In this document: one piece after another, positions 1 through 64,000 of the stretch | How positions within the stretch are numbered: position 1 is the first letter of the stretch | Layout of the letters: every line of letters begins with the position of its first letter | Origin: Paramesorhizobium salinisoli | Lineage (GTDB): Bacteria > Pseudomonadota > Alphaproteobacteria > Rhizobiales > Rhizobiaceae | Assembly (NCBI RefSeq): GCF_003335045.1 | Contig: NZ_QOZG01000006.1 | Location: 186,001-250,000 of the forward strand | Direction of reading: 5' to 3' | DNA: 64,000 nt | The notes under the pieces: model-generated | The model's input: only the letters and a program-made list of their open reading frames with translations | Databases searched by the model: none | What the model was told of the DNA's origin: nothing | Program-made: the position numbers and the translations under genes

Positions 1-1743
1 ATGGTCGCCTTCCTCAATCACACGGCCCCGGTCGAAAACCAATAGCCGGTCGAGGGAGCGGACGGTGGAGAGCCGGTGCGCGATGACCAGCGTCGTGCGG
101 CCGACCATCAGCCGTTCCATCGCCTCCTGGATCAGCACCTCCGATTCCGAATCGAGGCTTGATGTCGCCTCATCGAAGATCAGGATGGGCGCGTCGGCCA
201 GAAAGGCCCGGGCGATCGCGACACGCTGGCGCTCGCCGCCGGAAAGCTTTACACCGCGCTCACCCACCAGCGTCGCATAGCCCTTGGGCAGGCCCGTGAT
301 GAATTCGTGGGCACTTGCAAGCCTTGCGGCGCGCTCCACCTCGGCCATCGACGCGCCAGGCCGGGCATAGGCGATGTTCTCGGCCAGCGACCGGTGGAAC
401 AGGATCGGCTCCTGTTGCACGATGGCGAGCGCCGACCGCAGCGACGCTTGCTGAACCTGCGCGATATCCTCGCCGTCGATCAGGATGCGGCCATCGGTGA
501 CGTCATGCAGCCTCTGGATCAGCTTGACGAATGTGGTCTTGCCTGAGCCGGAGTGCCCGACGAGGCCGACGCGCTGGCCCGCAGGGATCGACAGAGAGAA
601 GTCCCGGTAGAGCGGCTTGGCATGTCCGCCATAATGGAAGGTGACATTCTCGAAATCGATACGCCCGTTTTCGATGCGGATCGGCACAGCGCCGGGACGG
701 TCCTCGACGCCGAGCGGCTGGTCATGGATATCGACCAGTTCTTCCATCTCGTTGACCGAGCGCTGTACGTTGCGCACATGCATGCCGACATCGCGCAGAT
801 ATCCCTGCAGCACGAAGAAGGAGGTGAGTACGAAGGTGATATCGCCGGCGCTTGCGCGGCCTTGGCTCCAAAGGACGATCGCGAAGCCGATGACCGCCGC
901 GCGCAGAATGAGCAATGTCACACCTTGCGCGGTGCCGTTGATCGTGCCACGCACCCAGGTGCGGCGCGTGCGGCTCCGCCACTTTGCGATTACCGCTCCA
1001 AGGCGCGTATCCTCGCGTGCTTCCGCACCGAAGGCCTTGACGACCGCGTTGCACGAGACGGCATCGGCCAGTGCCCCGCCGAGACGCGTATCCCACGCAT
1101 TGGCGAGGCTCGCCGCCGGCGCGACATAACCCAGCGAAAGCGCGACCGTAAGGGCGACATAGAGAACCGAGCCGACAGCCACGATCAGCCCCATCATCGG
1201 CCAATACCAGCCAAGCAGGAGAGTCGTGCCCACCAGCATGACGGCAGACGGAAGCAGCGCCACCAGGATCGTGTCGTTCAGGAGGTCGAGCGACCACATG
1301 CCGCGCGTGATCTTGCGCACGGTCGAGCCGGCGAAGCTGTTGGCGTGCCAGTCGGTCGAAAAGCGCTGCACCCGGTGGAACGCGTCGGCGGCGATTTCCG
1401 ACATCATCTTCAGCGTCAGGTCGGTGATGCCGATAAAGGTGACATAGCGCAGGATCGTGGCGCCGCCCGAAAGGGCAAGCAGCATGAAGAAGGCCGCCAT
1501 TGCCGCATTCCAGGCGACTTCGTCTGTGGCCGCACCTCGCGCCACGGCATCGACCAGATGGCCGGAATAAAGCGGGGTCAGCACGTCGGCCATCGTCGAG
1601 ATGAGCACGGCAACAATAATGACGGCGAGCCTCACCGGCTGACGACGCCAATGGGCGCTCAGGAAACGGAACACACTGCGAAAAGCGTTGCCCCGCAAGG
1701 CATTGCGGAAAGAAACCATGATATCAGCCGGATGCAGACGCAT
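1..1743 (-). CDS. ABC exporter, fused permease-ATPase (3' end outside window)
   Basis: The minus strand reads as an open frame from ATG at 1743 to the window edge (581 codons, no stop). The N-terminal half is an exporter-type membrane domain with several hydrophobic segments. The C-terminal half is a nucleotide-binding domain with Walker A GHSGSGKT near residue 395, signature LSGGE near residue 498, Walker B ILIFDEATSSLD and a switch histidine in VIAHRLS. This is the half-size multidrug/lipid exporter layout, usually about 600 residues, so only the last few tens of residues are missing. A second in-frame ATG lies at 1719. It probably works as a homodimer in the inner membrane. The substrate cannot be told from sequence. 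Its stand-alone position gives no further clue. Confidence 0.9.
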   Translation of the reverse strand, partial: MRLHPADIMVSFRNALRGNAFRSVFRFLSAHWRRQPVRLAVIIVAVLISTMADVLTPLYSGHLVDAVARGAATDEVAWNAAMAAFFMLLALSGGATILRYVTFIGITDLTLKMMSEIAADAFHRVQRFSTDWHANSFAGSTVRKITRGMWSLDLLNDTILVALLPSAVMLVGTTLLLGWYWPMMGLIVAVGSVLYVALTVALSLGYVAPAASLANAWDTRLGGALADAVSCNAVVKAFGAEAREDTRLGAVIAKWRSRTRRTWVRGTINGTAQGVTLLILRAAVIGFAIVLWSQGRASAGDITFVLTSFFVLQGYLRDVGMHVRNVQRSVNEMEELVDIHDQPLGVEDRPGAVPIRIENGRIDFENVTFHYGGHAKPLYRDFSLSIPAGQRVGLVGHSGSGKTTFVKLIQRLHDVTDGRILIDGEDIAQVQQASLRSALAIVQQEPILFHRSLAENIAYARPGASMAEVERAARLASAHEFITGLPKGYATLVGERGVKLSGGERQRVAIARAFLADAPILIFDEATSSLDSESEVLIQEAMERLMVGRTTLVIAHRLSTVRSLDRLLVFDRGRVIEEGDH

Positions 1744-2183
1744 CCGGTCCCAAATCGGAAATTCGTGAAAACGTCGCCGTGACGGAAAATACGTCTTTCA
1801 GGCGGTGCCGGGATACTACCGAGCGCGTCCCATGCGGGAGGGGCTCGGGCGGCAGCTGCCTTGACGTTCCGACGCGAGGAGTGGTCGGTGGTGACCTAGT
1901 CGCGCATGATCCTCAAGCCGCTGCCTTGCTGAGAAGAATCGAATGCTGGCATTCGTAGCCTCCTTTGAAGGACTGAACGGGACGATCTTCATAGACGGTC
2001 AATCCGGATTCGCCAAGTCCTCGCTAATTCTTTCATTGTTATGTGTGATCAAGGTGCAACAGGCCATTATAACAGCAATGTTAGGGCCGTTGCACTGAGG
2101 AGGATCGCTGGCCCTTTGACTTCAAGCACTACTGATGCATGATCGGCCGTACTATGAAGACATTTTCCGGACCTGGAGGCACC
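1744..2183. other. intergenic region with possible tiny ORFs
   Basis: This is a 440-bp gap between a minus-strand exporter gene and a plus-strand peptidase gene, so it should hold both promoters. No large ORF is convincing. On the minus strand, 1952-1896 encodes 18 residues (MPAFDSSQQGSGLRIMRD) from an ATG placed 6 nt after a perfect AAAGGAGG. In another frame, 2002-1913 encodes 29 residues from a TTG and reads like ordinary protein. Both cannot be real genes. A 7-bp inverted repeat (CGAATGC/GCATTCG) lies at 1940-1955. I see no known RNA family here. Confidence 0.3.
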
Positions 2184-3698
2184 ATGCGTATCAAGAAAAA
2201 AGCGGTGGCCGTTATCTTGTTTCTGCTTGCTGTCAGTCCTTTTCCAGGGGAGGGAGCGCTTGCCGAGCGGCCCGCACCTTCAGGCGGCGTGCTGTCGCTT
2301 CTCCCGCCGCCACAGACGACCGACCATTCGATCTCCCTTGCCGGGCGCATGCTGCACTATCAAGCAAAAGCCGGCACCGTGTCGCTTCTGTCCGCCAAGG
2401 GCGACGTTACCGCAGAGATATTCTACGTTTCTTACACGCGCTCAGGCGAAGCCTCCGGCAATGCGAAACGCCCTGTCACCTTCGTTTTCAATGGGGGTCC
2501 GGGAGCGGCATCCGCCTATCTGCATCTCGGCGCTATCGGCCCCCGCGTCATACCCACTGCGCCCAATGGTGCGTTTCTGCCGCCGCCGCAAGCGCTTGTG
2601 GATAATCCGGATAGCTGGCTCGACATGACAGATCTCGTTTTTGTTGATCCTGTGGGGACAGGGTATAGCCGCGAGGCTCCCGGTCAGGAGGCGCGCAGTT
2701 TCTGGGGTGTCAATCAGGATGCGACCGCGATGGGATCGTTCATCCGCCTATATCTCACCCAGACCGGCCGCATCGGATCGCCGGTCTTTCTTGCGGGCGA
2801 AAGCTATGGCGGGTTTCGGGCCGCGCTTCTTGCCAAAACGCTTCAAGACGACGCCGGGGTGAATGTGAACGGAGTCGTGCTGATCTCACCAGCGCTCGAA
2901 TTCATGCTGGTGCGGCCTGACGAATTCGACCCTCTGCATTGGGCGCTCGAACTTCCATCCCTTGCCGCAGTGCGTTTGCAAAGTGAAGGGATCACGGGCG
3001 ATGCGCTGCGGGCGCAACTGGCCGAAGTCGAACGCTATGCGCTCGGCGACTATCTCACCGCCATTGCCGGCGGGCTGGAGGAAGGCGGGCAGCGAGCAAG
3101 CCCGCGTGTGGCGGAGATCACCGGCCTGCCGCTCGACCTCGTCCAACGGAATTTCGCGCGTATTCCGACAGCGCTCTTCGCAAAGGAGTTCGCACGAGCC
3201 AGGCGTGATGTCCTGAGCGCTTATGACGGCGCGATCGCGACGGCGGATATCGATCCCGCCAGCGGTAGAAATGCCGGCCCTGACCCTGTGCTCGATCGCA
3301 GTGTGCCGGCGCTGACCTCGGCGTTTGTGGCCTATGCACGCGACGAACTGAATTTCCGCACCGATATCAGCTATCGGCTCTTGAACGGCGAGATCAGCCG
3401 CGTCTGGGATTACGGAACGACGCCTGCGCGTCAAGGCTATGCTGGCGTCATGAACGATCTCCAGCGGGCGCGCTCGCTGAACCCCGCTCTGGGTGTCCTG
3501 ATCGTCAATGGCTATACGGATCTCGTGACGCCTTACATGACGTCGCGTTATCTGGTGGACCAGGTTCCCTCCCTTGCCGGAGCAAAGCCCATGCGCCTTA
3601 CGGTCGTGGAGGGAGGGCACATGATGTATTTTAGGGCGGATGGGCGGCGGGCGCTGAAGGAACATGCCGCCGAGCTTTATGCCGATACGGTGGAATAG
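2184..3698 (+). CDS. secreted serine carboxypeptidase, peptidase family S10
   Basis: 504-residue protein with a signal peptide (RIKKK, hydrophobic core, likely cleavage after residue 27), so it is probably periplasmic. The catalytic triad of the S10 alpha/beta-hydrolases is visible: Ser207 in GESYGG, Asp446 in NGYTDLVTPY and His479 in VVEGGHMMYF. The glycine-rich oxyanion region FVFNGGPGAAS is also present. The family removes C-terminal residues from peptides at acidic pH. I chose ATG 2184 because GGAGG sits 5 nt upstream and the signal peptide starts there. An in-frame upstream ATG at 2139 lacks a ribosome site. It stands alone between a divergent exporter gene and a regulator gene. Confidence 0.9.
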   Translation: MRIKKKAVAVILFLLAVSPFPGEGALAERPAPSGGVLSLLPPPQTTDHSISLAGRMLHYQAKAGTVSLLSAKGDVTAEIFYVSYTRSGEASGNAKRPVTFVFNGGPGAASAYLHLGAIGPRVIPTAPNGAFLPPPQALVDNPDSWLDMTDLVFVDPVGTGYSREAPGQEARSFWGVNQDATAMGSFIRLYLTQTGRIGSPVFLAGESYGGFRAALLAKTLQDDAGVNVNGVVLISPALEFMLVRPDEFDPLHWALELPSLAAVRLQSEGITGDALRAQLAEVERYALGDYLTAIAGGLEEGGQRASPRVAEITGLPLDLVQRNFARIPTALFAKEFARARRDVLSAYDGAIATADIDPASGRNAGPDPVLDRSVPALTSAFVAYARDELNFRTDISYRLLNGEISRVWDYGTTPARQGYAGVMNDLQRARSLNPALGVLIVNGYTDLVTPYMTSRYLVDQVPSLAGAKPMRLTVVEGGHMMYFRADGRRALKEHAAELYADTVE

Positions 3699-3800
3699 AT
3701 CCGGTTGTCCTTGACCCGCCGCTGCTCCGGGCTCATTCTATGCTTGCGAAATGGGAGCGGTGCCTGATCGGCATATGTGTTCACGCCTCGGGAGGAGCGC

Positions 3801-4766
3801 ATGGACGAACATTCTTTTGATCGTCATGCAGATCGGGTTCAGGCCGCGATCGCGTCTGATGCCGCCGCCAAATCCGCGCTGATAGCGTCCTGGCGCAGGT
3901 CCTGCAATCTCCACAGGCTCGATCCGGCTCATAGAAAATCTCCAAAGCGTCTGACGGATATCGAACTCGGTGAGGCCCGGCAAAAAATCGAGCCGCTTCT
4001 TGCCGCAGCCAAGTCCAGCCTGGACAGACTTTATCTGGCGGTGGGCGGGGTGGGGTGCTGCGTTCTGCTGGCGGATCGCGACGGCGTGCCTGTCGAGCGG
4101 CGCGGGGCAGTTGCCGATGACGAGACTTTTCGGGAATGGGGCCTGTGGACCGGATCAGTCTGGAGCGAAGATAGCGAGGGCACCAACGGCATCGGCACCT
4201 GCCTGGTGGAACAGCGGGCGCTCACCATCCACCGTGATCAGCATTTCCTGACGCGCAATACGGCTTTGAGCTGCACGACCGCACCCATTTATGATCATGA
4301 GGGAAATCTGGTCGCGGCCCTGGATGTATCGTCCTGCCGCGCCGATCTGACGGAGGGGTTCGTCAATCTGATTTCGATGGCGGTGATCGACGCGGCGCGG
4401 CGCATCGAAATCGATCATTTCCGTATGTCTTTTCCCAAGGCGCGCATTTTACTGGCGCCGGTCGCCGACAAGAGTGGCAGAGCCCTGGTCGCGGTCGATG
4501 CCGATGATCTTGTGATCGGTGCGACGCGTGCCGCCCGGCTGGCATTGGGGATCACACCCGATTGTTTGGAGAAACCCGTTCCAGTGAGCAGCCTGTTCGG
4601 CTCGACGATCGAGGCGGAGAATTTTGACCAAGCGGAGCGCGGCGTCCTGCAACGGGCGCTGGCCCGCGCAGACGGCAATGTCTCGGCCGCCGCCACGCTT
4701 CTCGGCGTCAGCCGCGCCACATTGCACCGCAAGCTGAAGCGTTTCGGGGTTTCTCGACCGCATTGA
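3801..4766 (+). CDS. GAF-domain regulator with Fis-type helix-turn-helix, no AAA+ domain
   Basis: 321-residue regulator. Residues about 60-210 form a GAF-like sensor as in AcoR-type activators ([20 protein letters not shown] region). Residues about 289-315 are a Fis-family helix-turn-helix ([21 protein letters not shown]). The sigma-54 AAA+ ATPase domain that normally lies between these parts is absent, so it cannot act as a classical bacterial enhancer-binding protein. GGAGGAG just before ATG 3801 fixes the start; a GTG at 3777 is less likely. It lies 142 bp upstream of an aldehyde dehydrogenase gene on the same strand, and a perfect 10-bp inverted repeat sits in between. It probably controls that gene, perhaps in response to an alcohol or aldehyde. 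Confidence 0.82.
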
Positions 4767-4781
4767 TTTTCCAGACCGGCC

Positions 4782-4805
4782 AACTGTCGCAGGATTGCGA
4801 CAGTT
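4782..4805. promoter_or_regulatory. perfect 10-bp inverted repeat, probable operator of the aldehyde dehydrogenase gene
   Basis: AACTGTCGCA, a GGAT spacer, then TGCGACAGTT: a perfect dyad about 100 bp before the aldehyde dehydrogenase start and just after the GAF/Fis regulator stop. Fis-type helix-turn-helix dimers bind such dyads as upstream activator sites. Spacing and context make it the best candidate site for the upstream regulator. No convincing sigma-54 -24/-12 element follows it. Confidence 0.6.
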
Positions 4806-4908
4806 GTGGCATGTGATCGTCTTTGAGCGGGCTGACAGCAGAAGCACCAATGGCGATGCTTTCCTCCGGAACGCCGCATCCTGCGGCGTCGCTTCTCGGG
4901 AGGAAGTC

Positions 4909-6426
4909 ATGAACAAAATTGAGTTTTCCCGCACGGCAAAGGTTCCCTTCGCCAAGCGCTATGACAACTTCATCGCCGGCCAGTGGGTCGCGCCAAAATC
5001 AGGAAGGTATTTCGAAAACATTTCACCCGTGACAGGCAGACCGCTCGGCGAGATCGCCCGTTCTGATGCCGCAGATATCGAAGCAGCGCTCGATGCCGCG
5101 CATACGGCCAAGGAGGCATGGGGGCGCACGAGCGCTGCCGAGCGCGCCGTGATGCTCAACCGGATCGCCGACCGCATGGAAGAAAATCTCGATCTTCTGG
5201 CGCTTGCCGAAACATGGGACAATGGCAAGCCGATCCGCGAGACGACCGCCGCCGACCTGCCGCTCGCCATCGACCATTTCCGCTATTTCGCCGGCGCTAT
5301 CCGCGCCCAGGAGGGCGGGATTTCCGAAATCGACCATGATACGGTCGCCTATCACTTCCATGAGCCGCTGGGCGTCGTCGGCCAGATTATCCCGTGGAAT
5401 TTTCCTCTGCTGATGGCCTGTTGGAAGCTCGCCCCGGCGCTCGCCGCCGGCAATTGCGTCGTCCTCAAGCCTGCCGAGCAGACGCCGGCGACGATCATGC
5501 TGTGGGCGGATCTCATTGGCGATCTGTTGCCTGCAGGCGTGCTCAACATCGTCAACGGTTTCGGCCTCGAAGCGGGCAAGCCGCTTGCCTCGTCGCCGCG
5601 CATCGCCAAGATCGCGTTTACCGGCGAAACGACGACCGGGCGGCTGATCATGCAATATGCCAGCCAGAATCTGATCCCCGTCACACTCGAACTGGGCGGC
5701 AAATCGCCCAACATCTTCTTCAAGGACGTGACCGCGGCGGATGATGACTTTTTCGACAAGGCGATCGAAGGCTTCGTTATGTTCGCCCTCAATCAGGGCG
5801 AGGTCTGCACATGCCCGAGCCGGGCGCTTATCCAGGAAGACATCTACGATGAATTCATGGAGCGGGCGCTGAAACGCGTCGAGGCAATCGTCCAGGGCGA
5901 TCCGCTCGACCCCGCCACGATGATCGGCGCGCAGGCGTCGTCCGAACAGTTGGAGAAGATCCTCTCCTATTTCGACATCGGCCGGCAGGAAGGCGCCGAA
6001 GTCCTGACGGGCGGCGAGCGCAACGAATTGCCAGGCGATCTCGCCGGCGGCTATTACGTCAAGCCGACCGTCTTCAAGGGACACAACAAGATGCGTGTCT
6101 TCCAGGAGGAGATTTTTGGGCCGGTCGTTTCGGTCACGACCTTCAGGGATGATGACGAGGCGCTGTCGATTGCCAACGACACGCTTTACGGTCTGGGAGC
6201 CGGCATCTGGAGCCGTGATGCAAACCGCTGCTATCGCTTCGGTCGTGCCATTCAGGCCGGTCGGGTCTGGACAAACTGTTACCACGCCTATCCGGCGCAT
6301 GCGGCATTCGGCGGCTACAAGCAGTCCGGCATCGGGCGCGAAAATCACAAGATGATGCTCGACCATTATCAAAATACCAAGAACATGCTTGTCAGCTACA
6401 GCCCGAAGAAGCTCGGCTTCTTCTGA
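4909..6426 (+). CDS. NAD-dependent aldehyde dehydrogenase, AldB/AcoD type
   Basis: 505-residue class-3-fold aldehyde dehydrogenase, full length for the AldB group. It oxidises an aldehyde (acetaldehyde or chloroacetaldehyde in characterised relatives) to the acid. Visible motifs are the general base Glu261 in ELGGKSPN, the catalytic Cys300 in [11 protein letters not shown], the cofactor-binding FTGETTTG segment and the C-terminal EIFGPV box. The start at 4909 follows GGGAGGAAG. It is followed after 60 bp by a DUF779 gene, a pairing seen repeatedly with this enzyme group, and is preceded by a GAF/Fis regulator. The three make a small alcohol/aldehyde detoxification unit. The exact substrate is inferred only from the family. 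Confidence 0.92.
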
Positions 6427-6486
6427 ACCGGCAATATCGGCGGCGCGGCTCTGGCGGGCCGCGCCGCCCATTTCAGGGAGGATCGC

Positions 6487-6822
6487 ATGAACGATAAGGT
6501 GTCAGCCACGCCTGCCGCATTGGAGCTGCTTCGTGAAATCATCGAAGAACACGGTCCTGTGCTGTTCCACCAGTCCGGCGGCTGTTGCGATGGCTCATCG
6601 CCGATGTGCTTTCCGCAAGGCGATTTCATCGTGGGTGATAACGACGTGCTGCTCGGGCATATCGGCGACGCCCCGTTCTATATCAGCGCTTCGCAGTTCG
6701 AGGCTTGGAAGCATACAGACCTCATCATCGACGTGGTGCCCGGCCGCGGGGGTATGTTCTCGCTCGACAATGGCCGCGAGAAGCGGTTCCTGACCCGCTC
6801 GAAGATTTGTGCTGTTCGCTAG
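6487..6822 (+). CDS. DUF779 family protein
   Basis: 111-residue protein typical of DUF779, with the family's cysteine-rich segment SGGCCDGSSPMC and the motif FYISASQFEAWKHT. It has no signal peptide or membrane segment. An AGGGAGG ribosome site sits before ATG 6487. The family commonly lies directly downstream of AldB-type aldehyde dehydrogenase, as here. A role in cofactor, metal or aldehyde handling is plausible, but its biochemical function is not established. The clustered cysteines could bind a metal. Confidence 0.85.
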   Translation: MNDKVSATPAALELLREIIEEHGPVLFHQSGGCCDGSSPMCFPQGDFIVGDNDVLLGHIGDAPFYISASQFEAWKHTDLIIDVVPGRGGMFSLDNGREKRFLTRSKICAVR

Positions 6823-7047
6823 GTGGTGTGGACAAGCCTGATCCATCGCAGCGTGCAATTTCTGGCTGACAACAGCGGCCCCCATCGCTAATGTGGCTTT
6901 ATGGCCGGAGGCGGCCAGCAGCCCGCGCCCCTTCAAGGGGCATGGCGAACGCCTTCCACTCAATCCTTCCTGACCGTTCAACCGTCGGGCGAAGGCGTTG
7001 GTAATGCGGGCGCTGACGAAGACTTCGCCGTGACGAAGGAAACGGAC

Positions 7048-7596
7048 ATGCGCGACTATCGCGATTCAAAGGCCATGGCGAAAGCCATGCGGGAAGCACT
7101 TGCCGAGCGCGACATAACAATCACCCACAGCGAGGCGCTTGAGATCGTTGCCCGCCAGTTCGGGTTGATAAACTGGAACATTATGTCGGCGAAGATCGAC
7201 AAGGACGAGGCGGCTCGGTCCGCCCAGGGGATCGCCCTTGAGCAGGCGGTTCCGATTGTTCGCATCTTCGATGTTGCAAAGGCGAGTGAGTTCTATCTCG
7301 GATTTCTCGGCTTCGCCGTTGATTGGGAACACCGCTACGGAGACAATTTTCCGCTTTATATGCAGATCTCGCGATCCGGGCTGAGGCTGCACCTGTCGGA
7401 ACACGCCGGAGACGCTACACCCGGCGGCAATATGTGCGTCTATATGACGGGCATCCGTGATCTTCACAAAGAGCTTCAGGCCCAGGACTATCGCTATATG
7501 AAGCCCGGGCTTCAGGACGACGGGGATCGGGTGGAACTGCAGGTCATCGACCCCTTCAACAACCGCATCCGGTTCATGGAGATCAAAAGCCGATAA
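7048..7596 (+). CDS. glyoxalase/bleomycin-resistance (VOC) superfamily protein
   Basis: 182-residue protein. Residues 1-60 form a small helical domain (MRDYRDSKAMAKAMREAL) found at the front of many rhizobial glyoxalase-related proteins. Residues about 65-180 are a VOC fold with the usual VPIVRIFDVAKASEFYLGFLGF opening split over two strands and a closing IDPFNNRIRFME strand. Such proteins either bind hydrophobic antibiotics or catalyse metal-dependent chemistry; which applies is unclear. ATG 7048 follows a GAAGGA site. It is monocistronic, with a strong hairpin 33 bp after its stop. Confidence 0.8.
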   Translation: MRDYRDSKAMAKAMREALAERDITITHSEALEIVARQFGLINWNIMSAKIDKDEAARSAQGIALEQAVPIVRIFDVAKASEFYLGFLGFAVDWEHRYGDNFPLYMQISRSGLRLHLSEHAGDATPGGNMCVYMTGIRDLHKELQAQDYRYMKPGLQDDGDRVELQVIDPFNNRIRFMEIKSR

Positions 7597-7629
7597 AAAC
7601 AATGGTCTGTGGCGATCCGCTGGAGCTAT

Positions 7630-7667
7630 GACTCAACGCTGCTCTTTGAGGGGAGCAGCGTTGAGTC
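7630..7667 (+). terminator. perfect 15-bp stem-loop downstream of the glyoxalase-like gene
   Basis: GACTCAACGCTGCTC pairs perfectly with GAGCAGCGTTGAGTC around an 8-nt loop (7645-7652). It lies 33 bp after the stop of the VOC gene and about 180 bp before the next start. There is no U-run on either side, so it may be a weak or factor-assisted terminator, or an RNA-stabilising hairpin. Confidence 0.5.
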
Positions 7668-7846
7668 GAGGACCAATGAGCGATCCGCAACGGGCGTTCT
7701 TCGCGCCGTTTCTCATTAAGAACCGCTCGTGCGGCGGCGGGAGGATTACCGCAAGGTCGCTGCGTTCGTCTTCCGCAGTGACTAGCCAGAACTTCTGGGC
7801 CACTTTAACTTGCGTTGGAAATCGCGAAGAAAGTAAGGGCAACTGC

Positions 7847-8233
7847 ATGACGGGAGCCGACCTTGCCGATATTTACCGGGACTATATTGCCTGTTTGAAC
7901 CAACAGGACTGGTCGAACCTGGGGCAGTTTGTCCATGAGGACGTTCATTACAATGGTAAGCGGATTGGCTTGTCAGGGTATCGCGAAATGCTGGTGGAGG
8001 ATTTCCGTGCGATTCCGGACCTTTATTTTTGCATCCAACTACTGATCTCCCAGCCACCTCATATAGCAAGCCGCCTGAGCTTCGACTGCACGCCGAAAGG
8101 AATCCTGTTTGGTCTTCGGGTAAACGGGAAGAGAATCTCGTTTGCGGAGAACGTGTTCTATGCGTTCCGGCACGGGCGGATCGAAAAGGTTTGGTCCGTC
8201 ATAGACAAGGCCGCTATCGAAGCCCAGCTCTAG
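7847..8233 (+). CDS. SnoaL-like / ester-cyclase-fold protein
   Basis: 128-residue protein with the NTF2-like SnoaL fold pattern: an N-terminal helix (LADIYRDYIACLNQQDW), then FVHEDVHYNGKRIGLSGYREML, and a closing KVWSVIDKAAIEAQL. Members act as cyclases, isomerases or small-ligand binders; no reaction can be assigned. The reading frame is open further upstream, but ATG 7847 gives the normal family length. It ends 7 bp before the convergent LacI regulator gene. Confidence 0.72.
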   Translation: MTGADLADIYRDYIACLNQQDWSNLGQFVHEDVHYNGKRIGLSGYREMLVEDFRAIPDLYFCIQLLISQPPHIASRLSFDCTPKGILFGLRVNGKRISFAENVFYAFRHGRIEKVWSVIDKAAIEAQL

Positions 8234-8240
8234 CGAAAAT

Positions 8241-9311
8241 TCAGCGGGTAAACGTATCGATTTCCCTGATCAGGTCGAGCGGGCCGGTCAGCGCTGTTCG
8301 CGGTTGGACAAGTTCAGGGGCGATCAGATGGATTTTGGCCGCCGGACGGCTTTCCTCCATGATCTCGAATGCCTTGGCAAGCATTCCCGCGACATCCTGT
8401 CTGATCATGAGGACGGGGAATGGGAGAAACGAACCGAACGGGTCATAATCGTAGCAGCCCACGACGATATCCGCGAAAGTTTCATGCGGATGCTGCGCGA
8501 GGAAGCGCAAAAAACCCTCGAAATTGATCGAGGAATTGATGAAAAGACCGCGTGGCACTTTCTTTTCGCGCGCATAATATGTCTCGAATGCCTTTTGCGT
8601 CATGTCCGGTGAATAGCCGGTTGGCTGGATGCACTCATCCGGATCCGCGCCAAGCATCTGCCTCTTGACGTCGCGAAAACCCCTTATGCGTTCGCGGGTG
8701 GCATGATCATCGCGCCCGCCGAACAGATAGACCTCATCGGGTTCCGGGGAGCCGGTTGCCGCCAGTCGCTGAATGATTGCCTGCGTCAGCATGCGGGCAC
8801 CCTCATAATTGTCGCTGATCACGGAGGGCGCCTTCGTTCCAGGAAGGTCGATATTGATGTGCCGGATGCCGGCGGCTTCGCACAGCACATGGACCCCATC
8901 AGGGTCGGTCGCACCGGCAATAAACAACTCATCGATCGAATAGGAAATCAGCGTTTCGACGGTCGCCTGTTCTTCCACGGGATCGCGGCAGGCGCTGACG
9001 ACGACAGGGCACTTTCCGTGACTGCGCACTTCGGCTTCGAATGTCTGGGCCATCGAGGAGAAATAGCGATTGTCATGTACCGGCAGCAGCAGACCGACGA
9101 GACCGGAGCGGGAGCTTCTAAGCCCTCTTGCCTGCAGGTTGGCGGTATAGCGGTGTTGTTCGGCAAGGCTCTGGATGCGTTCGGCCGTGCTTTGCTTGAT
9201 GCGGCGCTTTTGCCAGGTGCCGTTCAAAACCGCGCTGACCGTGGAAGGGGAACATCCGGACAGAATGGAAAGATCGTAGATCGTCGCCTTCTTCTTGCTT
9301 TGATGATTCAT
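8241..9311 (-). CDS. LacI-family transcriptional regulator of the adjacent sugar operon
   Basis: 356 residues. The N-terminal helix-turn-helix (ATIYDLSILSGCSPSTVSAVLNG) is followed by the hinge and a periplasmic-binding-protein-like effector domain (from GLVGLLLPVHDNRYFSSM). It is transcribed divergently from a ribose-type ABC importer operon starting at 9551. The intergenic space contains a near-palindrome with a central CG (9383-9400) over the predicted transcription start. It most likely represses that operon and is released by the imported sugar or its phosphate. AGGAGG precedes ATG 9311. Confidence 0.9.
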   Translation of the reverse strand: MNHQSKKKATIYDLSILSGCSPSTVSAVLNGTWQKRRIKQSTAERIQSLAEQHRYTANLQARGLRSSRSGLVGLLLPVHDNRYFSSMAQTFEAEVRSHGKCPVVVSACRDPVEEQATVETLISYSIDELFIAGATDPDGVHVLCEAAGIRHINIDLPGTKAPSVISDNYEGARMLTQAIIQRLAATGSPEPDEVYLFGGRDDHATRERIRGFRDVKRQMLGADPDECIQPTGYSPDMTQKAFETYYAREKKVPRGLFINSSINFEGFLRFLAQHPHETFADIVVGCYDYDPFGSFLPFPVLMIRQDVAGMLAKAFEIMEESRPAAKIHLIAPELVQPRTALTGPLDLIREIDTFTR

Positions 9312-9350
9312 GCCCGTACCTCCTGACCCTCCCTTAGTGCCGATCTGCTC

Positions 9351-9421
9351 TTGACGAAAGTTTAATTCTCAAAGATATTGAATGCACCATCGATTGTGCA
9401 AAACGAAATATCGATTGTGCA
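9351..9421 (+). promoter_or_regulatory. promoter and LacI-type operator of the sugar ABC operon
   Basis: TTGACG (9351-9356) and GATATT (9374-9379), 17 bp apart, form a plausible sigma-70 promoter. Directly after the -10 lies the near-palindrome TGCACCATCGATTGTGCA (9383-9400, one mismatched pair, central ATCGAT). Its right half ATCGATTGTGCA recurs at 9410-9421, 21 bp further on, or two helical turns. This is the expected position for a LacI-family repressor made by the divergent gene. Confidence 0.6.
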
Positions 9422-9550
9422 TGGCGTGGTGCCGCTTGAGGAGGCGGTGAATGGGAGGATGCGAAATCCGCGTCAAATCGGTCTGACCTGGGAGTGCCAT
9501 TGGCGCCCCTGGTGTTTCCTACGCGGAAACGTTTTGGAGGAGGAAAAGAC

Positions 9551-10540
9551 ATGAAGAAGCTCTTGGTCAGCGCGTTTGTCGCGTCGCTATCGCTCAGCAC
9601 CTCGCTTGCGGCCTTTGCCGCAGATCCCGGTAAAGTCGGCGTCGTCGTCAAGATAGGCGGCATTCCCTGGTTCAATGCCATGGACGCCGGCATCAAGGAG
9701 CGCGGCGAAAAGCTTGGTATTGATGCTTTCATGGTCGGTCCGACCAGTGCCGATCCGGCGCTTCAGGTTCGCGCGATCGAGGATCTCATTGCCCAGGGCG
9801 TGAAGGTGATCGGCGTCGTGCCGAACGATGCCAAGGTGCTCGAGCCGGTGCTGACCAAGGCCAAGCAACAGGGTATTATCGTTATTACCCATGAATCACC
9901 GGGCCAGAAGGGTGCCGACTGGGATTTCGAGCTCGCTTCGTCCACCGGTTTCGGCGAAGCCCACGCCAAGCTCCTGGCCGAGAAAACCGGTGGCAAGGGA
10001 GAATATGCGGTCTTCGTCGGCTCGCTGACCGTGCCGTTGCATAATGCCTGGGCTGACGCGGCGATCGCCTATCTCAAGAAGAACCACCCTGATATGAAAC
10101 TGGTCGGCGACCGGTACGGCGTAGCCGAAGATGTCGACAAGAGCCGCAGTACCGCGCTTGATCTCATCTCGGCCCATCCTGATCTCAAGGGCTTCCTCGC
10201 CTTTGGCAGCCAGGGCCCGATCGGGGCGGGCCGCGCAATCGAAGAACGGCGCAAGATCGGCAAGATCTTCGTTCTCGGCCCCTTTTCTCCCGGACAGGGC
10301 CAGAAATTGCTGATGAAAGACGCCATTTCCGGCGGTTTCATGTGGAATCCAAAGCAGGCCGGTGAAGTTTTCGTAACGCTTGCCGACAAATTGATGAAAG
10401 GCGAAGAGCCGAAGGACGACGATGAGATCGAGGGCCTCGGCAAGATCAAGCCCGATTTCGAGAACCGCAACATTATTGTCGATCAGCTCGTGCCGATCAA
10501 CAAGGACACGGTCGCCGATCTCGCAGCCATGGGGCTCTGA
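9551..10540 (+). CDS. sugar ABC transporter periplasmic binding protein (RbsB/LsrB fold)
   Basis: 329 residues with a signal peptide (MKKLLVSAFVASLSLSTSLA, cleavage near AFA-AD). The mature part is a type-1 periplasmic binding protein, with GKVGVVVKIGGIPWFNAMDAG at the first strand in pieces and GVKVIGVVPND in the first lobe. It delivers a sugar to the permease pair encoded downstream. GGAGGAGG precedes ATG 9551. It is the first gene of a five-gene operon. The nearby tagatose/psicose 3-epimerase-like gene points to a ketohexose or related sugar as substrate, which is inference. Confidence 0.9.
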   Translation: MKKLLVSAFVASLSLSTSLAAFAADPGKVGVVVKIGGIPWFNAMDAGIKERGEKLGIDAFMVGPTSADPALQVRAIEDLIAQGVKVIGVVPNDAKVLEPVLTKAKQQGIIVITHESPGQKGADWDFELASSTGFGEAHAKLLAEKTGGKGEYAVFVGSLTVPLHNAWADAAIAYLKKNHPDMKLVGDRYGVAEDVDKSRSTALDLISAHPDLKGFLAFGSQGPIGAGRAIEERRKIGKIFVLGPFSPGQGQKLLMKDAISGGFMWNPKQAGEVFVTLADKLMKGEEPKDDDEIEGLGKIKPDFENRNIIVDQLVPINKDTVADLAAMGL

Positions 10541-10560
10541 CCAGCAGAGCATCCTCCCCG

Positions 10561-10590
10561 CCGCCGGGCTGGTTTCGGCTGGTCCGGCGG
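10561..10590 (+). terminator. intercistronic stem-loop after the sugar-binding-protein gene
   Basis: CCGCCGG pairs with CCGGCGG around a 16-nt loop in the 77-bp gap between the binding-protein and ATPase genes. There is no U-tract. Such hairpins protect the upstream message and raise binding-protein levels relative to the membrane genes. Confidence 0.4.
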
Positions 10591-10617
10591 TGCCCATATC
10601 TTCGCAGGTTGTCGATA

Positions 10618-12132
10618 ATGGCAGAAATGACGAGTATGGAGAGCAGTCCAAAACCCTTGCTTTCCCTGCGCAATATCAACATGAGCTTCGGCGGCATCAG
10701 CGCGCTGAAAAACGTCAGCTTTGATGTCCTGCCCGGCGAAGTGCATTGCCTTGCGGGCGAGAACGGATCCGGCAAAAGCACCCTGATCAAGATCGTCACC
10801 GGCGTCTATCGGCCGGAACCCGGCACCATCATCGACTATGATGGGCAGACATATCCGCATATGTCGCCCATGACGGCGCAGGCCGCCGGTATCCAGGTCA
10901 TCTGGCAGGATCTTGCGCTGTTTCCGGAAATGACTGTGGCGGAGAACATTGCCTTCCAGACCGTGCTTGGCAGTCGGCCGCGTTTTGTTCATTATGGCCA
11001 CATGCGCGACATAGCCGTCAAGGCGCTGGCGCGGCTGGGTGTGAGCCTCGATGTCGATCTGCCCCTGAAGGAATATGCCATCGCCCAGCGTCAGATTGTG
11101 GCAATCGCCCGCGCACTTGTTGGCGAAGCCAAGCTGGTCTTCATGGACGAGCCGACCGCATCGCTGACGCAATCGGAGACCGACCATCTCCTCGATATCG
11201 TCCGGAATTTATCTGCAGCTGGTGTCGCAGTGGTGTTCGTCAGCCATCGGCTGGCCGAAGTACTCGACATCTCGAACCGGCTGACCGTGCTGCGCGATGG
11301 CGCGTTGGTCGGCGTTTATCCGGCCGCCGGCATGATCCAGTCGCGGATCACCGAACTGATGACGGGCAAAACCTTCGACCATAAGCTGCGCGCGCGTGAT
11401 GTCAGCGCAAATCCGGTCGTGCTGGAGGTCCAGAACCTTTCACGACCGGGATTGTTCGAGGATATCTCCTTCACCGTGAGGCGTGGCGAGACGCTGGGGA
11501 TCACCGGCCTGCTCGGCGCCGGGCGCACGGAGCTGGCGCTTTCGCTGTTCGGCATGCTCAAACCACGCTCGGGCACAATCAGGCTTGAGGGAAAGCCGGT
11601 GCGTTTTTCCTCCAACCGTGATGCCATAGCGGCAGGCGTGGCTTACCTCTCGGAGGACCGGCTATCGCTTGGCCTTGTTCAGCCACAATCGATTGCCGAC
11701 AATCTGGTGGTCGCGTCGCTGGGCAGGATCACCTCTGGCGGCTTCCTTTCCGATGACCGGAAACGCGAACTGGTCGCCGGATGGATCACCAATCTGGGTA
11801 TAAGGATCGGACGCCAGGGCGATGCGGTCTCGACGCTTTCCGGCGGCAACCAGCAACGCATTGCCATCGCCAAGTGGCTGGCGACCGATCCGAAACTGCT
11901 CATCCTCGATGCACCAACGGTCGGCGTCGATGTCGGCGCGCGCGCCGGCATCTTCGAGATCATCGCCAAACTGGCCGATAGCGGCCTGGCGATCATCCTG
12001 ATCTCCGACGAAGTGCCGGAGGTTTATTTCCACGCGGACCGCGTGCTGCATATGGCCGAGGGGCGGATCGTCAATCGTTTCGCACCGCGCGACTGTACGC
12101 TGCGCGATATCGAGGCGGCCGTCTATGCGTAG
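10618..12132 (+). CDS. sugar ABC transporter double ATP-binding subunit (RbsA/MglA type)
   Basis: 504 residues with two nucleotide-binding domains, the normal layout for class-2 carbohydrate importers. The N-terminal domain has Walker A GENGSGKST near residue 47 and VFMDEPTASL as Walker B. The C-terminal domain has the degenerate P-loop GLLGAGRTEL and a good signature LSGGNQQR near residue 405, as usual for this family. The start is uncertain: ATG 10618 is taken, with further in-frame ATGs at 10627 and 10636. The stop overlaps the next gene by 8 nt (ATGCGTAG), which implies translational coupling. Confidence 0.92.
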   Translation: MAEMTSMESSPKPLLSLRNINMSFGGISALKNVSFDVLPGEVHCLAGENGSGKSTLIKIVTGVYRPEPGTIIDYDGQTYPHMSPMTAQAAGIQVIWQDLALFPEMTVAENIAFQTVLGSRPRFVHYGHMRDIAVKALARLGVSLDVDLPLKEYAIAQRQIVAIARALVGEAKLVFMDEPTASLTQSETDHLLDIVRNLSAAGVAVVFVSHRLAEVLDISNRLTVLRDGALVGVYPAAGMIQSRITELMTGKTFDHKLRARDVSANPVVLEVQNLSRPGLFEDISFTVRRGETLGITGLLGAGRTELALSLFGMLKPRSGTIRLEGKPVRFSSNRDAIAAGVAYLSEDRLSLGLVQPQSIADNLVVASLGRITSGGFLSDDRKRELVAGWITNLGIRIGRQGDAVSTLSGGNQQRIAIAKWLATDPKLLILDAPTVGVDVGARAGIFEIIAKLADSGLAIILISDEVPEVYFHADRVLHMAEGRIVNRFAPRDCTLRDIEAAVYA

Positions 12133-13126
12133 CATCATCCAGTCTCACGCAACGGAATTCGCGCTGCTTGTGGTGATAGCCGTCATCAGCGTGGTCCTGT
12201 CACTCTCGACCGACAGCTTTCTCACGCCCGGAAACGCGTTCGACCTGCTCAATTCGAGCTCCGTCAACATCATCTTCGCCGTCGGCCTGTTGGTGGTACT
12301 GATCGCTGGCGGCATCGATATTTCGTTCGCGGTCGCTGCATCGGTTGCGCAATATGTCACGGCCATCCTGCTCGGCTGGATCGGCGGCGGCGGGTGGATC
12401 AGCGGCCTCCTGATCGCCGGTGGGGTGGGCGTACTTCTCGGCGCCTTCAATGCCTTCCTGATCCACAAATTTCGGATCATTTCCATCGTTGCGACCATCG
12501 CCACCTTTAATATCTATTTCGGCTTGCTGATGTTCTTCACGCGTGGCGTCTCGATCTACAATTTGCCGGATTGGCTCACCGAACGGGTGATCCTTTACGA
12601 GCGTGAGATGGCCGACGGGAGCTGGATCGAGATCACCCTGCCGGTGCTGGTCATGACCATCTGCGTCATCGCCACCTGGATATTCATCACGAGGACCACG
12701 ACCGGCCGCCAGCTCTATGCCTTTGGCGATAATCCGGACGGGGCACGGCGCTTTGGCGTCAATATAGCCGCCATGCAGTTCATCGCTTTCGGCTGGCTCG
12801 GGCTGATGGCGGGCATCGGGGGACTGGTCCAGGCGCATTATGCCCAGGAAGTGGTGCCGAACGCACTTTATGGCCGCGAGCTCGATGTGCTTGCCGCCGT
12901 GGTCCTTGGCGGGGCGCGGCTTGGCGGCGGGAAGGGTACTGTATTGGGCTGCGTGCTGGGCGTGCTCCTGATATCGATCACCCAGAACGGGCTCAATCTT
13001 GCCGGCGTTTCACCCTTCGCCTTCAAGATGATTATCGGTGCCATCATCCTCGCCGCCATCACATTGTCGAATAGCAATCTGGAGAAACGCCTGCCCTTCA
13101 TGCGTCAGGCGAAAGGTCGCGGATGA
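12125..13126 (+). CDS. sugar ABC transporter permease 1 (RbsC type)
   Basis: 333-residue hydrophobic protein of the ribose-type permease family with about eight to ten membrane spans and the conserved VVLIAGGIDISFAVAASV segment near the second span. It starts inside the end of the ATPase gene and overlaps the next permease gene by 4 nt (ATGA). Two different permease subunits imply a heterodimeric channel, common in the autoinducer-2, erythritol and rhamnose relatives of this transporter class. Confidence 0.9.
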   Translation: MRSIIQSHATEFALLVVIAVISVVLSLSTDSFLTPGNAFDLLNSSSVNIIFAVGLLVVLIAGGIDISFAVAASVAQYVTAILLGWIGGGGWISGLLIAGGVGVLLGAFNAFLIHKFRIISIVATIATFNIYFGLLMFFTRGVSIYNLPDWLTERVILYEREMADGSWIEITLPVLVMTICVIATWIFITRTTTGRQLYAFGDNPDGARRFGVNIAAMQFIAFGWLGLMAGIGGLVQAHYAQEVVPNALYGRELDVLAAVVLGGARLGGGKGTVLGCVLGVLLISITQNGLNLAGVSPFAFKMIIGAIILAAITLSNSNLEKRLPFMRQAKGRG

Positions 13127-14118
13127 ACGCGCTTTTCAATCGCACAAGGGCATTTCTCGGCCCGGAGATGGCCGGACCAGGCTTCGCACTCCTCGCCGTC
13201 ATCGTGTTCTTCAGCCTGGCTTCGCCGCAATTCCTCAGCCGCGCCACCTTCGGCTCGGTTGCCTTTCAACTGCCGGAGCTGGGGCTGCTCACGCTTGCCA
13301 TGCTGCTGCCTGTTCTGACCGGCGGTCTGAACCTCGCCATCACCTTCACGGCCAATATCGCCGGGCTGACGGCGGCCTGGGTGCTCAAGAGCAATGGCGG
13401 CGTGGATGCGGGGCCATTCGCCTTTTTCATGGCTTGCCTGCTCGCGATCGGGGTTGGCGCGGCAAGCGGTCTGGTGATGGGGCTCGTCATTGCCTATACG
13501 CGCGCCCATCCGATACTTGTATCGCTGTCGATGATGATTTTCCTGCGCGGGCTAGGTGAATTCCTGACGAGGGGCGGGGATATCTCGGGTTTTCCCGCCT
13601 TCATCCAGCCCCTGGGCCACGGCAGCATCCTGGGCCTTCCGATCCCGCTTTTGATCTTCATCATCTGCGTGTTGATCTGGCACTTGCTGCTGACGCGGAC
13701 GAAGCTTGGATTCAACACCTATATGATCGGCTCGAATATCGAGGCGACCCGATATTCCGGCATCAACACGCGCCGGGTTCAGGTCCTGGTCTATACGCTT
13801 TCCGGCGCCATGTGCGCGATTGCAGGCATCATCATGATGGCGCGGTTCAACTCGGTCCGCGTCGGCCACGGTGAATCCTATCTGCTGATCACCGTGCTCG
13901 CCTGCTTCCTGGGAGGCGTCAATCCGTTCGGCGGGTTCGGCAGGGTGATCCCGGTTTTCGTCGCGCTTGTCGTCCTGCAATTGCTGTCCTCCGGTCTAAA
14001 CCTGATCGGTGCCAACCAGCATCTGGCAACAGCAGTCTGGGGCATTCTCCTCATCGCCGTGATGGTCCTGCGCTTTTCGGCAGGACGCCTCAAATTTCTC
14101 CAACGGATAAAGGGATAG
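13123..14118 (+). CDS. sugar ABC transporter permease 2 (RbsC type)
   Basis: 331-residue permease paralogous to the preceding gene, with the conserved VLTGGLNLAITFTANIAG segment and LGGVNPFGGFGRV near the C-terminus. The ATGA overlap with permease 1 shows coupled translation. Together with permease 1, the double ATPase and the binding protein it completes one importer. The 3' end is only 4 bp from the epimerase-like gene. Confidence 0.9.
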   Translation: MNALFNRTRAFLGPEMAGPGFALLAVIVFFSLASPQFLSRATFGSVAFQLPELGLLTLAMLLPVLTGGLNLAITFTANIAGLTAAWVLKSNGGVDAGPFAFFMACLLAIGVGAASGLVMGLVIAYTRAHPILVSLSMMIFLRGLGEFLTRGGDISGFPAFIQPLGHGSILGLPIPLLIFIICVLIWHLLLTRTKLGFNTYMIGSNIEATRYSGINTRRVQVLVYTLSGAMCAIAGIIMMARFNSVRVGHGESYLLITVLACFLGGVNPFGGFGRVIPVFVALVVLQLLSSGLNLIGANQHLATAVWGILLIAVMVLRFSAGRLKFLQRIKG

Positions 14119-14122
14119 ATCC

Positions 14123-14971
14123 ATGCAAGGCTTTGGCGTTCACACCAGCATGTGGACCATGAACTGGGATCGTGCCGGCGCCGAAAAAGCGGTGGCCGCG
14201 GCGGTCAAATACAAGATGGACTTCATCGAGATCGCTCTGCTCAACGCATCTGCCGTCGATGCTGCGCACACACATGCGCTTCTTCAAAAACATGAGCTGC
14301 GCGCCGTCTGTTCGCTTGGCCTGCCGGAGCGCGCATGGGCGTCGGTGCGGCCGGACGCGGCGGTCGAATATCTGAAGGTCGCCATCGACAAGACGGCGGA
14401 AATGGGCGCCGAGGCGCTGTCGGGCGTCATCTTCGGCGGCATCGGCGAACGCACAGGCGTTCCGCCGACCGAAGGCGAATACGACAACATCGCCCGCGCG
14501 CTACAGGCCGCCGCGAAATATGCCAAGCCGCTTGGCATCGAACTCGGCATAGAGGCGGTCAACCGCTATGAAAACCACCTGATCAACACCGGCCGCCAGG
14601 CTGTGGAGATGATCGAACGCGTCGGCGCCGACAACATCTTTGTCCATCTCGACACCTATCACATGAATATCGAGGAAAAAGGCGCCGCCAACGGCATTCT
14701 CGATGCGCGCGACCATCTCAAATATATCCATCTTTCGGAAAGCGACCGTGGCACGCCTGGCGATGGAAATTGCCCGTGGGACGCGATTTATGCCGCGCTC
14801 GCGGCCATCGGCTTCAAGGGCGGGCTCGCCATGGAGAGCTTCATCAACATGCCGCCCGAAGTATCCTACGGTCTGGCCGTCTGGCGGCCTGTTGCAAAAG
14901 ACGAAGCCGAGGTGATGGGCAATGGTCTGCCATTCCTGCGCAACAAGGCGCGGCAATACGGCCTGATTTAA
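14123..14971 (+). CDS. sugar 3-epimerase / xylose-isomerase-like TIM-barrel enzyme (tagatose/psicose 3-epimerase family)
   Basis: 282-residue TIM barrel of the AP-endonuclease-2/xylose-isomerase superfamily. The metal-site pattern of D-tagatose/D-psicose 3-epimerases is visible: Glu in GIEAVNRYENHL, Asp-x-x-His in VHLDTYHMNIEE, His in YIHLSESDRG and Glu in LAMESF. Length matches the family (about 280-295). It ends the ABC operon, so it probably converts the imported ketose (or ketose phosphate) at C3. L-ribulose 3-epimerase or hydroxypyruvate-isomerase-like activities are alternatives. Confidence 0.8.
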   Translation: MQGFGVHTSMWTMNWDRAGAEKAVAAAVKYKMDFIEIALLNASAVDAAHTHALLQKHELRAVCSLGLPERAWASVRPDAAVEYLKVAIDKTAEMGAEALSGVIFGGIGERTGVPPTEGEYDNIARALQAAAKYAKPLGIELGIEAVNRYENHLINTGRQAVEMIERVGADNIFVHLDTYHMNIEEKGAANGILDARDHLKYIHLSESDRGTPGDGNCPWDAIYAALAAIGFKGGLAMESFINMPPEVSYGLAVWRPVAKDEAEVMGNGLPFLRNKARQYGLI

Positions 14972-14986
14972 GCCGCCCCTGGCACA

Positions 14987-16222
14987 CTACGCAATTTCCA
15001 TCCCGAGCCGGGGTTCGATCTTGCGTGAGCGTGCCTGCATGATGACGATACCGGCAAAGGCTGCAATGCCCGCTATGCCGATCGACGCATTGATCCATAA
15101 AGCGGGAAACACGCCGAGCCCTGTGGTCATCAGCGCGAACCCGAAGGGCGCGAAGGCGGAGCTGAACTGGCGGGCGGCGGTGATCCAGCCGACACGCGCT
15201 CCATAGCCGTCGCGGCCGAACACCTCGAGCGGCAATGTGCCGCCGACGATACTCATCAGCCCGGAACCCAGGCCGAAGAGGATCGCAAAGAGGATCGCAC
15301 CGGACAATGCAGGAGCGCTGAGGAGCAGGACCATCAGCCCGGCGCAAAGTGCACCCGTCGCGCCGAGCGCCAGCCAAGTCTGCCGCAAGGCATTGCCAAA
15401 CAGCATGTTGATGAGGCGGCTGGCGACCTGCGAGGGACCGAAAAGGGTTGCGACGAACACACTGCTGGCGCCAAGGCCTATGGCGGCGAGCAGAGGGACC
15501 ATCTGAACGAGGACGGCGGAGAGGACAAAGCCCTCGATCGCGAATGCCGCGAGCATGAGAAGGAACAGGGGCGACATCCCACTACGTTGCCGGCTTGCCG
15601 GCTCCTTGCTTTCGGGAGGCTCTGTCCTGTTGTCGCGGTTTTCCCGAACATGGCGCGAGAGCCGTGCAAGCCAGGCGTGGATCGGCAGGCACACGGCCAG
15701 ATGGAGCACTGCAAATACGGCAAAGATCTCCCGCCAGCTCAGATGGTCTTGCAGCATCGCAGTGAGCGGCCAGAACAATGTCGAGGCAAACCCGGCGATC
15801 AGGGTCAGGTGGGTGATGCTTCGCTGGGCATTGCTGCCGCCCAGTTGAACGAGCGCCACGAAGGCGGTGCTGTAAAGCACGAAGCAGGCGGCAAGTTCCA
15901 TCGCCAGCACGCCGACGGTAAAACCCAGGCGCCCCGGCGCGAGCGCGCATAGAAGCAGGGCCGCGGCAGCTGCCGCCGATCCGGGAACCATCATTTTACC
16001 GGCGCCGAACCTGTCAGCCAGATGTCCCGCCACAGGGGCGACCAGGGCGCTGGCGAACAGCGCCAGGGAAAAGACGGCAAGCACCCATTGCTGGGACCAG
16101 GCCAGTTCCGTCGCCACGGCAGGCGCAAGCATGCTGTAGCTGTAATAGAGTGTGCCATAGCCGATGATCTGGGTCGCGCCGAGCGCCCAGATCGCCGCCG
16201 CGGGAACTTTGCCCTCGCTCAT
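14987..16222 (-). CDS. MFS transporter at the end of the phosphonate operon
   Basis: 411-residue major facilitator with two bundles of six hydrophobic segments split by a charged loop (RENRDNRTEPPESKEP). The family motif LADRFGAGKMM follows the second span. Its ATG overlaps the phnN stop by 4 nt (ATGA), so it is translated with the phn genes. Function is unknown. Import of a phosphonate or export of a C-P lyase by-product are the obvious ideas from context, and neither is shown. It converges with the sugar epimerase gene 15 bp away, with no clear terminator between. Confidence 0.82.
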   Translation of the reverse strand: MSEGKVPAAAIWALGATQIIGYGTLYYSYSMLAPAVATELAWSQQWVLAVFSLALFASALVAPVAGHLADRFGAGKMMVPGSAAAAAALLLCALAPGRLGFTVGVLAMELAACFVLYSTAFVALVQLGGSNAQRSITHLTLIAGFASTLFWPLTAMLQDHLSWREIFAVFAVLHLAVCLPIHAWLARLSRHVRENRDNRTEPPESKEPASRQRSGMSPLFLLMLAAFAIEGFVLSAVLVQMVPLLAAIGLGASSVFVATLFGPSQVASRLINMLFGNALRQTWLALGATGALCAGLMVLLLSAPALSGAILFAILFGLGSGLMSIVGGTLPLEVFGRDGYGARVGWITAARQFSSAFAPFGFALMTTGLGVFPALWINASIGIAGIAAFAGIVIMQARSRKIEPRLGMEIA

Positions 16223-16854
16223 GTGTCTGCTTTCACCGCCTGTCCTGTCGAAGCGGGTACAAAATCGCCATAGCCTCCGATGGATTTTGCAATCCCGCGG
16301 ATCGTCGACACCAGGATATCACCCGCAAGGACAAGCTCGCCACTGTTGTCTATCTCGATTGCGTCTCCGATATCGTCGGCCACCATCGCGGCGCGTCGGA
16401 GGCGCTGCTCGATCTCGGCGGGGCTTTCGCGCCGGCGGGCGGCCAGCCGCGCTGCCAATATATCCGGATCGCAAGTGATACGAACGACCGTCGTCGATCC
16501 GCCGAACGCCGACCGGATTTTACGCAGAGCCGCTCGCGAACCGTTGAGAACCGCCACGCCGCCGCGCTCAAGATGTGCGCAGGTTTCGCGCGGCACGCCG
16601 TAATTGAGACCATGCGCTTCCCAGGTCACGGCGAAGGTTCCCGCGGCGCGAGCAGCCGCAAAGGCTTCGGGCGAGCAGGTATCATGATCCTCGGCATATG
16701 CGAGCGCCGGGCGCGTGATGACGCGGCGCACGAACAGGATCGATAAATTCGACGCCAGGCGTTGTCTTGCATAGGCGATCAGACTGTCCTTGCCGACCCC
16801 GCTCGGACCGACGACCACCAGGAGCGTGCCGACACGGGGCTTTGCTTCAGGCAA
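16219..16854 (-). CDS. phnN: ribose 1,5-bisphosphate phosphokinase PhnN
   Basis: 211 residues from a TTG start. P-loop GPSGVGKDS at residues 16-24 and a guanylate-kinase-like fold are typical of PhnN, which makes PRPP from ribose 1,5-bisphosphate at the end of the C-P lyase route. The frame is open further upstream to an ATG at 16968, but that would add about 38 residues overlapping phnM. TTG 16854 gives the normal length, is preceded by GAGGG, and overlaps the phnM end by 8 nt. The MFS gene follows with a 4-nt overlap. Confidence 0.9.
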   Translation of the reverse strand: MPEAKPRVGTLLVVVGPSGVGKDSLIAYARQRLASNLSILFVRRVITRPALAYAEDHDTCSPEAFAAARAAGTFAVTWEAHGLNYGVPRETCAHLERGGVAVLNGSRAALRKIRSAFGGSTTVVRITCDPDILAARLAARRRESPAEIEQRLRRAAMVADDIGDAIEIDNSGELVLAGDILVSTIRGIAKSIGGYGDFVPASTGQAVKADT

Positions 16855-17983
16855 CGCGGCGGCCCTCGCGCCAAACCGACCGGACAACCGGTACGCCGGC
16901 CTTGCGACGCACGCGCACCAGATCGGCGCGAAGGCCGCTGGCGATGCTGCCGCGATCGGTAAGACCAACGGTGCGCGCAGGCGTTGCCGTCACGAGACGA
17001 ATGCTTTGCGACAGGCTCATGCGGCCCTCATCGGCGAGCACGAACGGCGCGTGGATCAGGCTGAACGGCACGTAGTCCGACGAAAGCACATCCAGCACGC
17101 CTGCTGAAGCCAGCTCCTTGGCCGAGATGTTGCCTGAATGCGATTTGCCGCGCACCACATTGGGCGCGCCCATCAGCACGGCCATGCCGGCCTGGTGCGA
17201 AGCTTTTGCGGCTTCCATGCTGGTTGGAAACTCTGCCACCCGCACCCCGAAATTTTTGGATTCCTCCACGTGCTCGACAGTTGCGTCGTCGTGGCTGGCA
17301 AGGGCGATACCCTGCTCGTCGCACGCTTCGACAATCGCCCTGCGGTGGGGGTCGGCATAGCGCTTCGACTCCTCGATGCGCCTGGCGACGAAGCGCTCGA
17401 AATCGGCATCGTTCAGCCTGCGCTTCTTTTTGTAGTAGAGCGAGTACTGATCGAGTGTCTGGAACTGGCGCTGGCCCGGAGCATGGTCCATTAGAGAGGC
17501 AAGCTTTATCTGCGGATCGCCGTGAAAATCTGCGAAATGCTCAAGCACATCGGCTGCCGAGACTTCGCAGCGCAGATGGACGAAATGGCTGGCGCGCAGG
17601 CGATCTTCCGAGGTTGCGTACCGGATTGCGTCGGCAATGGCGCGCATTTCGCCTTGTTTGAAACCCGAATCCTCGTCAGATCCTATACGCAGGCAGTCGA
17701 ATACCGTGGTAATGCCGGAGGAGGCCACCTGTCCATCATGCGCCTGCAAAGCCGCGAGACTGTCCCACACGACGCCGGGACGCGGGCTATAGTGAGATTC
17801 CAGATGATCGGTGTGAAGTTCGACGAGACCCGGAATGACATAATCGCCCGCCATGTCTTCGCCGCGGCTGGACCTGTCGCTGTCCATGCCGGCGATAAGT
17901 CCGTCGCGAATGAGAATGGAGCCGGTGACGATCTCGTCCTCGAGAACGATTTGTGCATTGGAGAGGATAGTTTCTTGCGGCAT
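16847..17983 (-). CDS. phnM: alpha-D-ribose 1-methylphosphonate 5-triphosphate diphosphatase PhnM
   Basis: 378-residue amidohydrolase-fold protein of normal PhnM length. Metal ligands are visible in VIPGLVELHTDHLESHY near residue 50, LMDHAPGQRQF in the middle and SHDDATVEH downstream. It cleaves pyrophosphate from the 5-triphosphate intermediate before C-P bond cleavage. It follows phnE by 46 bp in the operon and overlaps phnN by 8 nt. Confidence 0.95.
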   Translation of the reverse strand: MPQETILSNAQIVLEDEIVTGSILIRDGLIAGMDSDRSSRGEDMAGDYVIPGLVELHTDHLESHYSPRPGVVWDSLAALQAHDGQVASSGITTVFDCLRIGSDEDSGFKQGEMRAIADAIRYATSEDRLRASHFVHLRCEVSAADVLEHFADFHGDPQIKLASLMDHAPGQRQFQTLDQYSLYYKKKRRLNDADFERFVARRIEESKRYADPHRRAIVEACDEQGIALASHDDATVEHVEESKNFGVRVAEFPTSMEAAKASHQAGMAVLMGAPNVVRGKSHSGNISAKELASAGVLDVLSSDYVPFSLIHAPFVLADEGRMSLSQSIRLVTATPARTVGLTDRGSIASGLRADLVRVRRKAGVPVVRSVWREGRRVA

Positions 17984-18029
17984 TCAGGCAGGCTTTCCGG
18001 ATTTTGATATGAGACAGGTCCTCGGGACC

Positions 18030-18848
18030 TCAGAGAAACAGCTTGCGCATCTGCTGCGACAGGAGGTCGATGAGCGACACGGCCAAAAGCATGATGATGA
18101 GCATGGCCGCGGCCTGCGGATAGTAGAAGCCGCGGACGGATTCAAAGAGCACCTGACCAATGCCGCCGGCCCCGATCACGCCGAGGACGGTCGCGGCCCG
18201 CACGTTGGATTCGAAGCGGTAAAGCGCATAGGACATCCAGAGAGGCATCACCTGCGGCACCACGCCAAACACCACTTCCTGAAGCCGCGTTGCACCCGTC
18301 GCCCGGATCGCTTCGACCGGGCGGGCGTCGATCGCTTCTACGGCCTCCGAGAAGAGCTTCGCAAGAATGCCCGTTGTGTGGATGAAAAGCGCCATCACGC
18401 CGGCAAACGGCCCAAGCCCGACGGCAACGACGAAAAGTACGGCGAAGACCAGTTCGTGGATCGAGCGGCAGGCATCCATCAGGCGGCGCACCGGCTGAAC
18501 GATGTACCAGGGCGCGATGTTGCGGGCCGACAATATGCCGAAGGGGACCGCGAAGACGCCGGCCAGAAACGTGCCCCACAGGGCAATCTGGATGGTGACC
18601 AGCATCTCCTGCATGTAATAGCGCCATTCAGAGAAATCCGGGCGTGCGAAGCCACTGGCATACTCGGCCATATTGCCGGCATCGGTGAACAGATATGTCC
18701 AGCGAGACATTTCCGCCGGAGCCCAGCTCCAGACGAGGAGCAGGGCAAGGATGATCCAGTTGCCGGCCGTCCACGCGCTGCGCGTCCAGTTCCGCTCTAC
18801 GTCTGGACGGACCTGCTCGGGGCCCATAGTCTTTGCGGTATGTTCCAT
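18030..18848 (-). CDS. phnE: phosphonate ABC transporter permease PhnE
   Basis: 272-residue permease with about six hydrophobic segments and the binding-protein-dependent EAA-type loop ([24 protein letters not shown] in parts). ATG 18848 gives the family length. The frame runs open further upstream to 19169, but that part lies inside phnD. Only one PhnE gene is present, whereas many rhizobia carry two. It lies 106 bp after phnD, separated by a palindromic hairpin. Confidence 0.93.
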
Positions 18849-18924
18849 TTGTGATCTCGACCTGGTGGTGGGACCGGTCGCGTCTTGGGGAAGCGACCGG
18901 TTGGAGGGGGCGAAGACCCGATAA

Positions 18925-18942
18925 CCGGGGGCTAGCCCCCGG
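18925..18942 (-). terminator. perfect 18-bp palindromic hairpin between phnD and phnE
   Basis: CCGGGGGCTAGCCCCCGG is a perfect palindrome 12 bp after the phnD stop, with a TTTTT run before it on the transcribed minus strand rather than after it. It is unlikely to be a full terminator. Its position after the binding-protein gene suggests mRNA stabilisation or partial attenuation before phnE. Confidence 0.45.
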
Positions 18943-18954
18943 AAAAAGGGGAGG

Positions 18955-19944
18955 TTACCCCTGTGTCGTCTTGAGCTTTTTCTCGAATTCGGCCTTCGCA
19001 GCTTCCAGCTTCTCGATCTGCATCTTCTTCTCGGTGTCTGACAGTTTGGCATCGCCCTGGATCTTGGCGATGTTCTTCGAGAGTTCCATGATGCGGATCG
19101 GCAGAAGCTGGTCATCGGTCGAGGGCCTGAACGGAGCCCATTCGAGACCGGCGAGCACGGCCTTCTCATGTGCTATGTCGCCCTTCGACTTGTCGGTACC
19201 GTAGGTCAGGAAGAATTCCTTGAGCTTGGCCTTGGTTTCTTCCGGCAGGTCCTTGCGCCAGACCAGCGGGTCGGACGGAATAAGCGGCGATTTCCAGATC
19301 ACCTTCACCTTGGCAAACGCCTCGGGCGCGTTCTTTTCCATCAGCGTCAGGTTCTCGGTATTGTTTGCCGCCGCGTCCAGCTGGCCATTGGCGACAGCCA
19401 TGGCGTTGGTCTCGTGGTTGGCATTGGTCACGTTCTTGAAGCAGGTCTTGGGGTCCACATTGTTGGCGGCGAACACAAACGTGGTCGGCACCAGGAAGCC
19501 GGATGTCGAATTCGGATCGCCAAGGCCGAAATTCAGCGATTTGTCGCATTTCAGCAGGTCTTCAACCGACGTGAGCTTGCTGTTCTTGGGCGCGAGGATG
19601 ACCGACCAATAGCCGGGATTACCCTCGACGTTGACCGTCTGGGCGAACACTTCGCCATCGGCGCGGTCGACGGCTTCCATCGCTGACTTGTTGCCGTACC
19701 ATGCCAGGTGCACCTTGCCGAAGCGCATGCCTTCGATGACGCCGGAATAATCGGTCGCGAAGAAAGGCTTCACATCGAGACCGGTTTGTTTGGAGAGGTC
19801 CGCCAGCAACGGCTCCCATTTCGGCTTCAGGTTCTGTTGCGATTCCGTGGAGATGATGCCGAAATTGATCTCTTCGGCGATGGCTGCGCCCGACAGTGCG
19901 ATGGCAAAGGCAGTGGCTGCCGCGCCCTTCAGAAATACGTTCAT
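18955..19944 (-). CDS. phnD: phosphonate ABC transporter substrate-binding protein PhnD
   Basis: 329 residues with a signal peptide ([20 protein letters not shown], cleavage near residue 23). The opening [43 protein letters not shown] in parts and the [11 protein letters not shown] loop are hallmarks of PhnD-type binding proteins. GGAGG precedes ATG 19944. It binds phosphonates in the periplasm for PhnE/PhnC. The strongly charged C-terminus ([19 protein letters not shown]) is typical of the family. Confidence 0.95.
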
Positions 19945-20031
19945 AATAGGCCTCCGTGTTGATGTGATGGCTAGAGTTGTTTTTACGCAAGTCCGGACGG
20001 AAAACCGCTTCGCGCCTTTCCTGGACATGCT

Positions 20032-20871
20032 CTAGGCGAATGCCGCAACGCGCCCGGGTTTTGTGACGCGCTTCGGTTTGGCCGGCTGCGATGGTGCGTC
20101 CGGCAAAATCAGTTCTTCCGAGCTTGCGCCGTAAAGCTCGACCAGCATCTGGTTCGTCAGTTCGGATGAGGGGCCGTCGAAGACGATGCGCCCGTCGCGC
20201 AGCGCAACGATACGCGGGCAGTAGCGGCGCGCATATTCGACCTGATGCAGGGACACGACGCAGGTGATCTGCTCGTCGCGGTTGACGGCGGCGAGGATCT
20301 CCATGATGCGCCGCGCAGATGAAGGGTCGAGCGAGGCGATCGGCTCATCGGCAAGCAGGATGCTGGAGCGCTGCACGAGCGTGCGGGCGATCGCCGCGCG
20401 CTGCTGCTGTCCGCCGGAGAGCGTGGAGGCGCGCTGCCAGGCGACTTCCGGGATGCCGACCCGGGCGAGCGCTTCGCGTGCGGCTTGCTTTTCCTGGCTT
20501 GTGAACAGGCCAAGCGTGCCCCGCCACGCGGGTATCCGACCGAGATTGCCGAGCAACACGTTGGACAAAACCGTCAATCGCCCGACAAGGTTGAACTGCT
20601 GGAAGACCACGCCGATGTTCCGGCGCATTTGGCGGGCACCCGCAGAGAGCCGGCCGCCGTCCTGCATGGGGCTGCCGAGCACCTCGATCCTGCTTTCACC
20701 CGCATGGCCGATTTCCAGTCCGCAGATGTGGCGGATGAGCGTGCTCTTGCCCGAGCCGGATGCACCGATCAGCGCGACCATCTCGCCGCATTGAATATCG
20801 AGGCTGATATTGTCCAGCGCACGCTTTTTGCCGAAGCTCTTGGACAGATTTTGAATGGAGATCGCGGTCAT
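20032..20871 (-). CDS. phnC: phosphonate ABC transporter ATP-binding protein PhnC
   Basis: 279 residues. Walker A GASGSGKST near residue 37, Q-loop VVFQQFNLVGRLTVLSNVLLG in parts, signature LSGGQQQR, Walker B ILLADEPIASLD and the switch histidine in CVVSLHQVEYARRYC are all present. The NLVGRL/VLLG pattern is diagnostic for PhnC. A 25-residue C-terminal extension (rich in Pro, Ala and Lys) goes beyond the usual end. AAGGAGG precedes the ATG. Confidence 0.95.
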   Translation of the reverse strand: MTAISIQNLSKSFGKKRALDNISLDIQCGEMVALIGASGSGKSTLIRHICGLEIGHAGESRIEVLGSPMQDGGRLSAGARQMRRNIGVVFQQFNLVGRLTVLSNVLLGNLGRIPAWRGTLGLFTSQEKQAAREALARVGIPEVAWQRASTLSGGQQQRAAIARTLVQRSSILLADEPIASLDPSSARRIMEILAAVNRDEQITCVVSLHQVEYARRYCPRIVALRDGRIVFDGPSSELTNQMLVELYGASSEELILPDAPSQPAKPKRVTKPGRVAAFA

Positions 20872-20971
20872 CGAGTTCCTCCTTCCGCACGGCCTGTGCC
20901 GGGGATGTTGTGGCGATGAGAGTTCTGCGCCGCCGCGCGGCCATTCCAGGCTGTAGCGGGGCCATGCAGGA

Positions 20972-21670
20972 TCATGTCCTTAGCCTCGTCACATGAAGCG
21001 CCGTTGTCGCCGGGATTGCAGTTTCATGACGATCCACAGGAGTAAAAGGCCAGCCGGCGCTTTCGTGCCGTTCCAGGAATGCCTCGGCGTCAAGATGACG
21101 GAAGTCGTCGAGCGCATGCCGCAGCCGCTCGTGGGGCCAGTCCCACCAGGCCAACGCCTGCATCCGCTGTGCGATGGCGTCGGGAAAGCGCTGGCGCATG
21201 AATCTTGCCGGAACGCCGCCTACGATCGTGTAGGGTGCAACGTCTTTCGTCACGACCGCCCCCGCGCCGACGATCGCGCCGTCGCCGACCGTCACACCAG
21301 GCAGGATGGTGACGCCATGTCCGATCCAGGTATCGTGACCGATGAAGACGCGTTTGGCGCGGCGCGCCGCGAAGAAGTCCGCCTCATGTTCGGCATCGTC
21401 GAAATAGTCCGATGCGCGATAGGTGAAATGGTGCAGCGTGGCGCGCGACATCGGATGATGCGTCGCGTTGATGCGCACCGATGCGGCGATATTGGCGAAC
21501 TTGCCGATGGTGACACACCAGCTCTGGCAGTTCTCCATCACGTAGGAATAGTCGCCGAGTTCCGTCTCGGTGAGGCGTCCGCCCTCCGCCACTTCGGTAT
21601 AGCGGCCGAGACTGCAGTTTTCGAGCCGCGCGGTCGGGTGGATAACAGGCGTTTCGGACAGGCGGGCCAT
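20972..21670 (-). CDS. hexapeptide-repeat acetyltransferase embedded in the phn operon
   Basis: 232-residue left-handed beta-helix protein of the xenobiotic/chloramphenicol acetyltransferase type. Hexapeptide turns such as [19 protein letters not shown] in parts and [19 protein letters not shown] are visible, with a catalytic-type His in NATHHPMS. It lies 2 bp after phnL and 100 bp before phnC. This fold occurs in many alphaproteobacterial phn operons, where it may replace the GNAT enzyme PhnO in acetylating aminoalkylphosphonates. That role is inferred from position. Confidence 0.85.
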
Positions 21671-21672
21671 GG

Positions 21673-22380
21673 TCAGACGTCCTTTCCACGCGGCGCGAAG
21701 CCGGTGACGTCGATGATCGTGTCGGCGACGGCGCCCCGCACATCGGCGTCGTGAAAGATGCCGAGAAGGGCCACGCCGGCCACTTTCTTCTCGGCGATCA
21801 TGTCGACGACGACCGTCCGGTTCACCGCGTCGAGCGAAGCGGTTGGTTCATCGAGCAGGAGGATCGGATGATCGGTGATGAAGCCGCGCGCAATGTTCAC
21901 ACGCTGCTGCTCGCCGCCCGAGAAGGTGGCGGGAGGCAGGCTCCACAGCCGCTCGGGAAGGTTGAGGCGGGAAAGGAGGTCGCCGGCGCGCCGCGTTGCC
22001 TGCGGGCGGTCGATGCCGCGTTCGACCAGCGGTTCCGCCACGATGTCGAGTGCGCTGACGCGCGGCACGACACGCAGGAACTGGCTGACATAGCCGATCG
22101 TCTCCCGGCGCAATTCGAGAATCGTCCGGGGCTCGGCGCGGGCGAGATCGATTTCCCTGCCGCGATGTTGCACCAGGATCTGCCCTGCATTGGCGGCATA
22201 GTTTCCATAGAGCATCTTGAGGATGGAGCTCTTGCCGGCGCCCGAGGGACCGCCCAGCACGGCGCATTGTCCGGGCTGCAGCAGAAAGGCGGCGCCGGTC
22301 ATCACCGGCAGCTCGATCCCGCCGCGCAAATGCATTGTGAAGGTCTTGGCGAGATCGGAGACGATAAGGGCTGGATTCAT
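21673..22380 (-). CDS. phnL: C-P lyase ABC-type protein PhnL
   Basis: 235-residue ABC-ATPase-like subunit of the C-P lyase system. Walker [26 protein letters not shown] as signature and [15 protein letters not shown] as Walker B are intact. The opening [17 protein letters not shown] is typical of PhnL. It acts with PhnK on the PhnGHIJ core rather than in transport. The start lies 12 bp after the phnK stop. Confidence 0.94.
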
Positions 22381-22392
22381 GGCGAAGCGACC

Positions 22393-23211
22393 TCAGACTT
22401 GCAGGATGGAGGAGACGAGAAGCTGGGTGTAGGGGGCCTGCGGATCGTCGAGCAGGCGATCCGTCAGCCCATGCTCCACCACGCGGCCGTCCTTCATCAC
22501 GAGCATGCGGTGCGAGAGAAGGCGCGCCACGGCGAGATCATGGGTCACGATGATGACGGAGAGGCCAAGCTCATTGACCAGCCCGCGCACAAGGTCGAGC
22601 AACCTTGCCTGGACCGAAACATCAAGGCCGCCTGTCGGCTCATCCATGAAGACGAGCCGCGGCGCGGTGACGAGATTGCGTGCGATCTGAAGGCGCTGGC
22701 GCATGCCGCCGGAGAAGGCGCGGGGCTGGTCGTCGATGCGGTCGGCGCCGATCTCGACGCGACCGAGCCAGTCGGTCGCAGTCGCGCGAAGTTCGCCATA
22801 ATGGCGGTGACCGACCGCCATCAGGCGTTCGCCCACATTGGCCCCCGCGGACACGGTCATACGTAGCCCGTCCGCCGGATTCTGATGAACGAATCCCCAG
22901 TCGGTACGCAGGAGGAAACGCCTTTCGGCTTCGCCGAGCTGATAAAGATCCCGCATTTCCCCGTCGCGCATACGGTAGGCGATTGTGCCTGATGTTGGCT
23001 CCAGCCGGGTCGAGATGCAGTTCAAAAGCGTGGTCTTGCCGGAACCGGATTCGCCAACTATCGCCAGCACTTCGCCCGGCCATATGTCGAAATTGACTTC
23101 CGTGCAGCCGATGCGGGCGCCGTAGGCTTTGCTCACCGAGCGGACCGACAGCAGCGGCAGTGCTTCGCTTGAGCGATCCAGGTTTTCGATCTGTGCAGCG
23201 GCGGCGTTCAT
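22393..23211 (-). CDS. phnK: C-P lyase ABC-type protein PhnK
   Basis: 272 residues. Walker A GESGSGKTT, the PhnK-specific stretch WGFVHQNPADGLRMTVSAG, signature FSGGMRQRLQIARNL and Walker B VFMDEPTGGLD are present. ATG 23211 overlaps the phnJ stop by 4 nt (ATGA). About 17 N-terminal residues precede the usual start. PhnK docks on PhnJ in the C-P lyase core complex. Confidence 0.95.
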   Translation of the reverse strand: MNAAAAQIENLDRSSEALPLLSVRSVSKAYGARIGCTEVNFDIWPGEVLAIVGESGSGKTTLLNCISTRLEPTSGTIAYRMRDGEMRDLYQLGEAERRFLLRTDWGFVHQNPADGLRMTVSAGANVGERLMAVGHRHYGELRATATDWLGRVEIGADRIDDQPRAFSGGMRQRLQIARNLVTAPRLVFMDEPTGGLDVSVQARLLDLVRGLVNELGLSVIIVTHDLAVARLLSHRMLVMKDGRVVEHGLTDRLLDDPQAPYTQLLVSSILQV

Positions 23212-24089
23212 TGTGCTGCCTCGCCCGAAAGCTCGCCGCGCAGGCCTTGCGCCTGTCGGCTCTCGCAATGATCGGTGTCGGAGCAGACGAACATGCGCCC
23301 GCCGCGATCGTCCAGCACGACCTCGTCTAGATAGACCTGCTCGGCCCCGCACAGGGCGCATGGTCTGTCGAAGCGCTGCACCTCGAAGGGATGATCCTCG
23401 AAATCGAGGCTGACCACGTCGGTATAGGGCGGCAGGGCGTAGATGCGCTTCTCGCGACCAGCGCCGAAAAGCTGCAGCGCTTCGGACATATGCATCTTGG
23501 GATTGTCGAACTTCGGCGTAGGCGAGGGGTCCATTACGTAGCGGCCCTCGATTTTCACCGGATAGGCGTAAGTGGTGGCGATATGGCCGTTGCGCGCGAT
23601 GTCCTCATAGAGCTTCACATGCATCAGGCCATATTCCTCAAGCGCATGCATCTTTCGGGTTTCTGTCTCGCGCGGCTCGAGGAAACGCAACGGCTCGGGG
23701 ATGGGCACCTGATAAACCAGCACCTGACCTTCCCTGAGCGGGGCCTCCGGAATGCGATGGCGCGTCTGGATGATGGTGGCGTCCGCTGTGCGGGTCGTCG
23801 TCTCGACGCCGGCAACGCGTTCGAAGAACTTGCGGATCGAGACGGCGTTGGTCGTGTCGTCGGCGCCCTGGTCGATGACCTTCAGAACGTCCCGTGGCCC
23901 GAGGATCGCCGCGGTGACCTGAACGCCGCCCGTTCCCCAGCCATAGGGCATCGGCATTTCACGGCTGGCAAAAGGCACCTGATAGCCGGGAATGGCGATG
24001 GCCTTCAGGATGGCGCGCCGGATCATGCGCTTGGTCTGCTCGTCGAGATAAGCGAAATTATAACCTGATGTCTGCGGGTGCGCGGTCAT
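23208..24089 (-). CDS. phnJ: alpha-D-ribose 1-methylphosphonate 5-phosphate C-P lyase PhnJ
   Basis: 293-residue radical-SAM C-P lyase, the enzyme that breaks the carbon-phosphorus bond. Cysteines lie at 244, 247, 269 and 275 (CALC ... CSDTDHC). Their spacing is identical to the four conserved cysteines of E. coli PhnJ, and the glycyl-radical region IPGYQVPFASREMPMPYGW holds Gly35. The start ATG overlaps the phnI stop by one base (TAATG). The C-terminal 20 residues after the cysteine cluster are unremarkable. Confidence 0.97.
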   Translation of the reverse strand: MTAHPQTSGYNFAYLDEQTKRMIRRAILKAIAIPGYQVPFASREMPMPYGWGTGGVQVTAAILGPRDVLKVIDQGADDTTNAVSIRKFFERVAGVETTTRTADATIIQTRHRIPEAPLREGQVLVYQVPIPEPLRFLEPRETETRKMHALEEYGLMHVKLYEDIARNGHIATTYAYPVKIEGRYVMDPSPTPKFDNPKMHMSEALQLFGAGREKRIYALPPYTDVVSLDFEDHPFEVQRFDRPCALCGAEQVYLDEVVLDDRGGRMFVCSDTDHCESRQAQGLRGELSGEAAQ

Positions 24090-25216
24090 TACTCGGCAGC
24101 CTCCTTCTTTTCGATGGCGCTTTCGGCTTGCGCCTGCTGGAAGACACCATTGGCCCGTTCGAATTCCGCGCGCATGGTGCGCACGAGGCCGAGTTCGGCC
24201 TGGAAATCGACGTAATGCGGCAGCTTCAGGTGCTCGACAAAGCCCGTCGCCTGAACGTTGTCGCAATGGGAGATCACAAATTCCTGGTCCTGCGCCGGGG
24301 CGACGATGTCCTCGCCCAGTTCCTCGGCGCGCAGCGCGCGGTCGCACAATGCCATCGCCATCGCCTTGCGCTCCGACTGACCGAAGACGAGACCATAGCC
24401 GCGGGTGAACTGCGGCGGCAGCTTGGCCGACCCCTTGAACTGGTTGACCATCTGGCACTCGGTGAGCTGCACGCGACCGACCGGCACGGCAAAGCCAAGC
24501 TCCGGCAGATAGACCTCGATCTCGACCTCGCCGATGCGGATCTCGCCGGCAAAGGGGTGGGACCGGGCGTAGCCGCGCTGTGTCGAATAGCCGAGCGCAA
24601 GCAGGAAGCCTTCGTCCCCGCGCGCGAGGCTTTGCAGCCGCATGGCGCGAGACAGGGGGAATTCCAGGGGGGTCTGGTTGATGTCGCCTGGCTCTTCGCC
24701 GTTCGTGCCGGGTTCCTCCTCGATCAGGCCTTCGCCGCCGAGAATATCGACGATCCGCGTGACCGGTTCGCTCGCGCCTTCCCGCATCCTGCCGGGCTCG
24801 ATCCGAGCGTCAACTTCCAGTTCTTCATCGAGCAGCCGGTGCGTGTAATCGAAAGTCGGCCCAAGCAGTTGACCGCCAGGCAGATCCTTGTAGCAGGCCG
24901 ATATGCGGCGCTCGACCAGCATGGCCCCGGTATCGACCGGCTCGGCAAAGCCGAAGCGGGGCAATGTGGTGCGATAGGCGCGCACGAGGAATATGGCCTC
25001 GATCAGATCGCCACGCGCCTGCTTGATGGCAAGTGCTGCAAGCCGTCGGTCATAAAGCGAACCCTCGCTCATCACCCGGTCGACGCCGAGGGCCAACTGT
25101 TCGGTTATCTGGTCGAGCGTCAGCGCCGGCACTGAGCGGTCGCCGCGACGGCGGTCGGCCAGCAGACGGTGCGCATTGTCGATTGCGGCTTCGCCGCCCT
25201 TGACTGAAACATACAT
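24089..25216 (-). CDS. phnI: C-P lyase core subunit PhnI
   Basis: 375-residue PhnI of normal length, part of the PhnGHIJ complex that attaches the phosphonate to ribose by displacing adenine from ATP. The opening MYVSVKGGEAAIDNAHRLLA and the RGYARSHPFAGEIRIGEVEI segment are characteristic. It starts 3 bp after the phnH stop and overlaps phnJ by one base. Residue 375 ends in a short charged tail. Confidence 0.96.
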   Translation of the reverse strand: MYVSVKGGEAAIDNAHRLLADRRRGDRSVPALTLDQITEQLALGVDRVMSEGSLYDRRLAALAIKQARGDLIEAIFLVRAYRTTLPRFGFAEPVDTGAMLVERRISACYKDLPGGQLLGPTFDYTHRLLDEELEVDARIEPGRMREGASEPVTRIVDILGGEGLIEEEPGTNGEEPGDINQTPLEFPLSRAMRLQSLARGDEGFLLALGYSTQRGYARSHPFAGEIRIGEVEIEVYLPELGFAVPVGRVQLTECQMVNQFKGSAKLPPQFTRGYGLVFGQSERKAMAMALCDRALRAEELGEDIVAPAQDQEFVISHCDNVQATGFVEHLKLPHYVDFQAELGLVRTMRAEFERANGVFQQAQAESAIEKKEAAE

Positions 25217-25219
25217 CGT

Positions 25220-25831
25220 CTATTCCTTCCCCTTGACGAGCCGCGCCGAGCGGGGCAGGCATGCGATCGCTTCACCGGCGATCAGGATCAGGTCGACGCC
25301 ACGAGGAAAGCGGCGGGTGTTCTCGTTCCACTGGCCGGCAAAATCGCCCGGCAACCCAAGCGGCGCCATTGATGCCGTTCCCTTGATGCCGGGGCCGTGG
25401 AAGGTGAATGGCGTGCCGCCCTCGAAGCTCCCGATCTGCAGGACGAGGGTTGCCGATCGGTCCGGATATTCCTGCGTGCCCTGCGCAAATTGGTCCAGCG
25501 GCGGCATCGCGGCGGGGTCGGCCACGAGCGCAAAGGCTGCGCCCGCCGGAGCATCTGTAAAGCGGGCATTGGTGTGGAAGGCCAGCCAGGCCTTCAAGGC
25601 TTCGCGGTCGCTTAAGGTCTGATCGAGCCAGACCGGGGTGTCAGCGTCGATCAGCGTGCAGGCGACTGCTCCCGCCAAAGGATGAAGGGGTGCAGGCGGT
25701 GCTGCTCGTGGGACCACCCCCGTGACAACCGCCGGGCGGGCCATCGCATCCATGATCGCACGAAAAATTACCTGCGCATCGAAAACCGGCAGGGCGAAGC
25801 CACCCTCGAGCGTGCTTGTTTCAGTCTGCAT
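25220..25831 (-). CDS. phnH: C-P lyase core subunit PhnH
   Basis: 203-residue PhnH. The opening LEGGFALPVFDAQVIFRAIM and the C-terminal PRGVDLILIAGEAIACLPR are family features. It is structurally important in the PhnGHI nucleosidase step. Its ATG overlaps the phnG stop in TGATG. Adjacent core genes are separated by at most a few bases, so stoichiometric coupled synthesis is expected. Confidence 0.96.
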   Translation of the reverse strand: MQTETSTLEGGFALPVFDAQVIFRAIMDAMARPAVVTGVVPRAAPPAPLHPLAGAVACTLIDADTPVWLDQTLSDREALKAWLAFHTNARFTDAPAGAAFALVADPAAMPPLDQFAQGTQEYPDRSATLVLQIGSFEGGTPFTFHGPGIKGTASMAPLGLPGDFAGQWNENTRRFPRGVDLILIAGEAIACLPRSARLVKGKE

Positions 25832-26286
25832 CAGTCTTCTCCGCGTACCATCGTGAAGAAATCCACCCGGGTGGCGGCGGTTTCCTGCCGGCGTCTTTCG
25901 TCGGCGCCATCGAGCTCGCTTTTGATGGGGGCAATCATTTCGGCATCGATCAGGACAGCGGTCCGGGTATCCTGGCAGAGCGCATCGACAATCGCGCAGA
26001 GCCGCGCTTTCATGTCGTCACGTCCAAGCGCCATCGCATGGCCGACAGAACCGTCATCCAGCTTCACGCTGGCGCGCGTGACGGTTGCTTCGCCGATATT
26101 GAAGGGCTCGCCCGTCCCGCCAGTCCGGCCACGCAACATCACGAGCCCGTATTCCGGTCCACGCAGAAGCTTGTAGGTCGGGTCAAGCCCAAGCTTGGAC
26201 CAAAGTCCCTGCAAACGGCTGGTTTCGCAACGCGCCAGGACGGACATCCGGTTTCTTCGCGCAGCTCTCTCAGTTTCAATGCTCAT
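25831..26286 (-). CDS. phnG: C-P lyase core subunit PhnG
   Basis: 151-residue PhnG and first gene of the operon. The motif SRLQGLWSKLGLDPTYKLLRGPEYGLVMLRGR (in parts) and GEATVTRASVKLDDGSVGHA identify the family. The start ATG 26286 lies 95 bp from the divergent phnF gene. The short intergenic space must hold both promoters and the PhnF operator. Confidence 0.95.
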   Translation of the reverse strand: MSIETERAARRNRMSVLARCETSRLQGLWSKLGLDPTYKLLRGPEYGLVMLRGRTGGTGEPFNIGEATVTRASVKLDDGSVGHAMALGRDDMKARLCAIVDALCQDTRTAVLIDAEMIAPIKSELDGADERRRQETAATRVDFFTMVRGED

Positions 26287-26300
26287 TGTTCTTCCAAGTT

Positions 26301-26340
26301 GTATATTGATCTAGACAAGTAGATAGGTTAACTTCTACAT
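26301..26340. promoter_or_regulatory. candidate control region between phnG and phnF
   Basis: The 95-bp divergent gap is AT-rich in this part and contains TCTAGA (26310-26315) within TTGATCTAGACAAG, plus GTTAAC with flanking GTAGA and TCTAC arms. HutC-type GntR regulators bind short dyads of this kind. The dyads are imperfect here, so this is only a location for the operator, not a defined site. Confidence 0.3.
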
Positions 26341-26381
26341 AACGCGTCTCGATGACGGACGAATGACAGCAGCGCGAAAGG

Positions 26382-27164
26382 ATGCCGATCGTGAAAAGAG
26401 CAGGGTTGCAGCGTGGGGTTGGGGTGGCGCTGTGGCGGCAGATAGCTGACGGAATCCGTCAGGGCATCGCGAGCGGGCTGGCTGACCAGGATGGTCGCCT
26501 GCCGCCTGAAAACCAGCTTGCGGAGCGCTTCGGTGTCAACCGCCATACGGTGCGCGCAGCCATCTCGGCGCTCGCCCATGAAGGCGTGCTGCAATCGGAG
26601 CAGGGGCGGGGCACCTATGTCAGGCGCCAGAAGCGGCTCGTCTATCCCATCGGCGAGCGCACGCGTTTTTCAGCCGGGCTTGGCGGACAGGCACGCGAGA
26701 CACGCAGTGAAATGACCAGTCACGCACGCGAGCCGGCAAGCGAACCGGTTGCCTCCGCGCTCGGGCTTCAGCCCGGCGAGACGCTGATACGCATCGAAAA
26801 TCGGGGAACGGCGGACGGTATGCCCGTCTCCCGGTCTACGTCGTGGTTCAGCGCCGAGCGATTTCCAGCGATTCCTGAAGCCTACGCCCGGACGGGCTCG
26901 ATCACCGAGGCCCTGATCGAATGTGGCGTTGAAGATTACCGTCGCGCCTCGACGCGCGTGGAAGCACGCCATGCGGATGAAGTGGACACGCGGGAACTCA
27001 AACTCGCACCCGGCGCCATCATTCTTATCACCCATGCCTTGAACACGGACCTTGATGGCCAACCGATCCAGTATTCCATGACGCGATTTGCGGCCGACCG
27101 GGTGGAACTCGTCGTAGAGAGTTCTCGATCTGCCGCAACAGGGGATCAGACGAGACCAGCCTGA
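26382..27164 (+). CDS. phnF: GntR/HutC-family regulator PhnF
   Basis: 260 residues. The N-terminal winged helix-turn-helix (ALWRQIADGIRQGIASG, LAERFGVNRHTVRAAI) is joined to a UTRA/HutC effector domain (from about residue 95). It is divergent from the complete phn operon, as expected for its local repressor. The start could be ATG 26382 or GTG 26391; AAGGA is better spaced for the GTG. The last 15 residues (SSRSAATGDQTRPA) look unstructured. Confidence 0.92.
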   Translation: MPIVKRAGLQRGVGVALWRQIADGIRQGIASGLADQDGRLPPENQLAERFGVNRHTVRAAISALAHEGVLQSEQGRGTYVRRQKRLVYPIGERTRFSAGLGGQARETRSEMTSHAREPASEPVASALGLQPGETLIRIENRGTADGMPVSRSTSWFSAERFPAIPEAYARTGSITEALIECGVEDYRRASTRVEARHADEVDTRELKLAPGAIILITHALNTDLDGQPIQYSMTRFAADRVELVVESSRSAATGDQTRPA

Positions 27165-27219
27165 CCGGGGACGGGCGGCATGGGCGGCGAGGCCGCCAAA
27201 GGCTCCGCTGATCCGCACG

Positions 27220-27241
27220 GGCGTTCACCATGCTGAACGCC
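27220..27241 (+). terminator. stem-loop between phnF and the DapA-like gene
   Basis: GGCGTTCA pairs with TGAACGCC around CCATGC, about 55 bp after phnF and 36 bp after nothing else but the end of the convergent lyase gene. It has no U-tract. It could end transcription from either side of this convergent pair. Confidence 0.4.
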
Positions 27242-27277
27242 GTTAGTTACAGCGCGTAGCTTCTGTCGTTGAAACGG

Positions 27278-28180
27278 TCAATCAGCGTTTGTGATATATA
27301 TAGCTTGTAGTGCCAGATCCACACGCTGACGGGCTTCAGCGGAAAGCGGCAGGATTGGGAGCGGCGGTGCGGCGTTGCTCACGCCGATGAGGTCCATGAT
27401 GACATACACCACACGGAAACTGCCGTATGTCCTGAACAGATCCCACAGCGGCTTGAAGGCGTCGTTCATGCGCTGAACCTCGGCCGTGTCGCCGGTATGG
27501 GCTGCGCGGGTGAGCTTCAGCGCAGGACCGGGCAGCAGTCCGGCCGCTACGCTAAACCAGGCATCGCAACCTGCCAGCAGGGCATCGGCAGCGCCCCAAT
27601 CACCGCTGTAGCCGATTGCGAAATCTTTTGGCGCTATTGCACGTAGCCCTGCCAGTTCGCCTTTGAAATCGCCGTTTGCCGGCAGCGGCATTTTTACGGC
27701 GGCAATGTTCGGCACGTTCGCCAGCCGGGCAATCAATTCATGGCTGAAGGTGAATTTGGTGGTGCCCGGATTGTTGTAGATGCACAGAGGCAGATCCGTG
27801 GCAGACGCCACCGCGACAAAGTGCCGGAAGACCTCTTCTTCCGTCAATGGCGTATAGGTCATCGGCGCAAGCAGCAGACCATTCGCCCCGGCAACTGCCG
27901 CGTCCCGCGCCAATTGTTGCGCCTCGTCCGTCCTCAGCGCTCCGACCCCGACAATGACCGGCGTCCGGCCTTCTCCAAAGCTTGCGGCCGCTTCCACCGC
28001 GCGCCGCCGCTCCGCCCGGCTGAGAAAGGCATATCCCCCCGTGCTGCCGAGCAGGCCTATCGAATGTGGTCCGGCCGCATGAATACGATCAAGAATGCGG
28101 CCGAGAGCGTCTGTCTGAACATGCCCGTCCGCATCCGTGGGAGTTGGCGCAAAGGCTGAAAGGCCGCGAAAAAGGTCCAA
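27278..28180 (-). CDS. DapA-family (dihydrodipicolinate synthase/N-acetylneuraminate lyase) protein
   Basis: 300-residue TIM-barrel Schiff-base lyase. Lys163 in AAVKMP and Tyr135 in LCIYNNPGTT match the catalytic lysine and tyrosine of the family, and GSTGGYAFLS replaces the usual GTTGE. TTG 28180 gives the normal family length and start. The open frame continues upstream, but only into the neighbouring methyltransferase gene. No diaminopimelate genes are nearby, so a catabolic aldol cleavage or a dehydratase role (sugar acid or hydroxyproline type) is more likely than lysine synthesis. The substrate is unknown. Confidence 0.82.
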   Translation of the reverse strand: MDLFRGLSAFAPTPTDADGHVQTDALGRILDRIHAAGPHSIGLLGSTGGYAFLSRAERRRAVEAAASFGEGRTPVIVGVGALRTDEAQQLARDAAVAGANGLLLAPMTYTPLTEEEVFRHFVAVASATDLPLCIYNNPGTTKFTFSHELIARLANVPNIAAVKMPLPANGDFKGELAGLRAIAPKDFAIGYSGDWGAADALLAGCDAWFSVAAGLLPGPALKLTRAAHTGDTAEVQRMNDAFKPLWDLFRTYGSFRVVYVIMDLIGVSNAAPPLPILPLSAEARQRVDLALQAIYITNAD

Positions 28181-28245
28181 TACATATCCCGTGTTCGGTT
28201 GCCGGGCTTGCGCTACGCCAGCCTGGTGAAGGAGCCGTCCTGCGT

Positions 28246-28977
28246 TCAGCCATTCAGTCCGGTTCGGCGCAGGATGACGTTTTCTCCGTCTTCGAATGCG
28301 AAGTCGGAACGCACCTGCAGGAACTCGTCCGTAGCCGTTCGGCATCCTCCGTAATCATGATAATCATCGATCAAAATGACGCCTCCTGGGCTTATCCGGT
28401 CTGCCAGGCTGTTCAGGCAGAATCTGACCGGATCATACCAGTCGCAGTCGATGTGGGCGAAGGCGAATTTTTTGATCTCCGCCACCGGCAGCGTGTCCTC
28501 GAACAAGCCCTTGTGCAAGGTGACCATCGACCCGTCCACGGCAAGGCCATATTTCCCGAAGGAACTGCAGACTTCATCGTAGAGATTGTCGCGATAGCCA
28601 TAATAGAGATCGCCGCCGATACCTCGGGATTCCCTGCTCGCGATGGTTTTGTAACGATCCTTTGCTTTCTCGCCGTCCTTGGCGGAGGTTGGTGGAGGGA
28701 TCATTCCGAAAACATCGAAGCCGTGAAAGCCGCGTCCATGGCGGGTTGCTTCCTGGGAAAGGATGATTGCGCTTCCGCCCAGCGCAATGCCAAATTCGGC
28801 TATGTCACCGGGCACGTTGTTTTGCAGAACCTGCTTCAGGGTTGTTTCTAGACGTCTTAATTTCCAGGGCGAAAGATATGTAAGGCGGTCACGCCGCACC
28901 GAGCGCGCCGTAGCGCTCAATCGGGACGTTTCAACCATGTGGCGCGTACGCCAGACAAAGGAACTCAGATAGGCCAT
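28246..28977 (-). CDS. TylF/MycF-like O-methyltransferase
   Basis: 243-residue SAM-dependent methyltransferase of the macrocin O-methyltransferase group. The SAM loop VPGDIAEFGIALGGSA, GFDVFG and metal-site aspartates in AHIDCDWYDP and ILIDDYHDYGG are visible. GGAGGAAAA before ATG 28977 decides the start, although the frame stays open upstream (GTG 29058 is possible). Relatives methylate sugars on macrolides, and many act on exopolysaccharide or unknown small molecules. Neighbours on the same strand are an ABM monooxygenase and a DapA-like lyase, but no polyketide genes are present. Confidence 0.85.
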   Translation of the reverse strand: MAYLSSFVWRTRHMVETSRLSATARSVRRDRLTYLSPWKLRRLETTLKQVLQNNVPGDIAEFGIALGGSAIILSQEATRHGRGFHGFDVFGMIPPPTSAKDGEKAKDRYKTIASRESRGIGGDLYYGYRDNLYDEVCSSFGKYGLAVDGSMVTLHKGLFEDTLPVAEIKKFAFAHIDCDWYDPVRFCLNSLADRISPGGVILIDDYHDYGGCRTATDEFLQVRSDFAFEDGENVILRRTGLNG

Positions 28978-29125
28978 TTTTCCTCCTGAACCTCCACCCT
29001 CTTCTTTATCGACCGGCGCGCCAAGAGGCGCAACCGTCCAACCGAGCACGGCATTCACAATTTGCCGCAACGCAGGGCAGAACGTTATCGCTTCCGGCGG
29101 CTCGAAAATCCACGCAGGACATTCC

Positions 29126-29425
29126 TCACGTCTGGCGTGGATCTCCCACCTCGTAGACGCGCAAATTGCGATCGCCAATCCCAAGCCCCGGCCACGCCGA
29201 GCGCCATGCGGCAATGTGATCGGATGCAAAGTGGCGATCAAGCGCTTGCTGATCGCGCCAGATTTCCTTCACGTGGATCAGGCCGGGCTCAAGCACATCT
29301 TCCGCATAGCTATATTCTTCGCAACCGTCTTCGGCACGGCTTGCCAAAACCATATGTGCCATGGCCGGCCGGGCTTTGACGAGATTTTCCGGTGGCAAAC
29401 GCACTGTACCGACGATCAACAACAT
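29126..29425 (-). CDS. antibiotic biosynthesis monooxygenase (ABM/YgiN-like) domain protein
   Basis: 99-residue dimeric ferredoxin-like-fold protein. The opening MLLIVGTVRLPPENLVKARP and the HVKEIWRDQQALDRHFASDH core are typical of putative quinol monooxygenases. It lies 54 bp downstream of an HxlR-type regulator on the same strand, so the two are probably cotranscribed. HxlR proteins often sense quinones or electrophiles, which fits a quinol-modifying partner. The exact substrate is unknown. Confidence 0.85.
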   Translation of the reverse strand: MLLIVGTVRLPPENLVKARPAMAHMVLASRAEDGCEEYSYAEDVLEPGLIHVKEIWRDQQALDRHFASDHIAAWRSAWPGLGIGDRNLRVYEVGDPRQT

Positions 29426-29479
29426 CTGGTCATCTTCTCATTCAATGTAACGCGGTTTCATGGCGCCCAGACGACAAAT

Positions 29480-29935
29480 TCAGGGACTGTCGGTATCGGC
29501 TATCTTGATGATGAGCGCTTCATCTGGCCCTATGGGGCGCCCGTCCTCGGTGTGGATACCGATGCGCACATCTTTTCCCGTGGCTCGCTCAACGAGACGC
29601 GAGTGCTTCTCTCCCGGAGCGAAGAGATGGCGTTCGCCGAACTGCCTGAGCGCCACCATCACCGGGAAGAGATCGCGGCCCATTGGAGTGAGCCTATATT
29701 CCTGGCGAGCGCCACCATCGGCGGGAACGGCTTCGAGAATGCCGCGCTCGGTGAGGGTGCGTAGCCGGCTTGCAAGAATGTTCTTGGCGATGCCGAGGCT
29801 TTTCTGAAATTCACCAAAGCGGGTCAGCCCGTCGAACGCATCGCGGACGATCAGTAGCGACCACCAATCGCCGATCACGTCAAGTGAACGGGCGCTTGGA
29901 CAATAATTTCCCTTGTGGCTTTTTCGCTTGACCAT
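29480..29935 (-). CDS. HxlR-family transcriptional regulator
   Basis: 151 residues with the HxlR winged helix: CPSARSLDVIGDWWSLLIVRDAFDGLTRF in parts, a single early cysteine, LASRLRTLTERGIL recognition helix and EYRLTPMGRDLFPVM wing. The first cysteine (near residue 12) is the usual redox-sensing position. It is divergent from an MFS pump, with AAAACCAAT-type half-sites between. It likely represses the pump and itself with the ABM gene downstream. Confidence 0.9.
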   Translation of the reverse strand: MVKRKSHKGNYCPSARSLDVIGDWWSLLIVRDAFDGLTRFGEFQKSLGIAKNILASRLRTLTERGILEAVPADGGARQEYRLTPMGRDLFPVMVALRQFGERHLFAPGEKHSRLVERATGKDVRIGIHTEDGRPIGPDEALIIKIADTDSP

Positions 29936-29982
29936 GGCGTCTTCCTGCCCGCTCCTCGGGGCTGTTTCAGCAGTTGCATAAT

Positions 29983-30027
29983 AAAACCAATCCTGCTAGC
30001 AATCAATTGGTTTTAACATGAAACCAA
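29983..30027. promoter_or_regulatory. three half-site operator between HxlR regulator and MFS pump
   Basis: AAAACCAAT (29983-29991) pairs with ATTGGTTTT (30006-30014) over a 14-bp spacer. The second arm also pairs, as TTGGTTT (30007-30013), with AAACCAA (30021-30027) over 7 bp. The middle arm is shared, giving two overlapping dyads. It lies 48 bp before the regulator start and directly before the MFS start. Confidence 0.65.
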
Positions 30028-30045
30028 ACTTGCACGGAGTTGGTC

Positions 30046-31314
30046 ATGCAAATGGATCTGGACACGGCGCCCACCGGCGCCGCGAATGCACATGCGCGCC
30101 CTGATGTGAATACCACGGAGCAGGGGGATGGCACCATCACATCCGGCAATGCCGATGCGTCGCTCTCCCGCTCTGTCACATTGCTCTTCGCCATTGCGAG
30201 CGGGCTCGCCGTTGCCAATGCGTATTTCGCCCATCCGCTGCTCGATGTGATGGCTGAAGACCTGGATCTGTCGCCCGCGACGGTCGGTCTCGTGGTCGGC
30301 GCCACGCAGGTCGGCTACGGTCTTGGCCTCATATTCCTCGTGCCTGTCGGCGATCTTGTTGATCGGCGCAAGCTGGTGATTGTCCAGTCCCTGTTGTCGG
30401 TCCTGGCGCTCGTCTGCGTCGGCTTCGCCCCGACAGGCGCCGCGCTCCTCGCCGCGATGGCCGCGATGGGATTCTTCGCCGTCGTCACGCAGGCTTTTGT
30501 CGCCTACGCGGCGAGCCTGGCGCGGCCGGCGGAGCGCGGGGAGGTCGTCGGGACGGTGACGAGCGGCATTGTTATCGGCATTCTGCTTGCCCGTACCGTT
30601 GCCGGGTTTCTCGTCGATGTCTCGGGTTGGCGCACAGTCTATTTCCTGTCCGCCGCGCTCACCCTTGTCATTGCCGGGCTTCTCTTCCGGATGCTGCCTG
30701 CGCAGGAGAAGCGTGGCGACCCCATGCCCTATCCCAGGCTTATCGGTTCGCTCTTCACGCTCTTCCTGCAGGAGCGAGTGCTGCGCATCCGCGCCATTCT
30801 GGCGATGTTGATCTTTGCCGACGTCACGACATTGCTGACGCCGCTGGTTCTGCCGCTCAGCGCACCGCCTTATTCGCTCTCCCATACGGCCATCGGACTC
30901 TTCGGCCTTGCCGGTGTTGCAGGCGCACTCGGTGCTGCGCGGGCGGGACGCTGGGCCGATCAGGGTCTCGGCGAGCGCGTTACCGGCATCGCGCTTGCGT
31001 TAATGCTCGTCTCTTGGCTGCCGATCGCGCTGCTTGCGCACTCGATCCTATGGCTCATACTGGGCGTGGTTATCCTCGACTTCGGTCTGCAGGCCGTACA
31101 TGTGACCAACCAGGGGCTGATCTACCGGGCGAGGCCGGAGGCGCAAAGCCGGCTTACCGCCGCCTATATGGTGTTCTACTCGATCGGCAGTGCGCTGGGC
31201 GCTTCATGCTCCACATGGGTCTATGCCCATGCGGGCTGGACGGGCGTGTGCCTGCTGGGCGCTTTCTTCGCGGCTTCCGCGCTGCTGTTCTGGTCGGCGA
31301 CACTCCGCCGGTAG
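30046..31314 (+). CDS. MFS efflux transporter
   Basis: 422 residues with twelve predicted hydrophobic segments. A long polar N-terminus (TAPTGAANAHARPDVNTTEQ) precedes the first span at about residue 45. The motif PVGDLVDRRKLVIVQ after the second span is the classic MFS loop 2-3 signature. Context (divergent HxlR and ABM) points to export of a quinone-like or other toxic compound. ATG 30046 is the start, preceded by a weak GGAG. It converges with the LacI gene 8 bp away. Confidence 0.88.
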   Translation: MQMDLDTAPTGAANAHARPDVNTTEQGDGTITSGNADASLSRSVTLLFAIASGLAVANAYFAHPLLDVMAEDLDLSPATVGLVVGATQVGYGLGLIFLVPVGDLVDRRKLVIVQSLLSVLALVCVGFAPTGAALLAAMAAMGFFAVVTQAFVAYAASLARPAERGEVVGTVTSGIVIGILLARTVAGFLVDVSGWRTVYFLSAALTLVIAGLLFRMLPAQEKRGDPMPYPRLIGSLFTLFLQERVLRIRAILAMLIFADVTTLLTPLVLPLSAPPYSLSHTAIGLFGLAGVAGALGAARAGRWADQGLGERVTGIALALMLVSWLPIALLAHSILWLILGVVILDFGLQAVHVTNQGLIYRARPEAQSRLTAAYMVFYSIGSALGASCSTWVYAHAGWTGVCLLGAFFAASALLFWSATLRR

Positions 31315-31322
31315 GAGCATTG

Positions 31323-32405
31323 TCAGCTCCCGGGAATCGACGTCGACGCGTGCGCAGTGCCGGCGCCCGGTACCGTCCGGTCACTTTCACCGGGCACCAG
31401 TTCCATCGGCCAGATCAGCGCGACCCTTTCGGGGGGATACTGACCAGCAAAGGCCGGCAGTGTCGAAAGCAGGGCTTCGGCCAGTTTGATGCCGAGATCG
31501 CGCAGCGAAATCCGGAAGCAGGTCAACGTGGGCGACAGGAACCGGCTTTGGGTGCTTTCGCGAAAGCCGATCACCGCAATATCGCGCCCCGGATGAATTC
31601 CGGCCTCGTAGAGACGCCGGTAAAGGCCGATGGCCATGTTCTCGTTGACGAGAATGATCGCTGTCGGCATGGGTTTTTGCGCAAGGAGCGCGGATGCAAC
31701 CTGATAACCGCCTTCTTCATGGCCATTGGCGGGCAGCACAAGCCCGGGATCGAAATCGATGCCGCTGGCCGCCAGCGCGCGTTTATAGCCGTCAAGAAAA
31801 AGATAGCCGAGGTTGAGATCGCTCGCCGGTGTACCGATCGCGATCCGCCGGTGCCCGAATCCGACCAGGCGCTCGACGGCGGTGGCGGCCACGCCTTCGA
31901 AATCAAGGTCGATCCAAGGATAGTCGCCCTTCGTCGCGCTGCGTCCGAGTGCGACGAAGGGGATATTGCGTTCAAGGAGAAAATCGATGCGGGGGTCGTT
32001 CCGCGCTGTTGCCGAAATAATCAGTCCATCGACGAAGCGCCGGGCGACCACGCGGTTGAGATAGGAAGCAGGGTCTTCATCCGTTCCGCAGAGCAGGGCG
32101 ACCAGATCGAGATGATGACGGCGAAAGACCGATTGGACACCTTCGAACACCGGCATGAAGAAGCTGCCACCACCATCGACGGTTTCTATGGTCGATTCGA
32201 TCATGAAGCCGATCGTGTTTGTCGTTCCCTGGCGAAGGCTGCGCCCGGACTGATTGGGCACATAGCCAAGCCGTTTGGCCGCCTCCAGCACACGTTCGCG
32301 CGTCTCCGCATTGACGTCCGCCTTGCCGTTCAAGGCGCGTGAGACGGTTCCGATAGAGATGTCGAGATGGCGGGCAAGATCCCGAATGCTCACGGTTTTC
32401 TCCAA
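31323..32405 (-). CDS. LacI-family repressor of the inositol/sugar-type operon at 32.5 kb
   Basis: 360 residues: helix-turn-helix VSIRDLARHLDISIGTVSRALNG, hinge helix (GRSLRQGTTNTIGFMI) and a two-lobed effector domain. It is divergent from a dehydrogenase-isomerase-ABC operon. A perfect CGTAAACGTTTACG palindrome lies 80 bp from its start and overlaps the start site of that operon. The effector is probably the imported sugar or an oxidised product. Confidence 0.92.
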   Translation of the reverse strand: MEKTVSIRDLARHLDISIGTVSRALNGKADVNAETRERVLEAAKRLGYVPNQSGRSLRQGTTNTIGFMIESTIETVDGGGSFFMPVFEGVQSVFRRHHLDLVALLCGTDEDPASYLNRVVARRFVDGLIISATARNDPRIDFLLERNIPFVALGRSATKGDYPWIDLDFEGVAATAVERLVGFGHRRIAIGTPASDLNLGYLFLDGYKRALAASGIDFDPGLVLPANGHEEGGYQVASALLAQKPMPTAIILVNENMAIGLYRRLYEAGIHPGRDIAVIGFRESTQSRFLSPTLTCFRISLRDLGIKLAEALLSTLPAFAGQYPPERVALIWPMELVPGESDRTVPGAGTAHASTSIPGS

Positions 32406-32455
32406 TAGAGGTAGGGCAAGAAAGGCCTCCGGTCATAAAGCACTGAAAAGAGGGA

Positions 32456-32498
32456 TTGACAAAAACAAATCGATATACTGTTATCGTAAACGTTTACG
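32456..32498 (+). promoter_or_regulatory. sigma-70 promoter with overlapping LacI operator
   Basis: TTGACA (32456-32461), 17 bp, TGTTAT (32479-32484), then directly the perfect palindrome CGTAAACGTTTACG (32485-32498). The palindrome covers the expected transcription start, so bound repressor would block initiation. The dehydrogenase gene starts 60 bp further on. Confidence 0.75.
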
Positions 32499-32557
32499 GA
32501 AGGCATTTGCAACCACTTAAAACGGTTTAACAATGGCTTCCTTGGGAGGAGAGGAAA

Positions 32558-33580
32558 ATGCAGCGTGCCGTCTTAGTCGGCTGCGGAGCCATGAGTAAAG
32601 CATGGTTCGAAGCTATCAGGACCATTGGCGATATCGACATCGTGGGGATCGTCGATCTTGACGTCGAAAGAGCCAGGGCGCGCGCTGGGGAATTCGATCT
32701 CGCCACGGCCGTTGTTTCCCACGATCTAGCAACAGTACTGGCAAAGACCGCGCCGGATCTTCTCTTCGATGTCGTCGTTCCGGGCGCCCGTCATGCCACC
32801 GTTGCCGCCGGGCTCGATGCCGGTTGCCATGTGCTGTCGGAAAAACCGATGGCCGAAACGCTCAATGAGGCGCGCGATCTCATCCGGCGGGCACAGGAAG
32901 CTGGCCGTATCCACGCTGTTGTCCAGAACCGCCGCTATATCCCGCAGATCCGGCGTATCGCCCGGTTGATCCGTTCGGGCGCGATTGGCGAGGTGACCAG
33001 CCTGCATTGCGATTTTTTCCTCGCACCGCATTTCGGCGGGTTTCGTGAAGAGATGCGGCATGTGCTTTTCCACGATATGGCGATCCATACATTCGATGCC
33101 GCTCGCCTCTTCGCCAATGAGACGGCGAGCGCCGTCTATGCCAGGGAGTGGGAGCCAACCAACTCCTGGTACCGCCAGGGATCCTCTGCGGCGGCGATCT
33201 TCGAGTTTTCCAACGGTACCGTCTTTACCTACCGCGGCAGCTGGTGCGCCGACGGCCTGCCAACGAGCTGGGAAAGCGCCTGGCGCATCGTGGGAAGCAA
33301 GGGGACGCTCCTATGGGACGGGTATGACGACATACAGGCCGAAGCCGTCACCTCCGGCAAAGACGGCCTGTTCTCCGAGGTGGTCGCCATCGAGATCCCT
33401 CCCCTCGATGCATCCGACCGCGTGGGCGGCCACCTCGGAGTGTTGCAGGATTTTATCGCCGCGACACGCGGTGGTTCCACGCCTGAGACGGTGGGCAGCG
33501 AAAATATCAAGAGCCTCGCAATGGTGTTCGGCGCGATCGACAGCGCGGAAACCGGGCGGCGCATCGAAATCACGATCTAA
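32558..33580 (+). CDS. Gfo/Idh/MocA-family NAD(P)-dependent sugar dehydrogenase
   Basis: 340 residues. The N-terminal Rossmann fold has the GCGAMSKAW loop, Asp in IVDLDVE for the cofactor ribose, and the family's EKPMAET motif near residue 95, with the catalytic lysine. The C-terminal beta-sheet domain holds HDMAIHTFDAARLFAN, matching the GxHxxD-like site. It is the first gene of an operon with an isomerase and a sugar ABC importer. It probably oxidises the imported sugar or cyclitol. Confidence 0.88.
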   Translation: MQRAVLVGCGAMSKAWFEAIRTIGDIDIVGIVDLDVERARARAGEFDLATAVVSHDLATVLAKTAPDLLFDVVVPGARHATVAAGLDAGCHVLSEKPMAETLNEARDLIRRAQEAGRIHAVVQNRRYIPQIRRIARLIRSGAIGEVTSLHCDFFLAPHFGGFREEMRHVLFHDMAIHTFDAARLFANETASAVYAREWEPTNSWYRQGSSAAAIFEFSNGTVFTYRGSWCADGLPTSWESAWRIVGSKGTLLWDGYDDIQAEAVTSGKDGLFSEVVAIEIPPLDASDRVGGHLGVLQDFIAATRGGSTPETVGSENIKSLAMVFGAIDSAETGRRIEITI

Positions 33581-33591
33581 GGAGTTTCGAA

Positions 33592-34488
33592 TTGAGCGAT
33601 CCGGCAAAATCCATCCGCATCGGCACGATGATCAAGGCCAATGCGCCCGATCCCGCGGCCTATGTGAAGAGCATCCTGCCGCACGGTTTCGAAAGCATCG
33701 AACCCTTCTTCTGGCAGGTGATGAACAAGGATCTGCCGACGCTCGCGTCGCAACTGAAAGAGGCGATCGGCGACAAGGATGTGACCATCTCCACGCTCGG
33801 CATGTTCGGCAACCCTCTTGAAGAGACCGAGATCGACAGGGAAACGCTGAAGGGATGGGAGGCGCTGATCGACCACGCGCATCTTTTCGGCGCAACCACG
33901 ATCGCGGGATTCACCGGACGGGTGCGCGGCAAACCGATCGAGGAAAGCCTGCCGCGTTTCCGCCAAGTCTGGACGGAGCTTTCGAAACGCGCAGCCGACA
34001 AGGGCATCAGGCTGGCATTCGAGAACTGCGCCATGGACGGCAATTGGGCGAGCGGCGACTGGAATATCGCGCATAATCCGGACGCCTGGGAGATGATGTT
34101 CAACGAGGTTCCCGCCGACAATCTCGGCCTCGAATGGGAGCCCTGCCACCAGATGGTCTATCTGATCGATCCCTTGCCGCAGATCCGCAAATGGGCGCAT
34201 AAGTTTTTCCATGTCCATGGCAAGGACGCGACCATTCGCTGGGATGTCATCCGTGAACATGGGATATTCGGCAAGGAGGCGTTCGTCTTCATGCGCTCGC
34301 CGGGCTTTGGCGATACCAACTGGACGGACGTCATCTCCGAACTGCGTCTGGCGGGCTGGTCGGGCTCGATCGACATCGAAGGCTGGCATGATCCGGTCTA
34401 TCGCGGCGATCTCGAAATGACCGGTCAGGTCCATTCGCTCAACTATCTCAAGCAATGCCGTGGCGGCGATTTCGTCGCCACTCCCTGA
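33592..34488 (+). CDS. sugar phosphate isomerase/epimerase (xylose-isomerase-like TIM barrel)
   Basis: 298-residue TIM barrel. Metal-ligand candidates are Glu in LAFENCAMDGN, Glu in GLEWEPCHQMVYL, His in FFHVHGKDATI and Glu in SIDIEGWHDP. It begins with TTG 33592 after AAGGAG and lies 11 bp after the dehydrogenase gene. In similar operons such enzymes isomerise keto-sugars or keto-inositols produced by the dehydrogenase. The precise reaction is not known. Confidence 0.8.
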   Translation: MSDPAKSIRIGTMIKANAPDPAAYVKSILPHGFESIEPFFWQVMNKDLPTLASQLKEAIGDKDVTISTLGMFGNPLEETEIDRETLKGWEALIDHAHLFGATTIAGFTGRVRGKPIEESLPRFRQVWTELSKRAADKGIRLAFENCAMDGNWASGDWNIAHNPDAWEMMFNEVPADNLGLEWEPCHQMVYLIDPLPQIRKWAHKFFHVHGKDATIRWDVIREHGIFGKEAFVFMRSPGFGDTNWTDVISELRLAGWSGSIDIEGWHDPVYRGDLEMTGQVHSLNYLKQCRGGDFVATP

Positions 34489-34607
34489 TTTCCCGTCAAG
34501 GACCCGCTGCCGGACGGGATTTCCGGCATTGATGGAGGCAACCACCGGTCCAGCGCGCCGCCGAGAAGTGCGCAGACAGTATAAGCAACAAGAGGAGGAG
34601 AAGGCAG

Positions 34608-35819
34608 ATGAGACGCATCGTAAAATGGATGGCAGGCGCCGTGGCGCTGTTTTCAGCCGCTACCGCGCAGGCCGAGCCGGTAACGCTGGAAATCTGGACG
34701 ATCGACCGGCCGGACCAGTATATCTATCTGTTGAAGGACGAGTTCGAGCAGGCGCATCCCGATATCAAGCTCAATCTCAAGACGGTCCAGTTCCGCGACA
34801 TGGTCAACGATCTGGCGCGCGCCACGGCAACGGGTGAAGGGCCCGATGTCACCTATATCGATAATCCGGAGGTGGCGCTTTTCGCCTCGCGCGGACTGCT
34901 GCTCGACCTGACGCCGATGATCGAGAATTCGAAAATCGTCAAGAAGGAGGATATTTTCCCCGGACCGCTCGCGTCGGTGACCTGGGACGGCAAGATCTAC
35001 GGCCTTCCGCGCGGCGCCAATACAATCGCCCTTTATTACAATGCCGATATGTTCAAGGCGAAGGGCCTCGATCCGGACAAGCCGCCACGGACATGGGACG
35101 AACTCTACGACGCGGCGAAAAAACTCAACGATCCGGCCAAGAACGTCTATGGCCTCGCTTTTTCCGCCGTTGCCACGGAGGAGGGGACATTCCAGTTCCT
35201 GCCCTGGCTGCAGATGACTGGCGGCGACTATAACAAGGTCGATACCGAAGGCGGCGCCAAAGTCCTGGAATTCTGGGGCAAGCTGCTTGACGAGAAGCTC
35301 GCTTCTCCCGACACGCTGATCCGCGGTCAGTACGATTCCTTCGCCACCTTCAATGCGGGCAATGCTGCCATGGCCATTTCCGGTCCGTGGGAATTGCCCC
35401 GCATGTCGAAGGACGCGAAGTTCGATTATCGCGCGACATTGCTCCCCGTTCCCTATGATGGCGCGCCGCGCGCATCGGCGTTGGGCGAAGGCGACAATGT
35501 GATCCTGGCCAACTCGAAGCATCCGAAAGAGGCCTTCATCCTGCTCGAATGGCTCCATTCGAAAATGCCGGAAGTCTGGAACCGCTTCGGCTTTCTGCCT
35601 GCTTCCAAGGTGCAGATCGACAATCCGCAGGCGCCGAAGATCTATGCAGTCTTCGAAGAGAGCATGAAATATGCGCGCAACCGCGGCCCGCATCCGGAGT
35701 GGCCGAAAATCTCCAAGGCGATCTACACTGCCATCCAGTCGTCCCTGACGCATCAAAGCGATCCGAAGACCGCGCTCGCCGCGGCGCAAAAGCAGATCGA
35801 TGCGGTGCTGAGTAAATAA
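34608..35819 (+). CDS. sugar ABC transporter extracellular binding protein, family 1
   Basis: 403 residues with signal peptide (cleavage after residue 22, AQA-EP). The mature protein follows the UgpB/MalE-type layout: LEIWTIDRPDQYIYLLKDEF, TYIDNPEVALFASRGLLLDLTP in parts, GLPRGANTIALYYNAD, and a FNAGNAAMAISGPWE ligand-side loop. GGAGGAG precedes ATG 34608. A short stem-loop (34508-34528) lies in the 119-bp gap upstream and two lie downstream. It defines the substrate of the importer; a mono- or oligosaccharide is expected. Confidence 0.9.
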   Translation: MRRIVKWMAGAVALFSAATAQAEPVTLEIWTIDRPDQYIYLLKDEFEQAHPDIKLNLKTVQFRDMVNDLARATATGEGPDVTYIDNPEVALFASRGLLLDLTPMIENSKIVKKEDIFPGPLASVTWDGKIYGLPRGANTIALYYNADMFKAKGLDPDKPPRTWDELYDAAKKLNDPAKNVYGLAFSAVATEEGTFQFLPWLQMTGGDYNKVDTEGGAKVLEFWGKLLDEKLASPDTLIRGQYDSFATFNAGNAAMAISGPWELPRMSKDAKFDYRATLLPVPYDGAPRASALGEGDNVILANSKHPKEAFILLEWLHSKMPEVWNRFGFLPASKVQIDNPQAPKIYAVFEESMKYARNRGPHPEWPKISKAIYTAIQSSLTHQSDPKTALAAAQKQIDAVLSK

Positions 35820-35860
35820 AGCCGATATGGCTTTCCCTCTCCGTAAAATGGCGGGGAGGG
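35818..35860 (+). terminator. two intercistronic stem-loops after the binding-protein gene
   Basis: AAAGCC/GGCTTT (35818-35834) is followed directly by CCCTCTCCG/CGGGGAGGG (35835-35860, one G-U pair). Both lie between the binding-protein stop and the permease start. Without a U-tract, partial attenuation or mRNA protection is more likely than full termination. Confidence 0.45.
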
Positions 35861-35889
35861 GGTGGAGCAGGAGGCGGGGAGGAGAATCC

Positions 35890-36792
35890 GTGCAAGGCAT
35901 CATCAGGACGATCCGGGACGGTAGCGGGTTCGATATCCTTCTGCTATCGCTCGCCCTTATCTATCTCGTGACGTTTTCAGCGTTTCCCATCATCTACAAC
36001 ATCATCATGTCGCTTCAGACGGTCGACATGTTCACGATTGCTTCGTTCAACCGGCCCTTCGTCGGTTTGCAGAATTATTACGATATCCTGTCGCAGCCGA
36101 TCGCCTCTGCCGTCTTCTGGAACACGGTGAAGTTCGTCGTGCTCTCCATCGTATTCCAGCTATCGATAGGCTTCGGGCTGGCGCTCTTCTTTCAGCAGGA
36201 TTTTCCCGGCGCCTCCTATCTGCGCGGGCTGTTCCTCGCCGGATGGATCATGCCCGCGCTTGTCGTCGGCGCCATCTGGAAATGGCTGCTCGCCGGCGAT
36301 TTCGGCGTGATCAATTATATCTTGATGTCATCAGGCGTCACTGAAGACCGCATCTTCTGGCTTTCGAACCCTGATGTCGCGCTTTATGCCGTCATCATCG
36401 CCAATGTTTGGCTCGGCATCCCGTTCAATATGCTCCTCCTGTCGGTGGGGCTCGCCAGCATCCCGCGCGATGTCTATGAGGCGGCGGAACTGGATGGGGC
36501 GGGCGCGTTCGAGCGGTTCCGCTCGATCACGCTCCCGCTGATGCGGGCGCAGCTTGGCGCGGTCATTTCGCTGGGCGTTATCTTCACGTTGCAGCAATTC
36601 GACCTGATCGCAGCGCTGACTCAAGGGGGACCGGCGGATAGTTCCAATGTGGCGCAATACTGGTCTTGGCAGCTTTCGTTCCAGACTTACGAAATCTCGC
36701 TCGGCAGCGCCGTTTCGGTGCTGATGATCCTGTTCGTCATCGTGGTCGCCGCTGTCTATGTTCGCTCCACCCGCCACGAACACAGCTATTGA
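35890..36792 (+). CDS. sugar ABC transporter permease (MalF/UgpA type)
   Basis: 300 residues from GTG 35890, which follows GGAGGAG. The open frame extends to 35827, but that part overlaps a hairpin and looks non-coding. Six hydrophobic segments and the EAA loop DVYEAAELDGAGAFERFRSI in parts identify a MalF/UgpA-type permease. It pairs with the following permease and shares the ATPase at 37625. Confidence 0.88.
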   Translation: MQGIIRTIRDGSGFDILLLSLALIYLVTFSAFPIIYNIIMSLQTVDMFTIASFNRPFVGLQNYYDILSQPIASAVFWNTVKFVVLSIVFQLSIGFGLALFFQQDFPGASYLRGLFLAGWIMPALVVGAIWKWLLAGDFGVINYILMSSGVTEDRIFWLSNPDVALYAVIIANVWLGIPFNMLLLSVGLASIPRDVYEAAELDGAGAFERFRSITLPLMRAQLGAVISLGVIFTLQQFDLIAALTQGGPADSSNVAQYWSWQLSFQTYEISLGSAVSVLMILFVIVVAAVYVRSTRHEHSY

Positions 36793-36803
36793 GGAGAGAG
36801 CCG

Positions 36804-37616
36804 GTGAAACGCTACATCCTTCTCATTATCGGCCTCGCTATCACGACGGTCTATCTCTTCCCGCTCTACTGGATGTATCTGACGGCCTTCAAGGACGGCA
36901 CGGAAATCTTCCAATATCCGCCAAGTTTCTGGCCCCGCAATCCGCAATGGAATTTCCTGGAGGTCTGGAAGGGCCGGGACATGGGCCGGTATATCTGGAA
37001 TTCGCTCATCATCGCCATTGGCGTCACCTTCCTCGTCACCATACTGGGAACGGGCTGCGCCTATGTACTGGCGCGGGTCCGCAATATCTGGATGGATATG
37101 GCGCTGTTCGCCATCTTGATGATGCAGGTGCTGCCGTCGTCGCTGATGGTGACGCCGATCTTCGTTGCGTTCAACCAGTTGGGCCTTCTGGCGAGCCCCC
37201 GTTTTGCGGTTATTTTGGCGCAAGCCGCCAAGATGCTGCCGCTCTATATCGTTCTCTGCCGCGCCACCTTCGTTCAGGTGCCGCGCGAACTGGAGGATGC
37301 GGCGCTCGTCGATGGGTCGTCGCGCATCGGGGCCTTCTTCAACATCATGCTGCCGCTTGCGAGGAACGGTATTCTCATCACTTCCGTTCTGATCTTCCTG
37401 CAGTCCTTCGGCGAATATGTCTATGCGCGTTCGCTCATCGCCAAGAACGAGCTGCAGACGGCGACCGTCGGCCTCCAGACCTTCATGGGCCCCAATGCCA
37501 ATGACTGGAACGGCATCATGACCTATGCCGCGATCTATGTGACGCCCATTCTTGTGATTTTCATGCTGCTGCAGCGGCGCATCGTCAGCGGTCTCACCGC
37601 GGGCGCGCTGAAATGA
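36804..37616 (+). CDS. sugar ABC transporter permease (MalG/UgpE type)
   Basis: 270 residues from GTG 36804 after GAGGAGAG. It has the typical first span VKRYILLIIGLAITTVYLFPLYW in parts, six spans and the EAA loop ELEDAALVDGSSRIGAFFN. It ends 8 bp before the ATPase gene. It forms the heterodimeric channel with the upstream permease. Confidence 0.9.
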   Translation: MKRYILLIIGLAITTVYLFPLYWMYLTAFKDGTEIFQYPPSFWPRNPQWNFLEVWKGRDMGRYIWNSLIIAIGVTFLVTILGTGCAYVLARVRNIWMDMALFAILMMQVLPSSLMVTPIFVAFNQLGLLASPRFAVILAQAAKMLPLYIVLCRATFVQVPRELEDAALVDGSSRIGAFFNIMLPLARNGILITSVLIFLQSFGEYVYARSLIAKNELQTATVGLQTFMGPNANDWNGIMTYAAIYVTPILVIFMLLQRRIVSGLTAGALK

Positions 37617-37624
37617 GGTAAATC

Positions 37625-38701
37625 ATGCTCCAGATCGAGATCGACAGTCTCAACAAGCACTATGCCGGGTTCCACGCGCTGAAGAACATCAACATAGCCA
37701 TTGAGAAAGGCTCGTTCGTGGCGCTTGTCGGCCCTTCGGGCTGCGGCAAGTCGACCTTGCTGCGCACTCTGGCGGGGCTGGAAAAGACGAGTTCGGGCGA
37801 TATCCGCATCGCGGGGACAAGCGTCATCGGCAAGCCGCCGCGCGAGCGTGATGTCGCCATGGTGTTCCAGTCCTATGCGCTCTATCCGCACATGGATGTC
37901 GAGCACAACATGAACTATTCGATGCGGCTGAAACGCCGCCCCAAGCCCGAGATCGCCGAGCGCACCCGCGTCGCGGCGGAAACGCTGGGGCTCGGCGGGC
38001 TTCTCGATCGGCTGCCGAAGGCGCTTTCGGGCGGGCAGCGGCAGCGTGTCGCCATGGGCCGCGCCATCGTGCGCAATCCCAAGGTATTCCTGTTCGACGA
38101 GCCACTGTCCAACCTGGATGCGGCGCTGCGCGTCCATATGCGCAGCGAGATCCGCAAACTGCATGAGCGGCTGGGGGCGACTTCGGTCTACGTCACCCAC
38201 GATCAGGTCGAAGCCATGACCATGGCCGATCATATCGTGGTCATGCGCCTGGGCGTGGTCGAGCAGCAGGGAAGCCCCCTCGACCTCTATGACAAGCCCG
38301 CCAACAAATTCGTCGCCGGTTTTATCGGATCGCCGGCCATGAACTTCATTCCCGTTGTGACAGGTCCCGATGGGCACACGCTTGCGATCGAGCAGGATCA
38401 GGCGCAGCATCTCATTCTCGATCGCAAGCTCGTCCCCCGATCGCGTTTGTGGGCAGGCCTGCGGCCCGAGCATTTGTCGTTCACCGAGGTGAAAGACGGT
38501 CTTGCCCTGGATGCAGTCGTGGAAAGCGTGGAATCCACAGGCAGCATGACATTCGTCACCGCCGCTGTGGCATCACAGCAATTGGTTGTAGCGCATAGTG
38601 GCCGACCCGAAGTGGAAAAGGGCGCTGCCATCCGCCTCCACATTTCTCCGGAAAATGTCCATCTGTTCGATCGTGAAACGGAGCTTGCCGTTTTCACCTG
38701 A
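37625..38701 (+). CDS. sugar ABC transporter ATP-binding protein (UgpC/MsmK/MalK type)
   Basis: 358 residues. Walker A GPSGCGKST near residue 37, Q-loop MVFQSYALYPHM, signature LSGGQRQRVAMGRAI, Walker B VFLFDEPLSNLDA and switch His in TSVYVTHDQVEAMT are intact. The C-terminal TOBE/OB part starts near residue 235 (FIGSPAMNFIPV) and includes LRPEHLSF. This domain allows regulation or sharing with other importers. It ends the operon and converges with a sigma-factor gene 38 bp away. Confidence 0.93.
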   Translation: MLQIEIDSLNKHYAGFHALKNINIAIEKGSFVALVGPSGCGKSTLLRTLAGLEKTSSGDIRIAGTSVIGKPPRERDVAMVFQSYALYPHMDVEHNMNYSMRLKRRPKPEIAERTRVAAETLGLGGLLDRLPKALSGGQRQRVAMGRAIVRNPKVFLFDEPLSNLDAALRVHMRSEIRKLHERLGATSVYVTHDQVEAMTMADHIVVMRLGVVEQQGSPLDLYDKPANKFVAGFIGSPAMNFIPVVTGPDGHTLAIEQDQAQHLILDRKLVPRSRLWAGLRPEHLSFTEVKDGLALDAVVESVESTGSMTFVTAAVASQQLVVAHSGRPEVEKGAAIRLHISPENVHLFDRETELAVFT

Positions 38702-38739
38702 CCGGAAACGCTGTCCCCGGCCATCCATTTGTCAGCAAT

Positions 38740-39597
38740 CTAATGCAGATGCCTCAGCTTGTCGGGGTTCCGCATTATATAGATCGCCGATATCTTTCCG
38801 TCTTCGATTTCCAGCGCGGTCGTCTGGAGTTCCCCATCGGCTTCCCGCGTGACGAAGCCGGGCAAGCCATTGACGAAACCGGCGCGAACAAGGGTCGAGC
38901 CGCCCTTGATGAACAGGGCCGCCAGATATTCGTGCACTTTCATAACGGCATCGTAGCCGATGACGGGCTCCATGGCTGCCGAGCGCTTGCCGCCGCCATC
39001 TGCATGAATGCTAACTTCAGCCGCCAGCATCGCGCCAAGCGCCTTCATGTCGCCGCTGCGCGAGGCGGCGAAGAATGCCTTTGAAAATTCGAGGCCAAAT
39101 TGCTTGTCCACCTGGAAGCGGGGTCTCGCCTCGCGCACATGGGTGCGGGCGCGGCTGGCGAGCTGGCGGCACGCAGCCGGGTCGCGCTGGACAGTCGCCG
39201 CCACTTCCTCGAAGCTTAGGCCGAACACATCGTGCAGCAGGAAGGCTGCCCGCTCGAGCGGAGAAAGGCGTTCCAGTGCGAGCATCAGCGGCAAGGTGAC
39301 GTCTTCGTCTTCCTCCTCTTCCACGACAGGGTCTGGAAGCCATGGACCGATATAAGTCTCACGCTGGCGGCGCGCCGACTTGAGTTGATCGAGGCAGAGC
39401 CGCGTGACGATGCTGCGCAGGAAGGCCTCCGGCTCGCGCACCTGGCCACGCTCAGTCCTTATCCAGCGGATGAAAGCCTCCTGCACGATATCCTCTGCAT
39501 CGGCTACGCAGCCCAGCATACGATAGGCGACGCGCATGAGTTTTGGACGCAGCGGATTGAAACCCGCCGCTGCGTCCTCGGATTGCGCGTCCACCAT
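38740..39597 (-). CDS. ECF sigma factor of the SigJ type with C-terminal SnoaL-like domain
   Basis: 285 residues. Region 2 AYRMLGCVADAEDIVQEAFIRW and region 4 LSPLERAAFLLHDVFGLSFEEVAATV give a sigma-70-family factor. Residues about 175-285 form a SnoaL/NTF2-like domain (FFAASRSGDMKALGAMLAAE). This fused group lacks a separate anti-sigma factor; the C-terminal domain is thought to regulate it. Its ATG overlaps the stop of the partner gene (TGATG), so the two are translated together. Confidence 0.9.
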   Translation of the reverse strand: MVDAQSEDAAAGFNPLRPKLMRVAYRMLGCVADAEDIVQEAFIRWIRTERGQVREPEAFLRSIVTRLCLDQLKSARRQRETYIGPWLPDPVVEEEEDEDVTLPLMLALERLSPLERAAFLLHDVFGLSFEEVAATVQRDPAACRQLASRARTHVREARPRFQVDKQFGLEFSKAFFAASRSGDMKALGAMLAAEVSIHADGGGKRSAAMEPVIGYDAVMKVHEYLAALFIKGGSTLVRAGFVNGLPGFVTREADGELQTTALEIEDGKISAIYIMRNPDKLRHLH

Positions 39598-40055
39598 CAG
39601 GCGGCGGCCTTTGCGGTCGCCGGTTCGAACCACAAGCCAAAGCCGATGGCGATGCGGTTCCAACCATTGATGACATTGATCATCAATGTGAGATTGACCT
39701 GCTCCTCCTCTGTGAACTGCGCCTTCAGGGCCTCGTAGGCGGCTTCATGCGTATGGCCTTCGGAAAGACGCGTCAGGGCCTCTGTCCAGCCGAGAGCAGC
39801 GCGCTCTCGGGCGCTATAGCAAGGCGCCTCGCGCCAGGCCGACAAGAGGTAGATGCGCTGTTCGGTCTCTCCCTTCGCGCGGGCCTCCGCGGTGTGCATA
39901 TGGATGCAATTGGCGCAGGCATTTATCTGGGAAGCACGGATCTTCACGAGCTCGATGAGGCTGGACTCCAGGCCTGCGGTAATGGCAATCGATGTGGCAG
40001 TCCAGCTCTTCATGAGCGAGGGGGAGGCGGCGAAAGGATCAAGCTTGGTTGTCAT
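39597..40055 (-). CDS. carboxymuconolactone decarboxylase / AhpD-like protein
   Basis: 152 residues of the AhpD fold with the redox motif CANCIHMHTAEARAKGE, in which the CxxC and following His form the peroxidase-type site. ATG 40055 after AAGGAAACG is preferred; an open frame continues to 40115. It is the first gene of a two-gene unit with an ECF sigma factor of SigJ type, a recurrent pair. A role in sensing or detoxifying peroxides or reactive carbonyls is likely. Confidence 0.88.
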   Translation of the reverse strand: MTTKLDPFAASPSLMKSWTATSIAITAGLESSLIELVKIRASQINACANCIHMHTAEARAKGETEQRIYLLSAWREAPCYSARERAALGWTEALTRLSEGHTHEAAYEALKAQFTEEEQVNLTLMINVINGWNRIAIGFGLWFEPATAKAAA

Positions 40056-40333
40056 GGTTCGTTTCCTTGTGTTGGTGACGATATCATGACGAGCGAGGAT
40101 CTGCCTGTGTGACATGCGCGCCGATTTTTTGATGCATTAACAGTCTGCGGCCGCCCGCCCGCAGGGCTCTTCAGCGGTCGGAAAAGGCGGGATCGATGGA
40201 ATCTTCTATTTTTTGCCGCCTGGATTGCGATGATTCGAGGATGAATCAGAGGCAAATGGTGGAAATACGAGGCAAGGTGCACCTATATAGTGCCTCTCCG
40301 AGCACCTGATCCTGCCTGCACCGAAGGAATGAA

Positions 40334-41251
40334 ATCATCACCAGACGCGCGCTTCTTCTCGTCAATCCCAAGGCACGACGCGGCCAGGAATCGGCTGCAC
40401 CCGTCATCGAGCGGCTCAAGAGCGGCGGCATGACGGTGACCGTCGAACCGTTCGAGGCGTTGCCGGACATTGCGCGTGATATTGTGCGGCTTCGTCACAG
40501 CGCCGATCTCATCATCCTGTGCGGCGGGGACGGCTCGGTTTCTTCGGCGGCGGTCGCGGTCATGGAAAGCGGTCTGCCGATGGGCATCATGCCGATGGGA
40601 ACGGCGAACGACCTTGCGCGCACGCTTCACATCCCGATGGACCTGTTGCAGGCCGCCGACGTGATCGTGCAGGGCCACCAACGCCGGATCGATGTCGGCA
40701 CGGTCAACGGGCATGCTTTCTTCAACGTTGCCAGCATGGGGCTCAGCACCGAGCTTGCGCAAGGCCTCGATCCTGCGCTGAAAAAGCGTTTCGGCAGGTT
40801 CGGCTACGCCTTGGCGGCTATCAAGGTCATGGCCAGGGCCAGCCGTTTTCGCGCCACGATTAAAGAGAAGGGTACGACGATCGAGGTCGAGACCTACCAG
40901 ATCGCCGTCGGCAACGGCCGGCATTATGGCGGCGGTAACGTCGTCGAGGAAACCGCGCAGATCGATGATGGCCATCTCGATCTCTACAGTCTTGAGATGA
41001 ACAATCTCTGGAAACTGGCCCTGATGCTGCGCTCTTTTCGCTCGGGCACCCATGGAGCCTGGAACGAGGTCCGCACCGCCAGATGCGTCGAATTCGATAT
41101 CGAAACGCGAAAGCCGATGCCGGTCAATACAGACGGCGAAATTGTCACATCCACACCGGCACATTTCAAGGTTCACCCCAAAGCGATATCCGTATTCGCG
41201 CCGGCAACCGCAAAGCAGAGCGGACCGCGTGCAAGCCGTGAAGAGCTTTAG
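40334..41251 (+). CDS. diacylglycerol/lipid kinase family protein (YegS-like), non-standard start
   Basis: 305-residue DAGK-catalytic-domain protein. The conserved opening RRALLLVNPKARRGQESA, the GGDGS nucleotide motif and GIMPMGTANDLARTL are intact, and the C-terminal beta-sandwich ends VNTDGEI. These lie in one frame that has no ATG, GTG or TTG before the conserved N-terminus: upstream in frame there is only TGA at about 40309, then ATC codons at 40334 and 40337 after AAGGAATGAA. An internal ATG at 40430 would remove the first strand and nucleotide-site residues. Either an ATC start or a one-base indel next to the ATG at 40330 must be involved. Confidence 0.75.
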   Translation: MITRRALLLVNPKARRGQESAAPVIERLKSGGMTVTVEPFEALPDIARDIVRLRHSADLIILCGGDGSVSSAAVAVMESGLPMGIMPMGTANDLARTLHIPMDLLQAADVIVQGHQRRIDVGTVNGHAFFNVASMGLSTELAQGLDPALKKRFGRFGYALAAIKVMARASRFRATIKEKGTTIEVETYQIAVGNGRHYGGGNVVEETAQIDDGHLDLYSLEMNNLWKLALMLRSFRSGTHGAWNEVRTARCVEFDIETRKPMPVNTDGEIVTSTPAHFKVHPKAISVFAPATAKQSGPRASREEL

Positions 41252-41664
41252 CCCCCTGTTTTTGCTCCAGCCGGCGGCAGGGGCAATGCGTTGGGCCCGA
41301 TATTCAGGCCGATTTGCAGGCTGTCGGCGATGCGGTGGGCGCGGTCGATGAAGAAGGCTGCGGGCTGCCCTTCGCAGACATCGTTCACGGTCGCCTCGAA
41401 CAGCGCCAGCCAGCGCTGGAAGTGCTCGGGCGTCAAACCAAGATCATGATGCGCCGCGTGCGGCCTGCCGCTGTAGCGGCCGCTCGCCAGCGCGATGGAG
41501 GACCAGAAATCGACCATGGTGGCCAGGTGTTCGCTCCAGCGGTGCCCGATCCGCCGCTCGAAGATCGAGGCCAGGACGACATCGTCGCGGATGCGACCAT
41601 AGAACTCGTGCACGAGCGTTTCGACAAGCGCTTGCGACATTTCGCCTGGTCGGATGAGGAGCAT
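41248..41664 (-). CDS. group III truncated haemoglobin
   Basis: 138-residue single-domain globin. The core VETLVHEFYGRIRDDVVLASIFERRI in parts, GHRWSEHLATMVDFWSSIALASG and YSGRPHAAHHDLGLTPEHFQRWL match group III, with a proximal-histidine candidate in HHDLGL. It probably binds O2 or NO in the cytoplasm. The open frame extends upstream, but ATG 41664 after GGAAAG gives the family length. It overlaps the convergent lipid kinase stop by 4 nt. Confidence 0.85.
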   Translation of the reverse strand: MLLIRPGEMSQALVETLVHEFYGRIRDDVVLASIFERRIGHRWSEHLATMVDFWSSIALASGRYSGRPHAAHHDLGLTPEHFQRWLALFEATVNDVCEGQPAAFFIDRAHRIADSLQIGLNIGPNALPLPPAGAKTGG

Positions 41665-41830
41665 GAGCTTTCCAGAAACGGTATTGCAGATGCCCCTAGT
41701 TAGGTATTGGGAGAAGCATTGTAAATACGATCGTGGAAATGGACGGCAATCGCTTAAACAGGACCGCAGCCTGCATTCCATTGAAGGAATTTTTGTATAA
41801 AGTGCGCGCGCATCCAGATTTGGGGGAACT

Positions 41831-43129
41831 ATGAGTCTGTCAGATATCTTCGCGCGCATCGTAGCGGTCATCGGGAACATGGCGGTCTTCTTGCGGCACC
41901 GCAAAGACGGGCCGAAGGCGCCTGCCTTCGGCAGCGCGCCAGCGATTCCGCAGGCAAAGCCGCAAGGCATTCCGACACTGAAGATGCCGACCGCGAAAGG
42001 ATGGGCCGACGGGCAGACGCCGATCGCCGCGCCAGGGCTCAAGGTGAACGCCTTCGCCGCTGGCCTGAAGCATCCGCGCTGGATCCATGTCCTGCCGAAT
42101 GGCGACGTATTGGCGGCCGAGGCGCTGAGCACGCCGGGTGGGATCAAGTCGGTGTTCGACTACGCCCAGTACAGCACGATGAAACGTGCGGGCGCCGTGG
42201 GAGAAAGCCCCAACCGGATCACGCTGTTGCGTGACACCAACCGCGACGGCGTGGCGGAAACTCGTGAAGTGTTCCTCGACAGGCTGAACCAGCCCTTCGG
42301 CATGGCGCAGCTGGGCGACACATTCTATGTCGGCAATACCGATGGCGTGATGGCGTTTCCCTATAAAGCCGGCGCCACCCGCATCACTGACAAGGGACGA
42401 AAGCTGAACAGCCTCAAGCCCGGCGGTCACTGGACACGAAGCCTTTTGCCGAGCCCCGATGGCAAAAAGCTCTATATCGGCGTCGGCTCGCTCAGCAATA
42501 TCGCCGATGAGGGCATGGAAGCGGAGGAGGGCCGGGCGGCCATTCACGAGCTGGACCTGGAAAGCGGCAAGAGCCGCATCTTCGCCTCGGGTCTACGCAA
42601 TCCCGTAGGGCTGGCATGGGAACCAACGACAGGCATGTTGTGGACAGTGGTCAACGAGCGCGACGGCCTGGGAGACGAGACACCGCCCGATTACCTGACA
42701 TCGGTTCAGGACGGCGGGTTCTACGGATGGCCCTACTGCTACTGGGGCCAGATCGTGGACGACCGCGTGCCGCAGGATCCCGCCATGGTCGCGAAAGCCA
42801 TTAGGCCGGATTTCGCCCTGGGCGGGCATACTGCCTCGCTCGGCCTTTGCTGGATGCCCGCCGGCACGTTGCCCGGTTTTCCTGATGGTATGGTCATCGG
42901 GCAGCACGGCTCATGGAACCGCAGCACCTTGAGCGGCTACAGGATCGTCTTCGTACCGTTCGAAAACGGACGCCCGGCTGGTCCGCCGCGCGACATTCTC
43001 ACCGGCTTCCTCTCGCCGGATGAAAAGGCATCCTACGGCCGGCCGGTCGGCGTCACCATAGGGCCGGACGGCTCATTGCTGGTTGCCGACGATGTGGGCG
43101 ATGTGATCTGGAGAGTGACAGGCGCCTGA
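41831..43129 (+). CDS. PQQ-dependent sugar (sorbosone-type) dehydrogenase-like protein
   Basis: 432-residue beta-propeller of the glucose/sorbosone dehydrogenase family. LKHPRWIHVLPNGDVLAAE opens the first blade, and FASGLRNPVGLAWEPTTG and YGRPVGVTIGPDGSLLVADD mark later blades. It has no clean cleavable signal peptide. A short N-terminal hydrophobic stretch (IFARIVAVIGNMAVFL) may anchor it to the membrane facing the periplasm. It oxidises aldose or aldehyde groups in relatives, but the substrate is unknown. It is monocistronic. Confidence 0.85.
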   Translation: MSLSDIFARIVAVIGNMAVFLRHRKDGPKAPAFGSAPAIPQAKPQGIPTLKMPTAKGWADGQTPIAAPGLKVNAFAAGLKHPRWIHVLPNGDVLAAEALSTPGGIKSVFDYAQYSTMKRAGAVGESPNRITLLRDTNRDGVAETREVFLDRLNQPFGMAQLGDTFYVGNTDGVMAFPYKAGATRITDKGRKLNSLKPGGHWTRSLLPSPDGKKLYIGVGSLSNIADEGMEAEEGRAAIHELDLESGKSRIFASGLRNPVGLAWEPTTGMLWTVVNERDGLGDETPPDYLTSVQDGGFYGWPYCYWGQIVDDRVPQDPAMVAKAIRPDFALGGHTASLGLCWMPAGTLPGFPDGMVIGQHGSWNRSTLSGYRIVFVPFENGRPAGPPRDILTGFLSPDEKASYGRPVGVTIGPDGSLLVADDVGDVIWRVTGA

Positions 43130-43145
43130 GCAAAGCTGAAGGACT

Positions 43146-43165
43146 GCCTGTGGCGAGCCGCAGGC
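43146..43165. terminator. stem-loop between convergent sugar dehydrogenase and TetR genes
   Basis: GCCTGTGGC pairs with GCCGCAGGC (one G-U) around GA, 17 bp after the dehydrogenase stop and 5 bp before the TetR stop. No U-tract follows; it is a possible shared terminator. Confidence 0.35.
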
Positions 43166-43169
43166 GGCC

Positions 43170-43775
43170 TCAGCCGGGACTCCGGTTCCGCACCAGAAGT
43201 CCTTCCAGCAGGGTCTTCAACGCATGGACGGCCTTCTTTGACGTCGCCTCCGGGTCCGGTGCGTTGGCGATCCACAAGGAGGCGTGAAGCATGGCGCCAT
43301 TGATGAGCCGTGATACCGCCTCAGGGTCGGTCGCCACGATCGTTCCCTCCTCGGTCAGACGCTGCAGATTTTCCGCCATGGAGCGGATGCAGGCGTTCTG
43401 GTTCGGCCACGCCGACGGGTCGCCGAGAACGGCCGGTCCGTCGCGCAGGACGATGCGCTGGATCTCCGGCTCGAGCGCCATTTCGATATAGGCAATGCAC
43501 TCAGCGACAAAGCCCTCCCAGCGGGTGGGGGCGTTTCCGGCGACAATGTGCAACCGCGCCCCCATCTCCGCATCGATCTCGGCGATGACGGCTTCCAGCA
43601 ATCCCTTCTTGTCCCCGAAATGATGATAGAGCGCGCCGCGCGTCAGCCCGGCGGCGGCGGTGAAATCGTCCATCGATGCATCCGCATAACCTGCTGTGCC
43701 GAACGCATGACGGGCCGCGGCGACCAGCTTTGCCCGGGTTTCGGCGATCATCTCGCTGCGTGGTTTATGGGCCAT
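43170..43775 (-). CDS. TetR-family repressor of the adjacent MFS pump
   Basis: 201 residues. The helix-turn-helix AFGTAGYADASMDDFTAAAGLTRGALYHHFGDKK (in parts) is followed by an all-helical ligand domain (TetR_C). ATG 43775 lies after a GAAAGAAA stretch. It is divergent from an MFS transporter, and three near-identical CATACGnnnCGTAT dyads fill the space between. It most likely represses both genes until a drug-like ligand binds. Confidence 0.92.
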   Translation of the reverse strand: MAHKPRSEMIAETRAKLVAAARHAFGTAGYADASMDDFTAAAGLTRGALYHHFGDKKGLLEAVIAEIDAEMGARLHIVAGNAPTRWEGFVAECIAYIEMALEPEIQRIVLRDGPAVLGDPSAWPNQNACIRSMAENLQRLTEEGTIVATDPEAVSRLINGAMLHASLWIANAPDPEATSKKAVHALKTLLEGLLVRNRSPG

Positions 43776-43788
43776 TTTCTTTCTTTCA

Positions 43789-43858
43789 CATACGCTGCGT
43801 ATATTGTAATTGACATACGCAACGTATGCCATTAACTAATTTACATACGCCTCGTATA
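43789..43858. promoter_or_regulatory. three TetR operator repeats plus MFS promoter
   Basis: Dyads CATACG-CTG-CGTATA (43789-43803), CATACG-CAA-CGTATG (43814-43828, perfect 6-bp arms) and CATACG-CCT-CGTATA (43844-43858) share consensus CATACGnnnCGTAT. Centres are 25 and 30 bp apart. TTGACA (43810-43815) overlaps the middle site and an ACTAAT-type -10 lies before the third, so repressor binding would block the promoter directly. Confidence 0.8.
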
Positions 43859-43893
43859 TCAGAGGCGCGCAACCGAAATCAAGGACTCCGTCA

Positions 43894-45105
43894 ATGTCCA
43901 ACCCTTACCGAGAAATTTTCAAGGCGCCGGGATCCAAGGCTTTCGCCTCGGCCGGTTTCCTGGCGCGCCTGCCGCTCGCAATGGTCACCATGGGTACGGT
44001 GGCCATGCTGTCGCAGACCCATGGTGAATACTGGCTGGCGGGCGCCGTTTCCGCCACCTTCGCACTCACCAACGCCATTGTATCGCCACAGATCTCGAGG
44101 TTGGTGGACCGATACGGCCAGAGCCGTGTCCTCACCCCGGTGACATCCGTCTCCGTGGCGGCATTCACAGGGCTGATCCTCGCCGCGCATTATGGCTGGC
44201 AGAACTGGCTGCTTTTCCTCTTTGCCTTCATTGCAGGGCTCATGCCGAGCATGCCGGCCATGGTGCGGGCGCGCTGGACGGCGCTTTACCGGGATACGCC
44301 GAAGCTGCACACCGCCTTTGCCTTTGAATCCGTCCTCGACGAGGCGATCTATATGATGGGCTCGGTGCTTTCCATCGGGCTGAGCGTTGCTCTCTTCCCC
44401 GAGGCAGGGCCTCTTCTTGCAACCCTGTTCTTAGGCGTCGGAACGGCGCTCTTTGTGGCGCAGAAATCCACGGAGCCTCCGGTTCAACCGGTCGAGGCCA
44501 GGGGTGGGCGCTCGGCCATAAGGCTCGGTGCAGTGCAGATCCTGACCTTCACGCTGATCGCCATCGGTACGATGTTCGGCACGGCGGAAGTCACTGTCAT
44601 CGCCTTCTCCGAGGAACTGGGCCATAAAGGCGCAGCAAGCTTCATCCTGGCCGGTTATGCCGGAGGGTCGCTGCTCGTGGGGCTGGTGTTCGGCACGCTC
44701 AGGCTGACCATGCCACTGTCACGGCAGTTCCTGTTCGCCATCGTCGTTGCGATGCTGACAGCCCTGCCGCTCCTGGCAGCCGACAGCATCTGGAGCATGG
44801 CGCTCCTGCTGTTCCTCGCAGGCGCATCGATTTCGCCGACCTTCATCACCGCTTTCGGGCTGATCGAGCGTCTGGTGCCATCCTCACAGCTGACGGAGGG
44901 AATTACCTGGGCGATGACCGGCATCGGCATCGGAATGGCCATTGGCTCCTTCGCTTCCGGCTATGTCATCGATGCCTATGGCGCCCGGAACGGCTTCTGG
45001 ATTTCCGTGGCGGCAAGTGGTGTCGCGTTGACGACCGCGCTGATCGGCTACCGGATGCTGCAGGTTCCAGCCCGAACTCAGGCATCCCAGGCCGCACTCG
45101 CATAG
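43894..45105 (+). CDS. MFS efflux transporter
   Basis: 403 residues with twelve hydrophobic segments. The GFLARLPLAMVTMGTVAML opening and ISRLVDRYGQSRVL loop-2/3 motif are those of drug-efflux MFS proteins. It is divergent from a TetR repressor with three operators and is followed by a strong bidirectional terminator, so it forms a self-contained inducible efflux unit. The substrate is unknown. Confidence 0.88.
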   Translation: MSNPYREIFKAPGSKAFASAGFLARLPLAMVTMGTVAMLSQTHGEYWLAGAVSATFALTNAIVSPQISRLVDRYGQSRVLTPVTSVSVAAFTGLILAAHYGWQNWLLFLFAFIAGLMPSMPAMVRARWTALYRDTPKLHTAFAFESVLDEAIYMMGSVLSIGLSVALFPEAGPLLATLFLGVGTALFVAQKSTEPPVQPVEARGGRSAIRLGAVQILTFTLIAIGTMFGTAEVTVIAFSEELGHKGAASFILAGYAGGSLLVGLVFGTLRLTMPLSRQFLFAIVVAMLTALPLLAADSIWSMALLLFLAGASISPTFITAFGLIERLVPSSQLTEGITWAMTGIGIGMAIGSFASGYVIDAYGARNGFWISVAASGVALTTALIGYRMLQVPARTQASQAALA

Positions 45106-45133
45106 ATGTTGCGCCTGATACCAGAATACAGAG

Positions 45134-45165
45134 AAATCCCATCCGCTTCAGCGGGTGGGATTTTT
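45134..45165. terminator. strong bidirectional rho-independent terminator
   Basis: AAATCCCATCCGCT pairs with AGCGGGTGGGATTT (one G-U), with TTTTT following on the plus strand and AAA preceding for the minus strand. It lies 29 bp after the MFS stop and about 33 bp after the end of the convergent small gene, so it serves both. Confidence 0.85.
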
Positions 45166-45197
45166 GTAGCCGCGGGACGGATATTGACAATCTCGGC

Positions 45198-45512
45198 TTA
45201 CGGCACTTTGGGCAAATATTCCCTGATCTGGCTTTTCTGAAGTTCAGCATAAGCCTCATCAGGGGACAAAGCAGCAAGGCGAGCCAGAACGCCCAGCGCG
45301 CCCGCCAAAAGCTGGCGCTCGATTTCCGGAAGCGTTGAGCGCTCGGCCAGATCCATGGCGAGCTCGATCGTGGCGCTGGGTCCGAATTCATTCCCATCAT
45401 GGGCACAAAGCTGGAGCCGAATCGAACCGCTTACCGTCGCGCCGTCGAAACCCTCATGACGCCGCAGCCCGAACACCTGAACATCGGTAACCGCGCGGTT
45501 GCTATAATTCAT
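45198..45512 (-). CDS. conserved-looking hypothetical protein, 104 aa
   Basis: I do not recognise the family. The protein has an N-terminal beta-rich part (VFGLRRHEGFDGATVSGSIRLQL in parts) and a C-terminal helical part rich in Leu and Ala (LPEIERQLLAGALGVLARLAALSPDEAYAEL in parts). It has no signal peptide, membrane segment or cysteine pair; it contains one Cys. Codon use resembles neighbouring genes, and the strong terminator at its 3' end supports a real transcript. The start ATG 45512 has no obvious ribosome site. Confidence 0.6.
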   Translation of the reverse strand: MNYSNRAVTDVQVFGLRRHEGFDGATVSGSIRLQLCAHDGNEFGPSATIELAMDLAERSTLPEIERQLLAGALGVLARLAALSPDEAYAELQKSQIREYLPKVP

Positions 45513-45752
45513 GCATGCTTCTCCCGTTTACTCCCGCCAAGTTGAACCAACAGATCATGGAATTTCAATATAGTATAGCCCATCCTTAAGCTATTGCGTA
45601 ATGTCCCTTACTATTTCAAATATAGCAAATCGCCAAGATCTTCCAGGTCACGATTTTTTTGCCAGAAGCCGATAGGCCACCCCGCTTTTTTACCACTTTA
45701 CAGTTTGTTCACACTCCCCCATTGTTCGTCGTGCGGGTTGGGATTCGGGGCA

Positions 45753-46220
45753 GTGCAAGGCAATATTGCAGTCCCATGGAAGCAATTGGGGCGATCCAAA
45801 GTGACATCGGCAAATCATGCATCGCGCATTTCCGCTCAGGATCTGCACGGCAGTGCATTGGGCGGGAATGGCAAATACGCGTCAAGAGCCAAGACGGAGC
45901 TCTCACGCTACAATGCCAGAAAAGTTCAGATGTTCATGCGCGAGAATGTCGCGAAGAAGCTCACTGTAGCCGATCTGGCGGAGGTTTGCGGCCTTTCTTC
46001 AAGTCATTTCATCAGCGCCTTCACCCAGACCTTCGGGCAGGCGCCCTATGGGTATCTTCTGAATCTGCGCATTGCCCATGCCGAGAGGCTGCTTGCCGAG
46101 CGCGACATGACCATCGCGCAGGCGGCCTATCTCAGCGGTTTTTCCAGCCAGAGCCATTTGACCTCGGCAATGAAAAAGATCAGGGGCGCGACGCCGTTTA
46201 TTTTCCGCAATCGTAAATAG
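45753..46220 (+). CDS. short AraC-type transcriptional regulator
   Basis: About 155 residues with an AraC/XylS double helix-turn-helix at the C-terminus: KKLTVADLAEVCGLSSSHF, HAERLLAERDMTIAQAAYLSGFSSQSHL (in parts) and ATPFIFRNR. No effector domain of normal size is present. The frame is open upstream into an AT-rich stretch (45541-45720), so the start is uncertain; GTG 45753, TTG 45786 and GTG 45801 are candidates. It lies 287 bp before the giant repeat-protein gene on the same strand and may control it. Confidence 0.72.
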   Translation: MQGNIAVPWKQLGRSKVTSANHASRISAQDLHGSALGGNGKYASRAKTELSRYNARKVQMFMRENVAKKLTVADLAEVCGLSSSHFISAFTQTFGQAPYGYLLNLRIAHAERLLAERDMTIAQAAYLSGFSSQSHLTSAMKKIRGATPFIFRNRK

Positions 46221-46365
46221 CGATCACCAGGCCACATTGTGAACACGTTGCCGATAACCGCGGGGCTCATTCTCGCATCGAGCGTCATACGCAAAAAATA
46301 ATTTCCAGACGCTGATTAACCATAGGATGTTGAAATACATCCCTCCGCAAATCAGACAGCTCCCT

Positions 46366-46392
46366 CAGTTGAGATTATCCCGTGCTCAACTG
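46366..46392 (+). terminator. 8-bp inverted repeat in the leader of the giant repeat-protein gene
   Basis: CAGTTGAG and CTCAACTG pair perfectly around 11 nt (46374-46384), 146 bp after the AraC-type stop and 115 bp before the giant gene. There is no U-tract. It may end the regulator transcript or be an operator or leader hairpin for the surface system. Confidence 0.35.
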
Positions 46393-46507
46393 CCCAGGTC
46401 GCGGCATTGAAGCGACAGCAAACTTAGATCAGCTGCATCGCTTTGGTCGCGTTAGTCGAGGGTAGTGCGCTCACTGGGTGGTTTCACATCCGAGGGGGTA
46501 CTGTTCG

Positions 46508-49500
46508 ATGCTTCATTCAGCCTTGCTGTGCAACTATTTGCGCCGTTTCGCCGACCAATTTGCGCGTGCAGCAATTGTCTGGCTCGCGATCATGGCATTT
46601 GCCGCTCCGGCACATGCCCAGTTGGCGACCGGAGGCACTGGTCTCTATAAAAACAGCATCTTCTGGGTATCCTGGGGAACTGCCGGTACAAATGTCTTCT
46701 CGGGCCGTTCTGTCATACAAAGTTTCAATATTGGTTCGCCAGCCACTTCAGCCAACCAGGTGGACCTCACTTGTACGCTGTCAAATGCCGTAAACACGGC
46801 AGGGGCCGCTGTTCTCAATGTCTACAGGCCCGGTGGCTGGCAGGGTGATGGCCTGGACGAGCTATATAATATCGGTGGGAACCAGGCAGGGGGAGGGACA
46901 AACCCGAACACGCTGGCTATCGGACTGGCGACAGGGTCAGGAGCGACCGTCGAGTTCGATTTCAGTTGTACGGCTACCCTGGGCGGGGCCCCGCTTGCTC
47001 TTAGAGGCCTTGTTTTTGCAGATGCGGAGAGCAGCGGCTCCAACGAGTATGTCGGGGCTGAGTTGCCAGGTGGTAGCACGCTTCGCGTGATCGACCAGAT
47101 TTCGCAGTGCGGGGCATCCACTCAGGTTACCATTTCCGGCTCCGAAGTGCGTTTCACCGGACCGGCTGCCGCTTGCCAGAACGACGCAAACCCGGCGCGG
47201 CGTGCCGGACCAGCACTGGTAGGGTATCTGGAGGGCGCCACGTCGGCGCGAGTGATCGCGAAAGGTGGCGGCGTTTCAGCTATTGCCGTTGGCGCGATGC
47301 TGGACATTGAATATTCTGAGGCGGTTCCTTCCAGCTATGGCGTCGCCAGTCACATCCTGGAGCCCGTGTGGAGCGGAGGGCAGGCGACTGCCGGCGTGAA
47401 CTACAATAATCCGGCCAATCTTGCGACGCGCGGGTTCGGCGTTAGTCTTGGCAGCGCCATTATAACCGACCAGAATGAAAATAACGCGGTTGGCGGTCCA
47501 GATGTCGATGCACTGCGCAAGACGACTGGACCGCTCGGCGCAGGCTACGCCGATGTACCGATGCCCTCCAACACGCCCGGATCCACCTATCAGATCACCG
47601 GCGCTGTCTGCCGGGGCCCGGCGGCCATCGCTGGATGGATCGATTTCAACGGCAATGGTGTGTTCGATGCTGGCGAGCGTTCCGATACTGTAAACTGCCC
47701 TGCGGGCAGCAGCAGTGTGACGCTAAGCTGGATTGTGCCAAGCGACTACGCAATTCAGTCGACAAGTTACATGCGTTTGCGGGCAGCCACGGATTCTTCC
47801 GATATCGCCGAGCCAGCCACCATCGCATCTGACGGCGAAACGGAAGACTATTACATCCAGTTGCTTCCCGCCGACCTGGCGATCACCAAGGATGACGGCG
47901 CAAGCACCTATGCGCCGGGCGGCAACGTCACCTATTCCATCGTCGTCACCAATAACGGTCCCGCTGCAGTGACCGGCGCTAAAGTCAGTGATCCGCTGCC
48001 CGCGGGCATTACAACGGCAAGCTGGACCTGCGGCGACGTTACTGCCGGGGCCGTATGCGGCGCGGCAAGCGGCACCGGCGCAATCGACACCACGGCGGAT
48101 CTGCCGGTGGGCGCCTCGCTCACCTATGAATTCGCGATGAGCGTACCGGCCGATTTCACCGGTGACCTCACGAACACCGCCACGGTTGCTGCTCCCGCCG
48201 GCGTGACTGAGACAGAGACCTCAAACAACAGTGCGAGCGACACCGATGTTCAGGGCGTTCCTGGGCTGACCATCGACAAGACGGGCGCTCTGAGCGATCT
48301 TGACGGCGACGGTCTGCTTGATCCGGGCGAGACGATCAGTTATGCGTTCCTGGTCACCAACACCGGCACGGTGACGCTGACCAATGTCACGGTCAACGAC
48401 CCGAAGATCACGGTCGATGAGGCACCGCAGACGCTGGCGCCGGGTGGCAACTTCACTTTCCACGCTAGCTATACGCCAACGCAGGCCGAGATCGATGCGG
48501 GGCAGGTGTCGAACACCGCGACCGGTACCGGCACGCCGCCGTCGGGTCCGCCGACGGAAAGTCCGCCCGATACGGTCGTGGTGCCGCCGGATCAGACGCC
48601 CGGACTGACCATCGATAAGACGGGGACGCTGAACGACCTCGACGGCGATGGCCTGCTCGATCCGGGCGAGAGCGTCAGCTACGCATTCCTTGTCCGCAAC
48701 ACCGGCTCGGTAACGCTGACCAATGTCACGGTCAACGATCCGAAGGTGACAGTCGATGAGGCGCCGCAGACGCTGGCGCCGGGTGGCAGCTTCACTTTCC
48801 ACGCCAGCTACACGCCAACACAGACCGAGATCGATGCGGGTGAGGTGTCGAACACGGCGACCGGCGTCGGCACGCCGCCTTCCGGGCAGCCGACGGAAAG
48901 CCCGCCAGACACGGTCGTGGTACCGCCGGAACAGGCGTCCGGCATGACCATCAACAAGACGGGGACGCTGAACGACCTCGACAGCGACGGTCTGCTCGAT
49001 CCGGGTGAGACGGTGAGCTATTCGTTCCTAGTGCGCAACACCGGCGCAGTGACGCTGACCAATGTCACGGTCAGCGATCCACTGCTGGCCAATGCCAACG
49101 TCGCGCTCGACCAGGGTCCGCAGACGCTGGCGCCAGGTGCGTCGTTCACCTTCACCGCGACCTATACGCCGACGCAGGATGAGATCGATTCCGGTTCTGT
49201 GTCGAACACGGCAACCGGCACGGGTACGCCGCCCTCCGGTCCACCAGAGGAAAGCCCGCCCGACACGGTCGTGGTGCCGCCGGACGAAACGCCCGGACTG
49301 ATGATCGACAAGACGGGGACGCTGAACGACCTCGACGGCGACGGACTGATCGATCCAGGCGAGACGATCAGCTATGCGTTTCTGGTCACCAATACCGGAA
49401 GTGTGACGCTGACCGCCGTCACGGTAAACGACGCCAAGGTGACGGTCAATGAAGGCCCGCAGACGTTGGCGCCAAGCGGCCGCTTCACCTTCCACGGGAC

Positions 49501-51697
49501 TTACACGCCAACACAAGGTGAGATCGATGCCGGACAGGTGTCGAATACGGCGACCGGCACGGGCACGCCGCCCTCCGGCCCGCCGGTGGAAAGCCCGCCT
49601 GACACGGTGGTGGTGCCGCCGGAACAGACGCCTGGCTTGACCATCGAGAAATCAGGCACGCTCAACGATCTCGACGGCGACGATCTCATCGATCTTGGCG
49701 AGACGATCAGTTATTCCTTTCTGGTGCGCAACACCGGCACGGTGACAATGAGCGAGGTCACCGTCAACGATCCGCTGCTGACCGATGCAGGCGTGTCGGT
49801 GATGCCGGGCCCGCAGGTGCTGGCGCCTGGCGGCAGCGTCACCTTCACCGCGACCTTCACGCCAAGACAAGCGCATATCGATGCCGGCCGGGTGGAGAAC
49901 ACGGCGACGCCGACCGGCACGCCACCGTCGGGCCCGCCGCTCGAAGGCCCGCCCGACAATGTAGTGGTGCCTCCTGAACAGACGTCGGGCATTACCATCG
50001 ACAAGACAGGCACGCTCAATGACCAGAACGGCAACAACCTCATCGATCCGGGAGAGACGATTACCTACGCCTTCGTGGTGAAGAACACTGGCACGGTGAC
50101 GTTGACCAACGTCACGGTCAACGATCCACTGCTCGCCAATGCTGGTGTGACTCTCAACGAGGGGCCGCAGGCGCTTGCGCCGGGTGCAGACTTCACCTTC
50201 ACGGCAAGCTATATGCCGACGCAAAGTGATATCGAGGCGGGTTCGGTAACCAACACCGCCACCGGCATTGGCACGCCGCCCTCCGCTCCAACGCTGGAAA
50301 GCCCGCCGGACACGGTCGTCGTGCCGCCAGTCGAAATCTCGCGCCTGACGATCGAGAAGACCGGCACGTTCAACGATGTTGATGGCAATGGCTATGCCAA
50401 CCTTGGCGATACGATGAGCTACAGCTTTACGGTGACGAACACCGGCGGGCAGGTGATCAGCGATGTTGCGCCGGTCGATGCCGGGCCGACGTTCAACGGC
50501 AAGCCGGCGACGGCGACGCTGTCGGCCTTTGCGCCGGCAAGCGTGACCTTGGCCGCTCGGGCGGCGCAAGCCTTCACCGCCACTTACACGCTGACGCAGG
50601 AGGACATAGACAATGCCGCGGGTGTGACCGACGGCATCGTGAATGCGGCGACCGCCAAGGGCAACGTCGGGGGTACTCCGGTACCGTCCAACACCTCGAC
50701 CTCGAAGGTGACGATGCCCGCAGTGGAGCCCTCCGACATCTCCATCGTCAAGCAGGCCGGGCTGCGCCAGATCAAGCGGGGCGAGAAGGCGCCGTTCACC
50801 ATCAAGGTAACCAACCATTCCAGCCGCAATGCCGGCACGGTTGTTGTCACCGACATTATTCCCTCAGGCTTCCGCTTCATCGACGGGTCGGCGATGATCG
50901 ACGGCGTGGCGGCGACACCCGTCGTGGTCGGCCAAAAGGTGCGCTTCGACAATGTGGCGCTCGGCCCCAATGCCGAGGTGATCATCCGGCTGCAGATGCT
51001 GGCATTGAGTTCGGCTGGTCCGGGCAAGCACACCAACAAGGCGGCGGTCAACGGCCTCGACGGCGGTCTGCTGGCGCCGGAAGCCCGCGCCGACATCGAG
51101 ATCATGATCGAACCGGTGTTCGATTGCGGCGACATCGTCGGCAAGGTGTTCGACGATCTGAACCGCAATGGCTATCAGGATCAGGGCGAGCCGGGCCTGC
51201 CGGGCGTGCGTATCGCCACGGTCCGGGGTTCGCTGGTGACGACGGACCGGCATGGCCGCTTCCACGTCGCCTGCGCCGACCTGCCGGACAGCCGCATCGG
51301 TACCAACTTCATCATGAAGCTCGACCCGCGCACACTGCCGGCCGGCTACCGGTTGACCACGGAGAACCCGCGCGTCATCCGCCTGACTGCCGGCAAGATG
51401 TCGACGTTGAACTTCGGGGCCTCCATTGGTCGCGTGGTGCGCCTCGACCTGATGGATGCGGCGTTCGAGCCGGGCGCCGCTATTCTCAAACGGCAATGGC
51501 AGGAAGGCATCGAGCAGCTGATCAAGGCGCTCGAGGGCGAGCCATCGACGCTGCGCATCGGCTACGGGGCGACCTCTGACGCGGAACTTGCCCGCCGGCG
51601 TATCAAGGCGATCGAGGAGGACATCTCGCAACGATGGAGGTCGGTCAGGGGTCGGTACGAACTCAACATCGAGACCCGCGTGGAGGCAGTCCAATGA
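46508..51697 (+). CDS. giant secreted repeat protein (CshA-like, GEVED, DUF11, DUF7507 repeats, SdrD_B and OmpA-like ends)
   Basis: 1729 residues; ATG 46508 follows AGGGGG at 8 nt. Signal peptide ends near residue 37 (AHA-QL). Approximate order: CshA-like N-terminal domain (40-290); GEVED-type domain with IDFNGNGVFDAGE (360-450); DUF11 domain (454-580); six DUF7507-type repeats from residues 587, 700, 813, 931, 1044 and 1162; a divergent seventh from 1280; a second DUF11 domain (1410-1530); an SdrD_B-like domain with DDLNRNGYQDQGEPG (1538-1610); and an OmpA-like C-terminal stretch (FEPGAAIL, LRIGYGATSDAELARRRI). Most repeats contain a DxDxDG-type loop, so calcium binding is likely. It is probably a cell-surface adhesin or matrix protein. 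The next gene overlaps by ATGA. Domain names are by pattern recognition only. Confidence 0.85.
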   Translation: MLHSALLCNYLRRFADQFARAAIVWLAIMAFAAPAHAQLATGGTGLYKNSIFWVSWGTAGTNVFSGRSVIQSFNIGSPATSANQVDLTCTLSNAVNTAGAAVLNVYRPGGWQGDGLDELYNIGGNQAGGGTNPNTLAIGLATGSGATVEFDFSCTATLGGAPLALRGLVFADAESSGSNEYVGAELPGGSTLRVIDQISQCGASTQVTISGSEVRFTGPAAACQNDANPARRAGPALVGYLEGATSARVIAKGGGVSAIAVGAMLDIEYSEAVPSSYGVASHILEPVWSGGQATAGVNYNNPANLATRGFGVSLGSAIITDQNENNAVGGPDVDALRKTTGPLGAGYADVPMPSNTPGSTYQITGAVCRGPAAIAGWIDFNGNGVFDAGERSDTVNCPAGSSSVTLSWIVPSDYAIQSTSYMRLRAATDSSDIAEPATIASDGETEDYYIQLLPADLAITKDDGASTYAPGGNVTYSIVVTNNGPAAVTGAKVSDPLPAGITTASWTCGDVTAGAVCGAASGTGAIDTTADLPVGASLTYEFAMSVPADFTGDLTNTATVAAPAGVTETETSNNSASDTDVQGVPGLTIDKTGALSDLDGDGLLDPGETISYAFLVTNTGTVTLTNVTVNDPKITVDEAPQTLAPGGNFTFHASYTPTQAEIDAGQVSNTATGTGTPPSGPPTESPPDTVVVPPDQTPGLTIDKTGTLNDLDGDGLLDPGESVSYAFLVRNTGSVTLTNVTVNDPKVTVDEAPQTLAPGGSFTFHASYTPTQTEIDAGEVSNTATGVGTPPSGQPTESPPDTVVVPPEQASGMTINKTGTLNDLDSDGLLDPGETVSYSFLVRNTGAVTLTNVTVSDPLLANANVALDQGPQTLAPGASFTFTATYTPTQDEIDSGSVSNTATGTGTPPSGPPEESPPDTVVVPPDETPGLMIDKTGTLNDLDGDGLIDPGETISYAFLVTNTGSVTLTAVTVNDAKVTVNEGPQTLAPSGRFTFHGTYTPTQGEIDAGQVSNTATGTGTPPSGPPVESPPDTVVVPPEQTPGLTIEKSGTLNDLDGDDLIDLGETISYSFLVRNTGTVTMSEVTVNDPLLTDAGVSVMPGPQVLAPGGSVTFTATFTPRQAHIDAGRVENTATPTGTPPSGPPLEGPPDNVVVPPEQTSGITIDKTGTLNDQNGNNLIDPGETITYAFVVKNTGTVTLTNVTVNDPLLANAGVTLNEGPQALAPGADFTFTASYMPTQSDIEAGSVTNTATGIGTPPSAPTLESPPDTVVVPPVEISRLTIEKTGTFNDVDGNGYANLGDTMSYSFTVTNTGGQVISDVAPVDAGPTFNGKPATATLSAFAPASVTLAARAAQAFTATYTLTQEDIDNAAGVTDGIVNAATAKGNVGGTPVPSNTSTSKVTMPAVEPSDISIVKQAGLRQIKRGEKAPFTIKVTNHSSRNAGTVVVTDIIPSGFRFIDGSAMIDGVAATPVVVGQKVRFDNVALGPNAEVIIRLQMLALSSAGPGKHTNKAAVNGLDGGLLAPEARADIEIMIEPVFDCGDIVGKVFDDLNRNGYQDQGEPGLPGVRIATVRGSLVTTDRHGRFHVACADLPDSRIGTNFIMKLDPRTLPAGYRLTTENPRVIRLTAGKMSTLNFGASIGRVVRLDLMDAAFEPGAAILKRQWQEGIEQLIKALEGEPSTLRIGYGATSDAELARRRIKAIEEDISQRWRSVRGRYELNIETRVEAVQ
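48266..50734 (+). repeat. tandem coding repeats of 339/354 bp in the giant surface gene
   Basis: Units begin at 48266, 48605, 48944, 49298, 49637, 49991 and 50345. Lengths are 339, 339, 354, 339, 354 and 354 bp, then 390 bp for the divergent last unit. The 15-bp difference is a 5-residue insertion (DPLLANAN- or DPLLTDAG-type against DPKVTV-type). Each unit starts LTIDKTGTLNDLDGDGLL-like and ends SPPDTVVVPP. High DNA similarity makes copy number prone to change by recombination. Confidence 0.92.
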
Positions 51698-54600
51698 GAA
51701 CGATCATCCAGAGTTCGATATTGCGTTCGTCTGCCTTCCGTCATGTGATTGGCCAACAGCGCAATCTGCTTCTGGCGGGTTGCGCCCTGGCGGTGGTGCA
51801 TGCGGCGACGATCGGCGCTTCGGCCCAGGATGCGCCGTTGCGCGGCCAGGTGCTGGACAATAGCGCCGTGCGCAATGTCGTCATAGCGCCCAATGTCGAA
51901 GAGGAGCGGCCGGGTGAGGGCGGGGACATCCCGTTCTCGATCAGCGTCGATGGTGAGCCGGTTGTGGAGAGCAACGATGCGGCGAGGAAAGCGACCGAAA
52001 AGCCGGCGTCCCTGGCTGCGTCGAAAACCGACCATCGGCGTCCAGCCAATCAACAACGCAAGACCGATGTCGGCCTCGCCGCCGTCGATATTCAGGTCAA
52101 GTTCGACGGGCTCGACGCAAGGCCGATCCTCAACGTCTCCACCGTGCCGGTGCGCCGCGCCTATAATGTCGGCGAACCGGTGCGCTTCCTCGCCACCGCA
52201 AACTATCCGGCTTTCATCGCGCGCTCCGAGATCCGCATCTTCGAGGCCGACGAGGCTTTGACCGGCAAACCTGTGAGCGTCATTCCTGTCGCCGTAAACG
52301 GCGAGGCCGGTTGGGTGATGCCCGAGACGGAAAAGGACGAGACTCGGTTCAAATATGTGCTGCGCGTCTATGATGGCGAGGGCCGCTATGACGAGACGCT
52401 GCCGCGCGCTATCGCGCGCACGGACAAGGAGCTTCCGGAGGAAGACACCAGGATCACCGATGCCCCGGCGCCCGGGATGGGCGAAGACAATACCGGCTCG
52501 CGCAATATAAAGGTCCATGGCGGGGCGGTGACGGTCTATGGCCGCAACGTGCCCGAGGGCTATCAGGTGCGCGCGCTGGACGGCATCGTGCCGCTCGACC
52601 GCAATCAGGCCTTCGTGGTGCAGCGCATCCTGCCGCCCGGCGATCACGATGTCGACGTCGCGGTTCTGGGTTCGATGAAGGGCAGTGCACTCGACTTCAG
52701 TCGCCGGGTCAACATTCCCGACAATGACTGGTTCTATGTCGGGCTTGCCGATCTGACCGTGGGCAAGCGCATGGGCGACGACAATATCGAAGCCGTTCGT
52801 CCCGGCGAGTACGACAAGGTCTACACCAAGGGGCGGCTTGCCTTCTACGTGAAGGGCAAGATCAAGGGCAGATATCTGCTGACCGCCGCGGCCGATACCC
52901 GCGAAAGCGACATCAAGGATATGTTCCGCGGCCTAGATGACCGGGATCCGCGCAGCCTGCTTCGCCGCATCGATCCCGACGCCTATTATCCGGTCTATGG
53001 CGACGACTCGACCATTCTTGAGGACGCGCCGACCAACGGCAAGTTCTATGTCAGGCTCGATCGTGGTGACAGCCATGTGATGTGGGGCAATTACAAGGCG
53101 TCCGTGACCGGCACGGAGTTCATGCATTCGGAACGTGCGCTTTATGGTGCGAGCGGTGTCTACCGTTCCGAGGCGGTGACCTCGTTCGGCGAACGCCAGA
53201 CGGAGGTCAACGTCTATGCTGCCCAGCCCGATACGCTGCCGCAGCGCGACGAATTCCTTGGCACCGGCGGCTCGGCCTATTTCCTCAAGCGCCAGGACAT
53301 CACCACCGGCTCGGAGACGCTGAGCGTGGAGGTGCGCGACCAGGTGACTGGCCAGGTGCTGGAGCGCAAGACGCTCGTCTATGGCGAGGATTATACGTTC
53401 GACTATCTACAGGGCGTGATCATCCTCAAGCGCCCGCTGTCATCGTCGACCGGCACCGGCTCGGCGATACGGGAAGGAGCGCTCGGCGGTAACCGGGTCT
53501 ATCTCATCGCCCAGTACGAATATACGCCGACGGCCGGCGACGTGGACGGCTATGTCTATGGCGGCCGCGCCCAGCATTGGTTAGACGATAAGGTCCGTGT
53601 CGGTGTCACGGGCATGAGCGAGACCACCGGCGTTGCCGACCAGCAGGCGCTCGGCGCCGACATCACCATCCGCCATTCGGAAAAGACCTTCCTCGAAGCG
53701 GAAGTCTCGCATTCCAAGGGACCGGGCTTCGGCACGTCGCGCTCTGCCGATGGCGGACTGACCTTGAGCGATGTCGCCACCACGGGCTCGCGCAACCGCG
53801 CGGCGACGGCCTGGCGCACCAAAGGTCAGGTCGATCTGGAGGACATCAGCAAAAGCGGCATCAAGGGAACCGTCGGCGGCTATTACGAGGAAAAGCAGGC
53901 CGGTTTCTCGACGCTTGCAGATCAAATCGCCGTGGACCAGCGCATCTTTGGCGCGCATGCCGACCTCGAACTGACCGAAGATACCGACCTCAAGCTCACC
54001 TATGACGACTTCCACGAGGGGCGTGATTACGACGACTTCTACGGCCGTGAGACGGGCGGGCGCACCAAGCGCAAGGGTGAGGCGACTGTTAGCCATCAGC
54101 TCAATGAATATTGGAAGGCGTCCTTCGGAATCTCCTATACCGAATTGCGCTCGCCCATCGCCGTCCGCTCCGGCAAGGGCGGCTATGATGGTGAAAGGCT
54201 CGATGCCGGCGCCCGGCTCACCTATGCCCCCGACGCCGACCAGGAATATTACGTCTTCGGCCAGGGCACGCTGTCGCGCGACGGCGATATCAGGCGTAAT
54301 GACCGCATCGGCGTAGGCTCGAAATACCAGCTGACCGAGACAATCGGCCTGGAAGGCGAGTTGTCCTACGGCAATAGCGGTGTGGGCGGTCTCGCTGCCA
54401 TCAACTATGCGCCAACGGAGGCCGACAATTACTATTTCGGCTACCGGCTCGATCCCGACCGCGGCTTCGACCTCGATCGCAGCTATGATCTCGACGGCAA
54501 TGACCTGGGCACCATCGTGCTTGGCATGCGCCGCAAGCTCGACGACACGCTGTCGACCTATGCGGAGAACAATTACGATCTGTTCGGCCGCAGGAACTCG

Positions 54601-55500
54601 CTGACCAAGACCTACGGTGTCGTCTATACCCCGGATGCGATGTGGACCGTCGATGGCGGCTTCGAGGCCGGCACGATCGAGGACGACAGCATCGATCCGG
54701 GTACCGGGCTCGAGCGCGCCGACTTCGACCGCAAGGCGATTTCGCTTTCTCTAGGCTACAAGGATGAGGAGCGCGGCATCAACGCCCGCATGCGCGGCGA
54801 GGCGCGGTTCGAGGAGTCCGACGACGGCAGCCGCGACCGCAACACCTATCTGTTCGCCACCGGCCTCTCCTGGAAGACCAGCGAGGACTGGCGCCTGCTC
54901 GTCAATCTCGATGCGGTGCTCTCCGATACCTCCGGCGAAACGTCGTTCCGCGACGGCGATTATGTCGATGCCTCCCTCGGCTATGCCTATCGCCCCGTCG
55001 ACAACGACCGCCTCAACGCGCTGTTCAAATACAGCTGGGTCTATGATCTGCCAGGCAAGGACCAGGTCAGCGCCATCACCGGCGCCGAATACGGCCCGGC
55101 GCAGCGCAGTCATATCCTGTCGGCCGACTTCACCTACGATCTGATGCCCTGGCTGTCGATTGGCGGCAAATACGGCATGCGCTACGGCCAGGTCCGCGAG
55201 AGACTCCTCGACGGCGACCGCGAGAGCTTCTCCGAATGGTATTCGTCTTCCGCCCATCTCGGCATCGTTCGCGCCGACCTGCATGTGGTCAGAAACTGGG
55301 ATGCGCTGCTGGAGGGCCGCGTCATGCACATGCCCGAGGCGAAAACCACCGACTACGGCGCGCTCGTCGCTGTCTATCGCCATGTCGGCGAAAATTTCAA
55401 GGTCGGCGCCGGCTACAATTTTGGCGTCTTCTCCGATGACCTCAGGGACCTCACCCTCGACGACAAGGGCGTCTTCATCAATGTTATCGGAAAGTTCTAG
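51694..55500 (+). CDS. large predicted outer-membrane beta-barrel protein coupled to the giant repeat protein
   Basis: 1268 residues. A long signal peptide (cleavage near residue 44, ASA-QD) precedes a disordered linker and an Ig-like or Big-like region (VDIQVKFDGLDARPILNVS). A middle domain carries the blocks YTKGRLAFYVKGKIKGRYLL, YYPVYGDDSTILEDAPTNGK and FYVRLDRGDSHVMWGNYK. From about residue 620 to the end, alternating aromatic and polar strands (many ending in Y-x-F or W-x-L) and a C-terminal Phe (INVIGKF) indicate a BAM-assembled outer-membrane barrel. No TonB box or plug domain is evident. ATG 51694 overlaps the upstream stop (ATGA), so the two products are made together. Export, anchoring or folding of the repeat protein are possible roles. 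Confidence 0.8.
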   Translation: MRTIIQSSILRSSAFRHVIGQQRNLLLAGCALAVVHAATIGASAQDAPLRGQVLDNSAVRNVVIAPNVEEERPGEGGDIPFSISVDGEPVVESNDAARKATEKPASLAASKTDHRRPANQQRKTDVGLAAVDIQVKFDGLDARPILNVSTVPVRRAYNVGEPVRFLATANYPAFIARSEIRIFEADEALTGKPVSVIPVAVNGEAGWVMPETEKDETRFKYVLRVYDGEGRYDETLPRAIARTDKELPEEDTRITDAPAPGMGEDNTGSRNIKVHGGAVTVYGRNVPEGYQVRALDGIVPLDRNQAFVVQRILPPGDHDVDVAVLGSMKGSALDFSRRVNIPDNDWFYVGLADLTVGKRMGDDNIEAVRPGEYDKVYTKGRLAFYVKGKIKGRYLLTAAADTRESDIKDMFRGLDDRDPRSLLRRIDPDAYYPVYGDDSTILEDAPTNGKFYVRLDRGDSHVMWGNYKASVTGTEFMHSERALYGASGVYRSEAVTSFGERQTEVNVYAAQPDTLPQRDEFLGTGGSAYFLKRQDITTGSETLSVEVRDQVTGQVLERKTLVYGEDYTFDYLQGVIILKRPLSSSTGTGSAIREGALGGNRVYLIAQYEYTPTAGDVDGYVYGGRAQHWLDDKVRVGVTGMSETTGVADQQALGADITIRHSEKTFLEAEVSHSKGPGFGTSRSADGGLTLSDVATTGSRNRAATAWRTKGQVDLEDISKSGIKGTVGGYYEEKQAGFSTLADQIAVDQRIFGAHADLELTEDTDLKLTYDDFHEGRDYDDFYGRETGGRTKRKGEATVSHQLNEYWKASFGISYTELRSPIAVRSGKGGYDGERLDAGARLTYAPDADQEYYVFGQGTLSRDGDIRRNDRIGVGSKYQLTETIGLEGELSYGNSGVGGLAAINYAPTEADNYYFGYRLDPDRGFDLDRSYDLDGNDLGTIVLGMRRKLDDTLSTYAENNYDLFGRRNSLTKTYGVVYTPDAMWTVDGGFEAGTIEDDSIDPGTGLERADFDRKAISLSLGYKDEERGINARMRGEARFEESDDGSRDRNTYLFATGLSWKTSEDWRLLVNLDAVLSDTSGETSFRDGDYVDASLGYAYRPVDNDRLNALFKYSWVYDLPGKDQVSAITGAEYGPAQRSHILSADFTYDLMPWLSIGGKYGMRYGQVRERLLDGDRESFSEWYSSSAHLGIVRADLHVVRNWDALLEGRVMHMPEAKTTDYGALVAVYRHVGENFKVGAGYNFGVFSDDLRDLTLDDKGVFINVIGKF

Positions 55501-55574
55501 AGTTTCGCGCACACGATACTGAAGCGTCTTTCGAGGTAGTTTCAAAGACGATCAGCGCCACCACATAAACCCAA

Positions 55575-55598
55575 GCCACGGAGACACATCTCCGTGGC
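55575..55598 (+). terminator. stem-loop after the surface-protein pair
   Basis: GCCACGGAGA pairs perfectly with TCTCCGTGGC around CACA, 75 bp after the barrel gene stop. A GGTTTCGG follows rather than a clean U-run. It is the likely 3' end of the two-gene transcript. Confidence 0.55.
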
Positions 55599-55766
55599 GG
55601 TTTCGGCAATAGGTATTTTGACAAAGGTTTTCCCGCAATCGCAGCCAGAAACGATTGACTAGTGCTGCGGTAATTGCCCGCAGATCGTCTTTATCATCTT
55701 CCAGGCCAGGCATTCAGGCATGGTGGCAACCACGCCAGCTTGTGGCCCCAGCCTGTGGACCGGCCG

Positions 55767-56888
55767 CTAGCCGATAGCCGCGTTTAACTGGCGCTGCTGC
55801 AGATCCAGGTCAAGCTCCGTCGCGCGGGCGATGATCGGTGCGAAACGCCGCAGCTTCTTTTCTTCATGATTGGATGCGATGTCCGCGATGCGGTGCTTGA
55901 GGAACGGATTGAGAAAACGTTCGCGCACGGAAACGACATAGGCTTCCGCTTCCAGGCCAAGGCCGTCCGCCGCAAAGACCGGCAGCACCTCTTCGCGCCA
56001 GACGGCTTCCAGCCGGGTGCGGATCGCTTCGTCCTGCATCGCCTCCAATACGGTCTCATCTTTCGGGCGATTACCCTTGAGCCACTGCTCCGCAATAAAG
56101 CTATGGCCGAGATTAAGCAGATGGAGCTTCAGGCGCTCATAGCGCGCCAGATCATTCGTCAAGACGATATCGGGATGAGTGCAGGGAAGGGTCAGTCCTT
56201 CTGCGTTTTCGATCGCCCATAGTGCGTATGGCTCGGCTACCGCGCCCACCGGTTCAATGGGTTCGGACACGATGCGGTCAACCAGGCTGTTGGCGAAAAT
56301 ACATACGCTTTCGAGCCATTGGATAAAATTGTCCGATAGTTTCCAGTCCCGCGGCAGACCAGTCAGGATCGAGCGCAGCATGTCGCCATTGCGCGAAACC
56401 AGTTCGCAGGGAAAGATGGAAAGGGGCATTTCCGGATTTTTCTTCCAGCGATGATGCAGAAGGACCAGCAGCTTGGCCGGAAAACTCTTCGGCAAGGCGT
56501 CCGGATGGGCGAGCAGTGAACTGTCGTCGCCTGCATCGAGCTCGTAACCCTTGTCGCCGGTGTTGGAGAGGATCACCTCCACCGTTGCGCCAAGCTCAAG
56601 AATCGCCGGCCAGTCATCCTGGGCCGAATAGGCAGCACTTACGCCTTGTGCGCGGTGTTCTATCTCGGTCGGTCTGCCATCGATCAGGCCGCGGATAATG
56701 ACCGGATAGCCCATGCCTTCATTCAGCGCGGCGATCCGCCGGGCGCTTTGCGGATTGGATGTTGTCTGCACGACGGCGATGGTGCCGATAGCCTCATTCC
56801 GGGAAAGCCCTTCCGATACAAAGAAATCGGCATGGGCCAACAGAAAACGGCTGGTGCCGAACTGCAGAATCGCTGGCTTTTCGTACAT
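55767..56888 (-). CDS. uxaB: tagaturonate reductase / altronate oxidoreductase (UxaB-like)
   Basis: 373-residue long-chain mannitol-dehydrogenase-family protein. The Rossmann entry QFGTSRFLLAHADFF and the catalytic K-x(3)-N-x(2)-H pattern in RLKLHLLNLGHSF are visible. The layout is closer to altronate than to mannonate oxidoreductases. It reduces D-tagaturonate to D-altronate with NADH. It is divergent from a FadR-type regulator that also precedes altronate dehydratase, which supports the tagaturonate assignment. Fructuronate reductase remains possible. Confidence 0.83.
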   Translation of the reverse strand: MYEKPAILQFGTSRFLLAHADFFVSEGLSRNEAIGTIAVVQTTSNPQSARRIAALNEGMGYPVIIRGLIDGRPTEIEHRAQGVSAAYSAQDDWPAILELGATVEVILSNTGDKGYELDAGDDSSLLAHPDALPKSFPAKLLVLLHHRWKKNPEMPLSIFPCELVSRNGDMLRSILTGLPRDWKLSDNFIQWLESVCIFANSLVDRIVSEPIEPVGAVAEPYALWAIENAEGLTLPCTHPDIVLTNDLARYERLKLHLLNLGHSFIAEQWLKGNRPKDETVLEAMQDEAIRTRLEAVWREEVLPVFAADGLGLEAEAYVVSVRERFLNPFLKHRIADIASNHEEKKLRRFAPIIARATELDLDLQQRQLNAAIG

Positions 56889-56934
56889 GACGTCCTCCCG
56901 AATTTATGGAAGCAAATAGGTGTTGTTTGATAAA

Positions 56935-56947
56935 TTGGTCAAGCCAA
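56935..56947. promoter_or_regulatory. candidate FadR-type operator, copy 1
   Basis: TTGGTCAAGCCAA (TTGG-TCAAG-CCAA) lies 47 bp from the uxaB-like start. It matches the copy at 57044-57056 at 10 of 13 positions. FCD-type GntR regulators bind short TTGGT/ACCAA dyads of this kind. Confidence 0.5.
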
Positions 56948-57043
56948 AAATACGGATTCAGGGGCGGCGAATAACCTCCCTGCGCACAAATGGCGCGATT
57001 TGCCGCAGTTTTAAGCGTATTGCCATTCACCTGCCTCACAAAT

Positions 57044-57056
57044 ATGGTAAGGCCAA
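57044..57056. promoter_or_regulatory. candidate FadR-type operator, copy 2
   Basis: ATGGTAAGGCCAA ends 13 bp before the regulator start codon, so a bound dimer would block its translation-initiation region or promoter. With the copy at 56935 it brackets the divergent promoters. Confidence 0.45.
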
Positions 57057-57069
57057 TTTGGGAGGTTCA

Positions 57070-57804
57070 ATGAACGAGCATACCGGTGCAGGAGAGCCGC
57101 GCAGGCTTTATCAGCAGATTGCCGACAGGATCCGGCATCTGATCCGTGACGGTCGGTTTCCAGCTGGAAGCAGGCTGCCCGCCGAGCGCGAACTGGCACA
57201 GCAACTCGGCGTGTCTCGTCCCTCGCTGCGCGAAGCGCTGATTGCGCTCGAGATCGCCGGCAATGTCGAAATTCGCATGGGATCGGGTATTTATGTGACC
57301 CTTGAGCCTGAAACGCGGGCGGCGTTGCAGGGCATCTCCATCGGCGAAAGTCCGCTTGAGATCATGCAGGCGCGGCAGGTCATCGAGGGCAGTCTCGTCG
57401 GTCTGGCTTGCGCCCGGATGACGGGTGACGCGCGGGCCCAGCTTCGTGCGACGCTTGATGCGATGCGCGCCAATATAGGCGCTGATCGCAAGGCGATGGA
57501 GCTTGACCGGCAGTTTCACCTGGTGATTGCCGAACAGGCCGGAAATTCTGTGCTGACGCGCGTCGTGCGCGATCTGTTCGATGAGCGGCACAGCCCCTTG
57601 ACGTCACAAATCAGAAGCCGTTTCGAGAATAGCGACACCTGGGTATCCGCCCTGGCCGAACATGAGATGGTCTATGCGGCGCTGGAAGCGAGGGATCCGC
57701 TTCTGGCTCAGGCAGCCATGACGACACATCTGGAGCGATCCAAGCGGCGCTGGATGGACAATGAGCCTCGGAATGAGGATTTGGAAGTGAGGTCCGACGC
57801 ATGA
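57070..57804 (+). CDS. GntR/FadR (FCD) family regulator of the hexonate cluster
   Basis: 244 residues. Winged helix RRLYQQIADRIRHLIRDG, LAQQLGVSRPSLREALIALE, then an FCD helical domain (from about residue 95) with metal-site type residues in DRQFHLVIAEQAGNSVL and HEMVYAALEARD. GGGAGG precedes ATG 57070. It overlaps altronate dehydratase by ATGA. It resembles ExuR/UxuR-type regulators of hexuronate use and probably senses an intermediate of this pathway. Confidence 0.9.
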   Translation: MNEHTGAGEPRRLYQQIADRIRHLIRDGRFPAGSRLPAERELAQQLGVSRPSLREALIALEIAGNVEIRMGSGIYVTLEPETRAALQGISIGESPLEIMQARQVIEGSLVGLACARMTGDARAQLRATLDAMRANIGADRKAMELDRQFHLVIAEQAGNSVLTRVVRDLFDERHSPLTSQIRSRFENSDTWVSALAEHEMVYAALEARDPLLAQAAMTTHLERSKRRWMDNEPRNEDLEVRSDA

Positions 57805-59360
57805 ATGATATTGTTGCTCACGATTCCGCCGCAATGGAGATTGCACCCGTTATCCTGCTGCATCCGTCGGATGATGTGGCCATGGCGCGGGCACCGGTAC
57901 GCGCCGGCGGATCCATCGGGCTTGAGGGGATCAACGCGCGCGAGTTCATCGGACGCGGGCACAAGGTTGCGATCCGCGCCATCCCTCAGGGTGGGCATGT
58001 CCTGAAATACGGCCAGATCATCGGCGTCGCCACCCAGGAGATCGCACCGGGCGAGCATGTGCATTTGCACAATCTCGCCATGCTGCCTTCCGAGCATGAG
58101 CATCAGTTCTCCGTCGATATCGAGGAGCGCGGGATGCTGCCGCAAACCGAGCGGCGCCATTTCATGGGCTTTGATCGCGGCGCGGGCGGCGTGGGAACGC
58201 GCAACTTCATCGGCGTGATTTCCTCGGTGAACTGCTCGGCCACGGTGTCGCGCTATATCGCCGATTATTTCAACCGCATGGGCGGTCTGGATGGGTTTCC
58301 CAATGTCGATGGCGTGGTCGCGCTGACCCATGGGAGCGGCTGCGCGCTCAACACCAAATCCGAGGGATATCGCCTTTTGACGCGCACCATCCAGGGCTAT
58401 GCCAAGCATCCGAATTTCGGTGGTGTGCTGTTGATCGGGCTTGGCTGCGAAACCAACCAGATCGCGCCGATCCTTGCACATTATCGCATGGAAGAAGGCG
58501 ACCGCTTGCGCACCATGACGATCCAGCAGCATGGCGGTACCCGCAAGACCATCGATGCGGCCATTGCCGAGATCAAGGAGATGCTGCCGCTGGTCAATTC
58601 AGCGGTGCGCACCAAGCAGCCGCTGTCGAAGCTGAAAGTGGCGCTCGAATGCGGCGGCTCGGACGGCTATTCCGGCATTTCCGCCAATCCGGCTCTGGGG
58701 TATGCATCCGATCTGATCGTGCGCAATGGCGGCACGACTGTTCTTGCGGAAACGCCTGAAATCTATGGCGCGGAACATCTTTTGACGCGGCGCGCGGCGA
58801 CCCCGGCGGTGGCGGAAAAGCTGTTGCAGCGGATCGACTGGTGGCGCGATTACACCGCGCGCAATGGCGATGAGCTCAACAACAATCCCTCGCACGGCAA
58901 CAAGCTGGGCGGCCTTACCACCATTCTGGAAAAATCGCTGGGCGCGGTCGCCAAGGGCGGCTCCATGCCGCTCAAGGCGGTCTATGAATTCGCGGAAACC
59001 GTGACGGAGCCGGGATTCGTCTTCATGGACACGCCGGGCTACGATCCCGTGGCGGTTACGGGACAGGTGGCGGGCGGGTGCAACGTCATCTGTTTCACGA
59101 CGGGCCGGGGCTCTGTTTCCGGTTTCAAGCCGGCACCCTGCATCAAGATCGCCACGAATTCCGAAATGTACGAGCACATGAAGGAAGACATGGATCTGAA
59201 TTGCGGCGGGATCGTCACGGGCGAAGAGACCATCGAGGAATCCGGCACCCGCATCTTCGAGCACATCATCGCGGTTGCCTCCGGCGAAAAGACCGTGAGC
59301 GAGGTCTATGATTATGGCGACAATGAATTCGTGCCCTGGCAGGTCGGCGCCGTAACCTGA
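57801..59360 (+). CDS. uxaA: altronate dehydratase, UxaA family (full length)
   Basis: 519 residues. Residues about 15-90 are the SAF domain (IRAIPQGGHVLKYGQIIGVA in parts). The rest is the D-galactarate dehydratase/altronate hydrolase catalytic domain with GVGTRNFIGVISSVNCSATV, LTHGSGCALNT, GLGCETNQI and ALECGGSDGYSGI. It dehydrates D-altronate to 2-keto-3-deoxygluconate. A closely related activity (galactarate dehydratase) is possible, but the adjacent tagaturonate reductase favours altronate. Confidence 0.88.
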   Translation: MNDIVAHDSAAMEIAPVILLHPSDDVAMARAPVRAGGSIGLEGINAREFIGRGHKVAIRAIPQGGHVLKYGQIIGVATQEIAPGEHVHLHNLAMLPSEHEHQFSVDIEERGMLPQTERRHFMGFDRGAGGVGTRNFIGVISSVNCSATVSRYIADYFNRMGGLDGFPNVDGVVALTHGSGCALNTKSEGYRLLTRTIQGYAKHPNFGGVLLIGLGCETNQIAPILAHYRMEEGDRLRTMTIQQHGGTRKTIDAAIAEIKEMLPLVNSAVRTKQPLSKLKVALECGGSDGYSGISANPALGYASDLIVRNGGTTVLAETPEIYGAEHLLTRRAATPAVAEKLLQRIDWWRDYTARNGDELNNNPSHGNKLGGLTTILEKSLGAVAKGGSMPLKAVYEFAETVTEPGFVFMDTPGYDPVAVTGQVAGGCNVICFTTGRGSVSGFKPAPCIKIATNSEMYEHMKEDMDLNCGGIVTGEETIEESGTRIFEHIIAVASGEKTVSEVYDYGDNEFVPWQVGAVT

Positions 59361-59387
59361 TTATCCCAAATCGACAGGAATATTTTG

Positions 59388-60410
59388 ATGATCAAGGCTC
59401 TGCGTATCGAGAGCGAGAATGTAACGCGCTTCGCTGAAATCGACGAGGTGCCCCTGCTGCCGGATCACGTCCGGGTGCGGGTGCGCCATGTCGGATTGTG
59501 CGGCAGCGATCTGAATACGTTCAAGGGGCTCAATCCGCTGGTGCAGCTGCCGCGCATTCCCGGACATGAGATCGGCGGCGAGATCATGGAGACCGGCGCG
59601 GGGGTCGATGCCACCCGATATGCGGCTGGACGCCGCGTCATCGTTCTGCCCTACACCAATTGCGGTGAATGCACGGCCTGCCGGAAGGGGCGGCTCAATG
59701 CATGCCGTTATAACAAGACGCTTGGCGTGCAGCAAAATGGTGGGCTGGCCGATGAGATCGTGCTGCCCGCCGAAAAGCTGATCCTCAACGACACGCTTGA
59801 ACCGCGCCATCTGGCGCTGGTCGAGCCGCTGTCGGTCGGCTTTCATGCGGTTGCGCGCGGCCGTGTCGGATCAGGTGATACGGTCGCGGTGCTCGGGTGC
59901 GGCATGATCGGCATGGGCGTGCTGATCGGCGCCGTTGCGCGCGGCGCAAAGGTGATCGCCATCGATCCAAGCGCGGAGAAACGCGAACTCGCCCTGCGGC
60001 TCGGGGCGGCGCATGTGCTGACAAGCGGCGACCATGTTGTGGAGACGGTGACGGAACTCACCGCCGGCGATGGGGTGGATATCGCCTTGGAGGCGGTCGG
60101 TCTGCCAATTACGTTCACGCAAGCCGTCGATCTCGCCTGTTTTGCCGGACGCGTCGTCTATGTCGGCTATTCCAAGGCGCCGGTGACCTATCAGACGCAG
60201 TTCTTCAATCTGAAGGAGCTCGACATCATGGGCTCGCGCAATGCGACGCTTGCCGATTTCGAAGCGGTTATCAGCCATCTGGAAAAACTCGGGCCCGAGG
60301 CCGACAGCCTGATCTCGAAAATATTCCCGTTCACGGAGGCGGAAGAAGCGCTGCCCTATTGGGATGCCAATCGCAATGACGTCCTGAAGATCGTCATCGA
60401 GAGGGTCTGA
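59388..60410 (+). CDS. zinc-dependent hexonate dehydrogenase (LgoD-like)
   Basis: 340 residues, the same length as E. coli L-galactonate dehydrogenase LgoD. Catalytic zinc ligands lie in VGLCGSDLNTF and IPGHEIGGEI, the structural zinc cysteines in NCGECTACRKGRLNAC, the Rossmann loop VLGCGMIGMGVL and the family motif IMGSRNAT near residue 285. It would oxidise L-galactonate to D-tagaturonate, feeding UxaB and UxaA. L-gulonate 5-dehydrogenase is the main alternative. AGGAA precedes ATG 59388. Confidence 0.78.
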   Translation: MIKALRIESENVTRFAEIDEVPLLPDHVRVRVRHVGLCGSDLNTFKGLNPLVQLPRIPGHEIGGEIMETGAGVDATRYAAGRRVIVLPYTNCGECTACRKGRLNACRYNKTLGVQQNGGLADEIVLPAEKLILNDTLEPRHLALVEPLSVGFHAVARGRVGSGDTVAVLGCGMIGMGVLIGAVARGAKVIAIDPSAEKRELALRLGAAHVLTSGDHVVETVTELTAGDGVDIALEAVGLPITFTQAVDLACFAGRVVYVGYSKAPVTYQTQFFNLKELDIMGSRNATLADFEAVISHLEKLGPEADSLISKIFPFTEAEEALPYWDANRNDVLKIVIERV

Positions 60411-60501
60411 AAATCAACGCTGCCGCTTCGGGTTGGATATCCGGAATGTTGGCGAAGGAAATCGGCCGCAAGGCCAACATCTGTCTTTAAGGGAGGTAAC
60501 T

Positions 60502-61476
60502 ATGAAGAGACTCATCACAGGCATGATCGCCGCAGGCATGGTGCTGGCAGCCAGCATGGCGGCGCTTGCCGCCAATGTGACCATCAAGGTCGCCTATGAA
60601 AACAATCCCGGCGAACCCTTCGACGAGGTCATGCATTACTGGAAGGACAATCTCGCCAAGCGTAGCAATGGCGAAATCACGCTGGAGCTTTATCCCAGCT
60701 CGCAACTCGGCTCGAAGAAGGACGTCACCGAGCAGGCCATGATGGGCCTCAATGTGGTGACCATTTCCGATGTCGGCTTTCTTGCCGAATATGATCCTGA
60801 TCTGAGTGTCCTCTACGGTCCGTTCCTGACCGACGATCCGGCAAAGCTTTTCAAAGTTTATGACGGTCCCTGGTTCAAGCAGAAGACGGAAGAGCTGAAG
60901 GCAAAGGGTATCCATATTGTGATGCCCAACTATCTCTACGGCGTACGCCAGCTCATAACCAAAAAACCGGTTCGCACACCTGATGACCTCAAGGGAATGA
61001 AGATCCGCGTGCCGAACAATGTCATGCAGATCAAGTCGTTCGAGGCCATGGGCGCGACGCCGACGCCAATGCCGCTCGGCGAAACATTTCCGGCGCTGGC
61101 GCAGGGCGTTATCGACGGCGTCGAAAACCCGATTTCGGTTCTGTACGGCCAGAAATTCCAGGAAGAGGCCAAGTTTCTCAGCAAGATCGGTTATCTGACA
61201 AATGTCGCGCTGATTGTCGGCGGCGAAGCATTCTTCTCCCAGCTTCCGGAAGATCAGCTAAAGCTCATCCATGAGACGGCCTATGACGCAGGGCTCTACA
61301 GCCAGAAGCTGACGACCGAAAAAGACAATGAGATGATCGAGAAGATGAAGTCGGCTGGCGTCGAGGTCATCGATGTCGATCGCGCCGCCTTCAAGGCGCT
61401 TGCCGACAAGGTCTACACCCAGTTCCCGGAATGGTCGCCGGGCCTTTATGAGAAAATCCAGGCTGAGCTGAAGTAA
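60502..61476 (+). CDS. TRAP transporter substrate-binding subunit (DctP family)
   Basis: 324 residues with signal peptide (cleavage near residue 24, ALA-AN). DctP features: IKVAYENNPGEPFDEVMHYW, ELYPSSQLGSKKDVTEQAM in parts, LKGMKIRVPNNVMQIKSFEAMGATPTPM and the conserved Arg in MKIRVPN that binds the carboxylate of acid substrates. GGGAGG precedes ATG 60502. It sets the specificity of the importer for a sugar acid, consistent with the hexonate enzymes upstream. Confidence 0.93.
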   Translation: MKRLITGMIAAGMVLAASMAALAANVTIKVAYENNPGEPFDEVMHYWKDNLAKRSNGEITLELYPSSQLGSKKDVTEQAMMGLNVVTISDVGFLAEYDPDLSVLYGPFLTDDPAKLFKVYDGPWFKQKTEELKAKGIHIVMPNYLYGVRQLITKKPVRTPDDLKGMKIRVPNNVMQIKSFEAMGATPTPMPLGETFPALAQGVIDGVENPISVLYGQKFQEEAKFLSKIGYLTNVALIVGGEAFFSQLPEDQLKLIHETAYDAGLYSQKLTTEKDNEMIEKMKSAGVEVIDVDRAAFKALADKVYTQFPEWSPGLYEKIQAELK

Positions 61477-61489
61477 TCACACCGGACAT

Positions 61490-61525
61490 GTCGCCATGCC
61501 GCGGGAAATCCCGCGGCATGGCGAC
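61490..61525 (+). terminator. 17-bp perfect stem-loop between dctP- and dctQ-type genes
   Basis: GTCGCCATGCCGCGGGA pairs perfectly with TCCCGCGGCATGGCGAC around a 2-nt loop (in practice 16 bp plus a tetraloop). It lies 13 bp after the binding-protein stop. No U-tract follows. It is probably an mRNA 3'-protecting or attenuating hairpin that gives binding-protein excess. Confidence 0.6.
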
Positions 61526-61553
61526 TGCAAGCTGCCAAGCTTGAGGGAATCTC

Positions 61554-62024
61554 ATGAAATTCATTGGAAAACTTGTCGATTGGCTGGCCGCCGTGCCGCT
61601 TTTCGGGCTCCTGGCAATGTTCAATGTCGCCGTCGTCATGCGCTACTGGGTCAACCAGCCCTTGCAATGGACCGAGGAAATCGCCGGTCTTTTGATGATC
61701 TGGATCGTCATGCTCGGCGCCATTTCCGCTGAACGCGGCAACCAGCATCTGACGATTCCCTTGCTGGTGGATTTGTTGCCCAAAAAGGCCCGTGCCGTTT
61801 TCAACGGGGCCATTTCCATCCTGACCAGCATTTTCCTGCTTTACGTCGCCTATGCGGGCTACAAGCTTGCCGTTGCGGCCAAATTCAAGGTCACAAGCAT
61901 TTTGCGTATTTCCTATTACTGGATCGACATTGCCGTGCCTGTCGGTTTCGTGGCGATCGCTCTTTATATGGGTGTGAGCGCTTATAAGGATGTTCGCGCC
62001 GCCTTCTCCGGGGAGGCGAAATGA
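61554..62024 (+). CDS. TRAP transporter small membrane subunit (DctQ family)
   Basis: 156 residues with four hydrophobic segments and the motif WTEEIAGLLMIWIVMLGA typical of DctQ. It ends with ATGA overlapping the large subunit. It works with the large subunit to couple sodium entry to uptake. Confidence 0.92.
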   Translation: MKFIGKLVDWLAAVPLFGLLAMFNVAVVMRYWVNQPLQWTEEIAGLLMIWIVMLGAISAERGNQHLTIPLLVDLLPKKARAVFNGAISILTSIFLLYVAYAGYKLAVAAKFKVTSILRISYYWIDIAVPVGFVAIALYMGVSAYKDVRAAFSGEAK

Positions 62025-63295
62025 ACCTGACCATAATCGTGCTGGTGATGCTGGCTTTGTTCGCTTTGAACATGCGGCTTTATGTCGGCATTCTCGTCGC
62101 AGTCTTCGCTTATTTCACCTTCTTCAACCCGATGCCTATCGCGATTGCCGTCCAGCGCTTCATCAGCCCGGCGCAGAACGTATCGCTGCTGGCTATTCCG
62201 TTCTTCATCATGCTGGGAACCGTGATGTCGCACACCGGCATTGCCGAGCGCATGATCAGGGTCGCCGATCTCCTTGTCGGGCGCATGCGCGGCGGCATGG
62301 CGCTGACCAATATTATGGTTTCAACGCTGATGGGCGGCATCAGCGCTTCCAATCTTGCCGATAGCGCGATGTTGACCCGCATGATGGTGCCGGAGATGGA
62401 AAAGCGCGGCTACAATCGCGCATTTGCCTGTGCGGTCACGGCGGCCGGCTCGTTGATCACACCGATCATTCCGCCGGGCATTGCTCTTATCATCTATGGC
62501 CTCATCGCCGATGTTTCGATCGGCAAGATGTTCATGGCCGGCATCCTGCCCGGTATTGTCGGCGCAGTGCTTCTCATGTTCGCCGCCTACGCCACCTCGG
62601 TTCGGCGCGGATACAAGCCAAGCCGCGAGCACAAGCTTTCGGGCAAGGAAATCGGCGCCACGCTGGCCTCCGCATGGCCGGCCGTCGTGCTGGTTCTCGC
62701 CATTCTGGGCGGTATTCGCCTGAACATCTTCACGCCGACGGAAGCCGGAGCGGTGGGGGTGACGCTGGTGCTGATCATCGGCTTCTTCGTCTATCGCGAA
62801 ATGCGGATTTCGCATGTCGTGGATTCAGTCGTCGAAACCGCCAAATCCACCGCATCGGTGATGCTGGTCATCATGGCTTCATCGGCGCTCGCCTGGGTCT
62901 TTTCGCTCGAACAGGCCGGGCAGGCGCTGGTGCAGTTCATCTCGCCGCTGACGGAAAATCCTTATATTTTCCTGCTGGCGGTCAATGTGGTGTTTCTATT
63001 CCTAGGTATGCTGATCGAGGGAACCGCGCTGATGATCGTGCTGGTGCCGCTGCTTCTTCCGACCGTCAAGGCGCTGGGGATCGATCCGGTGCATTTCGGC
63101 ATCATCACCATCGTCAATCTTTCCATCGGCACGCTGACGCCACCGGTCGGAACGGTCATGCTGATGGTCTGCAATATCGCCAAGGTGCAGGTAGGCGATT
63201 TCACCAGGCAAGCGGTCAGCATGTATCTGGCCTTGTTCGCTTTCCTTATGCTCGTCACCTACGTGCCGATCATCTCGACCTGGCTGGCGCAATAA
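62021..63295 (+). CDS. TRAP transporter large membrane subunit (DctM family)
   Basis: 424 residues with about twelve hydrophobic segments. SLLAIPFFIMLGTVMSHTGIA, GSLITPIIPPGIALIIYG and LTPPVGTVMLMVCNIAKV are the DctM hallmark loops. It overlaps dctQ by 4 nt and ends the hexonate operon. Confidence 0.95.
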   Translation: MNLTIIVLVMLALFALNMRLYVGILVAVFAYFTFFNPMPIAIAVQRFISPAQNVSLLAIPFFIMLGTVMSHTGIAERMIRVADLLVGRMRGGMALTNIMVSTLMGGISASNLADSAMLTRMMVPEMEKRGYNRAFACAVTAAGSLITPIIPPGIALIIYGLIADVSIGKMFMAGILPGIVGAVLLMFAAYATSVRRGYKPSREHKLSGKEIGATLASAWPAVVLVLAILGGIRLNIFTPTEAGAVGVTLVLIIGFFVYREMRISHVVDSVVETAKSTASVMLVIMASSALAWVFSLEQAGQALVQFISPLTENPYIFLLAVNVVFLFLGMLIEGTALMIVLVPLLLPTVKALGIDPVHFGIITIVNLSIGTLTPPVGTVMLMVCNIAKVQVGDFTRQAVSMYLALFAFLMLVTYVPIISTWLAQ

Positions 63296-63361
63296 GGGAA
63301 CGCGGCGTCCACCAAGGTCGATCAGATCACCCCATGACGACGGCCGCTAAACCGGCCGGGC

Positions 63362-63637
63362 TCACGCTGCCCTTCGCATGGCATCTGTCTGCGGCTGTTC
63401 TCCGTCGCATACCAGAATTCCGGCAGAACGCACGGCTTCAATAAAATGAAGCCGTGCGCGTTCTGCCAGATCAACATTGCCGTCATAGCTTAGAAGGCAC
63501 GCCATGATCGTAGTGTTGAGGTTTTCATGCTTGAAAAGACACCAGTTTCCAAGAATGAAAATTTCTGCATCTTTAGTGCCGGAGATGCTGTGATAAACAT
63601 CATGGGCCTGAATTGCTATAGGTGAAGTCCATTTCAT
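63362..63637 (-). CDS. DUF982-like small protein
   Basis: 91 residues. The pattern KWTSPIAIQAHDVYHSI, a mid-protein Trp (ILGNWCLFKHEN) and MACLLSYDGNVDLAERARLHFIEAVRSAGILV in parts matches DUF982, a family largely confined to Hyphomicrobiales. It is cytoplasmic with no known function, often near transport or stress genes. It overlaps nothing. Upstream (63640-63830) is AT-rich, with a TATAAT at 63755 pointing toward the next gene. Confidence 0.65.
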   Translation of the reverse strand: MKWTSPIAIQAHDVYHSISGTKDAEIFILGNWCLFKHENLNTTIMACLLSYDGNVDLAERARLHFIEAVRSAGILVCDGEQPQTDAMRRAA

Positions 63638-63858
63638 CGCGTTCTGCCATAAGTAAAGTTTCTGTACGATGCGGTTACCATAAGCATATGAAGGATTTAT
63701 TCTAGCAGAGAATTTCCGGACAAGTTAAGCAGGACTTAAATAAGCAAACTTGTTTATAATGTTATTTGCTTGATTGATCGCGTGGCGCTCCACTATTGCA
63801 GCGGTCTCGCCCAACTACCCAACTCGGGGGGCGGGGGGTCGGCTGACGGAGTTATCCC

Positions 63859-64000
63859 ATGGCATCCATCCATATTGAAGATATCCGCAAGGCCTACGGC
63901 GATTTCAACGTCCTCCACGGCGTCGATCTCGACATAGCGATGGCGAGTTCGTCGTTCTCGTTGGCCCCTCCGGCTGTGGAAAATCGACGCTCACCCATGA
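63859..64000 (+). pseudogene. sugar ABC transporter ATPase N-terminus with a frameshift (cut by window end)
   Basis: ATG 63859 opens MASIHIEDIRKAYGDFNVLH and continues GVDLDIA, the start of a MalK/UgpC-type ATPase. At 63937-63941 (GCGAT) the frame breaks. In the +2 frame the expected DGEFVVLVGPSGCGKSTLT with the Walker A motif continues without interruption to the window end. One missing base, such as a G in GCG-GAT, explains it. Either the gene is inactive or the sequence has an error here. In the original frame the P-loop would be lost. Confidence 0.75.

Follow-up and report, generated by a model that had tools for sequence, protein, structure and literature searches.

The window (the whole stretch of 64,000 nucleotides that was analysed) contains two open, co-directional genes on the + strand, the second of which overlaps the first by ATGA; both genes and their overlap, as described in the initial annotation, were confirmed. 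Gene 1 encodes a fibrillar adhesin and gene 2 a large predicted outer-membrane barrel. The coordinates of their features are presented in Table 1. Around the two genes, no RNA family was found between positions 45000 and 56950, and no tRNA in the window; there is 1 promoter-like site, compared with 2.7 in shuffled sequences, and there are 10 terminator-like sites, compared with 7.3.

Table 1. Coordinates in the window and basis of assignment for the features of gene 1 and gene 2
Feature	Coordinates	Strand	Basis
Gene 1, fibrillar adhesin, 1729 aa	46508..51697 (stop included)	+	Open reading frame and Pfam
Gene 1 signal peptide (residues 1-37)	46508..46618	+	Judged by eye from the translation
CshA_NR2 adhesive head (residues 49-264)	46652..47299	+	Pfam PF18651, E 5.1e-44
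GEVED domain (374-451)	47627..47860	+	Pfam PF20009, E 2.7e-15
First DUF11 (CLIPPER) domain (456-579)	47873..48244	+	Pfam
Stalk of seven DUF7507 (CLIPPER_2) repeats	48272..50662	+	Pfam, DNA repeat comparison, triad check
Last DUF11 domain; opens the conserved C-terminal module	50735..51055	+	E 3.6e-12
SdrD_B-like domain, approximate limits	51125..51427	+	Module alignment, conservation, family scan
Final gene 1 domain; strand/helix order predicted to be OmpA-like	51428..51694	+	Pfam OmpA unmatched
Gene 2, outer-membrane barrel protein (predicted), 1268 aa	51694..55500	+	ATGA overlap with gene 1
Gene 2 signal peptide (residues 1-44)	51694..51825	+	Judged by eye
Conserved short hairpin with SVDG motif (78-92)	51925..51969	+	Within a variable linker; model confidence low
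Two predicted Ig-like domains (about 132-242 and 267-341)	52087..52716	+	Strand list of the model; domain type inferred
Predicted barrel of about 38 strands (344-1268), C-terminal Phe	52723..55497	+	Model; strands counted by eye
Plug-like beta-rich insert (523-600), after about seven strands	53260..53493	+	Strand list of the model, conservation; plug role inferred

Two characters of a fibrillar adhesin are found in gene 1 by Pfam: an adhesive head (CshA_NR2) and tandem stalk domains (DUF7507 and DUF11). The CshA-like, GEVED, DUF11 and DUF7507 domains of the initial annotation were thus recovered; its SdrD_B domain is matched weakly, under the family cut-off (residues 1546-1585, E 7.8e-5). The DUF7507 match (E 1.1e-167) covers eight stretches, and further DUF11 matches lie beyond residues 456-579. 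The repeats had been described as six and near-identical: at the DNA level there are six copies of 300 nt with 69-86% identity to the reference copy, and the full isopeptide triad occurs in seven repeats instead of six. This triad is present in all seven clear DUF7507 repeats (Lys, Asp at +40 and Asn at +78, +83 or +85), each of which also has an acidic loop close to its start; in the DUF7507 example of PMC12617251, as far as its available text goes, the triad residues are spaced at +40 and +80. Isopeptide bonds are predicted in the gene 1 stalk from its residue pattern. The same text renames DUF11 as CLIPPER and DUF7507 as CLIPPER_2, following the DUF11 structure from a Gram-negative adhesin which has a CshA_NR2-like head, a GEVED-like domain, a stalk and an OmpA-like end. 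Gene 1 is a member of this published adhesin class, except that no anchor domain can be recognised in it here.

An OmpA-like end had also been proposed for gene 1. In its favour are the predicted beta-alpha-beta-alpha-beta order of the last domain and the true PF00691 domain of the paired relatives L022, L137 and L138. The Pfam OmpA family itself (PF00691) matched none of the 61 sequences of the module alignment, including that of the window, and the GHTD motif was not seen in the 16 of 61 alignment rows viewed. One Arg of the domain is invariant in 25 sequences. Comparison with OmpA by hhalign gave a probability of 30% over 28 columns. Membership of the OmpA family was confirmed for the window's gene 1 end neither by Pfam nor by a PDB profile nor by hhalign; the final 88 residues of the gene 1 base are barely tested by the VIA rows.

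The signal peptide (by eye) and the C-terminal Phe previously attributed to gene 2 are both present. All family matches of gene 2 lie under the cut-off (OprF, E 0.044 in Pfam; OMP_myx_plus, E 0.065 in NCBIfam); no PDB sequence was matched, either with the single sequence or with a profile, and PHROGs gave no match (E up to 0.01). The best fold match of the predicted structure is SprA (Sov); the usher (FimD, PapC) comes second, matching the first part of the barrel. The model predicts a very wide and plugged barrel. A lipobox-like LAGC occurs in the signal region, and a lipoprotein was considered and rejected, as the Cys is missing in some relatives. Relatives of gene 2 are annotated either as TonB-dependent receptor or as hypothetical protein.

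A scan of genome contigs with gene 2 returned at least 589 stretches, at least 541 of which are related to gene 2; pairing was assessed in the best 80 of these, hence the nearest. Seven loci with less than 300 nt upstream (L036, L042, L046, L054, L058, L082 and L090) were excluded from the count, and the C-terminal module of gene 1 was scored as present when the match reached position 326 or more of 334. The module is found upstream on the same strand in 62 of the 73 usable loci (among the best 80 of at least 541), including two loci with broken gene 1 frames (L031, L074) and one with a stop-ridden barrel (L097). The stop of gene 1 lies at most 300 nt ahead of the barrel frame in 60 of the 62, and 600-711 nt ahead of it in L045 and L074. 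With at least 541 gene 2 relatives, and the module adjoining the barrel in 62 of the best 80, chance is excluded. The other 11 loci comprise one fused protein (L073), one possible remnant seen by eye (L067), one shortened barrel without the module (L083) and eight loci that lack the module.

All eight module-less loci fall inside one supported clade of nine (quick tree, midpoint root; trees and conservation are based on 72 barrel rows and 61 module rows, stop-ridden and short loci excluded). The ninth member, L074, carries a frameshifted gene 1 at a position from which the gene is absent in its near relatives L047 and L049, and the simplest account is therefore that gene 1 was lost in this clade and the barrel was kept. 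To judge by these sequences, gene 1 loss apparently took place in one barrel clade with eight orphan loci, and this is the chief argument against the pair being obligate. Barrels regularly occurring without a partner had been named in the initial annotation as the observation that would speak against its proposal; partnerless barrels do occur, as the eight loci of this clade, and speak in part against the proposal.

The wider distribution was assessed in 397 Pseudomonadota genomes, the window's own among them. The barrel profile matches 51 of these (39 of 232 genera) and the module profile, which consists of SdrD_B and the last domain, matches 49. Both are found together in 45 genomes, the barrel alone in six and the module alone in four, the latter with weak E-values (2.4e-5 to 7.9e-4). 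Looking at single barrel places (60 from 71 rows, after exclusion of 11 rows of the same genes and, likewise, of short module rows of listed frames), the module lies upstream on the same strand in 47, and in 20 of those the barrel and module rows share the same frame length, so that they form a single frame. The remaining 13 places are of several kinds: a module overlapping the barrel by 62 nt, missed by the counting threshold (G138); a gene 1 directly downstream of the barrel (G204); eight frames with a length of at least 1,692 aa and no module match; a frame of 1,377 aa (G092); and short frames of 144 and 91 aa (G217 and G231). CshA_NR2 is found in four of the 397 genomes. In three, namely that of the window (G000), G122 and G378, it is the head of a gene 1 paired with a barrel, whereas the fourth place (G287) is a frame of 639 aa. 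In G122 and G378 gene 1 contains CshA_NR2, GEVED, DUF11 and a true OmpA domain, and the barrel gene starts 10 nt after it or overlaps it by 4; the G122 barrel frame is broken close to its end. Because these three heads sit on a paired gene 1, the published Gram-negative CshA_NR2 adhesins probably belong, at least in part, to the same adhesin–barrel system.

The two genes also occur as one. In G243, which belongs to the same taxonomic order as the window, a single frame contains DUF7507, DUF11 and SdrD_B, then the last domain, followed by SMDG, a motif similar to SVDG, and by the Ig region and the barrel; the module profile is matched over positions 1-185 of 195. Pacificitalea likewise has a fused frame of 2032 aa and Acinetobacter one of 2008 aa. 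In Croceibacterium, L137 and L138 the PF00691 domain closes gene 1, but in Eleftheria it lies early in gene 2. On these domain matches, the linear order of domains is constant while the gene boundary shifts, which is what would be expected if the two chains come together in the periplasm. The proposal first made from the window alone, in which the repeat protein is served by the barrel, is strongly supported by the pairing of near relatives, by the 45 genomes that hold both parts, by the fusions and by the OmpA domain that crosses the boundary.

The N-terminal part of gene 1 is far from uniform. Twelve further gene 1 proteins were scanned for domains (E up to 1e-4): CshA_NR2 is present in none of them, DUF6923 is found in two, SpaA_2 in one and CshA_repeat in two (one under the cut-off), and no candidate head was recognised in the rest. 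Their stalks differ in both composition and length. Within the module, the commonest residue has a mean share of 0.82 in SdrD_B, 0.52 in DUF11 and 0.54 in the last domain; the barrel regions reach 0.61-0.75 by the same measure in a separate alignment. Two Cys of the SdrD_B-like domain are invariant in the module alignment. SdrD_B, the best-kept part of the module, is for this reason the likely docking part. The pairwise divergences of base and barrel are correlated (r 0.87, 59 loci), a value that co-inheritance alone would also yield.

Taken together, we propose that gene 1 and gene 2 form one surface-display unit in which gene 2 would act as a dedicated export and anchoring barrel; we assign this reading a probability of roughly 0.55. 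Gene 1 would carry its CshA_NR2 head at the tip of a DUF7507/DUF11 stalk with predicted isopeptide bonds, on a constant C-terminal base of DUF11, SdrD_B and the OmpA-like domain. Both proteins would first be exported to the periplasm, from where gene 1 would thread through the gene 2 barrel head first, and the base, chiefly SdrD_B, would remain docked in the barrel lumen or at its opening to the periplasm, retaining the fibre. In relatives with a true OmpA domain, peptidoglycan binding may help to hold it. A pore of this width would suit Ig domains that are perhaps already folded and cross-linked. Since the barrel is the usual genomic partner of these adhesins in many Gram-negatives, and is sometimes fused to them, barrels of the gene 2 type are probably how such adhesins get to the cell surface and remain there.

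The barrel could instead be an anchor only: gene 1 would cross the outer membrane by other means and gene 2 would just hold its base, as SprF does for SprB in Flavobacterium. SprB and the product of the adjacent sprF are such a pair and were co-purified, according to the accessible part of PMC9143113, and a constant base and barrel with a variable stalk fits an anchor equally well. We nevertheless consider it rather unlikely: no other export machinery recurs among the annotated neighbours in an unsystematic look at 13 plasmid loci (L016, L019 and L023 have no listed features), the one-protein fusions would need no separate anchor, and SprF, in the same partial source, is a 14-strand barrel thought to act with SprA, whereas gene 2 is itself SprA-sized in prediction.

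The orphan clade bears on a further explanation, in which the barrel would have its own role as an uptake channel or receptor and gene 1 would be a periplasmic or surface accessory, for example a tether or ligand catcher. The eight orphan barrels survive without gene 1 beside shared neighbours whose translations read, by eye, as biotin carboxylase, carboxyltransferase and acyl-CoA dehydrogenase; in addition, some members of the family bear the TonB-dependent receptor name, and at one locus exbB, exbD and tonB follow 1.4 kb downstream. It is nonetheless improbable, as TonB receptor and plug families are unmatched at E up to 1, and a gene 1 which exceeds 6000 residues in Sulfitobacter and can bear an adhesin head suits the medium, not the periplasm. 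Finally, the two genes might be mere neighbours, an adhesin cassette that is mobile and a barrel unrelated to it, travelling together on plasmids. The 25 plasmid records with a gene 2 relative and some broken gene 1 copies might speak for this, but it is a most improbable explanation and already contradicted by the in-frame fusions, by the OmpA domain on either side of the gene boundary, by one locus with reversed gene order and retained adjacency (L139) and by pairing across the alpha, beta and gamma classes.

The proposed surface-display unit is best described as barrel-assisted adhesin display, and the pairing of adhesin and barrel is apparently unreported. The initial annotation could name no characterised counterpart: for gene 1 this no longer stands, as it falls in the adhesin class of PMC12617251 and PMC10952558 (both as partially available), while for the barrel family and the adhesin–barrel pairing no report was found in the open-licence PMC literature, which is not proof of absence. 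According to the sections available, the survey of PMC8286594 leaves nearly half of the fibrillar adhesins without a known anchor, and PMC12617251 and PMC10952558 do not explain how CshA-like Gram-negative adhesins cross the outer membrane. With a dedicated barrel accompanying such adhesins, the crossing question becomes directly testable by one deletion. The display unit would also account for a widespread barrel family (51 of 397 genomes) now labelled TonB-dependent receptor or hypothetical protein. If transport is shown, the adhesin–barrel pair would be a new secretion class. Tentatively, the gene 2 family may be the core of such a class in the Pseudomonadota: a SprA-sized, plugged, self-sufficient translocon that would export Ig-stalked, isopeptide-cross-linked adhesins head first and retain them by a docked SdrD_B base, with split forms and one-protein forms in which the passenger is N-terminal.

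Concerning known systems, the closest to gene 1 is the published class of Gram-negative CshA_NR2/CLIPPER fibrillar adhesins represented by B9T28_05395 of Acinetobacter silvestris (PMC12617251, PMC10952558), which shares the head, GEVED, the CLIPPER stalk and an OmpA or OmpA-like end. The difference is the barrel partner, which the available text of the two papers does not mention; the words 'barrel' and 'outer membrane' have no occurrence in the main text of PMC12617251. SprA (Sov), the translocon of the type IX secretion system (T9SS), is a very large protein-translocating barrel of 36 strands. Gene 2 is predicted to be a barrel of about that size (about 38 strands, counted by eye) and would resemble SprA in fold; it is not assigned to SprA, as SprA_N (PF14349) is unmatched at E up to 1. 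No T9SS sorting domain was matched in the family scan of gene 1, and the T9SS is described for Bacteroidota. Ushers (FimD, PapC) have a plug after about seven strands, and the gene 2 model, whose first barrel part gives ushers as second-best fold match, has a plug-like insert after about the same number; an usher was rejected, since no usher family was matched and the four neighbour proteins that were scanned include no chaperone.

Two-partner secretion, inverse autotransporters and the type XI secretion system (T11SS, Slam) likewise combine a barrel with a long passenger, as two partners or in one chain; in the fusions of gene 1 and gene 2, the passenger is N-terminal to the barrel. POTRA and TpsB families are unmatched (E up to 1), the barrel families of type Va and Ve autotransporters are unmatched in gene 2 and in four fused proteins (one has an Invasin_D3 match under the cut-off, E 0.002), DUF560 of the T11SS is unmatched (E up to 1), and gene 2 was not retained as a TonB-dependent receptor despite the annotators' name; these negatives come from Pfam at E up to 1 and from NCBIfam, and HMMER filters may drop weak matches. 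The early statement that the barrel resembles neither two-partner, type V, TonB-receptor nor usher proteins therefore holds at this level. The T11SS paper was also checked for cargo with DUF11; in the part available, DUF11 is named as a domain occurring with DUF1194.

Retention of the fibre brings in two other systems. In LapA-type adhesins a terminal module retains the fibre in an outer-membrane pore (also PMC8286594, in part), and gene 1 would by analogy be retained in the same way, with the differences that its supposed retention end is C-terminal and that a signal peptide is present. SprB is also a giant adhesin, whose C-terminal part is bound by a barrel from the adjacent gene, SprF (PMC9143113, available sections). 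SprF is there a PorP-like barrel of the FadL family, while gene 2 matches no such family and is by prediction much larger. SprB with SprF and, by analogy, LapA-type retention would be the nearest working analogues of the adhesin–barrel unit.

The fibrillar adhesin (gene 1) of the window is preceded by an AraC-type gene, which looks truncated, as only the last 117 of the 288 residues of its relative at locus L025 are covered by the alignment. Genes related to it adjoin the adhesin–barrel pair in 9 of the 62 paired loci, downstream in two and upstream in seven (35 of the 62 had enough upstream sequence for the upstream check); this recurrence beside the pair suggests a local regulator.

Coordinates of the AraC-type gene and of variant loci
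Locus	Host	Coordinates	Feature
Window	P. salinisoli	45594-46220	AraC-type gene, 5' of gene 1
L073	Phyllobacterium sp. 21LDTY02-6	7577-12757	Shortened in-frame fusion
L139		539-14680	Reversed gene order
L043	Chelativorans multitrophicus	1-9962	Two tandem gene 1 copies, then a single barrel
L021	Paracoccus alcaliphilus (plasmid)	5856-12405	Gene 1 remnant, barrel gene
L137	G122	6886-10167	Barrel gene, frame ends early
L012	Phyllobacterium sp. 628	13269-15570	exbB, exbD and a TonB family gene after the pair

The organisation of the pair varies among loci. In L073, the stalk and SdrD_B run into the barrel, whose match begins at residue 343; the last domain of gene 1 and the Ig region are both absent. 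The barrel precedes gene 1 in L139, where the adhesin reaches 3505 amino acids with 22 DUF7507 stretches. In L043, the single barrel may act as a translocon common to both adhesin copies.

Orphan barrels, which have no gene 1 upstream, form a clade in Nitratireductor and Chelativorans (L047, L049, L052, L053, L055, L060, L076 and L081). Judged by eye, their neighbours look like biotin carboxylase, carboxyltransferase and acyl-CoA dehydrogenase genes, and iron-type ABC genes lie 5' of the barrel in part of the clade. The barrel gene of L021 follows a gene 1 remnant of 231 amino acids and also two IS transposase genes. Towards its 3' end, the barrel gene of genome G122 is either disrupted or misread, since its frame stops early and the remainder is matched in a different frame.
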